NCBI GenBank assembly: GCA_017471045.1
Contig: JAFUWZ010000001.1
Span: forward strand, 1-47,834
Direction: 5' to 3'
Source: Bacteroidales bacterium
GTDB lineage: Bacteria; Bacteroidota; Bacteroidia; Bacteroidales; UBA932
DNA: 47,834 nt
Both the position numbers and the translations under genes were made by a program. Shown in pieces: positions 1 through 47,834 of this stretch. Positions within the stretch are counted from its first letter, which is position 1. Each line of letters starts with the position of its first letter. The notes below the pieces were generated by a model that was not told where the DNA came from, ran no database searches, and worked only from the letters and a program-made list of their open reading frames with translations.

Positions 1-75
1 AAGGGTTCAGCCTCGCATTCCAAAGCCCTCCTGCCGCACCGGCCTGAGTTGACACCGTCCATGTTAAAAACTTTG

Positions 76-127
76 TGGAAAAAAATGGAAAGATTTGGAA
101 CAAAGTGGAAATGTTTTACTACCTTTG
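76..127 (+). promoter_or_regulatory. mraZ promoter with four 10-bp-phased MraZ boxes
   Basis: The pentamer TGGAA occurs at 76, 86, 96 and 106, exactly 10 bp apart, so all four lie on one face of the helix. MraZ is known to bind short direct repeats of about 10 bp period (TGGGN type in E. coli) upstream of its own gene. A perfect Bacteroidetes -7 element, TACCTTTG, sits at 120-127. A TTTG at 94-97 lies 22 nt upstream of it, slightly long for the usual 19-21 nt. The boxes therefore overlap the -33 side of the promoter, as expected for repression. Transcription would begin near 134, ahead of the mraZ start at 168. Confidence 0.75.
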
Positions 128-167
128 TAACCAATCGCGTGTAAAACAAATTAAGTTTCATTTTGGT

Positions 168-620
168 ATGGTCACCTTCTACGGCAAATACACCAGCAAA
201 TTGGACGACAAGGGAAGACTTGTGCTCCCCGCGCCGCTCAAAGGTGTTTTGCCGGAGGGGGGTGACATGAGATTCGTTGTCAGGAAAGACATCTTCGCCG
301 ACTGCCTTGAGATGTACACCTACGCAGAGTGGGAGCAGCAGGCGGCGGAAGTCCGTTCCCGGCTCAACTTCTTCAACGTGGAGCACGCGACGTTCTGGAG
401 AGCGTACATGCGTGACTGCGTCATCGTCGAACCCGATGCCAGACTCGGCCGCATTTCGATCTCGAAAGAGCTGCTCGATCTCATCGGTGTCACAAAGGAA
501 GTGGAGTTTGTCGGCAACGGATTCAAAATCGAAGTTTGGGCCAAGGAAAAGTACGAGGCCTCCAAGATTTCGAACGAAGAGTTCGTCACTATCGCCGGAA
601 AACTGCCTGCGTCCAGGTAG
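168..620 (+). CDS. mraZ: Transcriptional regulator MraZ
   Basis: MraZ is a small DNA-binding protein that controls the dcw operon it heads. The 150-residue product starts MVTFYGKYTSKLDDKGRLVLP, the typical first SpoVT/AbrB-like half, and a second half containing ARLGRISISKELLDLIG follows. The reading frame is open further upstream to an ATG at 75, but that start lies inside the operator and ahead of the predicted transcription start, so 168 is chosen. The gene lies 12 bp before rsmH. Family assignment is secure, while its role as a repressor here is inferred from the boxes upstream. Confidence 0.95.
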   Translation: MVTFYGKYTSKLDDKGRLVLPAPLKGVLPEGGDMRFVVRKDIFADCLEMYTYAEWEQQAAEVRSRLNFFNVEHATFWRAYMRDCVIVEPDARLGRISISKELLDLIGVTKEVEFVGNGFKIEVWAKEKYEASKISNEEFVTIAGKLPASR

Positions 621-632
621 GAGGGCGAAAGC

Positions 633-1571
633 ATGTCGGAATACCACAAACCCGTTCTTCTTGAAAAGAGCGTCCAGGCGCTGATTACCGACCCGTCAGG
701 TATCTATGTGGATGCCACCTTCGGCGGGGGCGGCCACGCGCGCCATATCCTGGAGCAGCTTGCCCCGGAGGGGCGTCTCATCGCTTTCGACCGGGACGCC
801 GACGCCCGCGCCAATGTCCCGGAAGATGAGAGGTTCACATTGATCCACAATAATTTCAGATTCGTCCACCATTACGTGCTCCTGGACGCCTGGCAACAGG
901 CGATACGCGATTTCCGGGAGCACACTGTGGACGGCATCCTGGCGGACCTGGGCGTCTCGTCCCACCAGTTCGACACGGCCGGGCGGGGCTTTTCGTTCCG
1001 CTTCGACGCGCCACTCGACATGCGCATGAACGCCGCCCGGGATGAAGGCGCCAGGACGGCGGCGACGGTCGTCAACACCGGCACGCAAGAGGAGTTGCGG
1101 CGCATTTTCAGCCTGTACGGCGAATTGCAGGAGGCCGACCGCCTCGCGCGGCTCCTTGTCGCGGCCCGCGACAAGGAGCCCATCACGACCACGACCGCCC
1201 TCAACGCAGCCATCGCCCCGGCGCTCCCCCCGTTTGCGGAGCATAAATACCTGGCGAAGGTGTATCAGGCGCTCCGGATCGAAGTGAATGCCGAGATGCG
1301 CTCCCTGGAGAAATTCCTGGAAGGCGCGGCGGCGAGCCTGCGCAGGGGCGGACGGCTCGTCGTGATCACCTACCACTCGCTGGAGGACCGGATGGTCAAA
1401 AACTTCATCAAGGCCGGCAACGTGGACGGGATGATCGAAAAAGACATGTATGGCAGGAGCCAGGCGCCCTTCACGGCCGTCAACCGCAAACCCATCCTCC
1501 CCGAAGAGGAAGAGATCGCGGCCAACACCCGGGCCCGGAGCGCCAAGCTCAGAATCGCGGAAAAGGTATGA
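633..1571 (+). CDS. rsmH: 16S rRNA (cytosine(1402)-N4)-methyltransferase RsmH
   Basis: This SAM-dependent enzyme methylates N4 of C1402 in the ribosomal P site. The 312-residue length is normal for the family. Visible motifs are HKPVLLEKSV at the N terminus, the SAM loop DATFGGGGHA, LIAFDRDADA, ILADLGVSSHQFD, RGFSFRFDAPLDMRM and the late YHSLEDRMVKNF. Its stop overlaps the next start as ATGA, implying translational coupling to ftsL. Position directly after mraZ is the standard dcw order. Confidence 0.96.
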   Translation: MSEYHKPVLLEKSVQALITDPSGIYVDATFGGGGHARHILEQLAPEGRLIAFDRDADARANVPEDERFTLIHNNFRFVHHYVLLDAWQQAIRDFREHTVDGILADLGVSSHQFDTAGRGFSFRFDAPLDMRMNAARDEGARTAATVVNTGTQEELRRIFSLYGELQEADRLARLLVAARDKEPITTTTALNAAIAPALPPFAEHKYLAKVYQALRIEVNAEMRSLEKFLEGAAASLRRGGRLVVITYHSLEDRMVKNFIKAGNVDGMIEKDMYGRSQAPFTAVNRKPILPEEEEIAANTRARSAKLRIAEKV

Positions 1572-1930
1572 AGGGGCAGGAGAAAGAACGGAAATGGCGG
1601 ATCTCCGACATCGGTCGGGCGATCGTCAACAGCGTCGTCGCCATTGCGAAGGGCCAGTTCATCCTCCGGCTCAAGATTGACAAGTATTTCCTTCAGGTGG
1701 CCTGGACCTTCTTCCTCTTCGCGATGCTGATCCTCTTCGGCCTGGGTGTCGATGTGACCCTGTCGAAGGTGGAAGCCGGCAAGAAAGAACTCCAGGAGCT
1801 GGAGATCCTGCATACGCAGAAACGATATGAACTGATCACGCTGGGCCGGAGAAGCACGGTCGCCCGCCTCCTCAAGGAGAACGGATCGGAAGTGACGGAG
1901 CCGCAGAAACCGGCCTCAACCCTGCAATAG
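1568..1930 (+). CDS. ftsL: FtsL-like cell division protein
   Basis: This 120-residue bitopic protein has a basic cytoplasmic N terminus (about residues 1-43), one membrane segment (about 44-62, WTFFLFAMLILFGLGVDV) and a short periplasmic coiled-coil-like region (about 65-95) rich in Glu, Lys and Leu. This is the layout of the divergent Bacteroidetes FtsL, which with FtsQ/FtsB links the division-site synthase FtsW-FtsI to the early ring. Sequence is poorly conserved in this family, so the call rests mainly on topology and position between rsmH and ftsI. It is coupled to rsmH by a 4-bp overlap and lies 6 bp before ftsI. Confidence 0.85.
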   Translation: MKGQEKERKWRISDIGRAIVNSVVAIAKGQFILRLKIDKYFLQVAWTFFLFAMLILFGLGVDVTLSKVEAGKKELQELEILHTQKRYELITLGRRSTVARLLKENGSEVTEPQKPASTLQ

Positions 1931-1936
1931 AGAACC

Positions 1937-3910
1937 ATGGCACAGGACAACGAAAAGAAAACCCGGAAGAAGACAGATCCCGTAGGACGGGGCCTGTACC
2001 GGCTCTACGTCCTGTTCCTGATCGGCTCCATCCTGCTGGTCGGGCGCCTGGTCTCCATCCAGCTGTTTTACCAGCCGGACCCGAAGATCGTCCATGCCCT
2101 TACACCCACCTCCGTCAAGAAAACCATCGATCCCGCCCGCGGCGCCATCCTCTCGGACGACGGCCGCCTGCTCGCCATGTCCCTGCCCATCTACGACATC
2201 AAAATGGACTGCACGGTGATGAAAGAGGCCTACGCCCGGGACAAAGTACGGGGCGATTCGCTCGAAGCCGCCTGGATGGAGAAGGCCCGTGCACTCTCGG
2301 CGGGTCTCGCGTCCATCCTCAAAGAAAAGACCGCCGACGAGTATTTCAACCTGATCAAGAAAGGCCGCGAACTGGACCGGAAATACGTCCGCATCGCGTC
2401 CGGCGTGGAACGCCGCGAATATAACCGGCTGATCCAGCTGCCGCTTTTCAACGAAGACAAGTTCCACGGAGGAATGATCGTCAACAAGGAAAGCATCCGC
2501 AAGTATCCTTACGGCAAGCTGGCCCGCCGCACGATCGGATTCGTCCGCAACAACAAGAGCAACGTCGAGAACACCCACGTCGGCATCGAGGGCAAATTCG
2601 ACTATGTCCTGCACGGCAAGGACGGTGTCGAATTCCTGCGTGAGATCGACAACAAGGAGCGGGTCATCGATTCGGACAGCTCCTTCGTCCGCGCCGAGGA
2701 CGGCATGGATGTCCGCACGACGATCAACATCGACTTCCAGGACATCGCAGACAAGGCGCTGCGCGAGCAGATGGAAGGCCAGGCGGAGGTGGAAGGCGGT
2801 TGTGTCGTGCTGATGGAGGTCGCGACCGGCGCGATCAAGGCCATGGTCAACCTGACCCGCGACTCGGTGACCACCCAGCTCGAAGAAGTCCAGAATTTCG
2901 CCATCGGACGCCGCTACGAGCCCGGTTCCGTCTTCAAGACGGTGACCCTCGTCTCCGTCCTGTCGGACGGTTATGTCAAGACCTTGGACCAGACCCTGCC
3001 GACCAACCACGGCGTCATCCCCAGATCCGGTGTCCGGCCCGACAACCACATCGTCGACTGGGAGCGCAACCACAATACAAAGGAGATCTCCGTCCTCGAC
3101 GGTTTCAAAATCTCGTCCAACTACGTCTTTGCCAAACTCGCAATCGACAACTACGGCCGCAAGCCGCAGCGCTTCATCGACAATGCCTACATGTATAAGC
3201 TGGGAGAGGCCTTCGACTTCGACATCGACGGACTGCGCACTCCTGTCCTCCCTTCGACCAAGAGTCCGGGATGGGCCATGAGCGTGCTGGGCAACATGGG
3301 CTTCGGCTATGCCACCATGGAGACGCCCCTGCACATCCTCACCTTCTACAACGCCATCGCGAACAAGGGCAAGATGATGAAACCCTACCTGGTCGAAAGC
3401 ATCGAGAAATACGGAAGCGTCGTGGAGAAACGCGGCCCGTCCATCCTCAACGGTTCGATCTGCACCAAGGCGGTCGCCGACACGGTGACACGTGCCCTGG
3501 CGGCCGTGACGGAGGAAGGTACGGCCCGGCGGCTCAAGAACGCAAAATGCACCATCGCCGGCAAGACCGGCACCTCCTTCGGTACGATCGGCAGCCCGGC
3601 CACGCCTTACAAGGACAAATATGGCCGGCAACTGTACCAGGCCACCTTCGTCGGCTTTTTCCCGGCGGAGACCCCGAAATACAGCATCATCTGCATGATT
3701 TTCACCCGCCCCACGCACAACAGCTTCCAGGGCGGCGGCATTCCGGCCATGACGGTCAAATCCGTCGTAGACGAAATGTATGTCCTGGATCCGCAGTGGG
3801 GCGATGTGCTGCACAAGACCGGGACCATTCCCGTGATGCGGGACACGACACAGAAAGCAAAAAGAGCCAACCATGAGACTGGAAGACATCATACGAAACA
3901 GCGGAGCTGA
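1937..3910 (+). CDS. ftsI: Division-specific peptidoglycan transpeptidase FtsI (PBP3-type)
   Basis: FtsI crosslinks septal peptidoglycan together with FtsW. The 657-residue protein has an N-terminal membrane anchor (about 20-45), a PBP dimerisation region beginning near residue 60 (DPARGAILSDDGRLLA) and a transpeptidase domain. The active-site motifs are all present: S331-V-F-K334, S393-S-N395 and K543-T-G545. The C terminus is short: after the transpeptidase (LDPQWGDVLHK) only about 30 basic residues follow, and the PASTA domain common in Bacteroidales homologues is not seen. The last 38 bp overlap murE in another frame. Confidence 0.95.
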   Translation: MAQDNEKKTRKKTDPVGRGLYRLYVLFLIGSILLVGRLVSIQLFYQPDPKIVHALTPTSVKKTIDPARGAILSDDGRLLAMSLPIYDIKMDCTVMKEAYARDKVRGDSLEAAWMEKARALSAGLASILKEKTADEYFNLIKKGRELDRKYVRIASGVERREYNRLIQLPLFNEDKFHGGMIVNKESIRKYPYGKLARRTIGFVRNNKSNVENTHVGIEGKFDYVLHGKDGVEFLREIDNKERVIDSDSSFVRAEDGMDVRTTINIDFQDIADKALREQMEGQAEVEGGCVVLMEVATGAIKAMVNLTRDSVTTQLEEVQNFAIGRRYEPGSVFKTVTLVSVLSDGYVKTLDQTLPTNHGVIPRSGVRPDNHIVDWERNHNTKEISVLDGFKISSNYVFAKLAIDNYGRKPQRFIDNAYMYKLGEAFDFDIDGLRTPVLPSTKSPGWAMSVLGNMGFGYATMETPLHILTFYNAIANKGKMMKPYLVESIEKYGSVVEKRGPSILNGSICTKAVADTVTRALAAVTEEGTARRLKNAKCTIAGKTGTSFGTIGSPATPYKDKYGRQLYQATFVGFFPAETPKYSIICMIFTRPTHNSFQGGGIPAMTVKSVVDEMYVLDPQWGDVLHKTGTIPVMRDTTQKAKRANHETGRHHTKQRS

Positions 3911-5279
3911 GATCCTGCACGGCACTCCCGATACGGAGATCGGCGCCATCACCAGCGACTCCCGCCAGGCGGGCGCCGGATCCCTTTTCATTGCCGTCAA
4001 AGGCGTGGACCGGGACGGCCACGACTACATCGACAAGGCGCTGGAGGCCGGCGCCGCGGCTGTCGTTTCCGCCGACCGGAAGGCCCTTGCCCTGTGCGCC
4101 GACAATTACTACGGCCATCCGTCGCGCGACCTGACCCTCGTCGGCATCACCGGCACCAACGGCAAGACGACCACCGTCACGCTCCTCTACCACCTGTTCC
4201 GCAAGCTGGGCTGGCAGTGCGGCCTGCTCAGCACCATCGCCAACTACGTGGGCGACCGCCGCATGGAGACGACCAACACCACCTCCGACCCGATCACGAT
4301 CAACCGCCTGCTCGCCCATATGCGGGATGCCGGCTGCACTTACTGCTTCATGGAGGTCAGTTCCATCGGCATGGAACAGGAACGGGTCGCGGGCCTGCGT
4401 TTCAAGGCCGGGATCTTCTCCAACCTGACGCACGACCACCTCGACTACCACAAGACCTTCGCGGAGTACCTCCGCTGCAAAAAGTTGTTCTTCGATTCCC
4501 TGCCCTCCGACGCCTTTGCCATCATCAACGCCGACGACAAGAACGGCCCCGTCATGGTGCAGAACACCGCCTCCCAGGTGATCTGGTACTCCTGCAAGCG
4601 CATCGCAGACCGGACCTGCCGGATCATGGAGGAGAGTTTCGAAGGGATGCTGCTCAAGCTTGACGGCACCGAAACCTGGACCAAGCTGATCGGCGAGCAC
4701 AACGCCTACAACATCCTGGCGATCTACGCCACGGCCCTGGCGCTGGGCGCCGACAAGGAGGAGACGCTGGTCGCCCTGAGCACCCTCGACTCCGCCCCCG
4801 GACGGCTGGAGAACCACCGCGGGCCGCGGGGCATCTCCGTCATCATCGACTACGCCCACACGCCCGACGCGATGGAGAACGTGCTCAAGACCCTGCGGGA
4901 CATCGCGCCCGAGAACCAGCTCGTCTGCCTCTTCGGCTGCGGCGGCGACCGGGACAAGACCAAGCGCCCCGAGATGGCGGCCGTGGCGGAAAAGATGTCA
5001 GACCGCATCATCGTGACCTCCGACAATTCCCGTACGGAAAAGACCGAAGACATCCTCGCGGACATCCGCGCCGGGCTGAGCCGCCAGGGCCTGGCCAAAG
5101 CCCTGTTCATCGCCGACCGGCGGGAAGCGATCCGCACGGCCGTGATGACCGCCGAAGACGGCGCCACGATCCTCCTCGCGGGCAAGGGACACGAGACCTA
5201 CCAGATCATCGGGACGGAGCACCGCCATTTCGACGAGCGCGAAGTGATCGACGAATTGTTCCACGAACTGACGAACTAA
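3873..5279 (+). CDS. murE: UDP-MurNAc-L-Ala-D-Glu:meso-diaminopimelate ligase
   Basis: MurE adds the third stem-peptide residue to the cytoplasmic peptidoglycan precursor. The 468-residue protein has an N-terminal UDP-binding domain (SDSRQAGAGSLFIAVKG), the ATP loop G94-T-N-G-K98-TT, a central ligase domain and a C-terminal domain with KGHETYQ. The residue-selecting motif, DNPR in meso-DAP ligases, reads D384-N-S-R387. The Asp, Asn and Arg are kept, so meso-DAP remains the likely substrate, but Pro is replaced by Ser. The start ATG lies inside the 3' end of ftsI (38-bp overlap), and the stop is 4 bp before mraY. Confidence 0.94.
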   Translation: MRLEDIIRNSGAEILHGTPDTEIGAITSDSRQAGAGSLFIAVKGVDRDGHDYIDKALEAGAAAVVSADRKALALCADNYYGHPSRDLTLVGITGTNGKTTTVTLLYHLFRKLGWQCGLLSTIANYVGDRRMETTNTTSDPITINRLLAHMRDAGCTYCFMEVSSIGMEQERVAGLRFKAGIFSNLTHDHLDYHKTFAEYLRCKKLFFDSLPSDAFAIINADDKNGPVMVQNTASQVIWYSCKRIADRTCRIMEESFEGMLLKLDGTETWTKLIGEHNAYNILAIYATALALGADKEETLVALSTLDSAPGRLENHRGPRGISVIIDYAHTPDAMENVLKTLRDIAPENQLVCLFGCGGDRDKTKRPEMAAVAEKMSDRIIVTSDNSRTEKTEDILADIRAGLSRQGLAKALFIADRREAIRTAVMTAEDGATILLAGKGHETYQIIGTEHRHFDEREVIDELFHELTN

Positions 5280-5283
5280 AACC

Positions 5284-6579
5284 ATGCTGTACCACCTCAA
5301 CCAACTGTTGCAATCATTTGACCTGCCCGGGCAGCGGCTGATGACCTACCTGTCATTCCGCGCCATGCTCGCGCTCCTGTTCAGCATGCTGATCGCCTTT
5401 TTCGCCGGCAAGCACATCATCCACTGGCTGCAGCGCAAGCAGATCGGCGAGACGATCCGCGACCTCGGACTGGAGGGGCAGATGCAGAAAAAGGGCACCC
5501 CCACGATGGGCGGCGTCATCATCATCCTGGCGCTGGTCGGAGCCGTGCTGCTGGTCTGCGACCTGAGCAACATCTACGTGCTGCTCCTGCTGATGACCAC
5601 CCTGTGGTGCGGTGCGCTCGGCTTCGCGGACGATTATATCAAAGTCTTCAAACACAACAAGGAAGGCCTCAGCGAGCGCTCCAAGCTCGTCGCCCAGGTC
5701 GCCCTCGGCTTCGCCATCGGCCTGACGGTCTGCTTCAACCCCAACATCGTCGTCCGCGAGAACATCCAGGAGGCGCAGGGCATCGTCAAGACCGACCGCA
5801 GCGAGCTCGACGTGGATTCCGAGCGGCTCGTCGCCGAGACGGTCTGGCACAAGGAAGATGTCGTCAAGAGCACCAAGACGACCATCCCCTTCGTCAAAGA
5901 CCATGAATTCGATTACAAGGTCCTCTCCCCCTTCAAAGGGAAATGGGGCTGGTACTGCAAGTGGGCGATCTACGTGCTGATGATCGTGCTCGTGATCACG
6001 GCGTGCTCCAACGGCACCAACCTCACCGACGGGATGGACGGCCTGGCGGCCGGGACCTCGGCTATCGTCGGCGTGGTGATCGGCATCCTGGCCTGGCTGG
6101 GCGGAAACATCATCGACTCGGGCTACCTCAACATCATGTACATGCCCGGCACGGGGGAGATCGCGATCTTCATGGCCGCCTTCGTGGGGGCGCTGATCGG
6201 CTTCCTCTGGTACAACTCGTACCCGGCCCAGGTGTTCATGGGCGACACGGGCAGCCTGACGATCGGCGGCATCATCGGCGTGAGCGCCATCCTGATCCGC
6301 AAGGAGCTGCTCCTGCCCTTGCTCTGCGGCATCTTCCTGGTCGAGAGCGCTTCGGTGCTGATCCAGCGGGGTTACTTCAAATACACGAAGAAAAAATACG
6401 GGGCCGGACGGCGTGTCTGGAAGATGACGCCCCTGCACCACCACTACCAGAAAGAAGGCATCCCGGCGCTGATCACCCGGCCCGAAAAGGCGCTCCCGGA
6501 AGCCAAGATCGTCACGCGCTTCTGGATCATCGGCCTCATCCTGGCCGTTTCGACCCTGGCCATTTTAAAGATAAGATAA
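5284..6579 (+). CDS. mraY: Phospho-N-acetylmuramoyl-pentapeptide transferase MraY
   Basis: MraY transfers phospho-MurNAc-pentapeptide to undecaprenyl phosphate, forming lipid I at the inner membrane. The 431-residue polytopic protein shows GTPTMGGVIII, the Asp-rich loop GFADDYIKVFKHNKEGLS, NGTNLTDGMDGLAAGTSAI, YPAQVFMGDTGSLTIGG and the histidine motif MTPLHHHYQKEG. It carries a hydrophilic insertion (about residues 155-220) that makes it longer than the E. coli protein; such an insertion is usual in Bacteroidetes. It lies between murE and murD with no murF, the usual Bacteroidetes arrangement. Confidence 0.96.
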   Translation: MLYHLNQLLQSFDLPGQRLMTYLSFRAMLALLFSMLIAFFAGKHIIHWLQRKQIGETIRDLGLEGQMQKKGTPTMGGVIIILALVGAVLLVCDLSNIYVLLLLMTTLWCGALGFADDYIKVFKHNKEGLSERSKLVAQVALGFAIGLTVCFNPNIVVRENIQEAQGIVKTDRSELDVDSERLVAETVWHKEDVVKSTKTTIPFVKDHEFDYKVLSPFKGKWGWYCKWAIYVLMIVLVITACSNGTNLTDGMDGLAAGTSAIVGVVIGILAWLGGNIIDSGYLNIMYMPGTGEIAIFMAAFVGALIGFLWYNSYPAQVFMGDTGSLTIGGIIGVSAILIRKELLLPLLCGIFLVESASVLIQRGYFKYTKKKYGAGRRVWKMTPLHHHYQKEGIPALITRPEKALPEAKIVTRFWIIGLILAVSTLAILKIR

Positions 6580-6591
6580 GACAAGTCAGAT

Positions 6592-7932
6592 ATGTCCAGA
6601 CTAGTTGTTTTGGGAGGAGCGGAGAGCGGCGTAGGAGCCGCGGTGCTCGCGAAAGTGAAAGGATTCGATGTGTTCCTGTCCGATTTCGGAACGATCAAAG
6701 AGGAGTATGCGGCCGAGCTGCGCAAATGGGACATCCCCTTTGAGCAGGGGCATCATACTGAAGAGCTGGTGCTCAGCGCCGACGAGGTCGTCAAGAGCCC
6801 CGGCATCCCTTCGACCGCCCCGATCGTGCGCAAGCTCAGCGAGCAGGGCACGCACATCATCTCCGAAATCGAATTCGCGGGCCGCTACGACTCCGCCAAG
6901 AAGATCTGCATCACCGGCAGCAACGGCAAGACCACGACCACTTCGCTGATCTATTACCTGCTCCGGCAGGCGGGCCTCAACGTGGGTCTCGGCGGCAACA
7001 TCGGCAAGAGCTACGCCTACCAGGTCGCGACCGAGCATTACGATTACTATGTCCTGGAGATCAGCAGCTTCCAGCTGGACAACGTGTACAATTTCCGCCC
7101 GGACATCGCGATCATCACCAACATCACGCCCGACCACCTGGACCGCTACGACTACAAGATGGAGAACTACATCAACGCCAAGTTCCGCATCACGCGCAAC
7201 CTGCGTCCCGAGGACTGCTTCATCTTTGACTCCGACGACGAGATCACGATCGGTCACCTGGACAAGATCATCCTCCAGGCCAAGATGCTCCCCTTCACCC
7301 AGAAGCAGGAAGTCCCGCAGGGCGCCTTCGTCAAGGAAGACAAGATCGTCGTCCGCTACGAAGAGAGCGAGAGCGAACTCTATATCAAGGAACTGGCCCT
7401 CGGCGGCAAGCACAACCTCTACAACTCGATGGCGGCGGCCCTCGCGGCCAAGGCCATGGACATCCGGGACGAAGTCATCCGCGAGAGCCTCAGCTCTTTC
7501 AAGGCGATCGAGCATCGCCTGGAGCCGGTCCTGAGCATCAAGGATGTCCTGTACATCAACGACTCCAAGGCGACCAACGTGGATTCCGCGTGGTATGCGC
7601 TGGAGTGCCAGACCAAACCGGTCGTCTGGATTGCCGGCGGCACCGACAAGGGCAACGACTACAGTGTCCTCGAGGAGCTGGTCCGCACCAAGGTCAAGGC
7701 CATCGTCTGCCTGGGCGTGGACAACCGGAAACTGCACGCCTCCTTCGAAGGCATCGTCGGCGCGGACCGCATGGTCGACACACTGTCGGCCGAGCAGGCC
7801 GTACAGGCGGCGAGCCGCTTCGCCAAGGCGGGCGACGTCGTCCTGCTGAGCCCCTGCTGCGCCAGCTTCGACCTGTTCAAGAACTACGAAGACCGCGGAG
7901 AGAAATTCAAGGAAGCCGTAAGGAACCTGTAA
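6592..7932 (+). CDS. murD: UDP-MurNAc-L-alanine:D-glutamate ligase MurD
   Basis: MurD adds D-glutamate to UDP-MurNAc-L-alanine in the cytoplasm. The 446-residue protein has the N-terminal nucleotide-sugar fold (RLVVLGGAESGVGAAVLAKVKG), the ATP-binding loop TGSNGKTTTTSL, the conserved VLEISSFQLD and NITPDHLDRY blocks, the central HNLYNSMAAALAAK segment and a C-terminal domain with INDSKATNVDSAW and LLSPCCASFDLFKNYEDRG. The spacing is 12 bp after mraY and 1 bp before ftsW. Start and length fit the family. Confidence 0.96.
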   Translation: MSRLVVLGGAESGVGAAVLAKVKGFDVFLSDFGTIKEEYAAELRKWDIPFEQGHHTEELVLSADEVVKSPGIPSTAPIVRKLSEQGTHIISEIEFAGRYDSAKKICITGSNGKTTTTSLIYYLLRQAGLNVGLGGNIGKSYAYQVATEHYDYYVLEISSFQLDNVYNFRPDIAIITNITPDHLDRYDYKMENYINAKFRITRNLRPEDCFIFDSDDEITIGHLDKIILQAKMLPFTQKQEVPQGAFVKEDKIVVRYEESESELYIKELALGGKHNLYNSMAAALAAKAMDIRDEVIRESLSSFKAIEHRLEPVLSIKDVLYINDSKATNVDSAWYALECQTKPVVWIAGGTDKGNDYSVLEELVRTKVKAIVCLGVDNRKLHASFEGIVGADRMVDTLSAEQAVQAASRFAKAGDVVLLSPCCASFDLFKNYEDRGEKFKEAVRNL

Positions 7933-7933
7933 G

Positions 7934-9334
7934 ATGGACTGGAAGAAAGTAGAAGAGAAACTCAATTTCATGGACCGCCTCGCCGGAGACAAGGTGGTCT
8001 GGATCATCGTGCTTTTCCTCTGCCTGATCTCCCTGGTCGCCATCTTCTCTTCCACCTCCCAGCTGGCTACGGAAGCCACCACCCGGATCGATATCATCCG
8101 CACGCATTTCCTGACCGTACTGGGCGGGCTGGTCCTGATCCTGCTGCTCTACAAGATCGACAACATCAAGGTCTTCAAATGGTTTTCCAGATGGGGCTTC
8201 CTGCTGTCGGCCGTGATGTTGCTGTTCCTGGATCTTCATCTCAAGATCGGTCCCGTCCGGGCCTCGTCCATCAACGGAGCCTGGCGCATCCTCAAGCTGG
8301 GCGGCTTCCAGATCCATGTCTTCGAGATCGTCAAAGTCGCGATGGTGATGTACCTGGCCTGGGCGGTCGACACCTACAGAAACGGCGGCTTCAAGCTGCT
8401 GGACAAACTCTCCGAGATCGACCGCCTGCAGTTCCTGGGCCGCGATATCTGGAAGCGGATCCTGTATATCTACCTGCCCATCCTGATCATCTGCGTCGCA
8501 TCCCTTCCCGGCGGCAACTCCAACGCGATGTTCATCGCGGCGCTGATGTTCCTTACCATCCTGCTCGCCGGCCTGCCCTTCCGGGACATCCTGGTGATGG
8601 GGGCGGTCGCCGTCCTGCTGCTGCTCGGCTGCGTCGGCATCTGGAAGGTTTCGGGCGGGAAGTATTTCGACCGGATCGGCACGGCCGTCAGCCGCCTGAG
8701 CCACCACAGCGCCGACAACGAGACTCTTTTCGTCGCATCCCAGGCCGGTTCGGACGACTACCAGAAAACCCTGGACAAGATCCGCCAGCCGATCGGTGCC
8801 AAGCTGGCCGTCAAGAGCGGCGGCATCATCGGCAAGGGACCCGGCAACAGCGCGCAGAAATACGTCGTCCCGGTCATCTACGAGGACTACATCTTCAGCT
8901 TCTTCATCGAGGAATACGGCATCCTCGGAGGCATCCTCGTCATCATCCTGTACATCAGCCTGCTCGCCAGGGCGTCCATCATCGTACGCAACTGCGACGA
9001 CAAATTTGCCAAATACGCCATCGCCGGCCTCTCGGTCATGATCACCGCGCAGGCGATGATGCACATCCTGGTCAACTGCGACGTCGGCCTGCTGACCGGC
9101 CAGACGCTGCCCCTGATCAGTTACGGCACCTCGGCCTTCCTTTGCATTAGCATCGCCTTCGGCATCATCCTCTCGATCAGCCGGATGGCCTCCAAGAAAG
9201 TGGAACGCGAGGCCGCCAAGGCCGATCCGATCGTCTCCTTCAAGGAGGACGACGTCCGGGACCGGCTCGACTTGCTTAACGATTATGAGTCCGCCGACAG
9301 ACTGACGGATCTGGAAACTTTGGAAGACATTTGA
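7934..9334 (+). CDS. ftsW: Septal peptidoglycan polymerase FtsW (SEDS family)
   Basis: FtsW is the SEDS glycosyltransferase that polymerises lipid II at the septum with FtsI. The 466-residue protein is strongly hydrophobic, with about ten membrane segments. SEDS features are visible: the start region SLVAIFSSTSQLA, the periplasmic segment with GIIGKGPGNSAQKYVVP and YIFSFFIEEYG, and the late GQTLPLISYGTSAFLCISIAFGI. A charged C-terminal tail of about 60 residues is cytoplasmic. The SEDS family also contains RodA, but position between murD and murG indicates FtsW. Confidence 0.94.
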   Translation: MDWKKVEEKLNFMDRLAGDKVVWIIVLFLCLISLVAIFSSTSQLATEATTRIDIIRTHFLTVLGGLVLILLLYKIDNIKVFKWFSRWGFLLSAVMLLFLDLHLKIGPVRASSINGAWRILKLGGFQIHVFEIVKVAMVMYLAWAVDTYRNGGFKLLDKLSEIDRLQFLGRDIWKRILYIYLPILIICVASLPGGNSNAMFIAALMFLTILLAGLPFRDILVMGAVAVLLLLGCVGIWKVSGGKYFDRIGTAVSRLSHHSADNETLFVASQAGSDDYQKTLDKIRQPIGAKLAVKSGGIIGKGPGNSAQKYVVPVIYEDYIFSFFIEEYGILGGILVIILYISLLARASIIVRNCDDKFAKYAIAGLSVMITAQAMMHILVNCDVGLLTGQTLPLISYGTSAFLCISIAFGIILSISRMASKKVEREAAKADPIVSFKEDDVRDRLDLLNDYESADRLTDLETLEDI

Positions 9335-9340
9335 CCTGCT

Positions 9341-10471
9341 ATGGAACATAAGCCGATCAGAGCCATCATCAGCGGAGGAGGCACGGGAGGACATATCTTC
9401 CCGGCCGTGTCCATCGCTTCCCAACTCAAGGAACTCAACCCCGACACGCAGATCCTTTTCGTCGGAGCCGAGGGCAAGATGGAAATGGAAAAGGTCCCGG
9501 CGGCCGGATTCGACATCGTCGGCCTGCCCATCGTCGGATTGCAGCGGCAGTTCAACTGGGCCAACATCAAGAACGACCTTCAGGTCCCCTTCAAGTTGGC
9601 GGAGAGCCTGCGCAAGGCCCGCAAGATCCTGAAGGAATTCAAGCCGGATATCGCCATCGGCGTGGGCGGCTATGCCAGCGCTCCCCTGCTGAGGGTTGCG
9701 ACCCGCCTCGGCATCCCGACCCTGATCCAGGAGCAGAACGGCTTTGCCGGCCTGACCAACAAGATCCTCGGCAAGAAAGTCGGCCGGATCTGCGTGGCGT
9801 ATGAAGGGATGGACCGGTTCTTCCCCGCGGACAAGATCGTCCTCACGGGCAACCCGATCCGCAGCGACATCCGGCCGGCCACGCCGGGAACCAAGGCGGA
9901 AGGGATCCGCTACTACGGCCTGGATCCGGACAAGAAGCACATCCTCGTCATCGGCGGCAGCCTCGGCAGCGGCACGCTCAACAAATCCATGAAGCGATGG
10001 ATCAGCGACGGCTGCCCCGGCGGCGAAGGCGCCGAGGTCCTCTGGCAGTGCGGCAAGTATTACAAGAAAGGGGTAGACGCCTTCATGGCGGAGCACCCGG
10101 AGGCGGGAGACGTACATTGGAGCGATTTCATCGGCCGGATGGACCTTGCCTATGCGATGGCGGACGTGGTCATTTCGCGCTCGGGCGCGAGTTCCGTCTC
10201 GGAGATCTGCGCGGCCCGCAAGGCGGCTGTCTTCGTCCCGTCGCCCAACGTCGCGGAGGACCACCAGACGCACAACGCGATGGCGCTCGTGCGCAAGGGC
10301 GCGGCCCTGCTCGTCAAGGACGCCGATGCGCCTGCTACCCTGCTGCCGACGGCCCTCGGGCTGCTGGGCGATCCGGAGCGGGTCCGCTCCATCGAAGCGG
10401 CGGCCGGCGCGATGGCCCGGACCCACGCGGCGCAGGAAATCGCCGAGGAGATTTACAAACTATTGCAATAG
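9341..10471 (+). CDS. murG: Lipid II synthase MurG (UDP-GlcNAc transferase)
   Basis: MurG adds GlcNAc to lipid I to form lipid II at the inner face of the membrane. The 376-residue protein has the N-terminal glycine loop SGGGTGGHIFPAVSIA (residues 10-25), the second-domain entry GVGGYASAPLL, QEQNGFAGLTNKILG, and the C-terminal donor-binding region with GGSLGSGTLNK, SRSGASSVSEI and PSPNVAEDHQTHNA. It begins 6 bp after ftsW and stops 4 bp before murC. Confidence 0.96.
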   Translation: MEHKPIRAIISGGGTGGHIFPAVSIASQLKELNPDTQILFVGAEGKMEMEKVPAAGFDIVGLPIVGLQRQFNWANIKNDLQVPFKLAESLRKARKILKEFKPDIAIGVGGYASAPLLRVATRLGIPTLIQEQNGFAGLTNKILGKKVGRICVAYEGMDRFFPADKIVLTGNPIRSDIRPATPGTKAEGIRYYGLDPDKKHILVIGGSLGSGTLNKSMKRWISDGCPGGEGAEVLWQCGKYYKKGVDAFMAEHPEAGDVHWSDFIGRMDLAYAMADVVISRSGASSVSEICAARKAAVFVPSPNVAEDHQTHNAMALVRKGAALLVKDADAPATLLPTALGLLGDPERVRSIEAAAGAMARTHAAQEIAEEIYKLLQ

Positions 10472-10475
10472 AGCC

Positions 10476-11828
10476 ATGTACAAGCATATATATTTCATCG
10501 GCATCGGAGGCATCGGGATGAGCGCCATCGCCCGCTACTACAAACGGAAGGGCTACCAGGTGAGCGGCTACGACCGCACGCCCTCCGACCTGACGCACGA
10601 GCTGGAGCGGGAAGGAATCGCCGTGCATTATGAGGACCGGCCCGACCTGATCCCCGGGGACGTGGAAGGGACGCTGGTCGTCTATACCCCCGCCATCCCG
10701 GAGTCGCTGGAAGAGTTGCAATATGTCCAGGCCCACCCCTACCGCGCCATCAAGCGCTCGCGGATGCTGGGGGAGATCGCGCAGGGACAGAAGTGCCTGG
10801 CCGTCGCCGGCACGCACGGCAAGACCACGACTTCGACCCTGGTCGCGCACATCCTGACCGAGAGCGGCGCAGGCTGCAGCGCCTTCCTGGGCGGCATCTC
10901 CAAGAACTACGGCACCAACATGCTGGTCAGTCCGGCGCCGACCGTCGTGGCGGAAGCCGACGAGTATGACCGTTCGTTCCTCCAGCTCCACCCCGCAATC
11001 GCCGTCATCACCGCGATGGATGCGGACCATCTCGACATCTATGGAGACCTCGCGCACGTCCAGGAGGCTTTCCGGCAGTTCGCCTCACAGGTCAGCGACG
11101 TCCTGATCCTGAAATACGGCCTGCCGGTCTCGGAGGCTGACACGCCCGCCCGGATCCGGACCTACAGTTTCGACGATGCCAGCGCGGACTACCATGCCAC
11201 GAACCTCCGGCTCGGCCCGCTCGGACACTTTACCTTCGACCTGGTCCACCCGGACGGCGTCCTGCAAGACATCCGGGTCGGTACCCTCGGCTGGGTCAAC
11301 GTGGAGAACAGCGTCGCCGCGGCGGCGGTCTGCCTCAACGACGGGATCGATCCCGAAAAGATCCGGCACGCCATCGGCAGCTACCAGGGCGCCCGGCGCC
11401 GCCTGGACGTCCATGTCAACACGCCGGGCCTGACCTATATCGACGATTATGCGCATCACCCGCAGGAGCTGGCGACCGCCGTTTCCTCCCTCCGGAGCAT
11501 CTTCCCGGGGCGCAGGCTGACGGCCGTCTTCCAGCCCCACCTCTTCACCCGGACCCGCGATTTCGCATCCGGGTTCGCCCAGGCGCTGAGCCAGGTGGAC
11601 AAACTGATCCTGTTGGGCATCTATCCCGCCCGCGAGGAGCCCATCCCCGGCGTCACATCCGAGATCATCTTCCGGGATGTGACAGCCCCTGAAAAGATCC
11701 TGATCGATAAGTCGGAACTGATGGGCTGCCTGGAAAAGGAGCCCCTCGACGTCCTGGTCACTTTCGGGGCCGGTGACATCGACCGTTTCATCCAACCTAT
11801 CACCGAAATGCTGGAAAAGAGACTATGA
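10476..11828 (+). CDS. murC: UDP-N-acetylmuramate:L-alanine ligase MurC
   Basis: MurC attaches the first residue, L-alanine, to UDP-MurNAc. The chosen start gives a 450-residue protein beginning MYKHIYFIGIGGIGMSAIARY, the typical first beta-alpha-beta turn. The frame is open upstream to 10146, but that part is arginine-rich shadow sequence inside murG and is not included. Motifs include GTHGKTTTSTLVAHIL (ATP loop), VVAEADEYDRSFL, DADHLDIYGD, YIDDYAHHPQEL and FQPHLFTRTRDF. The stop overlaps ftsQ as ATGA. Confidence 0.96.
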   Translation: MYKHIYFIGIGGIGMSAIARYYKRKGYQVSGYDRTPSDLTHELEREGIAVHYEDRPDLIPGDVEGTLVVYTPAIPESLEELQYVQAHPYRAIKRSRMLGEIAQGQKCLAVAGTHGKTTTSTLVAHILTESGAGCSAFLGGISKNYGTNMLVSPAPTVVAEADEYDRSFLQLHPAIAVITAMDADHLDIYGDLAHVQEAFRQFASQVSDVLILKYGLPVSEADTPARIRTYSFDDASADYHATNLRLGPLGHFTFDLVHPDGVLQDIRVGTLGWVNVENSVAAAAVCLNDGIDPEKIRHAIGSYQGARRRLDVHVNTPGLTYIDDYAHHPQELATAVSSLRSIFPGRRLTAVFQPHLFTRTRDFASGFAQALSQVDKLILLGIYPAREEPIPGVTSEIIFRDVTAPEKILIDKSELMGCLEKEPLDVLVTFGAGDIDRFIQPITEMLEKRL

Positions 11829-12604
11829 AGCCGGCCGCCCAGAAAATCCTCCTCATCCTATGCTGCCTCGGCCTCGTCGCCGGGACGTGTGCCCTGCTCG
11901 CCGGAAGCATGGCGCACCGCCGGCTGCTGACCTGCAACGGGCTGAAGGTGGAATACGCCGACGCGCACCGCTTTGTCAACGAGGACGACATCAAGGCTTG
12001 GCTGGAGAAGGAATACGGCAGCTACATCGGCCAGCGGCTGGACAGCGTAGGACTCGACCGGATCGAGCAGATCCTCGACGACCAGAGCGCCATCCTCAAG
12101 AGCGAAGCCTACACGACGGAAGACGGGCTGCTCAACATCCGCATCTCCCAGCGTGTCCCCGTCCTGCGTTTCCAAAAGGGAAAGACAGGCTTCTACGTGG
12201 ACGACCGGGGGTACCTCTTTCCGCTCCAGGAGCGGGACACGGTGCAAGTGCCGGTCGTGGAGGGTGCGATCCCCGTGAACTTCACACCCGGCTACAAGGG
12301 CAAGGCGCAGACCGCGCAGGAACAGGACTGGATCCGGGATATGATGGACATGATGGACTGGATCCGCAAGAGCAGGATCTGGAAGGAAGCGTTCGTGCAG
12401 GTCTCCGTCGTAGAGAACGGAGACCTCGTCCTGAAACCGCGGGAAGGCGGTGAGCGCTTCATCTTCGGCCCTCCCGGGGAGGTGGCCGTCAAGTTCGACC
12501 GGATCGGAAGGTATTACGAGTACATCCTCCCCGCCAAGGGAGCAGGTTACTACAAGACGGTCAATGTCAAGTTCGACCGTCAGATCATATGCAGACAACA
12601 CTAA
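11825..12604 (+). CDS. ftsQ: Cell division protein FtsQ
   Basis: FtsQ is a bitopic divisome protein that recruits FtsL/FtsB and the septal synthase. The 259-residue product has a short cytoplasmic N terminus, one membrane segment (about 8-28, ILLILCCLGLVAGTCALLAG), a POTRA-like domain starting near LLTCNGLKVEYAD and a beta-rich periplasmic domain (ISQRVPVLRF, GFYVDDRGYLFPL). The sequence is divergent, as is normal for FtsQ. The identification rests on topology, the POTRA-like start and its place between murC and ftsA. There is no ddl gene between murC and ftsQ. Confidence 0.9.
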   Translation: MKPAAQKILLILCCLGLVAGTCALLAGSMAHRRLLTCNGLKVEYADAHRFVNEDDIKAWLEKEYGSYIGQRLDSVGLDRIEQILDDQSAILKSEAYTTEDGLLNIRISQRVPVLRFQKGKTGFYVDDRGYLFPLQERDTVQVPVVEGAIPVNFTPGYKGKAQTAQEQDWIRDMMDMMDWIRKSRIWKEAFVQVSVVENGDLVLKPREGGERFIFGPPGEVAVKFDRIGRYYEYILPAKGAGYYKTVNVKFDRQIICRQH

Positions 12605-12609
12605 GGAAT

Positions 12610-14079
12610 ATGGACGAAAGATACATTGCAGCCGTCGATCTCGGTACGTCGAAGATCGCCCTCTCCGTGGCCAAGGTGGAGGGAGACGACGTCCAGATCA
12701 TTTACTATGACGAGGAGCCCTCGGACGGGATACGTTACAGTTACGTGTTCAACCCCGCGAAAGTGAGCGCACCGCTGACCGGGATCATCCGGAAGGCAGA
12801 GAAGGAACTGGGCATCAAGATCCTCCAGGTCGTGGTCGGCCTGCCGCGGTACTATGTGCGCCAGGAGACGGCGACCGGCTCCATCCCGCGCACGGACGTG
12901 AGCAGCAACATCACGCGCGAAGAGATCGAAAACCTCAAGAACATCGCCCTGGACAACTACCCGCTCGCCGACAGCGACCGCGAGTTCATCTACGGAGCCG
13001 TCGCCCAGTCCTTCACGACCGACGACTTCTACCAGATCGTCGAGGACGACGTCGAAGGGATGGTCAGCGAGAAGTTCGAAGGCAATTTCAAGGTCTTCGT
13101 AGGCAGCCGCAAGAACGTCAGCAACCTGGACAAGATCTTCAACCAGGTCGGCGTGGCGATCGCCAGCAAGTATTTCCTCCCCGACACGACGGCCCGGGTC
13201 GTCCTTTTCGGCGAAGAGATGGACAACGGTGTGGCGCTGATCGACCTCGGCGGCGGCGTGACCTCCGTCTCCGTCTACAAGAACAGCATCCTGCGCCACT
13301 ACGCAGCCATCCCCTTCGGCGGCAACAGCGTCACGACCGACATCAAGAACGAAGGCGGATTCTCGATGAAGCTGGCCGAGAACATCAAGCTCGCGTTCGG
13401 CGGCTGCATGCCGGACCGGCTGGCCAACCTCGGCGAGAAAACGATCCGCATCCTCAACAACGACAGCGGCGCCGAGAAGCAGCTGCCGGTCCGCTACCTG
13501 TCGGAGATCATCACGGCGCGCATGGAGGAAATCATCAACGCCATCCTCTATGAGATCCAGTCCAGCGGCCTGGCGGACGAACTGCGCAGCGGGATCGTCA
13601 TCACCGGCGGCGGGGCCGAAATGATCAATGTCTCGTACCTGATCAAGGAACTCTCCGGCTACAACGTGCGCGTCGGCTTCCCCATCCGCCGCTTCTCCTC
13701 CGACGGCTGCATCGGTCTCGGCGAGACTTCCGCCGCCGGCGTGATCGGCATGCTGCTCTCCGCCAAGGATGACAACAAGAAACTCAACTGCCTGGAAGAG
13801 CCGCCCAAGCCGCGTGTGGAAGAAGAGGAAGAAGAGAGCGCCCCGGAAACGGCCGCCGAGACGGAGCCATCCTCGGAAGAGCCCGACCACATCGAAGGTT
13901 CCGTCCTGGACCAGAAAGCCTGGGAAAAGGTCAAGCCGGCACCCAAGCCCAAACCCCGGAAAGAAAAGAAAGCCAAGGAGCCCAAGAAGACTTCGGGCAT
14001 CTGGAAAGTGGTCGGAACGGTCTGGGACCGCGTGGACAAAGGGCTGACCTCCTTGTACGAAGGCATGGAAGACGAATAA
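12610..14079 (+). CDS. ftsA: Cell division protein FtsA (actin-like membrane tether)
   Basis: FtsA anchors FtsZ filaments to the membrane. From the chosen start the protein has 489 residues and begins MDERYIAAVDLGTSKIALSVAK, the phosphate-1 loop of the actin fold. IDLGGGVTSVSVY (phosphate-2) and ITGGGAEMINVSYLIKEL (adenosine region) are also present. An acidic and then basic linker of about 60 residues precedes a C-terminal amphipathic-looking segment (WKVVGTVWDRVDKGLTSLYE) that would bind the membrane. An in-frame ATG at 12589 would overlap ftsQ by 16 bp; 12610, six bases after the ftsQ stop, fits homologues better. Confidence 0.94.
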   Translation: MDERYIAAVDLGTSKIALSVAKVEGDDVQIIYYDEEPSDGIRYSYVFNPAKVSAPLTGIIRKAEKELGIKILQVVVGLPRYYVRQETATGSIPRTDVSSNITREEIENLKNIALDNYPLADSDREFIYGAVAQSFTTDDFYQIVEDDVEGMVSEKFEGNFKVFVGSRKNVSNLDKIFNQVGVAIASKYFLPDTTARVVLFGEEMDNGVALIDLGGGVTSVSVYKNSILRHYAAIPFGGNSVTTDIKNEGGFSMKLAENIKLAFGGCMPDRLANLGEKTIRILNNDSGAEKQLPVRYLSEIITARMEEIINAILYEIQSSGLADELRSGIVITGGGAEMINVSYLIKELSGYNVRVGFPIRRFSSDGCIGLGETSAAGVIGMLLSAKDDNKKLNCLEEPPKPRVEEEEEESAPETAAETEPSSEEPDHIEGSVLDQKAWEKVKPAPKPKPRKEKKAKEPKKTSGIWKVVGTVWDRVDKGLTSLYEGMEDE

Positions 14080-14095
14080 CGGACGAATCAGGATT

Positions 14096-15358
14096 ATGAA
14101 CGACATCAACGAGATACTTCCTCCCGACTGGAAAGAGGAAAAAGAGATGATCAAGGTCATCGGAGTGGGCGGCGGAGGCTGCAATGCCGTCACCTACATG
14201 TACAACCAGAAGATCGAAGGGTGCAGCTTCATCATCTGCAACACCGACGCCGCTTCGCTGCGCAGCAGCAACGTGCCCGTCAAGATCCAGATCGGCCAGC
14301 TGGGCGCGGGCACCGATCCCAGCGAGGGGCGCAAGGCGGCCCTGGAGCACCAGGACGAAATCGCGCAGGTCGCCCTGGATTCGGGCACCCAGATGCTCTT
14401 CATCACGGCCGGGCTGGGCAACGGCACCGGCACAGGCGCTTCTCCCGTCATCGCCAAGATGGCCAAGGACCGGGGCATCCTGACCGTGGCGGTCGTGACC
14501 GTCCCCTTCGACAACGAAGGCCCCGAAGCCCTGTCACGCGCCATCGACGGCATCCGGGAACTGGAAAAGAACGTGGACAGCCTGCTGATCATCAAGAACC
14601 AGAACATCATCAAGTTCTACGGAGACCTGCTGCTGCAGGACGCTTTCCCGAAGTCCAATGAAGTCCTCTCGACCGCGGTCAAGAGCATCGTCGAGATCAT
14701 CGGCAAGGCGGGCTACATGAACGTGGACTTCCACGACGTGAAGAAGATGATGAAGAACAGCGGCTGCGCCCTGATGGGCAACGGCACCGGTACCGGCGAG
14801 CACCGCATCGAGGACGCGGTCCGGGAAGCGTTCCACTCTCCCCTGCTCAACGACTACGACCTCAAGTCGGCCAAGAACATCCTCCTCAACGTCACCGTCG
14901 GCCTCAACGAGCGGGGCGTCAGTGCCAGCCAGTATGAGCAGATCAACGAGGAGATCAAGAAATACGCCGGCAGCGTCAACCGCTTCAAGCAGGGCCTGAT
15001 CTATGAGACCGATCCCGAATTCGGGGACCGCGTCAACATCACGGCCATCGTGACGGGACTGAAATTCGTGGACATCATGGGTCCCAACGAGGATATGGGC
15101 AACTACATCCTCATCGACAACGACTTCATCTACGAGAAAAAGACCGCCAAGGACAGCGAGGAGGGCATCTCCATCCCCGAAACCCAGGGGCCCAGGACCA
15201 AGATCGGGTTCAACACCCAGGACAACCGCCGCACCTTCCGCTTCGATCCTGACCGCAAGCCCGCCCTTTGCATCCTCCCCGGCGAGGACCGCAGCCAGCT
15301 GGAACAAGTCCCGTCGATCCGGCGCAGCGTCTCCCAGGATAAAAATCTCAACCAATAA
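14096..15358 (+). CDS. ftsZ: Cell division GTPase FtsZ, with altered tubulin signature
   Basis: FtsZ polymerises into the division ring. The 420-residue protein has the T1 loop GVGGGGCNAV (23-32), an altered signature loop G108-N-G-T-G-T-G114 where most FtsZ have GGGTGTG, and a T7 region NVDFHDVKK (209-217) that keeps the catalytic Asp residues. NTDAASL (49-55) and IKNQNII (166-172) also differ from the usual NTDAQAL and IPNDRLL. The exact heptapeptide GNGTGTG occurs a second time at 228-234. The C terminus has VPSIRR (405-410), which resembles the FtsA-binding tail peptide. It lies 16 bp after ftsA. Confidence 0.94.
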   Translation: MNDINEILPPDWKEEKEMIKVIGVGGGGCNAVTYMYNQKIEGCSFIICNTDAASLRSSNVPVKIQIGQLGAGTDPSEGRKAALEHQDEIAQVALDSGTQMLFITAGLGNGTGTGASPVIAKMAKDRGILTVAVVTVPFDNEGPEALSRAIDGIRELEKNVDSLLIIKNQNIIKFYGDLLLQDAFPKSNEVLSTAVKSIVEIIGKAGYMNVDFHDVKKMMKNSGCALMGNGTGTGEHRIEDAVREAFHSPLLNDYDLKSAKNILLNVTVGLNERGVSASQYEQINEEIKKYAGSVNRFKQGLIYETDPEFGDRVNITAIVTGLKFVDIMGPNEDMGNYILIDNDFIYEKKTAKDSEEGISIPETQGPRTKIGFNTQDNRRTFRFDPDRKPALCILPGEDRSQLEQVPSIRRSVSQDKNLNQ

Positions 15359-15367
15359 AATCTGACT

Positions 15368-16966
15368 ATGGAAAGAAAAACCCGCGTCCGATTCGCCCCG
15401 TCGCCGACGGGCCCCCTCCACATGGGAGGCGTCCGGACTGCCTTGTATAACTACCTGTACGCCAAACAGCACGGAGGAGACTTCATCCTCCGCATCGAAG
15501 ATACCGACTCGCACCGTTTCGTGCCCGGAGCCGAGGCCTACATCATCGAGGCCCTGCGCTGGTGCGGCATCGTGCCCGATGAGGGCGTGGACGCCGACGG
15601 CAAGATGGTCGAGACCGCTTCCGCACAGCATCCCCACGCCCCCTACCGTCAGTCCCAGCGGCGCGCCATCTACCGGCAATACGCCGAGCAGCTGGTTGAG
15701 AACGGATACGCCTACTATGCGTTCGATTCCGCCGCGGCACTGGAAGAAAGGCGGGCCGAGGCCGAAAGAGCGGGCCAGACCTTCCTCTACGGGCTCACGA
15801 CCCGGGACACCCTGCGCAACTCCCTTACGCTGAGCGCAGAGGAAACGGAGCGGCTGCTGCGGGAGACGGACAGCTGGACCATCCGCTTCAAGATGCCCGC
15901 CCACACGGTCGTCAAGATGGACGACCTGATCCGCGGACACATCGAAGTCAATACAGACACACTGGATGACAAGGTCCTGTGGAAACGGGCCGACGAGTTG
16001 CCGACTTACCACCTGGCCAACATCGTGGACGACCACCTGATGGAAATCACCGAGGTCATCCGCGGCGAGGAGTGGCTGCCTTCCCTGCCGCTCCATTACA
16101 TGCTCTACAAAGCTTTCGGCTGGGAAGACACGATGCCCCGGTTCGCCCATCTGTCCCTGCTGCTCAAGCCCGTCGGCAACGGCAAGCTCAGCAAGCGCGA
16201 CGGCGACAAGATGGGGTTCCCGGTCTTCCCGCTGCAGTGGGTCAACGCCGAGGGAGAGACTTCCCACGGCTACCGCGAGGACGGCTACTTCCCCGAAGCT
16301 TTCGTCAATATGCTGGCCATGCTGGGCTGGAATCCCGGCACCGAGCAGGAACTGTTCTCCATGGAGGAACTGATCCAGGCCTTCTCCCTGAACAAGGTCC
16401 AGAAGGCGGGCGCCAAATTCAACCCCGACAAGGCCAAATGGTACAACCGCGAGTATCTGCGCGCCAAGCGCGATGAAGAGTTGACCGATCTCTTCATCCC
16501 TGTCCTGCAGGAGCAGGGCATCACGGTCACCGGCTGCCCGAAATGTCCCGTATCCGCGGATTTCGCGGCGAAGGAGTTCTCCTGGAATTATGTCAGAAAC
16601 GTGGTCGCCCTGGTCAAGGAGCGCGCCACCTTCGTACGGGACTTCTGGACCTCGGCCGCCTGCCTCTTCACAGCCCCTGCGGAGTTCGTCCAGAAAGACG
16701 TGGACAAATTCTGGAAGCCCGAGATCAAGGAGCAGGTCCGGCAGGCCGCCGCGCATCTGCTCGACACGGGCGTATCTTTTGAGAAGGAGACGGTCGGATC
16801 CTCGCTGGAGGAATACATCCGCGCACAGGAGTGGCCGATGGGCAAGGTGATGAACGCCCTGCGCCTCGCGCTGACCGGCGCCGCCAGCGGCCTGGGCATC
16901 GCAGACATCCTCTCCTTCATCGGACCGGAGGAATTCCGCGCGCGCCTTTCCGCCGCCGAGATGTAA
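15368..16966 (+). CDS. gltX: Glutamate-tRNA ligase
   Basis: GluRS charges tRNA(Glu) in the cytoplasm. The 532-residue protein has the class I signatures HMGG (18-21, the HIGH equivalent) in RFAPSPTGPLHMGG and K273-LSK-R277 (the KMSKS equivalent). The Rossmann domain, connecting region (ELPTYHLANIVDDHLMEI) and C-terminal anticodon-binding helices are all present at full length. It begins 9 bp after ftsZ on the same strand with no visible terminator, so it may belong to the dcw transcript. Confidence 0.96.
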   Translation: MERKTRVRFAPSPTGPLHMGGVRTALYNYLYAKQHGGDFILRIEDTDSHRFVPGAEAYIIEALRWCGIVPDEGVDADGKMVETASAQHPHAPYRQSQRRAIYRQYAEQLVENGYAYYAFDSAAALEERRAEAERAGQTFLYGLTTRDTLRNSLTLSAEETERLLRETDSWTIRFKMPAHTVVKMDDLIRGHIEVNTDTLDDKVLWKRADELPTYHLANIVDDHLMEITEVIRGEEWLPSLPLHYMLYKAFGWEDTMPRFAHLSLLLKPVGNGKLSKRDGDKMGFPVFPLQWVNAEGETSHGYREDGYFPEAFVNMLAMLGWNPGTEQELFSMEELIQAFSLNKVQKAGAKFNPDKAKWYNREYLRAKRDEELTDLFIPVLQEQGITVTGCPKCPVSADFAAKEFSWNYVRNVVALVKERATFVRDFWTSAACLFTAPAEFVQKDVDKFWKPEIKEQVRQAAAHLLDTGVSFEKETVGSSLEEYIRAQEWPMGKVMNALRLALTGAASGLGIADILSFIGPEEFRARLSAAEM

Positions 16967-17040
16967 GGAATCAACAACTCTTGCGCGAACCTGACCGGGT
17001 CATAAGCGGCGTAAAATACAAATAATAGATCACACATACC

Positions 17041-17469
17041 ATGAAAATCGCAATCTGCTCGGATCACGCGGGCGTAGAATACAAGACCAAGCTCATTTCC
17101 TACCTGCTGGGCAAAGGCTATGAAGTCCTCAATTTCGGGACGGACAGTACGGAGAGTATGGATTACACGGATGTGGCCCATCCGATGGCCGCCGCCATTG
17201 AGGCCGGGGAGGCCGACCTGGGCATTGCCCTTTGCGGGACCGGCAACGGGATGGCGATGACCCTCAACCACCACCGCGGCATCCGGGCCGGCCTGGCCTG
17301 GGGCGTCGCGATCGGCCGCCTGGTCAAGGCCCACAACAATGCCAACGTGCTCGTCCTGCCGGCCCGTTTCATTTCCTACCAGATGGCGGTCAGCATCGTA
17401 CGGACCTGGCTGGCCACCGAGTACGAAGGTGGACGGCACCAGCGCCGCATCGACAAAATTCCCGTCTGA
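17041..17469 (+). CDS. rpiB: Ribose-5-phosphate isomerase B
   Basis: RpiB interconverts ribose 5-phosphate and ribulose 5-phosphate in the pentose phosphate pathway. The 142-residue protein matches the family length. It has the N-terminal CSDHAG (6-11), DYTDVAHP, the catalytic cysteine C65 in ALCGTGNGMAM, and GIRAGLAWG with AHNNANVLVLPARFIS. A 74-bp gap follows gltX, holding no clear promoter. The stop overlaps the truB start by one base (TGATG), indicating translational coupling. RpiA is unrelated, so this is the B type. Confidence 0.95.
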   Translation: MKIAICSDHAGVEYKTKLISYLLGKGYEVLNFGTDSTESMDYTDVAHPMAAAIEAGEADLGIALCGTGNGMAMTLNHHRGIRAGLAWGVAIGRLVKAHNNANVLVLPARFISYQMAVSIVRTWLATEYEGGRHQRRIDKIPV

Positions 17470-18371
17470 TGGAGCCCCTGATCCTGCAGCAGGGCATGGT
17501 CCTGACGGACCAGATCGAAGACTATCCGTCAGGAATCATCGTACCCGTTGACAAGCCCTGGCGCTGGACCTCCGCGGATGTGATCCGCAAGGTCAAGTGG
17601 GCGGCTTGCAAGCACTTCGGCAACAAGAAGCTCAAGGTCGGCCACGCGGGTACGCTGGATCCGCTGGCGACCGGCGTGCTGCTGGTCTGCATCGGCCGGG
17701 CGACCAAACTGGCCGACGACTTGCAGCGCCATGAGAAGGAGTACCTGGCCGGAGTCGTATTCGGCGCGACGACGCCCTCTTACGACCGGGAAAAGGATAT
17801 CGACCGCCGATATGGCACGGAGGGCGTCAGCGAGACGGCCCTGCGCGAAGTCCTGCCCACCTTCCGCGGAGAGCAGGAGCAGGTCGCGCCGCTCTTTTCG
17901 GCGAAATCGGTGGACGGGGTGCGGGCCTACGAATTGGCACGCAAAGCCTATAAGGCCGCCCTGCGGGGAGAAACGGAGTTCGATCACAGCGCGGCGGAGC
18001 TGCTGACACGGCAGCGGATCCGGATCACGGAGATGGAGTTGGTCGCATACGGTGGCTGCGAGCTCTGTGAGGGCGCAGCCCGGGGTGAGGGTGCTGCCGG
18101 GACAGATGCAGCTCTCCACGGCGTCGAGGGACGGGTGAATCCCAAGATCCATGTGATCCCGCTGGAAGGCCTCGACCTGCCCTGCGCGCTGGTGCGGGTC
18201 ACCTGCAGCAAAGGGACCTACATCCGGGCCCTGGCGCGCGACCTGGGTGAAGCGCTGGGCAGCGGAGCCTTCCTGGGCTCGCTGCGCCGCACCCGCACCG
18301 GCGGTTTCCGCGTGGAGGACAGCCTCTCCCCGGACGAAGTCCTCGCCGCCCTCGGTCCCCGCGGCGAATAG
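17469..18371 (+). CDS. truB: tRNA pseudouridine(55) synthase TruB, with GC-rich insertion
   Basis: TruB makes pseudouridine 55 in the T-loop of tRNA. From the ATG at 17469 the protein has 300 residues. It shows VDKPWRWTSADVIRKVK (27-43), the catalytic Asp64 in HAGTLDPLATGVLLV, and the late CSKGTYIRALARDLGEALGSGAFLGSLRRT. Between the beta-strand ending ELVAYGG and the CSKGTYIR block lies an extra segment of about 35 residues (roughly 193-230), rich in Gly, Ala and Glu, encoded by GC-rich DNA with a short inverted repeat (18054-18060 with 18074-18080). The open frame upstream of 17469 is a shadow of rpiB. Confidence 0.94.
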   Translation: MEPLILQQGMVLTDQIEDYPSGIIVPVDKPWRWTSADVIRKVKWAACKHFGNKKLKVGHAGTLDPLATGVLLVCIGRATKLADDLQRHEKEYLAGVVFGATTPSYDREKDIDRRYGTEGVSETALREVLPTFRGEQEQVAPLFSAKSVDGVRAYELARKAYKAALRGETEFDHSAAELLTRQRIRITEMELVAYGGCELCEGAARGEGAAGTDAALHGVEGRVNPKIHVIPLEGLDLPCALVRVTCSKGTYIRALARDLGEALGSGAFLGSLRRTRTGGFRVEDSLSPDEVLAALGPRGE

Positions 18372-18395
18372 TCGCTCGCCACGGACAAGAAAAAC

Positions 18396-18407
18396 GGAAA
18401 CGTTTGC
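18396..18407. promoter_or_regulatory. LacI-type operator-like palindrome
   Basis: GGAAACGTTTGC contains the 8-bp palindrome AAACGTTT and one intact GTTTGC half. It differs by one base from the CAAACGTTTG motif found at the pectin regulator and GH28. It lies between truB and the DUF5722 lipoprotein gene. It could bind the same or another LacI-family protein; with one imperfect copy and no clear promoter next to it, this is tentative. Confidence 0.35.
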
Positions 18408-18408
18408 A

Positions 18409-18435
18409 AAAATGGTGGGTTTTTCCCGCCATTTT
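18409..18435 (+). terminator. Hairpin after truB, probable terminator
   Basis: AAAATGGTGGG (18409-18419), loop TTTTT and CCCGCCATTTT (18425-18435) form an 11-bp stem with one G-T pair, 37 bp after the truB stop. The stem starts with A-runs and ends in T-runs, the usual form of a Rho-independent, possibly bidirectional terminator. It would close the dcw-gltX-rpiB-truB block. Confidence 0.65.
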
Positions 18436-18464
18436 CGTATTATTGTGGAAATTTGGATACCATT

Positions 18465-18605
18465 ATGAACGAATACAATTCCGATGGCAGACAAGCCAGG
18501 GAGGCCTATCAGTCTCCCCGGGCCGAGATCAGCATGCTGGAGGGCCAAGCCGACGTCTTGGCCTCGTCCAATGAACATTGGGGGGAGGAGGCCCTGTGGG
18601 TATGA
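18465..18605 (+). CDS. 46-aa small protein coupled to the DUF5722 lipoprotein gene
   Basis: An ATG at 18465 opens a 46-codon frame starting MNEYNSDGRQAREAYQSP and ending EEALWV. Its stop overlaps the lipoprotein start as ATGA (18602-18605), so the two are probably translationally coupled. The pattern of a Tyr-x-x-Pro near the N terminus, an acidic Leu-rich middle (EISMLEGQADVLASS) and Trp/Glu near the end resembles small peptides often found next to lipoprotein genes in Bacteroidetes. No function is known to me. It could instead be a leader peptide controlling the downstream gene. Confidence 0.6.
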   Translation: MNEYNSDGRQAREAYQSPRAEISMLEGQADVLASSNEHWGEEALWV

Positions 18606-21469
18606 AAAAAAGGGGTGCTGTTGCTTTCTGCGCAACCCTGCTCCTGACCGGATCCTGCGTATGGGATCCCAGCGAGCAGATCCTCCTGCAAGACACACAG
18701 GAGACCGTCCAACTGGTCTTTTCGGGTGAATTCGGATCGCCCCAGACTCGCACTTCCCTCTCGGAAGACGGGAGTACGGTGCTCTGGAGCCCCGGGGATT
18801 CGATCCAGGTATTCCGCGGCTCCGCCAAGGCGAAATTCGTCTCCTCCAACACGGCGCCCGAAGAGAAGGTGTCATTCACCGGTACGCTGACCCAAGTCGC
18901 CGACGGGACGCTCCCCTATCTGGCCGCCTATCCCTATGGAGCGGAGGACCGTTCAGACGGGAACGAGCTCACGATACGCATCCCCTCCTCCCAGCAGGCC
19001 CGGCCCGGTTCGTTCGGCGAAGGGGCCTCGCCGGCCGTCGCCCGCACGTACGGTCACTTCGCAGAAGGCGAAGAGATCCCGCTGTTCTTCCACAATGTCT
19101 GCTCGGGCCTGAAGTTTACGCTGGCCCATTCCGACATCACCGCCATCACGTTTCGCGGCAATGCCGGGGAGGATGTCGCCGGCTGCATCACGGTCGGCTT
19201 TGACGCAGAGGGAGTCCCTGCCCGGAGCAGGACCGTCGCCGCAGACAAGGAGATCCGCCTGAGTTGCGGCGACGGCGAGGAGTTCCCCCGGGATACCTGG
19301 TTCTACCTGACGCTGCTGCCCCAGACTTTCTCCCAGGGCTTCACCCTTATCTTCGAGACGCCCACGATGACAGGCACGTATGTCTGCGAGACGCCCGCCA
19401 CCTTCCGGCGTTCCGTCTGGAAACGGGCGGAACGGATCGACGAGGACGTCCGCTTCAGCTATCCTGCCCTCGCCTCCGTGGACCTTGCCTTCCGGACGCA
19501 GGACGCACACGGTGTATTGATGACCCGGCTCGCCAATGACGAGTACGAGTTGGATCTTTCGGGTGGCGACCCCTATATTTATACCGATCTGTTTGCCGCG
19601 AACCTGGATCCGAAGCTCAGGGTCCTGGAGTTCGAATACCGTTACGACAGCCCCGTGGACATCTTCCAGCTGTATTTCGTCGTCCAGGGCATAACGGCTG
19701 AATCGGCGTCCAAACGCTTCGGCGGACTCCCGGCCGCCTCGACCTACCGGCATTTCACCGCGGACCTCTCGGCTTACCGCGATGCCAACTGGGGCCTTGC
19801 CGGAGACGGGCTCCGCTTCGACCCCGGACAGAACGGACTCGGGAAAATGTACGTCCGCAACTTCGTCCTCCGGGAGATGACGGAGAATGAGCAGGAGTTC
19901 GGCATCGAGACCGAGGAGTACAAGGAAAAACGGAGAATGGGCGAAAGGCTGACCGCCTACCTGGCCCAGGACTATCCCTCATCGGTGGACCTGGTGCGCG
20001 TCACGGCGGACCAAGTGACCGTCGAAGGAGACTGCGCCGCTACCGGATCCTATCTGCTCGCCGAGATCACCCCTTGGCAGGACGTGACGGAAATGGAGTC
20101 TTACCCCTATGTCACGGAACTGTCCGGCGGTCATTTCTCCCTTACGCTGGACCGGCAGGTCACCGGGCGGGAAGGGATCGACTACGACCGTGTCTTCTCG
20201 AAATGGGCCGTCATCAAGGTCTCCGACGGGAAACAGACGATCGACTCCCACGCCCGTTATGCGGACGAAGTGGCGCCCGTCCAGTCTCCCGCCGCCATGC
20301 CTCCGAAGCATAAGAAAGGCCTGGCCGCCGGCAGCGGTTCCTTGTACTACTCCGATATGGATAATCTCGGGATCGGCAGCATCACGATGAACATCCCGCT
20401 CGAGGGCATCGTCTCCAAGGAAGTCTCGTCCGGGACGAAAACCACTTACGGCGGCCACTCCTACCAGGTCGTCGCCTCCGGCCGCAACAATGCGGACAAC
20501 ATTTCCATCCAGGCCTACAACCGCAGCATCCCCGTCGCCGCCATCCTGCTGGCCGGTTCCGGATCGGTTTACAAGGATCCTGAGAACGACGGCGGCCCCT
20601 ACACGATGCCCAACCTGACGACGGCCGCCGCATTCAACCAGTACGCCGCCGCCCTGGATTTCATCATCCAGCGCTACAGCAAGCCCAACACCAAGTCCGG
20701 ACGCATCACCAACTGGATCATGCACAACGAGGTGGACCACTCGAAGGAATGGACCAACATGGGCGACCAGCCGATGGAGCGTTACCTGGACCGCTACGTC
20801 AAGTCGATGCGCATCTGCTACAACATCGTCCGACAATACGATCAGAACGCCTCGGTCCTGGCTTCCTACACTCACAGCTGGACCTCCCGGGACGGCGGAT
20901 ATGCCCCCAAGGAGATGCTGGAGCGCACCGTCCTCTATTCGGAAGCGGAAGGAGACTTCCGCTGGGGCGTGGCCTATCACCCCTATCCTCAGGACCTGAC
21001 GCAGCCGCGGTTCTGGCAAACCGACAACCTGGCGACGGAGTCGGACGACAGTCCCTATGTCACCTTCAAGAATCCGCAGGTCATCGACCGCTGGATCCGC
21101 CAGCCCCGTAACCTCTACAAGGGTACGGAAAAGCGTGTCCTCTTCTTCTCGGAGAACGGGACCAGCAGTCCCTCCTACAGCGAAAGCGACCTGGCCCTGC
21201 AAGCCGCCGGGGCCTGCTGGCTCTGGAAAAAAATCGAGCGCCTCGAAGGCGTCGATGCCATCCAGTGGCACAACTGGAAGGACAATGCCACGGAAGCCGC
21301 ACAAGGATTGCACCTGGGATTGCGGGCGCTGGGGCAGGGACCTTTCAAGGCAGATGACCCCAAGCCGGTCTGGTACGTCTGGCAGGCAGCCGGCACGCCA
21401 CAGGAAGCGACGGTCTTCGCCCCGTACCTGTCCGTCGTCGGGCTCTCTTCCTGGGACGAGATCCCGTAA
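18602..21469 (+). CDS. Lipoprotein with fimbrillin-like N terminus and DUF5722 hydrolase-like domain
   Basis: The 955-residue product starts MKKRGAVAFCATLLLTGSC, a lipoprotein signal with lipidated Cys19. Residues about 35-290 resemble fimbrillin-type modules (TRTSL, VLWSPGDSIQVFRG). A beta-sandwich-like region (about 300-440, YELDLSGGDPYIYTDLF) follows. The C-terminal half, from about 585 (HKKGLAAGSGSLYYSDMDNLG), matches DUF5722, with MNIPLEG, NWIMHNEVDHS, WGVAYHPYPQDLTQPRFW and LFFSENGTSS. Glu710 after Asn and Glu851 sit where acid/base and nucleophile of clan GH-A enzymes would be, so a retaining glycosidase is inferred. The substrate is unknown. The chosen start uses the lipobox and the coupling with the small gene. 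Confidence 0.8.
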   Translation: MKKRGAVAFCATLLLTGSCVWDPSEQILLQDTQETVQLVFSGEFGSPQTRTSLSEDGSTVLWSPGDSIQVFRGSAKAKFVSSNTAPEEKVSFTGTLTQVADGTLPYLAAYPYGAEDRSDGNELTIRIPSSQQARPGSFGEGASPAVARTYGHFAEGEEIPLFFHNVCSGLKFTLAHSDITAITFRGNAGEDVAGCITVGFDAEGVPARSRTVAADKEIRLSCGDGEEFPRDTWFYLTLLPQTFSQGFTLIFETPTMTGTYVCETPATFRRSVWKRAERIDEDVRFSYPALASVDLAFRTQDAHGVLMTRLANDEYELDLSGGDPYIYTDLFAANLDPKLRVLEFEYRYDSPVDIFQLYFVVQGITAESASKRFGGLPAASTYRHFTADLSAYRDANWGLAGDGLRFDPGQNGLGKMYVRNFVLREMTENEQEFGIETEEYKEKRRMGERLTAYLAQDYPSSVDLVRVTADQVTVEGDCAATGSYLLAEITPWQDVTEMESYPYVTELSGGHFSLTLDRQVTGREGIDYDRVFSKWAVIKVSDGKQTIDSHARYADEVAPVQSPAAMPPKHKKGLAAGSGSLYYSDMDNLGIGSITMNIPLEGIVSKEVSSGTKTTYGGHSYQVVASGRNNADNISIQAYNRSIPVAAILLAGSGSVYKDPENDGGPYTMPNLTTAAAFNQYAAALDFIIQRYSKPNTKSGRITNWIMHNEVDHSKEWTNMGDQPMERYLDRYVKSMRICYNIVRQYDQNASVLASYTHSWTSRDGGYAPKEMLERTVLYSEAEGDFRWGVAYHPYPQDLTQPRFWQTDNLATESDDSPYVTFKNPQVIDRWIRQPRNLYKGTEKRVLFFSENGTSSPSYSESDLALQAAGACWLWKKIERLEGVDAIQWHNWKDNATEAAQGLHLGLRALGQGPFKADDPKPVWYVWQAAGTPQEATVFAPYLSVVGLSSWDEIP

Positions 21470-21476
21470 GCCCTTC

Positions 21477-21508
21477 ATTGTTCGGTTGGATGAAGTTTTG
21501 TATCTTTA
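21477..21508 (+). promoter_or_regulatory. Promoter for the GH36 gene
   Basis: ATTG at 21477-21480, a 20-nt spacer and TATCTTTA at 21501-21508 match the Bacteroidetes -33/-7 pattern with one mismatch in each element. The GH36 start codon follows at 21525, allowing a short leader of about 10 nt. The element lies just after the stop of the DUF5722 gene, so the GH36 gene may be transcribed independently. Confidence 0.6.
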
Positions 21509-21524
21509 CCGAAATGATTGGCTT

Positions 21525-23864
21525 ATGAAGAGATGGACAGGCAGGGTGCTGGGCTGCTTGTTGGCCGGCGTCCTGGGCATACAGGGTCTGGGGGCACAGG
21601 CGGTGCTCCGGCATGGCGCGGAGGACGGAGACTGCGCCCGCTGGGTCGGAAGGAGCTTTGCGCGCGGCAAGGTGCCACCGTTCTCCTTCTCCTATGGAGA
21701 CGTCCCGTCCGCGCAGCTGCTCCCCCGCTGGCGTTTCCGCACGCAGGCGCTTCCTGCCGCCAGACAGGGCGAGACGCTGACCGCCTATACCTGGACGGAT
21801 CCGCGCACGGGCCTTCAGGTGGAATGCCAGGTCAAGCGTTTCTCGGATTTCAATGCCGCGGAGTGGGTGCTCCGCTTCCGCAATACGGGTACGGCCGACA
21901 CGCCCCCGATCCGTGCCGTCCGGACGGTGGACCTGTTGCAGCTGGGGGCAGGACAGGTTCCGCTTCCCACCCAGGAGCCGGTCCCCGCTGAAGAGCCGGA
22001 AAGGCCGGACGCGAAGCCCATCAACCTGTCCAGGGGAGAGAAGCCCGGAGCGACCCGGGCGTCCGATCCCGACTGGGCCGTGTACTATGCTGACGGGCCT
22101 TACCTCAGCGAGGCCGATTTCTGCTCCCGTGACACGACCCTCTCGCCCGGCCGGACCCTGCATCTCGAGCCCTACGGCGGGCGCTCTTCCAGCCATACCT
22201 TGCCCTATTTCAATGTCAAGACCGCCGCCGGCGGCTTGGTTTACGGAATCGGCTGGACCGGAAGCTGGAGCGCAGACATTACGCGATCCTCCGAGGGCAG
22301 CTACCACGTGAAAGCCGGCCTCCGGGACTTCGACGCCTATCTGCTTCCCGGCGAAGAGATCCGGACAGCGGCGGCCTTCCTGATCCCCTGGCAGGGAGCG
22401 GACCGCATGGACGGACAGAACTGCCTGCGCCGCTTCCTCCTCGCGCATCATCATCCGGAGGCTTCCGGCAGGCCGGTCGAGGTCCCGATCCTCACCAGTT
22501 TCGACCACCACGGCCCCTGGCCCTGTGACGAATTCGCCTGCCTGACCGCTTTTCAAGCGGAGGCGTCGATCCGGCAATACCAGTTCTACGGGACCTATGC
22601 CGATGCCTTCTGGCTGGACGCCGGCTGGTACGACCGGGCGGCCGACTACCCGAACGGCTATTGGTGGCACAGTGCCGTGGGCAACTGGAAGCCCGATCCG
22701 AAGCGTTTCCCGGACGGCATCGCGCCCATTGCGGATGCCGCCCACCAGATCGGCGCCAAACTCCTGCTCTGGTATGAGCCCGAGCGGGCCAATGTGGACT
22801 CCGACTGGGCCCATGCCCACCCGGAATGGATGCTCGCCGCTTCCGGTGCGCCGGCCGTGCCGCTGGAGGAGCCCGTAGATTCCGCCTTCCTCGTCAATCT
22901 GGGCCATCCGCAGGCGCTGGAATGGGTCTGCCAGGAAATGCTTCAGAGCATCACGGAGAACAAGGTGGATATCTACCGCCAGGATTTCAACATCTCGCCG
23001 GAGCCTTTCTGGCTGGCAAACGATGCACCCGGAAGGCGCGGCATGACGGAGGTCAGATACATCGAAGGGCTCTATGCCTACCTGGATTTCCTACACGCCC
23101 AACTGCCTCATTTGATCCTGGACAACTGCGCCGGCGGCGGACGGCGGCTCGATTTCGAGATGGTTTCCCGGAGCATCGCGCTCCTTCGTTCGGACTTCTA
23201 TTCGATCGACGGGGTGCAGTGCCACGGGTATTACCTCAACCAGTGGCTCCCCGTGAACTGCACCGGCGGAGCCAGCGGCAACCCCTACGACTACCGATCG
23301 ACGCTGGCGGCAGGGATCAATTTCACCTGGGGGACGGGCAGCCGCAGCGGTCTGTCCATCGAGGGTGAGAAGGCCCTGATCCGCTGGTTCCGGGGCTTGA
23401 AAGACTTTTTCCTGGAGGATTACTTCCCGCTGAGCGGCTACGGGGACGTCACCCGCGAGGACCAGTGGCTCGCCTACCAGCTGGACCGCCCGTCCGACGG
23501 GACCGGCATCATCGTGGCGTTCCGCCGAAGCGCTTCGCGCGACTCGACCTATACGGTCCGGCTGCGAGGGCTGGACCCGGAGGCCACCTACGAGCTCCGC
23601 TTCGATCCGGACGTAGCAGAACCAGGACGCTCCATCCGCCTGGGCCATAAGCCTGACGCGACCGGGTCCCCTCGGCAGGACAGCGCCGGTCCGGCTACGT
23701 CCATCCTCGCTTCGCTGCGGCTGAGTAACGCCGGTACCGGCGCCGTCCTGCCGGCGGATGCGACTGAAGGCGTCTTCTCCGGCCGGGAACTCGCCGAAGG
23801 CCTGACCCTCACTCTGCCGAAGCAGCGCTCCAGCCTCCTGATCCGCTACTCCGCCGTCCGCTAA
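21525..23864 (+). CDS. Secreted GH36 alpha-galactosidase
   Basis: GH36 enzymes release alpha-galactose from oligo- and polysaccharide side chains. The 779-residue product starts MKRWTGRVLGCLLAGVLG with a Sec-type signal ending near LGAQA. It has an N-terminal supersandwich domain, then the TIM barrel with AFWLDAGWYD, LLLWYEPERAN, the nucleophile Asp487 in YRQDFN, and NCAGGGRRLDFE with the probable acid/base Asp543. Between the C-terminal strands (about residues 695-745) is a Ser/Ala/Gly-rich insertion encoded by an inverted repeat. Sequence upstream of 21525 in this frame is a shadow of the previous gene. Confidence 0.88.
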   Translation: MKRWTGRVLGCLLAGVLGIQGLGAQAVLRHGAEDGDCARWVGRSFARGKVPPFSFSYGDVPSAQLLPRWRFRTQALPAARQGETLTAYTWTDPRTGLQVECQVKRFSDFNAAEWVLRFRNTGTADTPPIRAVRTVDLLQLGAGQVPLPTQEPVPAEEPERPDAKPINLSRGEKPGATRASDPDWAVYYADGPYLSEADFCSRDTTLSPGRTLHLEPYGGRSSSHTLPYFNVKTAAGGLVYGIGWTGSWSADITRSSEGSYHVKAGLRDFDAYLLPGEEIRTAAAFLIPWQGADRMDGQNCLRRFLLAHHHPEASGRPVEVPILTSFDHHGPWPCDEFACLTAFQAEASIRQYQFYGTYADAFWLDAGWYDRAADYPNGYWWHSAVGNWKPDPKRFPDGIAPIADAAHQIGAKLLLWYEPERANVDSDWAHAHPEWMLAASGAPAVPLEEPVDSAFLVNLGHPQALEWVCQEMLQSITENKVDIYRQDFNISPEPFWLANDAPGRRGMTEVRYIEGLYAYLDFLHAQLPHLILDNCAGGGRRLDFEMVSRSIALLRSDFYSIDGVQCHGYYLNQWLPVNCTGGASGNPYDYRSTLAAGINFTWGTGSRSGLSIEGEKALIRWFRGLKDFFLEDYFPLSGYGDVTREDQWLAYQLDRPSDGTGIIVAFRRSASRDSTYTVRLRGLDPEATYELRFDPDVAEPGRSIRLGHKPDATGSPRQDSAGPATSILASLRLSNAGTGAVLPADATEGVFSGRELAEGLTLTLPKQRSSLLIRYSAVR
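23673..23753. repeat. In-frame palindromic insertion in the GH36 gene (set B)
   Basis: Arms of 18 bp (23673-23690 and 23736-23753) pair with one mismatch around a 45-nt loop. The loop contains CGTCCATCCTCGC (23698-23710) and CTGCGGCTGAG (23715-23725), both of which recur in the same order inside an inverted repeat in the GH43 gene. The encoded residues do not resemble the GH36 fold and interrupt the C-terminal beta domain without breaking the frame. Confidence 0.6.
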
Positions 23865-23882
23865 GTTTAGCGAAAGGTTTGA

Positions 23883-24053
23883 CGGATCCGGAACGAGCTG
23901 AACATCCTTCACGAGTACGAAGCCGACCGGAAAGTCCTGGACCAAGGAGCCGACATCAAGGATTACCCATATCTGCTGCTTCACAAAGCCACAGAAACGA
24001 GGGTATTCGCCGTCACCAACAGCTTTAACCATAAGAACCTGAAAAAACGGCAC
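23883..24053 (+). pseudogene. Remnant of a BlaR1-type M56 peptidase gene
   Basis: After an in-frame TGA at 23880-23882, the frame reads RIRNELNILHEYEADRKVLD and continues through YLLLHKA, VFAVTNSFNH and KNLKKR. This resembles the region of Bacteroidetes BlaR1/MecR1-type M56 metallopeptidases around the distal zinc-ligand helix (HEYEAD) and the conserved NSFNHxxLKKR. There is no start codon, no HExxH helix and no membrane segments, so only about 57 codons of a much longer gene remain. Beyond LKKR the similarity ends although the frame stays open. The interval 23865-24244 holds this remnant and one hairpin and no intact gene. Confidence 0.6.
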
Positions 24054-24151
24054 ACGGACGTCCCAGGGAGGTCATTGAAGAAGAAAAAGCCCTGTCACCC
24101 GCCAGCCGGGATTTGGGGCCCCCGATCGTTCGCGAAGAAACGGACGTTGAA

Positions 24152-24236
24152 ACGCCGGAGGCAGGCTATACGCTGGAGAGCGGGAGTTTTACCCCTTCGG
24201 GGGAATGCTCTCCAGCATATAGCCTGCCTCCGGCGT
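24152..24236. repeat. Large hairpin between convergent genes (set A element)
   Basis: Arms 24152-24181 and 24207-24236 form a 30-bp stem with a single mismatched position. The 25-nt loop contains a second hairpin, CCCC TTCG GGGG (24192-24203), followed by GGAATGC. It starts 8 bp past the uxaB stop on the minus strand and could terminate transcription from both sides. Its core and the ends of its arms resemble two palindromes inside the GH43 gene, so it may be a mobile repeat. Confidence 0.75.
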
Positions 24237-24244
24237 CCTGAAGA

Positions 24245-25684
24245 TCAGAGCACGGACGCGACGACGGCGCGCATGCCGGAAGATTGGATCAGGGCCAGGT
24301 CGGCGCAGAGCAGATCGGCCAGGCCAGGGATGGCGTTCAGGTCCTCGCCCCAGATGAATTCGTCCGCCAGGACGCCCTCGGCCACCTTGCGCACATCGCC
24401 GGCCGCCCAAAGCTCCTGCAGCAGCTGCATGATCTTCGGATCATCGTTCGGGACGATCTCGTCTTCGCCCCGCTTGCCGCCCTTGTAATAAGTGCAGATT
24501 GCGGCCAGACCCAGGACAATGCCCTTCGGGAGCTCGCCCTTGCGCGCCAGATAGGTCTTCAGGCCCGGCAGGTCGCGCGTACGGAACTTCGGGAAGGAAT
24601 TGAGCATGATGCTCGTCACGAAATGCTTGACGAAGGGGTTGCGGAAGCGCTCCATCACATCGGAGGCAAACTTCTCCAGTTCCTCCTTCGGCAGGTTCAG
24701 CGTAGGCAGCAGTTCCTCAAACATCACCTTCCGCACGAACGGGCCGATGAGTTCATCCTCGCAGCACTCTTTCACGGTGTTCAGGCCACTCAGGTAGCCC
24801 ACGGGAGACAGGACGGTGTGCGGACCGTTCAGGAGCGTCACCTTACGCTCGTGATAGGGCGCTTCGGAAGGCACGAAGAGCACGTTCAGGCCCGCCTTGT
24901 CGGCCGGGAATTCGGCCGCGACGGCCTCGGGAGCCTCGATCACCCAGAGGTGGAAGATCTCCGCCTTGTCCAGCAGACGGTCCTCGTAGCCGACACGCTC
25001 GCAGAGCTGGGCGGCGGTGTCGCGCGGATAACCCGGTACGATACGGTCCACCAACGTGGAATACACGCCGCAGGCCGTTTCAAACCAGTCCCGGAACCCT
25101 TCGCCGAGCTGCCACAGGTCGATGTACTGGCGGATGCACTCCAACAGGTGCTTGCCATTCTCGAAGATCAGTTCGCAGGGGAAGATGATGAAACCCTTGC
25201 TCTTGTCGCCCTTGAAATACTCGTAGCGGTGATACAGGAGCTGGGTGAGTTTGCCGGGATAGGAAGCGGCCGGTGCATCCTCGAACTTGCAGGCCGGATC
25301 GAAAGCGATGCCCGCCTCCGTGGTGTTGGAGATGATGAAGCGCATCTCGCTCTGCTCCGCGAGTTTCAGGTAAGCCTGGAAGTCCGTATAGGGATTGAGG
25401 CCGCGGCTGACGACGTCGATCAGATCGACACTGTCAATCGCCTCGCCGTTCTGGAGCCCCTGCAAGTTCAGGTGATACAGGCCGTCCTGCTCACCCAGCC
25501 ATTCGACCATCCCCTTCCCGATAGGCTGGACGACCACGACGGAAGCGTTGAAATCCGTCTTCTGGTTGGTTTTCCAGACAATCCACTCGATGAAGGCGCG
25601 GAGGAAGTTGCCCTCTCCGAACTGAATGATTTTTTCGGTATAGCGCTTCGCTTGAGGCGCTGTGGTACGATTGAGTCTTTCCAT
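24245..25684 (-). CDS. uxaB: Tagaturonate reductase
   Basis: UxaB reduces D-tagaturonate to D-altronate with NADH in galacturonate catabolism. The start at 25684 gives 479 residues beginning MERLNRTTAPQAKRYTEKII, followed by the dinucleotide-binding motif QFGEGNFLRAF. Other family features are VVVQPIGKG, FIISNTTEAGIAFD, the C-terminal-domain segment VTLLNGPHTVLSPVGYLSGL and RDLPGLKTYLARKGELP. The frame is open upstream to 25846, but that part is shadow sequence inside uxaA. It lies 10 bp after uxaA and is the last gene of the pectin block. Confidence 0.93.
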   Translation of the reverse strand: MERLNRTTAPQAKRYTEKIIQFGEGNFLRAFIEWIVWKTNQKTDFNASVVVVQPIGKGMVEWLGEQDGLYHLNLQGLQNGEAIDSVDLIDVVSRGLNPYTDFQAYLKLAEQSEMRFIISNTTEAGIAFDPACKFEDAPAASYPGKLTQLLYHRYEYFKGDKSKGFIIFPCELIFENGKHLLECIRQYIDLWQLGEGFRDWFETACGVYSTLVDRIVPGYPRDTAAQLCERVGYEDRLLDKAEIFHLWVIEAPEAVAAEFPADKAGLNVLFVPSEAPYHERKVTLLNGPHTVLSPVGYLSGLNTVKECCEDELIGPFVRKVMFEELLPTLNLPKEELEKFASDVMERFRNPFVKHFVTSIMLNSFPKFRTRDLPGLKTYLARKGELPKGIVLGLAAICTYYKGGKRGEDEIVPNDDPKIMQLLQELWAAGDVRKVAEGVLADEFIWGEDLNAIPGLADLLCADLALIQSSGMRAVVASVL

Positions 25685-25694
25685 TTTAGTTATG

Positions 25695-27194
25695 CTATAA
25701 AGTGACACCCGACTTGAAGATCGCGATCTCCCGGATGCCGTTCTTTTCGTTGTTGACAGGGGCGCCGGAGGCGGCGGCAAGGACGGCCTCGATGAAGCGT
25801 GCGGACACGGTCTCCATCGTCTCGTCCTGCGCCAGCACACCCGCATTGAAATCGATCCAGGCCGGTTTCAGCGCAGCAAGCGCGCTGTTGGTCGAGATCT
25901 TCATCGTCGGCACGAAGCTGCCGAACGGCGTACCGCGGCCCGTGGTGAAGAGCACGATCTGGCAACCGGAGGCGGCCAGGGCCGTCGAAGCGACGAGGTC
26001 GTTGCCGGGCGCACTCAGCAGATTCAAGCCATTGATGCTGAGACGCTCGCCGTATTTCAGGACACCGCGGACGATGCTCTGGCCGCATTTCTGGGTGCAG
26101 CCCAAGGATTTTTCTTCCAGCGTGGAGATGCCGCCGGCCTTGTTGCCCGGCGAAGGATTCTCGTACACCGGCATCCCCTGACGCATGAAATACTCCTTGA
26201 AGTCATTGATCAGGGAGACGGTCCGGTCGAAGGTCCCGCAGTCCTGGCAGCGGTTCATCAGGATCGTCTCGGCACCGAACATCTCCGGCACCTCGGTCAG
26301 CACGGTCGTGCCGCCCTGGGCGACGATCCAGTCGGAGAATACGCCCAGCAGCGGGTTGGCCGTGATGCCGCTCAGGCCGTCCGATCCGCCACATTTCAGG
26401 CCCACGCGCAGCTCGCTGACGGGGACGTCTTCGCGCCGGTCCTGCGAACAGACGGCATAGATCTCCCGGAGCTGCTGCACGCCGTACGCCACTTCATCCT
26501 CCACCTGCTGGCAGGCGAACATCCGCACACGGCGCTCGTCCACGGGGCCCACGAGGGTCCGGAAGGCGTCGAGCTGGTTGTTTTCGCAGCCGAGGCTGAC
26601 GACCAGCACGCCGCCCGCATTGGGGTGGTGCACCATGTCGGCGAGGATGGTGCGGGTGTTCTCGTGGTCCGCGCCGAGCTGCGAGCATCCGTAGTTGTGC
26701 GGGAAGGCGATCACCGTATCCACGCCGTCTTGCACACCGTCCGGAGAACCGACAGTCGCGGGCAGCTCGGCGGTGAAGCGGCGGACGATCTCCTGGCAGA
26801 TGCCGTTGACACAGCCGACCGTCGGGATCACCCAGATTTCGTTACGGATGCCCACCTGCCCGTCAGCGCGCCGATAACCGCGGAACGTGCGGGGCGAAGC
26901 CGCCGGAGTGATCTCCACCAAGGCCGGTTCGTAACTGTACGACAGCAATCCCTCCAGGTTGGTCTTGATACACGTATGGTCGATCCACTCTCCGGCCGCG
27001 ACCGCGCGGGTCACGTGACCGATGGGGAAACCGTACTTGATGACGTCCTCGCCCGGGGCCAAGGCCCGCAGCGTGGCCTTATGGCCCCGGGGGACGTCCA
27101 TGCGCAGGACGACGTCCCCGACGCGCTGTCCGGCCTTCAGGTCGGTCAGCGCGACGGCGACGTTGTCCGCAGGATTGATGATGATGTAATCCAT
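25695..27194 (-). CDS. uxaA: Altronate dehydratase
   Basis: UxaA dehydrates D-altronate to 2-keto-3-deoxygluconate (KDG). The 499-residue protein has an N-terminal SAF-type domain (about 1-95, with GHKATLRALAPGEDVIKYGFPIG) and the GD_AH catalytic part with GYRRADGQVGIRNEIWVIPT, VGCVNGICQEI, HNYGCSQLGADHENT, LGCENNQ, KCGGSDGLSGITANP and ATALAASGCQIVLFTTGRGTPFGS. Conserved cysteines in these blocks fit the iron-dependent family. It starts 6 bp after the stop of the preceding surface protein gene, which places a cytoplasmic enzyme directly behind the SusCD system. Confidence 0.94.
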   Translation of the reverse strand: MDYIIINPADNVAVALTDLKAGQRVGDVVLRMDVPRGHKATLRALAPGEDVIKYGFPIGHVTRAVAAGEWIDHTCIKTNLEGLLSYSYEPALVEITPAASPRTFRGYRRADGQVGIRNEIWVIPTVGCVNGICQEIVRRFTAELPATVGSPDGVQDGVDTVIAFPHNYGCSQLGADHENTRTILADMVHHPNAGGVLVVSLGCENNQLDAFRTLVGPVDERRVRMFACQQVEDEVAYGVQQLREIYAVCSQDRREDVPVSELRVGLKCGGSDGLSGITANPLLGVFSDWIVAQGGTTVLTEVPEMFGAETILMNRCQDCGTFDRTVSLINDFKEYFMRQGMPVYENPSPGNKAGGISTLEEKSLGCTQKCGQSIVRGVLKYGERLSINGLNLLSAPGNDLVASTALAASGCQIVLFTTGRGTPFGSFVPTMKISTNSALAALKPAWIDFNAGVLAQDETMETVSARFIEAVLAAASGAPVNNEKNGIREIAIFKSGVTL

Positions 27195-27200
27195 CCCGGC

Positions 27201-30200
27201 TTAGTTGGTGTGAAACTCGACACCGTAGATACGGAGGGCGCCGCTCGTGTAGATATACACCTTGCCGGCAGCGACATCGTAGGTATTGACAGTCGGATCG
27301 GATCCCGAAGGAGATCCACCGAACTTGCTTTCAGGTTCACCGTCACCGACGGCCACCAGCACGTTGCGGCCGGCCCCCTCGCTGTTGCCCGTATTGGAGC
27401 TTCTGACCGACACCGTACCCGCGGCAGGTGCATCAAAAGTCAGCACACGGTCTGTCTTGGAACCGGCACCCGCAACCTGGAGCGCATTGCTGGTGTAACG
27501 GTTCTTCGAGGTGGAGAAGAAGTTCAGGCCATCCACCGTGATATCCCAGGTGGCCGCAATATCCACTCCGGAAGTACCGAGCTTGGCAAACTCAGTCTGC
27601 CACGCAGCATCGGCGAAATTCCAGACATATTCCGCCGTGACCGGGGCACTGCCGCCACCGACACCGGTGAACTGGAAACGATAGAAACGTACACCGGCAT
27701 TGGGATAGATGAACACGGTTCCGGCCGTCACCTCAAACTCGAGCACATCCTTGTCGAGCGTCGTCGGAATCTGCTTGGTCTGCGCTACGCCGCTCGCATC
27801 GACGACACTGATCGTCCGCTCCGTACCATTGGAGGGGTTGGAGACCGTGACCTTCAGCGTTCCGTCCTGCGGCGTATCGAAGGAGAATACACGTTCGGTC
27901 GTGGAGCCGCCGCCGTTCGGCTGGATAAAGCCGCTGGCATCCCACTTGCCGTTCTTGGTACCGCTGGTATAGGTCAGACCATCCACGCTGACCGTCCAGC
28001 CGGCCTGGTTGGAGCCCTTCGCGGAAGCGGCATTCGCCTCCAGGGCAGCCTGCCATTCGGCGGATGAGATATCCCAGTCATACTCGACGGGAGGAGCACC
28101 GGCCTCCGTGTACGTAAACTCGAAGGCCCAGAAACGTACGCCCGCATTGGGATAGACATTGACTGTTCCGGCCGTCACCTCAAACTCGAGCACATCCTTG
28201 TCGAGCGTCGTCGGAATCTGCTTGGTCTGCACTACGCCGCTCGCATCGACGACACTGATCGTCCGCTCCGTACCATTGGAGGGGTTGGAGACCGTGACCT
28301 TCAGCGTTCCGTCAGCGGGAGCCTCGAAGGAGAATACACGCTCGGTTGCGGAGCCGCCGCCGTTCGGCTGGATAAAGCCGCCGGCATCCCACTTTCCGTT
28401 CTTGGTACCGCTGGTATAGGTCAGACCATCCACGCTGACCGTCCAGCCGGCCTGGTTGGAGCCCTTCGCGGAAGCGGCATTCGCCTCCAGGGCAGCCTGC
28501 CATTCCGGCGAGGAGAAATCCCAGGTCAGGGTCTTTTCCGTGCCGCTGACCGGCTTCTTGTTGATGGTCAACATGCCTTCAGCGAGTTCGGATTCGGCAT
28601 ATTTGGAGGAAGTCGGGACCGGACGGGCCTTGACCGTAACCGGATACTCCCCAATTGCAAGGGCTCCCACAAGGGCGGCATCCACGGTATAGGAAGGCTC
28701 GGTCAGGACGTACTCGACGCCCTGGAAAGTCAGGACATAGTCCGCGGCATTCCCGACTGCCGCCCAGGAGAAGACGACCGGCTCGGCGGTGCCTTCATCC
28801 AGCTTGGCCGGGCTCACGGAGAGCTTCGGCGTGGCAAGGATCTCCAGCGTCTCGTCCGGCGTCAGGTCTTTGGTCCAGGTGATCTTCTTGAGAGTGGCAG
28901 GTGCATCGGCGATCACGTAGATGCGGTTCTCCCCGACCAGGTCGCCCAGGACCACGGTGTGCTCCTGCCCGTCGGCCAGGACCGCATAACGGTCACCGCC
29001 GGCGAAGACCTCGAAGGTACCGATCCCGTCTTCACTGTCACCGGTCACCTTGACGGAGCCATAACCGACCGTCAGGATCTCGACCGCAGCATAGCTCGGC
29101 ACACCGTCGGGGCTGACGGCCGCCGTCGTCGGGAAGTCGATACCCTTGGACATCACCACGTTGGCCGGCACAGTCGCCGTCGCATAGATGCGGGCGTTGC
29201 CGATGATGGTGTTCTCCAGGAGTTCCTCGGTATCATAGATGGTCTTCTCCGTGAAGTCCCAGGTGTAGTCATCCTCGACCGGAACGAGTTCCTTCTCGCG
29301 GATGATCTCGGGCTGCACGGCATCCCACCAGCGCGGATCACCGGCCTTGAGGGACTTGATCCGCTCGCCGTCCGTACCGGTCAGGTACAGTTTGCCGGCG
29401 ATGGAGTTGATGCAAGGATCGCTCTCCATCAGGGTGGCGCCGTTGTTGGCGACCTCCTCGAACGTCTTTTCGCCCTGGGCATCCGCTTCGGCTGCGACCG
29501 CATTGGATACATACCAGGCGGCGCCCGTGTTGTAATAGACATTGTCCGAGCAGTCAACCCGGTAAGAGTCGGTCGAATTGCGGCACAGGCGCACCCAAGA
29601 GGTGTTGGCGTCTTCCTTTTCGCTGAACTCGTTCAGGAACACGTTCTTGACCGCTTTTACGCTCTTGGCTCCGGTCACGACACGGACCGCGAAGATACCG
29701 GCGTTGTTGGACGAGCTGTTGGTCGCAGTCACAAGGTTGAACGTGCAATTCTCGGCCAGGACGCTCTCGGCCTTGCCGCTGTCGGAGATACGGAAGAAGG
29801 TACGCGCACAGGCATAGAAGGTGGAATTGCGAACCACGAAGGAGCCGTTGGCGCCGTTGCGGACATCGATGAAGTCACCGCCTTCGGTGCCGGCCGCGTT
29901 GATGTCGTGGACATAGCAGCCGTCCACCAGGAAGGAAGCCACATGGGCTCCGGCAGCTCCGCCGGCCACGGAATAGAGGGCCTTGGTGTAGCCCGTGATT
30001 TCGCTGTTGATGTACTCCACGGCGCTCATGTCGGCGGACAGGTTCTCCGTCAGGGCGCCGGTACCGTTGCCGTCCAGCACGAGGTCTTCCAGATGGAGGA
30101 CGGAGGCGCCGGAGGCCAGGTTGAAGACCAGGGTCTTGACCGTGGGCTTCTTGCCCTCGGCCGTCGCATCGCCATAGAGGGAAACATCCCCCTTGACGGT

Positions 30201-31052
30201 GACCAGTTTGACCGCCGGATCCGGATAGGCATCCATCATGTCGATGCCGGCATCGGAATAAGCCAGCAGAAGCTTGACCGTACCTTCCTGGTTGTTGATG
30301 GCATTGTAGATTTCGCCGGCCGTATAGACGGTGTTGACACCATCCAGCACGGGACGGGTGAACGCCGTAACGGAGCCGCGGTTGCCGGCCTTGCCGAAGA
30401 GCAGGGTGAAACGGTACTCACGGGCAGGATCCAATCCGTCAAGGGTGGCGGAAGCCGCTGCGACCTGGTCGGCACTGAGGGTGACTTTCTTGCTTTCACC
30501 CTCGCCGATGACCGTTTCGACCTGCACGCTGGTCAGGTCCTCCATGTCGGAAGCCTTGTCCCATGCGAGTGTCACGGAAGAGCTGGTCCGGTCCGTCACG
30601 ACCGGATTCAGGGAGCTACGGACAGCCGAAGTGGAGAAGGTCTTCTCCAGATAAGCCCAGTTGGAAGTAGCGACATTGCTGTTGATACCGCGGATACGCG
30701 CATAGAAAGACTTGTCCACTTCCAGACCGTACACCGTATAGGGATTCTCATCGGCGGCCAGGATGTAGGTCCCGCCAATCTTGCTGCCGGTACTCTCCGG
30801 AGTCACCTCCTTGGAGCCGTCGGTCTGTTCGAAGATTTCAAGCACATAACCTTCCGCATTGACCATCTTCTGCCAGGAGAAGATGACATCCGTACCGGTG
30901 GAAGGGACCACCTCGGCTTCGAACTTCAAGGGAGTCAAGACCCGGTCATACTCCAATTCCTCCACCAGCGGATCCAGGGTACGGCAGCCGACGAGGGAGG
31001 CGCCGATGCCGAGAAGGCAGATCAGGGATTTATATAGTTTGTTCATATTCAT
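27201..31052 (-). CDS. Surface lipoprotein with DUF4957/DUF5123-like beta-helix and three C-terminal modules
   Basis: From 31052 the product has 1283 residues, with a lipoprotein signal ending at Cys23 (SLVGC) followed by RTLDPLVEELEYDRVLTP. Two Fn3-like modules (about 35-225) precede a right-handed beta-helix-like region (about 230-560) resembling DUF4957/DUF5123 proteins found with pectinase loci. The region to about 840 contains beta-sandwich modules. Three tandem modules end the protein, each beginning W-x-[FI]-[SA] and ending near YPNAGVRF or its equivalent; the first two are nearly identical. It takes the SusE position and probably binds pectin at the surface. Catalysis is not evident. 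An ATG at 31073 would overlap susD. Confidence 0.8.
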   Translation of the reverse strand: MNMNKLYKSLICLLGIGASLVGCRTLDPLVEELEYDRVLTPLKFEAEVVPSTGTDVIFSWQKMVNAEGYVLEIFEQTDGSKEVTPESTGSKIGGTYILAADENPYTVYGLEVDKSFYARIRGINSNVATSNWAYLEKTFSTSAVRSSLNPVVTDRTSSSVTLAWDKASDMEDLTSVQVETVIGEGESKKVTLSADQVAAASATLDGLDPAREYRFTLLFGKAGNRGSVTAFTRPVLDGVNTVYTAGEIYNAINNQEGTVKLLLAYSDAGIDMMDAYPDPAVKLVTVKGDVSLYGDATAEGKKPTVKTLVFNLASGASVLHLEDLVLDGNGTGALTENLSADMSAVEYINSEITGYTKALYSVAGGAAGAHVASFLVDGCYVHDINAAGTEGGDFIDVRNGANGSFVVRNSTFYACARTFFRISDSGKAESVLAENCTFNLVTATNSSSNNAGIFAVRVVTGAKSVKAVKNVFLNEFSEKEDANTSWVRLCRNSTDSYRVDCSDNVYYNTGAAWYVSNAVAAEADAQGEKTFEEVANNGATLMESDPCINSIAGKLYLTGTDGERIKSLKAGDPRWWDAVQPEIIREKELVPVEDDYTWDFTEKTIYDTEELLENTIIGNARIYATATVPANVVMSKGIDFPTTAAVSPDGVPSYAAVEILTVGYGSVKVTGDSEDGIGTFEVFAGGDRYAVLADGQEHTVVLGDLVGENRIYVIADAPATLKKITWTKDLTPDETLEILATPKLSVSPAKLDEGTAEPVVFSWAAVGNAADYVLTFQGVEYVLTEPSYTVDAALVGALAIGEYPVTVKARPVPTSSKYAESELAEGMLTINKKPVSGTEKTLTWDFSSPEWQAALEANAASAKGSNQAGWTVSVDGLTYTSGTKNGKWDAGGFIQPNGGGSATERVFSFEAPADGTLKVTVSNPSNGTERTISVVDASGVVQTKQIPTTLDKDVLEFEVTAGTVNVYPNAGVRFWAFEFTYTEAGAPPVEYDWDISSAEWQAALEANAASAKGSNQAGWTVSVDGLTYTSGTKNGKWDASGFIQPNGGGSTTERVFSFDTPQDGTLKVTVSNPSNGTERTISVVDASGVAQTKQIPTTLDKDVLEFEVTAGTVFIYPNAGVRFYRFQFTGVGGGSAPVTAEYVWNFADAAWQTEFAKLGTSGVDIAATWDITVDGLNFFSTSKNRYTSNALQVAGAGSKTDRVLTFDAPAAGTVSVRSSNTGNSEGAGRNVLVAVGDGEPESKFGGSPSGSDPTVNTYDVAAGKVYIYTSGALRIYGVEFHTN
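27715..28058 (-). repeat. Near-identical module repeat, copy 2
   Basis: This segment matches 28162-28505 with an offset of exactly 447 bp (149 codons). By eye only about a dozen bases differ over some 335 bp, clustered where the protein changes from PADG to PQDG and from SATER to STTER. It encodes about residues 999-1113 of the surface lipoprotein. Confidence 0.9.
28162..28505 (-). repeat. Near-identical module repeat, copy 1
   Basis: This is the partner of 27715-28058 and encodes about residues 850-964. A third, clearly diverged module follows copy 2 in the protein. Identity at silent positions suggests a recent duplication or gene conversion. Confidence 0.9.
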
Positions 31053-31059
31053 CTTGTTT

Positions 31060-33054
31060 TTAGAACTGGGCATAACCGTAATCGTTGACCAGGGCGCCCT
31101 GCATCGCGTTCATCGTGGCGGCATACATCGGCCAGACAGAGCGCGGATACGGGTCATCGAAGGCATTGCGGTAGAGGCAATTGTAGGTATAATTGCCCGT
31201 CGTGGAGTTGCGGAAGGCCTCGTTGCTGATATAGCGTTCCTGGACTTTCCAGCCGTTGGGCTCAGTCACGGAATAGTCCGCAGGGGTCTTGCCGATCTCA
31301 TTGGGATCCAGGCCGAAGAAGACGATCTTCTGATGGGCGTGGTCCTCCTTCCAATAGAGCGGATAGGTCTTGAACTGACGTCCTTCCGTCTCACGATCGG
31401 TCGCATACTGCGCATAGGCCGCATACGGTCCGGTCATCGTCGCCAGGGCTTCGATATCGTCCCGTTCCTCATCAAGGGCGGTCTTGAGGAGCTTCCAGCG
31501 GATCAGGTCCTGCTTGCGCAGGAATTCACCGGCAAACTCCAGCGCCCGCTCCTGGAAGATGGCGCCGAGGATCGTCGTCGGATCAGCATGGTCGGTCTCC
31601 ATGCCGGAACCGTCGGAAGCGGCGCTGCCCAGGGTCAGGGCGGAAGGTGCGACATATTTGGTCGCCGCCTTGCCGGCCATGGCGCGGTTGCGGACCTGGG
31701 CAAGATAATTCTGCGCATTGGAGAGTTCGCCTTCATAGGCCGCCAGCTCGGAAGCCATAAGAAGGATATCCGAGTAACGCATCACGATCGGCTTGATACC
31801 GTCGTCGTTTCCGCCGTTGTACGGCGTGTCGATCATCCATTCGTAACGGTATTTGCCCCAGAACCAGTAGTTGACGGCTCCGCGGAGTTCCCAGGCCTGG
31901 TCTTCACCGTTCCATCGCATATTGACGACGGTCAGGTCACGGCGGGAGTCATTCGGGTCGTACTTGAACCAGAGGTTGGCCGTCGGAAGGCTGCTGCCGC
32001 CCCGGCTGGAGTTGTTGGTGATCCAGGGACCGCCGGCCGTGTGGGGATAGGCGTGCGTATAGTTCCAGCGCCCGCGGGAATCACTGAAAGGAATCACCCA
32101 GAGAACTTCCGGGACGCCGGCCAGATGCTCGGAGTTGTTGAACTTTTTCCAGAAGGCCGTGTAGTCGGAAGCCAGGGAGGCGGAACCGGAATTGATGACA
32201 TCCTTCAGGTGCTGCAACGCCTTGGGATAGAGGACCGCGGCGGAGAGCTCGGGATCCGTGGTCAGGCGGAGCGAACCGTCGTTGCCGGTGTTGACCTTAC
32301 CCTCGTCCGGGCGCCAGGCCCAGCCGGCGGCCGACAGGGCGACACGGGCGTAGAGGCCTTTCGCGAAAGCCTTGTTCATCCGGTCACGACGGACCGTCTG
32401 CGGCTTCTCATCCGGCCAGTACAGGTAATCGGACGCTTCGTCCAGATCGGCGAGGATCACCTTGTAGATCTCGTCGCGGTCGGCCTTGCCGATATAGATG
32501 GTCTCACCGGAAACCGGCTCGGTGCGGAGCGGCACTTCACCCCACATCTTGATCAGCTCGAAATAGTAAAACGCCCGGTAGGTCAGGGCCTCGCCGAGGA
32601 GGTAGGCCATGTCGGGATCATTCTCCACATCCCCATAGGCGCGCAGGCCGCGGATGCAGAGATTGGCCCGTTCGATACCGGTCACCAGTTCATTGTAAGC
32701 ATTGGTGGCGGTACTCATCTGGGTATTGTTGGGAGCATCGTTGTATTCCGCCATCCGGATGCGGATCTCGACGGATTCCAGTGCGTTGTCGGGAGAACCG
32801 GCGGAATTGGAGCTATAGGTCTCGAGGTCCGTGTTCATTCCGTAGAAAAGGTGGATACGGCCGCGATAGGAATTCGTATGACCGCAAACCTCACCGATAC
32901 CGAAGATGTTGTATTCAGCCAGCGTATAGTTGGAGAAAACGACGTCTTCGGCATATGCGGACTGGGACGGGGCGTCCAAAGCGCTGTCCAGTACATTGCA
33001 AGAAGCGGCAAGAACGACTGCGAAAAGGATAGGAATGTATTTTTTCATATTCAT
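31060..33054 (-). CDS. SusD-like glycan-binding lipoprotein
   Basis: SusD proteins cap the SusC transporter and bind oligosaccharides at the cell surface. The 664-residue product has a lipoprotein signal with Cys19 (FAVVLAASC), the N-terminal LDSALDAPSQSAY, TPR-like helices with YLLGEALTYRAFYYFELIKMWG and VPLRTEPVSG, and the C-terminal ILLMASELAAYEGELSNAQNYLAQVRNRAM. It is longer than SusD of B. thetaiotaomicron but within the wider family. It starts 12 bp after the susC-like stop. An in-frame ATG at 33048 is an alternative start. Confidence 0.94.
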   Translation of the reverse strand: MNMKKYIPILFAVVLAASCNVLDSALDAPSQSAYAEDVVFSNYTLAEYNIFGIGEVCGHTNSYRGRIHLFYGMNTDLETYSSNSAGSPDNALESVEIRIRMAEYNDAPNNTQMSTATNAYNELVTGIERANLCIRGLRAYGDVENDPDMAYLLGEALTYRAFYYFELIKMWGEVPLRTEPVSGETIYIGKADRDEIYKVILADLDEASDYLYWPDEKPQTVRRDRMNKAFAKGLYARVALSAAGWAWRPDEGKVNTGNDGSLRLTTDPELSAAVLYPKALQHLKDVINSGSASLASDYTAFWKKFNNSEHLAGVPEVLWVIPFSDSRGRWNYTHAYPHTAGGPWITNNSSRGGSSLPTANLWFKYDPNDSRRDLTVVNMRWNGEDQAWELRGAVNYWFWGKYRYEWMIDTPYNGGNDDGIKPIVMRYSDILLMASELAAYEGELSNAQNYLAQVRNRAMAGKAATKYVAPSALTLGSAASDGSGMETDHADPTTILGAIFQERALEFAGEFLRKQDLIRWKLLKTALDEERDDIEALATMTGPYAAYAQYATDRETEGRQFKTYPLYWKEDHAHQKIVFFGLDPNEIGKTPADYSVTEPNGWKVQERYISNEAFRNSTTGNYTYNCLYRNAFDDPYPRSVWPMYAATMNAMQGALVNDYGYAQF

Positions 33055-33066
33055 CGTCCTCCTTGA

Positions 33067-36000
33067 TTATTTGATGATACAGACAGCCACACGGTTGGAC
33101 TCAGGAGATGCGGAAACATCCTTGTCGGTACCCGCAGCGGCGGAAGTGATACGGCTGGCAGCGATGCCGGCCTTCTTGAGCATGTCCGCCACCGCGGCAG
33201 CACGCAGCTGGGAAAGCGTCATGTTGATATCGTTCGTACCGGTGCCGCTGTCGGCATATCCGGTGATGGCGATCTTGGCATCCGGGTTGTCCTTCAGGAT
33301 CTGGGAGATCTGGCCCAGCTTGAAGGCTTCGTCGGGACGGAGCTCGGCCTTGCCGATGAGGAAGAAGAGGTCATCCTCGTAGGTCCCGTTGAGGGTCGCG
33401 CCCACGGGGACCTTGACTTCCTTGACGACTTCCTTGACGACCGGCTTTTCGACGATCTTCTCCTTGATGACTTCCTTGATGACTTCCTTGGCCTGGGCGA
33501 GGTCCGCCGTAGCCTTGGCCGGGCTGTAACCGCCGGCACCGAAAGTCAGGTTGACGCCGAATACGAAACTGTGGCTCTTCGGATAGGCCGAGTAGTCCAC
33601 ATTCGGGGTCAGGTGGTTGGTGGAAGAGCTGCGCGTGTCCACTTCCGGATCATAGCCGGAATAAGGGGTCAGCACGAAAACGTTGTTGGCCGTCGCATAA
33701 AGGCGCAGCTTGGAGATGTTGATCTTCTGCGTCAGGGTCTCGGGAAGGGTGTACCCCACGGTCAGGTTCGCCAAGCGCAGGAAGGAGGCATCTTCGAGCG
33801 CGTAGGACTGCATGATGCGCTTGGTATTGTACGGAGCCCACATCGTCTTGCCGGCATTGACCTGGCGGAGACGGTCCACGTCCGTGATCCTCTCACCCGT
33901 CGCCCAGTCCACGTTGGTCCAGCGGTTGTCCGGGGACATCGCGGCGATCACGTTCTGGCCATAGGAGCCACGGATGGTCGTGAAGTCGAGCTTGTTGGCG
34001 TTGTACACCTTGTTGCCGTAGCTGTAGGTGAAGTTGGCGCTGAGATCGAACCCGTACAGGTAGCCGGAGAGGGTGAAACCGCCGGTGAAGAGGGGCTGCA
34101 CGTTGCCGATCAGGGTGATGTCATTCTCGTTGATGGCGCCGTCCGGGGTCCCGTCGGGGCCGCTGACATCCTTGAGTTTCATCGCGCCGGGAATGGAAGT
34201 ATAGCCCGTGATCGTCGCCGCATCCGGAATGCCCGGAAGCAGGGTCCAGACGTTCGTCGCGGGATCGTACGTGAAATCATCCACCGTGTACATCCCGTCC
34301 GTCACGAAACCATAGACATCGCCCAGGGGGCGGCCCTTCGTGACCGCGTAATCGTACGTAATCTCGGAGGAGAACATATTCGCATTGGCCGTGATGCTGT
34401 CCAGGCCTCCCAGATCGGTGACCCGGTTTTGGTTGAAGGAGATGTTGGCATCCATGTTCAAACCATAGTTCTTGGAGCGAAGGATCTCGCCACCCAGGGT
34501 CAGTTCGACACCGCGGTTGCGGATGGAACCGAGATTGCGGTACTGGTAGTTGTAACCGGAACCGTTGACGGGGAAGCGGATGAGCAGGTCACGGGTGTCA
34601 GCCTGGTAGACTTCGAGGCTGCCGTAAAGGCGGCTGTTGAAGAAGCTGAAATCCAGACCGAGGTTGTGGGAATAGGTGGTCTCCCACTTCAGGTTCGCAT
34701 TGGGCATATCCGTGTCCGCACCCCACCAGACGGCGCCCTGGCTCATCCAGGAAGAATTGTTGGTGGAATACTCCTGCAGGGTCTTGCCGGAAGGAATATT
34801 GTTGTTACCGGCGGTACCGAAGGAATAGCGGAGTTTCAGGTTGTCGAGCCAGGTCCGGGTATTTTCCATGAAGTCTTCGCCCGAGATTCTCCAGGAGACG
34901 GCGGCCGAAGGGAAATAACCCCAGCGGTTGCCGCGGGTGAACTTGGAGGATCCGTCCGCACGCATCGTCGCGGAGAACTGGTATTTGTCTTTCAGCGTAT
35001 AGTTGACACGGCCGAAGAAAGACAGGATCTTGTCGTCATTGGCATAGGCGTTGCCGATCGAATGCGGCGCCTCGCCGGAGGCAAGGAAATTCCAGGCCAT
35101 GGCGGAATCAAAGAAGTCGGGCAGGCCGTCCATCACCGCATCGAACGTGTTGGACTTGGTGACGATGTATTCCGTACCGACCAGCAGATCCAGTTTGTGC
35201 TCCTCGGGAAGGATCTTCTTGAAATTGTAGGACAAGGTATTGGTGTTGCGGAGCTTGCGGCGGGTCAGGTCGATCCACTCGGCCGCAGGGTTGTAGTTGA
35301 AGCCCGGCAGGACGTTGTTGCGGACATAGTAGGAAGTCAGTCCATAGAACTTGTCGTCCGTCCGGCGATACTCGTCCAGACCACCCTCCAGGCGCAGCCG
35401 CAGATTGTCGATGATGGTCCACTGGAAGGCGCCGTTGGCCGTCCACTGGGTCCGGTTCTGCCTGCTGTCGCTGTCCGCGATGGCGATCAGCGGGTTGACG
35501 GAGCTGTTGTAGTCTTCCTCCACGTCGGTATCGCTCATCACGGACTCGGCCGGGATCGGGGAATAGACGATGGAGTTCTTCAAGCGGGACTGCGAGGTGG
35601 AGCCCTTGTCGTTGATGGCATTGGCGCCGGCGCCGGATACCCGCGTATTGGCATAGCGCACATTCACGTCGAAAAGGAGTTTCTTGGTCGGCGTGAACTG
35701 GCCCTTGAAGTTGAGGTTGTTACGCGCAAAATCGGAGCCGGCCATGATGGCCGTCTCGTCCAGATGCGCATAACCGAGCGTCCACTTGAACACGTCGGAA
35801 CCGCCGGAAACGCTGACGTTGGCGGAGGCGTTGTGGCCGGTACGGCCGAACACCTGGTCCACCCAGTCATTGGTCGCCATCCCCTTGTACAGATCGATAT
35901 CGGAGAAGGCACCATAGCGGGACTCGTAGCTGGAAAGGCTGTTCCGGAACAAGGCATACTCGTACTGGGTACGCACGAAGTCATAGGCATCCTGCGGGAC

Positions 36001-36762
36001 GAAGGCATACTTGTTGGCCATCGTCTTGATGCCGGCATAGGCGTTGAACGTGACCTGGATCTTGCCCTCCTTACCGCTCTTGGTCGTCACGATCACGACA
36101 CCGTTGGCACCGCGGCTGCCGTAGATCGCCGTCGAGAAGGCGTCCTTCAGGACATCGATGGACTGGATGTCGGAGGCCGGGATGTCGGAAATGGACTCCA
36201 TCGGGAAGCCGTCCACGATGTAGAGCGGGCTGCTGTCCTGGGTGATGGATCCGGCGCCACGGACACGGATTTTCACGTCCGCATCGGGATCACCTTCCGT
36301 CGTTGTGATCTGGACACCGGCCATCTTACCGGACATTGCCTCGGTCACGGAGGCCACCGGGACCTGGGTCAGGGCTTCGGAGTTGACCGAAGAGACGGAA
36401 CCCATGACGTCGCGGCGGGACACCGTCGCATAACCGACCACGACCACTTCGTCGAGGAAGTTTGCATCTTCCTTCATCGTGACGTTGATTTCCGTCCGCC
36501 CTCCGATCGGGACGGTCTGGTCGCTCAGTCCGATGAAAGAGAACACAAGATTCTTCGCATCGGCCGGTACGGTGAGTTCGTAGTCTCCGTCAAGTCCGGT
36601 CACCACGCCGATCGTGGTCCCTTCGACGAAAACTCCGGCTCCCATCAGGGGCTCGCCGCCCTCGTCCGTCACGACGCCCTTGATGGTCGTCTGGGCGGAC
36701 AGGGACAGGGCCGCTGAGAGGCCTAGCAGCGCAAGAATGAGTTTCTTTGCTGGTTTTTTCAT
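33067..36762 (-). CDS. SusC-like TonB-dependent transporter with C-terminal OmpA domain
   Basis: SusC proteins import oligosaccharides across the outer membrane using TonB energy. The 1231-residue product has a signal peptide (1-23), a carboxypeptidase-regulatory-like domain (about 25-110), a TonB-box-like DEVVVVGY, the plug (YIVDGFPMESISDI, IYGSRGANGVVIVTTKSG) and a 22-strand barrel ending FVFGVNLTF at 1066-1074, where SusC proteins normally stop. A Lys/Glu/Val-rich linker (1075-1122) and an OmpA-like domain (1123-1231) follow. Asp1171, Arg1187 and Asn1223-Arg1224 match the peptidoglycan-binding positions. The frame is continuous and susD follows 12 bp later. Confidence 0.95.
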   Translation of the reverse strand: MKKPAKKLILALLGLSAALSLSAQTTIKGVVTDEGGEPLMGAGVFVEGTTIGVVTGLDGDYELTVPADAKNLVFSFIGLSDQTVPIGGRTEINVTMKEDANFLDEVVVVGYATVSRRDVMGSVSSVNSEALTQVPVASVTEAMSGKMAGVQITTTEGDPDADVKIRVRGAGSITQDSSPLYIVDGFPMESISDIPASDIQSIDVLKDAFSTAIYGSRGANGVVIVTTKSGKEGKIQVTFNAYAGIKTMANKYAFVPQDAYDFVRTQYEYALFRNSLSSYESRYGAFSDIDLYKGMATNDWVDQVFGRTGHNASANVSVSGGSDVFKWTLGYAHLDETAIMAGSDFARNNLNFKGQFTPTKKLLFDVNVRYANTRVSGAGANAINDKGSTSQSRLKNSIVYSPIPAESVMSDTDVEEDYNSSVNPLIAIADSDSRQNRTQWTANGAFQWTIIDNLRLRLEGGLDEYRRTDDKFYGLTSYYVRNNVLPGFNYNPAAEWIDLTRRKLRNTNTLSYNFKKILPEEHKLDLLVGTEYIVTKSNTFDAVMDGLPDFFDSAMAWNFLASGEAPHSIGNAYANDDKILSFFGRVNYTLKDKYQFSATMRADGSSKFTRGNRWGYFPSAAVSWRISGEDFMENTRTWLDNLKLRYSFGTAGNNNIPSGKTLQEYSTNNSSWMSQGAVWWGADTDMPNANLKWETTYSHNLGLDFSFFNSRLYGSLEVYQADTRDLLIRFPVNGSGYNYQYRNLGSIRNRGVELTLGGEILRSKNYGLNMDANISFNQNRVTDLGGLDSITANANMFSSEITYDYAVTKGRPLGDVYGFVTDGMYTVDDFTYDPATNVWTLLPGIPDAATITGYTSIPGAMKLKDVSGPDGTPDGAINENDITLIGNVQPLFTGGFTLSGYLYGFDLSANFTYSYGNKVYNANKLDFTTIRGSYGQNVIAAMSPDNRWTNVDWATGERITDVDRLRQVNAGKTMWAPYNTKRIMQSYALEDASFLRLANLTVGYTLPETLTQKINISKLRLYATANNVFVLTPYSGYDPEVDTRSSSTNHLTPNVDYSAYPKSHSFVFGVNLTFGAGGYSPAKATADLAQAKEVIKEVIKEKIVEKPVVKEVVKEVKVPVGATLNGTYEDDLFFLIGKAELRPDEAFKLGQISQILKDNPDAKIAITGYADSGTGTNDINMTLSQLRAAAVADMLKKAGIAASRITSAAAGTDKDVSASPESNRVAVCIIK

Positions 36763-36801
36763 AAAAGCTTGATTTATAATTAGTAACTAGTGTATTTGAT
36801 C

Positions 36802-38646
36802 TTATAGTTTCGTATAGGTCCCGCCATTGTTGCCGCCGCCGACAATGTCCTTCACCAGGTAGTGCAGGTACATTTCCAGATTGGTATAGCGGCCGTTCTT
36901 GTCCAGCCAGACGACCGTACCGTCGGCTTTGTTCTTATCCAGGCCGAACTGGTCCTTGAACCAGTCGGGCATGCCGTCCTGGTCCGTATCGGAAATCTTG
37001 GCAAGCTCTTCGGGCGAAGCCTTGTATTCCGGCCAGCCGCCCACATCGACCGGGGTATCGATGATCTTGCCCGTGTTGTCGCGCACACCGGCTACGGCGC
37101 GCTCGTCCACGGCGTCCCGGTGCAGCCGGTCTCCGGCATACGCGAGCACCGCCTCCATGCCGGCCTGGACCGTATGCGTAGTCGTATAGGCCGCTTTCGA
37201 GGCCGGTCCGGTGATGGTATGGGCCGTGCCCTGAAGAGCCCCGCTGCCGCCGTTGTGCCAATAGATGCCCTTCGTGTTGTCGGTGCTGATGTCGCTGTAT
37301 TTCGTATGGTGGTTGCCGCTCAGGAAGAGCGCCGGATATCCATAGTTTACGGCCGTCTTGTCGCTGCGCGTGTAGTCGCGGTACGCATCTACGAAATAGT
37401 GCCGGTCCTTGGAGTCCGGACCCGGCTGGTACCAGCAGTTGACAAAGTTGAACTCGCCGCCCTCGCCGCCGTAGGAGCTGTTGTCGCCCCAGTTGTAAAC
37501 GACCAGGTTGCGCAGGTCGACGCTGCCCCGCTTCGACCAGTCGAAGCTTTCCCCGGACTTGGGATAAATCTCCGGATGGTCGATGCGCGGATTGCGGCTG
37601 TGGTGGTTGGACAGCAGATTATGGTGGAAAGAGGCGTTTTTGCCGCCCCAGATGCCGCCATAGCCGTGGGAGCCCTTGGAATGGGCGCTGTTGTTCATGC
37701 TCTCCGTGAGAATGCACCATTGGAGCGTCATATTCTCATTGGCATAGAAAGACGCGCACTCGTCGATGGACCAGCTCATTGAGCAATGGTCCAGGATGAG
37801 ATTCTTCTGATAGCGGCCCCAGATGCAGTCCTCGCCGTCTCCGGCATTCGGTCCTTCGTCGCCGAGGCGGAAGTGGAGATAGCGGATGATGATGTTGTCG
37901 GCCGCAATGTTGACCGTATAGTTCTTGATGCAGATCCCGCCGCCGGGAGCCGTCTGGCCCGCAACGGTCAGGTTGCCGTTCTTGATCTGGATGGCCGAAT
38001 TCAGGGCGATGATCCCGGCCACGTCGAAGACCACGATCCGCGCCCCGGAGGCCGTCAGGGCCGCCCGCAGGGAGCCGGCGCCACTGTCATTGAGGTTGGT
38101 CACATGGATCACCTGGCCGCCACGGCCGCCGGTGACATACATGCCGCCGCCTTCCGCGCCCGGGAAAGCCCGTGCCACGCCATCCTCTTCGACAGAAGGA
38201 ATGCCGAACTGCTGATACACGGCATCGGAGACGGGCGTCACCGGATCCGGACCCGGTCCCGGAGGTTCCGGTTCGGGCTCGACAGCACCGCCGGGAATGC
38301 CCTCGACGGCTTCGGACCAGGAAGAAGCGGACGTCCCGGCCACAGCCCGGACGGAGAAAAGATAGGTCACGCTCTTGGTCAGGCCGTCGATGATCGCCGT
38401 CGTGTTCTTGGTGGTACCGGCCTGGACCTCACTGCCGTTCTGCGTCAGCTTCCATTCGTAAGACTCGGCCTGGGACACGGCCTCCCAATGGAAAATCAGG
38501 GAATGATCCGTATAGCGGTTGAGCTGCGCCACCGGCGCTGCAAGAGAAACCGAAGACGTGGGAGGCGTATCGGGCCCCGGCTCCCCGCAAGAAACAGCCA
38601 GGGAGGCCAGGACGGCCGTCAGGATCAAAGGCAGCAATTTCCTCAT
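36802..38646 (-). CDS. Secreted pectate lyase, PL1-like, with Fn3 domain
   Basis: Pectate lyases cleave homogalacturonan by beta-elimination, giving unsaturated oligomers. The 614-residue lipoprotein (Cys20 in LAVSC) has an Fn3-like domain (about 38-120), a Pro/Glu linker and a right-handed beta-helix starting FPGAEGGGMYVTGGRGG. The PL1-type blocks ITVAGQTAPGG-like (LTVAGQTAPGGGICI), ILDHCSMSWSIDECAS and HHNLLSNHHSRNPRI are visible. DTDQDGMPDWF near the C terminus is a calcium-loop-like repeat. It overlaps the GH105 stop by 4 bp. The 39-bp gap to susC holds no obvious -7 element, so they may be co-transcribed. Confidence 0.9.
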   Translation of the reverse strand: MRKLLPLILTAVLASLAVSCGEPGPDTPPTSSVSLAAPVAQLNRYTDHSLIFHWEAVSQAESYEWKLTQNGSEVQAGTTKNTTAIIDGLTKSVTYLFSVRAVAGTSASSWSEAVEGIPGGAVEPEPEPPGPGPDPVTPVSDAVYQQFGIPSVEEDGVARAFPGAEGGGMYVTGGRGGQVIHVTNLNDSGAGSLRAALTASGARIVVFDVAGIIALNSAIQIKNGNLTVAGQTAPGGGICIKNYTVNIAADNIIIRYLHFRLGDEGPNAGDGEDCIWGRYQKNLILDHCSMSWSIDECASFYANENMTLQWCILTESMNNSAHSKGSHGYGGIWGGKNASFHHNLLSNHHSRNPRIDHPEIYPKSGESFDWSKRGSVDLRNLVVYNWGDNSSYGGEGGEFNFVNCWYQPGPDSKDRHYFVDAYRDYTRSDKTAVNYGYPALFLSGNHHTKYSDISTDNTKGIYWHNGGSGALQGTAHTITGPASKAAYTTTHTVQAGMEAVLAYAGDRLHRDAVDERAVAGVRDNTGKIIDTPVDVGGWPEYKASPEELAKISDTDQDGMPDWFKDQFGLDKNKADGTVVWLDKNGRYTNLEMYLHYLVKDIVGGGNNGGTYTKL

Positions 38647-39821
38647 TTCATTTCATATTCCAGCGCCGCCCAGATCAGCGGTCCGATCCCCTTGGGGTCG
38701 TTGCTGCGGACGGGTTCGTTGATATAATAGTCATAGTCGCCGCGGCGCATCTGCTTGCCGCCCAGGCCTGCCACCTCGCAGCAGCTGTCCAGGTTGACAA
38801 GACCGTCCGCGCCGGTGCGCACGAAGGCTTTCACCATGTCTTCAAACGCACGTCGGGCATCCGCGCGCGTAACGTCTTCCAGCAGGCCCAGGCGCGTGCC
38901 CTTGAGCAGCGCGTAGGCGAACATCGCGTTGCAGGTGGCCTCCAAGTAGTTGCCTTCCGCGCCCGGGCGGTCCAGCACCTGGTACCACAGCCCGCTCTGC
39001 CGGTCGGCAAACAGGGGCAGGGCGGCGAAAACCCGGTTCAGCAGGTTGACGAGCGCGTCGTGCCCCTCCCCTTCCGGGAGCATCGGGATCACATCCACCA
39101 ACGCCATCGCATACCAGCCCATCGCCCGTCCCCAGGCGTGCTCGGACTGCCCGGTCGCGGGATCGCACCAGAACATTTGGTGCGAGGAGTCCCAGGCGTG
39201 CCGCAGCAGGCCGGTGGCCGGGTCAAAGGTGTGGTCATAGACCAGCACGAACTGGTGTACGATGTCGGCGTAGTTGCGCGCCTGGAGCGAATCCGGCACG
39301 AAACGCCCCGTGTACTGCGCATAGAAGGGCTGGGCCATGTAGAGGCCGTCCAGCCACATCTGGTCGGGGTAGATCTTCTTGTGCCAGAAGCCGCCTTCCG
39401 GGGTGCGGGGCTGCTCCTGGATCTGGCGGTAGAGGGTGTCCATCACCCGGCGGTATTTCTCCTTGCCCGTCATCTCGTACAGGCGGAACAGCGTGCGGCC
39501 CGGGCAGATGTGGTCGGTAGTGTAATTGAGACGCTTGTAGTTGGGGATCATGCCGGCCGTGTCGATGATGGCGTCGTACCAGTCCTCGACATAGTCGAAG
39601 ATCTCCTCTCCGCCGTAACGGTCATACACGTCCAGGAAGGCTTTGAGCTCCAGGCCAGTGGTATAGTTCCACTTGAGGGTGCCCTCGCGGCCGTCGAGCC
39701 AGGAGGCTTCCGGGCAGCGGGCCATCTCGCTGCGCACCACCTCCACGGAAAGCGGAACCCGGGCCGTGCAGGCGGCCAGGGTCAGAAGGGTCAGAAGAAG
39801 GATCAGTCGTTGTTTCATCAT
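38643..39821 (-). CDS. GH105 unsaturated uronyl hydrolase
   Basis: GH105 enzymes remove the unsaturated uronate from the non-reducing end of oligosaccharides made by pectin lyases. The 392-residue protein has a lipoprotein signal (Cys18 in TLAAC) and the (alpha/alpha)6 barrel markers TLKWNYTTGLELKAF, GGFWHKKIYPDQMWLDGLYMA with the probable catalytic Asp158, and HAWGRAMGWYAMALVD. The lipobox suggests it acts in the periplasm or at the surface. Both ends overlap neighbours by 4 bp. Specificity for galacturonyl or rhamnogalacturonyl products cannot be told from sequence alone. Confidence 0.9.
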   Translation of the reverse strand: MMKQRLILLLTLLTLAACTARVPLSVEVVRSEMARCPEASWLDGREGTLKWNYTTGLELKAFLDVYDRYGGEEIFDYVEDWYDAIIDTAGMIPNYKRLNYTTDHICPGRTLFRLYEMTGKEKYRRVMDTLYRQIQEQPRTPEGGFWHKKIYPDQMWLDGLYMAQPFYAQYTGRFVPDSLQARNYADIVHQFVLVYDHTFDPATGLLRHAWDSSHQMFWCDPATGQSEHAWGRAMGWYAMALVDVIPMLPEGEGHDALVNLLNRVFAALPLFADRQSGLWYQVLDRPGAEGNYLEATCNAMFAYALLKGTRLGLLEDVTRADARRAFEDMVKAFVRTGADGLVNLDSCCEVAGLGGKQMRRGDYDYYINEPVRSNDPKGIGPLIWAALEYEMK

Positions 39822-41491
39822 CGGTTGTCATAAGGGTCCCAGCGGATCCCGTCCTGCGGCTGGTACATCACTTGATCGAAACTGTATTCCGCAACCTGGC
39901 GTGCCTTCAGCTGATGCGACCACTTGACCCGCGGCCCGCGGGCACCGGGACCGGTCGAACCGTATTCGGCATAATAGGAATTCTTCTTCGTATCCGGCTT
40001 GCCGGGCTTGTCCCAGTCGTGCCAGCCCTCCGGCAGGATGTGCGCGCCAAGCTCGCAGTCAATGAATACGGTCCGCGCGTACGCGCCCCAGGGACGGCCG
40101 AGATAGACCTTGTCGATGCCGGGCGCCGCCGTCAGCGTGCAGTTCTTGAAGACGTAACCGTATTTCTGGTCCTCAAAGGTGGAGGCCGCGGTGACGTAGC
40201 TGTTTTTCTTCGAGTGGATCCGGCAATGCTCGAAATAAGCGATCGAGGGTCCGAAGATGAAGTCGGTCGTCCCCTCGATGTAGCAGTCGAGGAAGTAGTT
40301 GCGCTTCACGCCGCCGTTCTTGCCATAGCGACCGTAGGTATAGAGGGTGTCCTGGTTGCCGAGAAAGCGGCATCCCTTGAAGAACAGGAAGTCGCCGTCC
40401 GTGAAGACCGCCACGGCCTGACCGATCTCCTTCCCCTCGCCGGCGCTGTTTTCAAATGTCAGGTTCTCGAAGGTGACATAGCTGGCGTGGATGTAGATCG
40501 TAGCGCTGCCGGAAGTGCCGACCTTGAAGTCGCGTCCGGGCCAGCGCTGCTCGGCATATTTGTCATTCGTGATGACGGTGGACCCAGCCTCTTCCCCGAC
40601 GATGTGCAGGCGGAACTTGGTGTGCGGGATCGTCACTTCCTCCTTGTAAGTCCCCTTGCGGATCAGGATGTCGGTGATCTCGGCGTGGCTGTAGTCCGGA
40701 CAGGCGTCGATCGCTTCCTGCACCGTCATATAGTCACCATGCCCATCGGACGAAACCACGATGTGGAAGTAGCGCAGATGCTCCGCGATCCCGGGCAGCT
40801 GCTCCCGCACCTTGCCGCAGACGATCTCAGCGACCTTGCGGGCGCCGCTGGCGACCGTGTGGGTATTGTCCGTCTTGCCCTCGGGGGCGCAGGCATACTG
40901 CCCGGGGGCCAGGTGCATGAAATAGGGGCGGGACGCCTCGTCGCCCAGTCCTTCGATCCAGTCGAGGGTCGGCGTCGTGATGTCCAGCAGGGTGACGCCC
41001 TTTTCGGCGGCGACCGCCTTCATCGCGGCCGGATAGTCGCCGTGACAGGCGCGGTCCAGCCGGCCGTTCTTGAACCAGCGGCGCGCCACGGGGGTCAGCA
41101 GCACCGGCGTGCCGCCCTTCGAGCGCGTCTCGTCGATGAAGCGGCGCAGGTTGTCCTGGTAGGCGCCCCAGGGAGCCGCATAGCGCTCCGGGTCGCTCTC
41201 CTTGGCGTCGTTGTGGCCGAACTGGATGAAGACATAGTCCCCGGGCCTGACCGCAGCGATCACCTTGTCCCAGAGCCCCCGCTCAATGAAGCTCTTGGTG
41301 CTGCGCCCGTTCTGGGCATAGTTGACGACCTGCGCGCCTTCGTCCAGGAAATTCTGGAACATCATCCCCCAGCCGCGCTCGGGATTGCCTTTGGAAAGGT
41401 CTTTCTCGGCCATCGTGCTGTCGCCGCAGAGATGGATGGTGAAGGAACTCGCCGTCAGCCAGACGGCGATCAGGAGAAGGATGCGTCTCAT
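39818..41491 (-). CDS. Fusion of CE12-like acetylesterase and CE8 pectin methylesterase
   Basis: This 557-residue secreted protein joins two pectin esterases. Residues about 18-235 are an SGNH hydrolase like rhamnogalacturonan acetylesterases, with Ser25 in CGDSTMAEK, GHND (92-95) and Asp208/His211 in TDNTH. Residues about 242-557 are a pectin methylesterase beta-helix with Gln358, NQDTLY (Gln380, Asp381), TTDFIFG (Asp410) and YLGRPWGAYARTV (Arg466, Trp468). It would remove acetyl and methyl groups so that PL1 and GH28 can act. The start at 41491 overlaps GH28 as ATGA. The frame upstream of it is shadow sequence. Confidence 0.92.
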   Translation of the reverse strand: MRRILLLIAVWLTASSFTIHLCGDSTMAEKDLSKGNPERGWGMMFQNFLDEGAQVVNYAQNGRSTKSFIERGLWDKVIAAVRPGDYVFIQFGHNDAKESDPERYAAPWGAYQDNLRRFIDETRSKGGTPVLLTPVARRWFKNGRLDRACHGDYPAAMKAVAAEKGVTLLDITTPTLDWIEGLGDEASRPYFMHLAPGQYACAPEGKTDNTHTVASGARKVAEIVCGKVREQLPGIAEHLRYFHIVVSSDGHGDYMTVQEAIDACPDYSHAEITDILIRKGTYKEEVTIPHTKFRLHIVGEEAGSTVITNDKYAEQRWPGRDFKVGTSGSATIYIHASYVTFENLTFENSAGEGKEIGQAVAVFTDGDFLFFKGCRFLGNQDTLYTYGRYGKNGGVKRNYFLDCYIEGTTDFIFGPSIAYFEHCRIHSKKNSYVTAASTFEDQKYGYVFKNCTLTAAPGIDKVYLGRPWGAYARTVFIDCELGAHILPEGWHDWDKPGKPDTKKNSYYAEYGSTGPGARGPRVKWSHQLKARQVAEYSFDQVMYQPQDGIRWDPYDNR

Positions 41492-42957
41492 AGTGCCTTG
41501 CCGTTGATGGTTACCGCCTCGAAACGGACGTCTTCCGCGTACTGGATGCGTGCGTCCTGGTCCGAGGTGAAAGTGCTGTGTTTGAATTCGATCCCGCGCA
41601 CGGGCATTTCCGGCAGGCCATTGATGAAGACGGCTTGCCGGGCGCCGCTGCAGACGATGTCCGAGAAATGGAAATCCCGGAACTCGGGCGTCGTCTCGTC
41701 CACGGGCCGCAGGTCCGCGCCGGCGCCTTCCTTGAGATCGGTCGCCGCTACGCCCTCGTAGTAGAGGTTGAAGATCACCCCGTAGGTGACGATGTCTTTC
41801 ATGTAAATGTGGTCGCACCAGATGTCCTTGACCCGTCCGCCGCGGCCGCGGGTGCTCTTGAAGCGCAGGCCTACGTCCGTGCCGATGAAGCGGCAGCCCG
41901 TGACCCGGATGTTCTCCACGCCGCCGGACATCTCGCTGCCGACGACAAAGCCGCCATGGCCGTGATAGACCGTACAGTCGGAGATGATCAGGTTGCGGCA
42001 TTTGCGCGCGTGGCGCCGGCCGTCTTCGTCCTTGCCGGACTTGATGCAGATGGCATCGTCTCCGACGTCGAAACTGGACCCGACGAGGATCACATTCTCA
42101 CAGGCGTCGATGTCGATGCCGTCGCCGTTGGCCGAATAGTGGGGATTGCGGACGGTGATGCCGCGGATGGTCAGGTCCTTGCACCAGAGGGGGTGCAGGT
42201 TCCAGCAGGGGCTGTTCTGGAAGGTCACACCGTCCAGCAGGATGCGCTCGCATTCGCGCAGCGACACCAGGACGGGGCGGAGGAAAGTCTTGATCTCCTG
42301 CTCGTCCAGGGAAGGATCGGGATAGTTGAGCGAACCGGCGGTCAAGCGCGCCTTCTTGTACCCTTCGTCGGGATACCAGACCTTCCCGTCGTCCGAGAGG
42401 ACGCCGCCCCGCCGGAGGATGGCCGCCCACTGGGTCTGGCCGACCTTGACCTGCTTGACCTCGCGCCAGGCATCTCCGCTGCCGTCGATGATGCCGCGGC
42501 CGGTGATGGCGATGTCGGTCGCCCCTTCGGCGTGGATTGGAGAAGTGCAGCGACGCACGTCCAGGCCTTCGAAGTTGGTGTCAATGATGGGATAGAGATC
42601 CTGGTCGGGATCGAAGACGATCAGCGCATCGGCATCCAGGTGCAACTCGATGTGGCTCTGCAGGGCGACGGGGCCCGTCCTCCAGATGCCGGCCGGCACG
42701 ACAAGACGGCCGCCGCCCTTCGCGGCGAGCGCGCCGATCGCCTGGGCGAAAGCCTCCGTGTTGAGCGCGACGCCGTCACCGACGCCGCCGAAATCGGTCA
42801 GCACGGCGCTGCGGGCAGGAATCCGGGGCTGCGCGACTTTTTCCATCTCGAAGGGCAGGCCTTCGTAGAGGGAATCCAAACGTTTGTATTCTTTGTCGCA
42901 AGAACAAAGGACCAGCAGGCCCAAGGCCAGCAGTATCAGGGAGTGTCGATGGAGCAT
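41488..42957 (-). CDS. GH28 polygalacturonase, lipoprotein
   Basis: GH28 enzymes hydrolyse galacturonan. The 489-residue product has a lipoprotein signal (Cys20 in LCSC) and a right-handed beta-helix with the four family motifs: N277-G-D279-G, D300-D301, GHGG around His334 and R365-F-K367. The early DFGGVGDGVALNTEAF is typical of bacterial exo-acting members, so release of galacturonate monomers is inferred. Its own promoter and operator lie upstream. It is the first of four genes joined by 4-bp overlaps. Confidence 0.92.
   Translation of the reverse strand: MLHRHSLILLALGLLVLCSCDKEYKRLDSLYEGLPFEMEKVAQPRIPARSAVLTDFGGVGDGVALNTEAFAQAIGALAAKGGGRLVVPAGIWRTGPVALQSHIELHLDADALIVFDPDQDLYPIIDTNFEGLDVRRCTSPIHAEGATDIAITGRGIIDGSGDAWREVKQVKVGQTQWAAILRRGGVLSDDGKVWYPDEGYKKARLTAGSLNYPDPSLDEQEIKTFLRPVLVSLRECERILLDGVTFQNSPCWNLHPLWCKDLTIRGITVRNPHYSANGDGIDIDACENVILVGSSFDVGDDAICIKSGKDEDGRRHARKCRNLIISDCTVYHGHGGFVVGSEMSGGVENIRVTGCRFIGTDVGLRFKSTRGRGGRVKDIWCDHIYMKDIVTYGVIFNLYYEGVAATDLKEGAGADLRPVDETTPEFRDFHFSDIVCSGARQAVFINGLPEMPVRGIEFKHSTFTSDQDARIQYAEDVRFEAVTINGKAL
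42877..42886. promoter_or_regulatory. Operator-like CAAACGTTTG palindrome inside GH28
   Basis: A perfect CAAACGTTTG lies 71-80 bp downstream of the GH28 start codon, in codons for Tyr-Lys-Arg-Leu. Its centre is 137 bp, close to 13 helical turns, from the centre of the identical palindrome in front of the gene. This spacing would suit looping by a tetrameric or paired LacI-type repressor. Confidence 0.55.
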
Positions 42958-42987
42958 CGGTCTAACTCAGTCTTAGTGTCAACTTTG

Positions 42988-43017
42988 CAAATATAGGAAT
43001 AAATCCAAAAATACAAA
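42988..43017 (-). promoter_or_regulatory. GH28 promoter
   Basis: On the minus strand, TTTG (43017-43014), an 18-nt spacer and a perfect TATATTTG (42995-42988) form a Bacteroidetes promoter with a slightly short spacer. The -33 element is part of the operator palindrome at 43013-43024. The leader before the GH28 start is about 25-30 nt. Confidence 0.7.
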
Positions 43018-43024
43018 CGTTTGT
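43013..43024. promoter_or_regulatory. LacI-type operator before GH28
   Basis: ACAAACGTTTGT is a perfect 12-bp palindrome with the central CpG typical of LacI/GalR-family sites. The same CAAACGTTTG core lies in the promoter region of the LacI-type gene encoded in this locus, which is the probable regulator. It covers the -33 element of the GH28 promoter. Confidence 0.75.
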
Positions 43025-43035
43025 CTTAAAGTTTT

Positions 43036-45066
43036 TCAAGGCTGAATCCGTTCTGTCACTTGTAGTTCCGATACGTCCAGGAAGCCGGCATCGTTCTTGG
43101 GGGCGTACCGGTTGCAGAAAATGCCCCATTTGGCGCCGATCCAGCGGCCGGGCTGCGCGGTGAAAGAGGCACCCGAGGGGTTATAGTCCCGGCCATCCAG
43201 GCTGTAATAGAAACGGCAGACCGCTTCCGGCCTGGCGACCGTCCGCAGCAGGGGGCTTCGTCCATCCTCGCATCCAGCGCCATCCGCTCCGTGGATAACT
43301 TGTCTACTGCGGCTGAGGGCGCCCCCGTGCCCGTCAGACGGATCGCCAGGCCCGACTTCGAGCCGGACATAGAGCGCAGTTTCCTGATAGTCTGGGTAGT
43401 GGACAGGCAGGACGCCGACCGACTCGCGGCCGTGGATCACAGGGAGAGGGGTCGAAGGAAGCAGAGCCAGCCGCCTGACCTCCTCGGGAGCGCCTTGATC
43501 GGCGCCCTGGCACGAGACCCACTCCAGGACCGGACCTTCCGTCGTATCTGTGATGCGCAGGCCGGCGTAGTCCGTCCCCATCACGACGATCCCGGCCTGC
43601 TCTCCCCTGCCCTTGAGCGACGGGTTGGGACGGAAGACGAGCCGGGCAGTAACGGTGAAGGATTCAGCCGGGAATTTCTGCTGCAGGAGGTTGGGACAGT
43701 CCCAGAGGTTACGGTACCCTTCTGCCTGCTGCACGCTGTATAGGCGTACACCGCCGCCCGGCAGGGCGAAATGCCAATAGGGCGCGGGCACGGCCGGATA
43801 CTGCCAGGCCCAGTCCAGGCCATAGGGCCCGGTCTCTGCAGCGCCGGGCACAGAAACGCGCCGCTCCGTGTCCGCTGAGGCATCGGATGCTTGCCGGGAG
43901 GCAGAGCGCTGCGCAGCGCATTCCGCCCAGGAGGGCGTCCCTTTCCTGCGCGGCGCGGCGCTCTGCCTCCCGGCTGCCGGAGCGTCCCAGGCGGAAACCG
44001 GAGCGCCGCAGCCGTCGCCGTCGGGATCATCACCGATCACCGGCCAGCCGTCGGGGCCCCAGCGCATCGGCTGCAAGTGCACAATGCGGCCGTAGGCGTC
44101 CTTGTCCTGGAAATGCACGAACCAGTCCGAGCCGTCCGGGGCAGTGACCCAGGCTCCCTGGTGAGGGGCATTGACGGGGCGCGGCCCGAAGCCATCCCGT
44201 GCGGCTCCCGACGACAGGCCGTCCTCACCTGCGGATCCGTCCGCGGCGAGCACGATGCGTTCTTCGTAGGGGCCGAAGGGAGCGGACGCGCGCAGGACCG
44301 TCTGCCACCCGGTCGCCACGCCGCCGGCCGGCGCGAAAATGTAGTAACGGCCCTCCCGCTGATAGAACTTAGTGCCCTCGATCGTCGGCTGCGTCAGATG
44401 GCCGTCGTACACGATGCGCGACGGTCCCAGCAGCCGCGAGCCGTCCGCTGCCATCGGAGCCACGAACAGCACGCTTTTCAGGCCCGCCCGGGATCCCGCG
44501 CAGGCATGTGAGAGCCAGGCCCGTCCATCCTCGTCCCAGAGCGGACAGGGGTCGATGAAGCCCTTCTCCCGGACTAGCCAGACCGGAGGCTCCCATTCCC
44601 CGGAAGGGTCCTGGGTGCGCACCATGAAGATGCCGCGGTCCGGGTCGCCGCAGAAGATGTAGAACCAGCCGTCGTGGTAGCGGATGGCCGGCGCCCAGAC
44701 ACCGTTCCCGTGCTGGACACGGGTCCGGAAATCGTGTTCCGGCCCGTCCCAGCCCGGTCCCGGATAGTCCGTCAGCGCCGCGCCGATCTGGGTCCAGTGG
44801 ACGAGGTCGCGGGAGTGGAGGACCGGCAGGCCCGGGAAGCAGTTAAAGGAAGAAGCGGTGAAGTAAAAGTCGTCGCCGACGCGGCACACGTCGGGGTCCG
44901 ACCAGTCCTGGTGCAGGATCGGATTGGCATAGCGTTCCAGCGCCGGCTGGGAGTCCGCCCCCTGCTGGGAGCTGAAAAGGAACGCCCTGCCGGGCGGAAT
45001 GCTCCCAGCCGGCGCCACGACAAGCAACGCTACAACCAAGCCCAGCGTCAGGACAAGACACCGCAT
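43036..45066 (-). CDS. GH43-like glycosidase with several GC-rich insertions
   Basis: GH43 enzymes act mostly on arabinose or xylose side chains of pectin and hemicellulose. The 676-residue protein has a signal peptide (about 1-20), a five-bladed beta-propeller with Asp in HQDWSDPDV, Asp in FIDPCPLWDEDG and Glu in QPTIEGTKF as probable base, pKa modulator and acid, and a C-terminal beta-sandwich (from about GLDWAWQYP). At least three low-complexity stretches, after the signal peptide, between the domains and near the C terminus, coincide with inverted DNA repeats and stay in frame. It starts 7 bp after kdgK. Confidence 0.87.
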   Translation of the reverse strand: MRCLVLTLGLVVALLVVAPAGSIPPGRAFLFSSQQGADSQPALERYANPILHQDWSDPDVCRVGDDFYFTASSFNCFPGLPVLHSRDLVHWTQIGAALTDYPGPGWDGPEHDFRTRVQHGNGVWAPAIRYHDGWFYIFCGDPDRGIFMVRTQDPSGEWEPPVWLVREKGFIDPCPLWDEDGRAWLSHACAGSRAGLKSVLFVAPMAADGSRLLGPSRIVYDGHLTQPTIEGTKFYQREGRYYIFAPAGGVATGWQTVLRASAPFGPYEERIVLAADGSAGEDGLSSGAARDGFGPRPVNAPHQGAWVTAPDGSDWFVHFQDKDAYGRIVHLQPMRWGPDGWPVIGDDPDGDGCGAPVSAWDAPAAGRQSAAPRRKGTPSWAECAAQRSASRQASDASADTERRVSVPGAAETGPYGLDWAWQYPAVPAPYWHFALPGGGVRLYSVQQAEGYRNLWDCPNLLQQKFPAESFTVTARLVFRPNPSLKGRGEQAGIVVMGTDYAGLRITDTTEGPVLEWVSCQGADQGAPEEVRRLALLPSTPLPVIHGRESVGVLPVHYPDYQETALYVRLEVGPGDPSDGHGGALSRSRQVIHGADGAGCEDGRSPLLRTVARPEAVCRFYYSLDGRDYNPSGASFTAQPGRWIGAKWGIFCNRYAPKNDAGFLDVSELQVTERIQP
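43231..43350. repeat. Imperfect palindromic insertion in GH43, set B
   Basis: CCTGGCGA (43231-43238) pairs with TCGCCAGG (43343-43350), CCGTC pairs with GACGG, and GGGGGC (43251-43256) pairs with GCCCCC (43321-43326), with small bulges. The loop holds CGTCCATCCTCGC (43259-43271) and CTGCGGCTGAG (43307-43317), both also in the palindrome of the GH36 gene. The encoded segment separates YVRLEVGPG from AVCRFYYSLDG, which are normally close together. Confidence 0.55.
43893..43974. repeat. Palindromic insertion in GH43 interdomain linker, set A
   Basis: Perfect 17-bp arms (43893-43909 and 43958-43974) enclose 48 bp. Read on the minus strand, the core has ACGCCCT, three bases, then GGGCGGAATGC, almost the same as the element at 44941-45014 read on the plus strand. 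It encodes a basic Ala/Arg/Ser-rich linker between the propeller and the C-terminal domain. Confidence 0.7.
44941..45014. repeat. Palindromic insertion after the GH43 signal peptide, set A
   Basis: Left arm 44941-44960 pairs with right arm 44992-45014 as 13 bp, a 3-base bulge and 7 bp. The core reads ACGCCCTGCCGGGCGGAATGC-like sequence on the plus strand. It encodes residues about 18-42, between the signal peptide and the start of the catalytic domain (ERYANPILHQD). Confidence 0.7.
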
Positions 45067-45072
45067 ATCCGC

Positions 45073-46110
45073 CTAACGCGAGACGCGGCCGGAACCGCCG
45101 CCGTTGATCAGGCCTTCAACCTCGGCGGCCGTCACGCGGTTGTAGTCGCCCAGGATCGTATGCTTGAGGGCCGAAGCCGCCGCCGCAAATTCGATCGCCT
45201 CCTGATCCGTCGGATAAGTCAGCAAGCCGTACAGCAAGCCGCCCATGAACGAATCACCGCCGCCCACGCGGTCCACGATGTGCGTGATATCATACCGACG
45301 GCTCTGCCAAAGGGTCTTGCCGTCGTATAGCACGCCGCCCCAGGTGTTGTGGTTGGCGTTGATCGAGCCGCGCAGGGTCACGGCCACTTTCTTGCAGCGC
45401 GGGAAGCGCTCCATCAGCTGGCGGCACACGCTCTCGAAGCGGGTCTGGTCGATCTCGCCGCCCGTCTTCTCGGCGTCGAAGCCCTCGGGCTTGATGCCGA
45501 ATTCCTTCTCGGCGTCCTCCTCGTTGCCGAGGATCAGGTCGCAGCCCTCGACGAGTGCGGGCATCACTTCGGACGCCGTCTTGCCGTACTTCCAGAGTTT
45601 CTTGCGGTAATTGAGGTCGCAGGAGACCTTGACGCCCATCTCATTTGCCACGCGGATCGCTTCCAGGCAGGCGTCGGCCGCGCCCTGGCTCAGCGCCGGC
45701 GTGATGCCGGTCCAGTGGAACCAGTCCGCGCCTTCCAGCACGCGCCGCCAGTCCACCATGCCCGGCCGGATCTCGGCGATCGCCGAATGCGCCCGGTCAT
45801 AGATCACCTTGCTGCCGCGCGCCACGGCGCCGGTCTCGAGGAAATAAATGCCCATGCGGTCCCCGCCCTGCACGATCCCGTCCGTATCGACCCCCAGGCC
45901 GCGGAGCTCGGCCAGGCACATCCGGGCAACGTCATTGTCCGGGAGCCGGGTTACGAAACTCGCGTCCACGCCGCAGTTGGCCAGGGACACGGCGACATTG
46001 GCCTCACCGCCGCCGAAGGTAACATCGAACTGACGGGCCTGCGAGAAACGCGCATAACCCGGAGTGGAGAGGCGAAGCATCACTTCGCCGAAGGTAACTA
46101 CTTTTGACAT
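45073..46110 (-). CDS. kdgK: 2-keto-3-deoxygluconate kinase, PfkB family
   Basis: KdgK phosphorylates KDG to KDPG, the point where the galacturonate and unsaturated-uronate branches join. The 345-residue protein has the ribokinase fold with FGEVMLRLSTPGYARF, GGGEANVAVSLANCG, SCDLNYRKKLW and the PfkB signature DRVGGGDSFMGGLLYG with catalytic Asp286 (GGGD in place of the more common GAGD). Other PfkB sugar kinases look similar, and the KDG assignment relies on the pectin context and the N-terminal block. It overlaps the LacI-type gene by 13 bp. Confidence 0.88.
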   Translation of the reverse strand: MSKVVTFGEVMLRLSTPGYARFSQARQFDVTFGGGEANVAVSLANCGVDASFVTRLPDNDVARMCLAELRGLGVDTDGIVQGGDRMGIYFLETGAVARGSKVIYDRAHSAIAEIRPGMVDWRRVLEGADWFHWTGITPALSQGAADACLEAIRVANEMGVKVSCDLNYRKKLWKYGKTASEVMPALVEGCDLILGNEEDAEKEFGIKPEGFDAEKTGGEIDQTRFESVCRQLMERFPRCKKVAVTLRGSINANHNTWGGVLYDGKTLWQSRRYDITHIVDRVGGGDSFMGGLLYGLLTYPTDQEAIEFAAAASALKHTILGDYNRVTAAEVEGLINGGGSGRVSR

Positions 46111-47090
46111 ATACTGTTTCTGTTGGATGATTCACGGATGTGGAGTTCCATCGAAATGACAGTCGTCGCCTGCGACCGGAACAGGAAAGCCTTGGCGGCC
46201 ACCCGCCCCATCTCGAAGGCGTGCTGGCCCAGGGAACTCAAGGACGGCGACATCAAACTGGCAAACGTCTCGTCGGCCGTCCCCACGATCCCGAAATCCC
46301 GCGGCAGGCTCAAGCCCTTCCACCGAAGGGCTTCCATCGCGCCGAGGGCCGAGAAATCGCCCGCGCTGTACAAGGCGTCGCAGCCCGCTTCTGCCGCCTG
46401 CAATGCCGCGTCCCAGCCCGTCTCCCGCAGGATACAGTCCTGGAAAACGAGGGATTCGTCATAGGCCAGGCCACTGTCCTCCAAGGCTTTGCGATACCCC
46501 CGCAGGCGGTCGGAGAAAGCCTCGCAGCACAGATGACCCGCCAGCGTACCGACCCGGCGGTATCCGTTGGCAATCAGATGACGGGTGGCGGCATACGCGC
46601 TCTCATAATTGTCGTTGACCACCTTGGCTCCCGGCAGGGAACGGAAGACGCGGTCGAACTGGACCAGCGGGATGTCACCCAGCGCCTCCGCAATCGGAGC
46701 GGGATCCTCCGTTTCAATGGCATGGGACATCAGGACACAGGCCACCTGATTCTTGCGCAGGGTATGCAGGGCCTGCAGTTCCGCCTCCCGCCGCTCGTGG
46801 GTCTGGCAGATCAGGACATTGTAACCGGCCTCATTCAGGATAGACTCCGCGCCGCCGATCACATTGGAGAAGAACTCCCGGTAAATGCGCGGCACGATGA
46901 TGCCGACGATGCTGGACCGGCCCCGGCGCAGGTTGGAAGCCATGACGTTGCGCTCATAGCCCATGCTGCGGGCTGTCTCCTCGACCGTCCTGCGGGTTTC
47001 CTCCTTGACGCGAGGGCTGCCCGAAAGGGCACGAGATACCGTGGAAGGAGTCACGCCAAGGGCCTTCGCAATGTCCGTAATCGTCACCAT
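46098..47090 (-). CDS. LacI-family transcriptional regulator of the pectin locus
   Basis: The 330-residue protein has an N-terminal helix-turn-helix (VTITDIAKALGVTPSTVSRALSG), the hinge region (YERNVMASNLRRGRSSIVGII) that inserts into the central CpG of the operator, and a periplasmic-binding-protein-like effector domain (VLMSHAIET, VVNDNYESAYAATRHLIANGY, YSAGDFSALGAME). CAAACGTTTG palindromes lie in its own promoter and at GH28. The effector is probably a pectin catabolite such as KDG or a related uronate, but this is inferred. It heads an operon with kdgK and the GH43 gene. Confidence 0.93.
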   Translation of the reverse strand: MVTITDIAKALGVTPSTVSRALSGSPRVKEETRRTVEETARSMGYERNVMASNLRRGRSSIVGIIVPRIYREFFSNVIGGAESILNEAGYNVLICQTHERREAELQALHTLRKNQVACVLMSHAIETEDPAPIAEALGDIPLVQFDRVFRSLPGAKVVNDNYESAYAATRHLIANGYRRVGTLAGHLCCEAFSDRLRGYRKALEDSGLAYDESLVFQDCILRETGWDAALQAAEAGCDALYSAGDFSALGAMEALRWKGLSLPRDFGIVGTADETFASLMSPSLSSLGQHAFEMGRVAAKAFLFRSQATTVISMELHIRESSNRNSICQK

Positions 47091-47098
47091 CTTGCGGA

Positions 47099-47130
47099 CA
47101 AAGATAGAATTATTTTGTTATTAATGCAAA
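47099..47130 (-). promoter_or_regulatory. Promoter of the LacI-type gene, nearly leaderless
   Basis: On the minus strand, TTTG (47130-47127), a 20-nt spacer and a perfect TATCTTTG (47106-47099) match the consensus. The start codon is at 47090, so the transcript would begin only a few bases before it. The -33 TTTG is one half of the operator palindrome, which gives a direct means of autoregulation. Confidence 0.7.
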
Positions 47131-47144
47131 CGTTTGTATATTTG
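47114..47144 (+). promoter_or_regulatory. Promoter of the kduD-like gene
   Basis: TTTG at 47114-47117, a 19-nt spacer and a perfect TATATTTG at 47137-47144 match the Bacteroidetes promoter. The operator palindrome fills the spacer and touches the -7 element. The start codon follows at 47171. Confidence 0.8.
47127..47136. promoter_or_regulatory. Shared LacI-type operator in the divergent promoter region
   Basis: CAAACGTTTG lies within ATGCAAACGTTTGTAT, palindromic over 16 bp apart from one outer pair. It overlaps the -33 element of the regulator gene and the spacer of the kduD-like promoter, so one bound dimer could block both. Confidence 0.8.
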
Positions 47145-47170
47145 TTGGAGACTACCTTATTCTTTTGTAT

Positions 47171-47834
47171 ATGACAGACTTGTTTTCACTGAAAGGGAAG
47201 AATGCCTGGATCACGGGCGCTTCCTATGGCATCGGCTTCAACATCGCCAATGCCTTCGCCGCGGCCGGCATCGACCACATCATTTTCAATGACATCAACG
47301 AGGCGGCCCTCGAGCGCGGACTGCAGAACTACAAGGAGGCCGGCATCACCAACGTCACAGGCTATGTCTGCGACGTGACCAAGGAGGATGACGTCAAGGC
47401 CCTGGTGGAGCGCATCCACGCCGAAGTGGGCCAGATCGACATCCTGGTCAACAACGCCGGCATCATCAAACGCATCCCGATGCACGAGATGAAGCGCAGC
47501 GAGTTCCAGGCCGTCATCGACGTGGACCTCGTCGCCCCGTATATCGTGTCCGCCGCCGTCCTGCCCGAAATGATGGAGCGCCGCGAAGGCAAGATCATCA
47601 ACATCTGCTCGATGATGTCCGAGCTCGGGCGCGAGACCGTCAGCGCCTACGCCGCCGCGAAGGGCGGACTCAAGATGCTGACCCGCAACATCTGCTCCGA
47701 GTACGGCGAGTACAACATCCAGTGCAACGGCATCGGCCCCGGCTACATCGCCACGCCCCAGACCGCTCCCCTGCGGGAAATCCAGCCGAACGGCAGCCGC
47801 CATCCGTTCGACAGCTTCATCTGCGCCAAGACCC
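47171..47834 (+). CDS. KduD-like short-chain dehydrogenase (partial, runs off the window)
   Basis: The first 221 residues are present. They show the SDR cofactor loop TGASYGIG, NNAGIIKR, the catalytic Ser and YxxxK in SAYAAAKGG and the late GPGYIATP. The family covers gluconate 5-dehydrogenase and 2-dehydro-3-deoxy-D-gluconate 5-dehydrogenase (KduD). In this locus, reduction of 3-deoxy-D-glycero-2,5-hexodiulosonate to KDG, the last step before KdgK for unsaturated uronates released by PL1 and GH105, is the more likely role. No kduI is visible; it may lie beyond the edge. Confidence 0.85.
   Translation, partial: MTDLFSLKGKNAWITGASYGIGFNIANAFAAAGIDHIIFNDINEAALERGLQNYKEAGITNVTGYVCDVTKEDDVKALVERIHAEVGQIDILVNNAGIIKRIPMHEMKRSEFQAVIDVDLVAPYIVSAAVLPEMMERREGKIINICSMMSELGRETVSAYAAAKGGLKMLTRNICSEYGEYNIQCNGIGPGYIATPQTAPLREIQPNGSRHPFDSFICAKT

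Follow-up and report, generated by a model that had tools for sequence, protein, structure and literature searches.

SusC-type importers carrying a C-terminal OmpA-like domain, a putative peptidoglycan anchor, recur within a family of Bacteroidales

The SusC–OmpA fusion gene and its locus

The window analysed here, a stretch of 47,834 nucleotides from a Bacteroidales bacterium (assembly GCA_017471045.1, contig JAFUWZ010000001.1), is contig 13 (C13) of a 2.62-Mb draft host genome made up of 73 contigs. A single stop-free frame of 1231 codons, running from position 36762 to 33067 on the minus strand, encodes a SusC-type transporter that continues through a linker of Lys/Glu/Val (K/E/V) repeats into an OmpA-like domain. 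The gene is divided as follows.

33067–36762, minus strand: SusC–OmpA fusion gene (open frame, with TIGR04056 and PF00691 matches)
36439–36684, minus strand: CarboxypepD_reg-like N-terminal extension, residues 27–108 (PF13715, E 1.7e-17)
36097–36417, minus strand: TonB-receptor plug, residues 116–222 (PF07715, E 3.7e-18)
33541–36687, minus strand: SusC part, residues 26–1074, comprising the CarboxypepD-like extension, the plug and the barrel (TIGR04056)
33397–33540, minus strand: K/E/V-repeat linker, residues 1075–1122 (from the sequence; low-confidence and irregular in both structure models)
33070–33396, minus strand: OmpA-like domain, residues 1123–1231 (PF00691 at 1133–1221; OmpA fold in the model)
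33250–33252, minus strand: D1171, predicted diaminopimelate contact (60 of 60 fused tails)
33202–33204, minus strand: R1187, predicted diaminopimelate contact (60 of 60 fused tails)
33091–33096, minus strand: N1223–R1224 (59 of 60 fused tails; the remaining tail has a gap)

The SusC/RagA family model TIGR04056 is matched over its positions 2–981 of 981 (843.3 bits against a cut-off of 368.25, E 3e-253), and the SusC/RagA signature TIGR04057 is present at residues 198–228 (61.8 bits against a cut-off of 46.2). The family match stops at residue 1074, at the end of the motif FVFGVNLTF, and is followed by 157 further residues that form the linker and the OmpA domain; the latter matches PF00691 over residues 1133–1221 (56.6 bits, E 3.5e-15; cut-off 27.2 bits). 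An earlier note on this DNA had described a frame that runs past the usual SusC end into such a linker and domain, and the two profile searches, both above cut-off, bear this out; its placement of the extension at 33067–33540 is correct and corresponds to codons 1075–1231 plus the stop. Neither an SLH nor an AMIN domain was among the Pfam matches of the fusion protein up to E 0.1. According to the profile matches, the small OmpA-type barrel of Bacteroidales OmpA porins is absent before the domain, and the barrel is that of SusC.

The fusion lies downstream of a pectin-type gene set on the same strand, consisting of PelZ-like, polygalacturonase-like, GH88, pectinesterase and GH43 genes, and is followed by its SusD partner.

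31060–33054, minus strand: SusD partner of 664 aa, starting 12 bases downstream of the fusion (PF07980, E 6e-17; PF14322, E 1.5e-14)
36802–38646, minus strand: pectate lyase PelZ-like protein (NF041900, 130 bits, under its cut-off of 840)
38643–39821, minus strand: glycosyl hydrolase family 88 (PF07470, E 5.3e-96)
39818–42001, minus strand: pectinesterase with GDSL domain (PF01095, E 6.4e-61; PF13472, E 5.5e-18)
41488–42957, minus strand: polygalacturonase-like protein (NF051860, 257 bits, under its cut-off of 600)
3873–5279, plus strand: MurE, meso-diaminopimelate ligase, as context for the expected wall ligand (NF001126, 554.9 bits, cut-off 373)

The meso-diaminopimelate ligase reported earlier for the same window is indeed encoded there, and from this MurE the host wall is predicted to be of the diaminopimelate type. 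The SusD gene is followed by a gene for a 1290-aa protein with fn3 and DUF4957 domains (27201–31073, minus strand), which contains two 300-nt direct repeats, 91% identical, at 27667–27966 and 28114–28413; the repeats likely reflect a recent internal duplication, and the product is likely a surface glycan-binding protein.

Pocket residues, linkers and fold of the tail

After identical domains had been merged, the tail set contained 60 fused and 80 free OmpA domains, one of the fused ones (L226) ending at a contig end. In the alignment, D1171, N1180 and R1187 are invariant in all 60 distinct fused domains, and the pair N1223–R1224 is present in 59, the remaining one having a gap. D1171, R1187, N1223 and R1224, which the earlier note had listed as the diaminopimelate-holding residues, are found at those numbers, and the pocket residues are kept in the fused tails; the roles of D1171 and R1187 as diaminopimelate contacts are ones that we take to be as in Acinetobacter baumannii OmpA. 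The OmpA-type domain of Pal has been solved with TolB (2hqs, 4r40), so that such domains can bind proteins, and the fused domain might bind a periplasmic protein partner or act as a sensor instead of serving as an anchor. The diaminopimelate-contacting residues are, however, unchanged in the 60 fused tails, making this alternative improbable.

Two types of linker occur on fused tails, the K/E/V repeat and an Ala-rich, coiled-coil-like type. With the lead-in to the first OmpA strand, the linker measures approximately 53–76 residues in 52 K/E/V tails and 76–82 residues in 7 Ala-rich tails, omitting L222, whose linker could not be delimited. Free Bacteroidales OmpA proteins share the K/E/V-like linker with the fused tails, as had been proposed; it was counted in 54 of 66, a number biased by the K/E/V pattern with which the underlying scan selected its sequences. 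In four fused tails, L237–L240, the C terminus is RRVTV, as it is in canonical OmpA domains, and these tails form long branches inside the K/E/V group.

The model of the tail, which is of modest confidence (mean pLDDT 62.8), shows the β-α-β-α-β-β OmpA fold, mostly at 59–88 pLDDT, with a disordered linker. Among the nearest solved folds in a structure search are those of OprF, PorE and A. baumannii OmpA; for A. baumannii OmpA they extend to complexes with diaminopimelate and the stem pentapeptide (3td4, 3td5). The nearest chain by sequence profile is 9uu2, ‘Major outer membrane protein’. A 1200-residue model of similarly modest confidence (mean pLDDT 61.7) has utilisome SusC and RagA as its first matches and places the last barrel strand at residues 1063–1074. 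By analogy with the known topology of TonB receptors, the linker would exit the barrel into the periplasm.

Fusions in the host genome

The host genome contains 36 SusC matches above cut-off, corresponding to 35 distinct SusCs, and 13 OmpA domains, 9 of which sit in SusC-size frames. All 5382 bases of contig C62 repeat part of C49 at 99.98% identity, a redundancy in the draft; with this copy discounted, 8 of the 35 distinct SusCs are SusC–OmpA fusions, five with a K/E/V linker (C13, C3, C17, C70 and C49) and three with an Ala-rich linker (C35, C47 and C71). The other 27 of the 35 have no tail, and the tail is therefore not required for import as such. The free OmpA-type proteins of the host are two OmpA porin-like proteins and a YiaD-type lipoprotein, and an OmpA fragment at the end of C69 has a sequence like the free type.

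An assembly artefact joining a SusC gene to an OmpA gene was considered, given a draft of 73 contigs with at least one redundant contig. It was rejected, its probability being negligible: the identical layout recurs in eight different genes of the host and in assemblies made independently, among them metagenome-assembled genomes (MAGs) from other projects. Examples from these MAGs are L064, L065 and L073, whose barrels are the nearest to that of the window. On host contig C71, the SusC genes L039 and L047 lie approximately 3.6 kb apart and are near relatives in the barrel trees, and only one of them is OmpA-tailed; judged from sequence, this is a pair in which the tail was apparently gained or lost after duplication.

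Partner genes and glycan range

A SusD-type gene follows 54 of 58 fusions. The region downstream was examined for 59 fusions, among which 53 are followed by a match to an iterated SusD profile (built on those same proteins), L058 by a gene that is SusD-like by Pfam, and one lies at a contig end; downstream of the remaining four (L070, L215, L234 and L235) the SusD profile was unmatched. These four are followed by a lipoprotein-like protein of 457–469 aa, which in L070 carries BACON domains. SusD is found by Pfam beside all eight host fusions. The neighbours of other fused SusCs in the host include GH31, GH106 and an α-L-fucosidase gene, so the tail is not restricted to a single glycan, and the suggestion that it is tied to pectin import does not hold.

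Distribution in the genus, family, order and phylum

Genomes were scanned with a K/E/V pattern, one per species, and the best 80 of 102 confirmed loci were compared. The 14 nearest among them (65–93% identity) all lie within SusC-matching frames and come from Bacteroidales or Bacteroidia MAGs, several of them named for goat, deer, reindeer or buffalo gut samples; the frames that contain the other 66 (34–48%) do not match SusC and are mostly of approximately 390 aa. The taxon samples that follow consisted of genomes drawn evenly from larger groups. In the genus sample, 48 K/E/V tail matches of at least 156 bits, the next match having 125 bits, were found in 20 of 151 genomes, the host’s own included; 45 of the 48 are in frames of at least 1081 aa, one is truncated at a contig end, and another two are apparently split by frameshifts. 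Such split SusC–OmpA genes, each in two overlapping frames, are seen at L071/L210 and L212, and may reflect decay or assembly error.

The family sample (249 genomes) added three more genomes with such tails, all of one second genus. In the order sample (393 genomes), only the host and one free OmpA in a 390-aa frame passed E 1e-30, and in the phylum sample (395 genomes) nothing beyond the host passed E 1e-26; fusions to more distant OmpA domains would escape a K/E/V profile applied with strict E-values. A profile spanning the barrel end, linker and OmpA domain, with at most nine candidates scored per genome, was run on order (247 genomes) and phylum (238 genomes) samples, where the only full-span matches among those listed were the host’s own, the others covering the SusC end or, twice, the OmpA part in 373- and 400-aa frames. 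Fusions beyond the family were thus absent among the matches listed in the order and phylum samples, although rare ones may exist. Tails of the Ala-rich type turned up in the host and in two other genomes of the genus, G012 and G071; in a family sample, the host alone had them. The fusion that the earlier note described is real but not a lone case: the genome scans reveal a tail that recurs on many SusCs in the genus and a second genus, with a second, Ala-rich linker type.

Tail and barrel descent are at odds

Several host fusions have similar tails on dissimilar barrels. The barrels of C13 and C70 are 30% identical and their OmpA domains 83%; the corresponding values are 30% and 81% for C13 and C17, 33% and 86% for C70 and C17, and 57% and 100% for C3 and C17. 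Less striking are C13 and C49 (28% and 64%) and C35 and C71 (31% and 72%), and C13 and C35, which carry different tail types, share 27% in the barrel and 42% in the OmpA domain. C70 and its counterpart in another species, L067, are 85% identical in both parts. The OmpA part likewise shows fewer synonymous differences (pS) than the barrel between C3 and C17 (0.21 versus 0.69), L065 and L067 (0.26 versus 0.54) and C13 and C70 (0.34 versus 0.55). No such gap is found between C13 and C49 (dS 1.23 in the OmpA part, 1.02 in the barrel), C47 and C71 (2.00 and 1.39) or C35 and C71 (1.67 and 1.84), the barrel dS values being rough and close to saturation.

Across 51 K/E/V fusions (1275 pairs, excluding L226, whose tail is cut by the contig end), 1163 pairs have barrels less than 40% identical, with tails that average 62–65% identity; tails reach at least 80% in only 19 of these 1163. 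Of 66 orthologue-like pairs, 48 have a tail that is less conserved than the barrel. Mean tail identity is 65.4% within genomes and 62.1% between them, a difference matched by 80 of 5000 label shuffles. The average of 62–65% between far barrels could be explained by constraint alone. As the sole cause of similar tails, constraint was rejected as insufficient, since in some pairs the synonymous differences of the OmpA part are far below those of the barrel.

Trees point the same way. In the tail tree, 53 K/E/V tails form one group and 7 Ala-rich tails another, with a support of 99 each, and the Ala-rich group sits near the host’s own free OmpA proteins; the two tail types are perhaps derived from two separate OmpA sources. 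The barrel trees (FastTree and a quick LG+G4 tree) both carry long-branch warnings. On the FastTree of 87 rows, from which frames shorter than 850 aa were excluded, the K/E/V label requires 13 changes, of which well-supported branches force 11, and the Ala-rich label requires 4, these counts being blind to gain versus loss. The tails of C13, C17 and C70 form a close group and their barrels do not; conversely, a barrel group of K/E/V-tailed members (C3, C17, L069 and L206) contains one, L246 on contig 41 of G012, with an Ala-rich tail. In a test of host barrels on 35 rows, from which the partial match L252 was excluded, a single clade was rejected both for the five K/E/V barrels (AU p 0.0004) and for all eight fused barrels (AU p 7e-55). 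A single clade of all 60 tails was not rejected by the AU test (p 0.955), the constrained tree scoring higher than the quick tree, which is weak at 113 columns.

A tail already present in the ancestor of these SusCs, followed by many losses and never exchanged, would be compatible with label counts that do not distinguish gain from loss, and a constrained OmpA domain could hold approximately 60% identity while barrels fall to 25%. Such a history would nevertheless leave the grouping of the C13, C17 and C70 tails, the low pS of the C3 and C17 OmpA parts, the other kind of tail on the C3/C17-type barrel of L246 and the lower conservation of the tail in most orthologue-like pairs at odds with it, and is accorded a low probability. 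On the sequences at hand, the tail looks exchangeable between SusC barrels, though exchange is not a general rule across pairs.

The dN/dS of the OmpA part is 0.00–0.30 in 14 pairs, which indicates that the tail is kept by selection. Movement of the tail between barrels would also be expected if it were a neutral or selfish passenger that recombination carries from one paralogue to another; set against these dN/dS values and the unchanged pocket residues, that explanation is very improbable.

Relation to known systems

The closest relatives of the fusion as a whole are the SusC/RagA transporters, namely the dextran and levan utilisome SusCs and RagA, which share the entire SusC model, the SusD partner and the nearest fold; their family model ends at the equivalent of residue 1074, and the fusion adds the 157 residues of linker and OmpA domain. 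Free Bacteroidales OmpA porins (approximately 390 aa) have the same kind of K/E/V or Ala-rich linker and OmpA domain, but on a small barrel of their own, whereas the barrel of the fusion is a SusC importer. The OmpA domains of PorE, Pal, OprF and A. baumannii OmpA have the same wall-binding fold and are among the nearest to the tail, but belong to separate proteins and not to a TonB-gated importer. AMIN domains bind peptidoglycan elsewhere. AMIN-type TonB receptors resemble the fusion in being TonB receptors with an added domain (PMC6434023, excerpts), which differs in being N-terminal and of a different kind. That survey of 34,893 TonB receptors distinguishes five architectures at the N terminus, AMIN being one of the domains, and in the excerpted text leaves C-terminal ones unsorted. 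The main text of the levan and dextran utilisome paper, so far as it was available, does not contain the terms OmpA and peptidoglycan (PMC7618045), and the wall cross-links named in the available part of a review of outer-membrane assembly are Lpp, OmpA and Pal (PMC13067283). The arrangement had been thought unusual, and no report of a C-terminal OmpA domain on a SusC protein or TonB receptor was found in the open-licence PMC literature.

OmpM/SlpA of diderm Terrabacteria, like the fusion, unites an uptake channel and a wall tether in one protein (PMC10628300, excerpts), but has an N-terminal SLH domain and is a trimeric diffusion porin without a TonB plug. Since OmpM joins tethering and uptake (PMC10628300, excerpts), the fused tail might serve the envelope and not the importer, SusC barrels providing extra outer-membrane-to-wall tethers as OmpM does in diderm Firmicutes; tails do occur on SusCs of several polysaccharide utilization loci (PULs). 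The host, however, has free OmpA-domain proteins, so that its wall is already tethered without fused tails, and the majority of its SusCs lack one. PUL importers are, moreover, usually produced only on their own glycan and would be poor as a standing tether, and a role in the envelope at large seems unlikely.

Proposed role of the tail

The fusion protein is probably a SusC glycan importer with a built-in, non-covalent peptidoglycan anchor, the tail having been added repeatedly. The sequences establish the anatomy of the gene, its recurrence, the kept pocket residues, purifying selection, the partnership with SusD and the discord between tail and barrel; that the linker exits into the periplasm, that the tail binds the wall and that the cell benefits is what we infer from them. 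Weighing against this reading are the 27 host SusCs without a tail and the free OmpA-domain proteins, by which the host wall is tethered in any case. In the proposed mechanism, the plug and barrel would function like those of any SusCD pair, SusD acting as the lid. From the periplasmic end of the barrel, a flexible tether of approximately 50 residues would lead inward to the OmpA domain, which would hold the stem peptide of the peptidoglycan by its diaminopimelate side chain. Both the importer and whatever surface complex is built on it would thereby be pinned to the wall, and the drift of the importer should slow. The anchor may also give the importer footing when TonB pulls the plug; force through TonB is reported to remodel the BtuB plug (PMC5413942, excerpts), and ExbD of the Ton motor to bind peptidoglycan (PMC11658791, excerpts).

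Within this bacterial family, the tail would be a module placed on SusCs of different descent. The somewhat favoured account of its history is that of an anchor cassette spread by recombination among the SusCs of one family, perhaps from two OmpA sources, giving rise to a class of wall-anchored TonB-dependent importers in which the anchor fixes complexes in place or takes the TonB load. The apparent movement of the tail between different importers of these uncultured gut bacteria hints at an advantage of attaching an importer to the wall.

The modules are known and their combination was not found described; it is recurrent and under selection, and its tail and barrel are discordant in descent. 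The placement of outer-membrane importers and their hold against the pull of TonB are questions for which these genomes provide a natural experiment, since tailed and tailless SusCs coexist in them and one barrel type carries different tails. The tail is a ready module with which an outer-membrane protein could be pinned to the wall, and the fusions exemplify the exchange of C-terminal domains as an evolutionary route for PUL importers.
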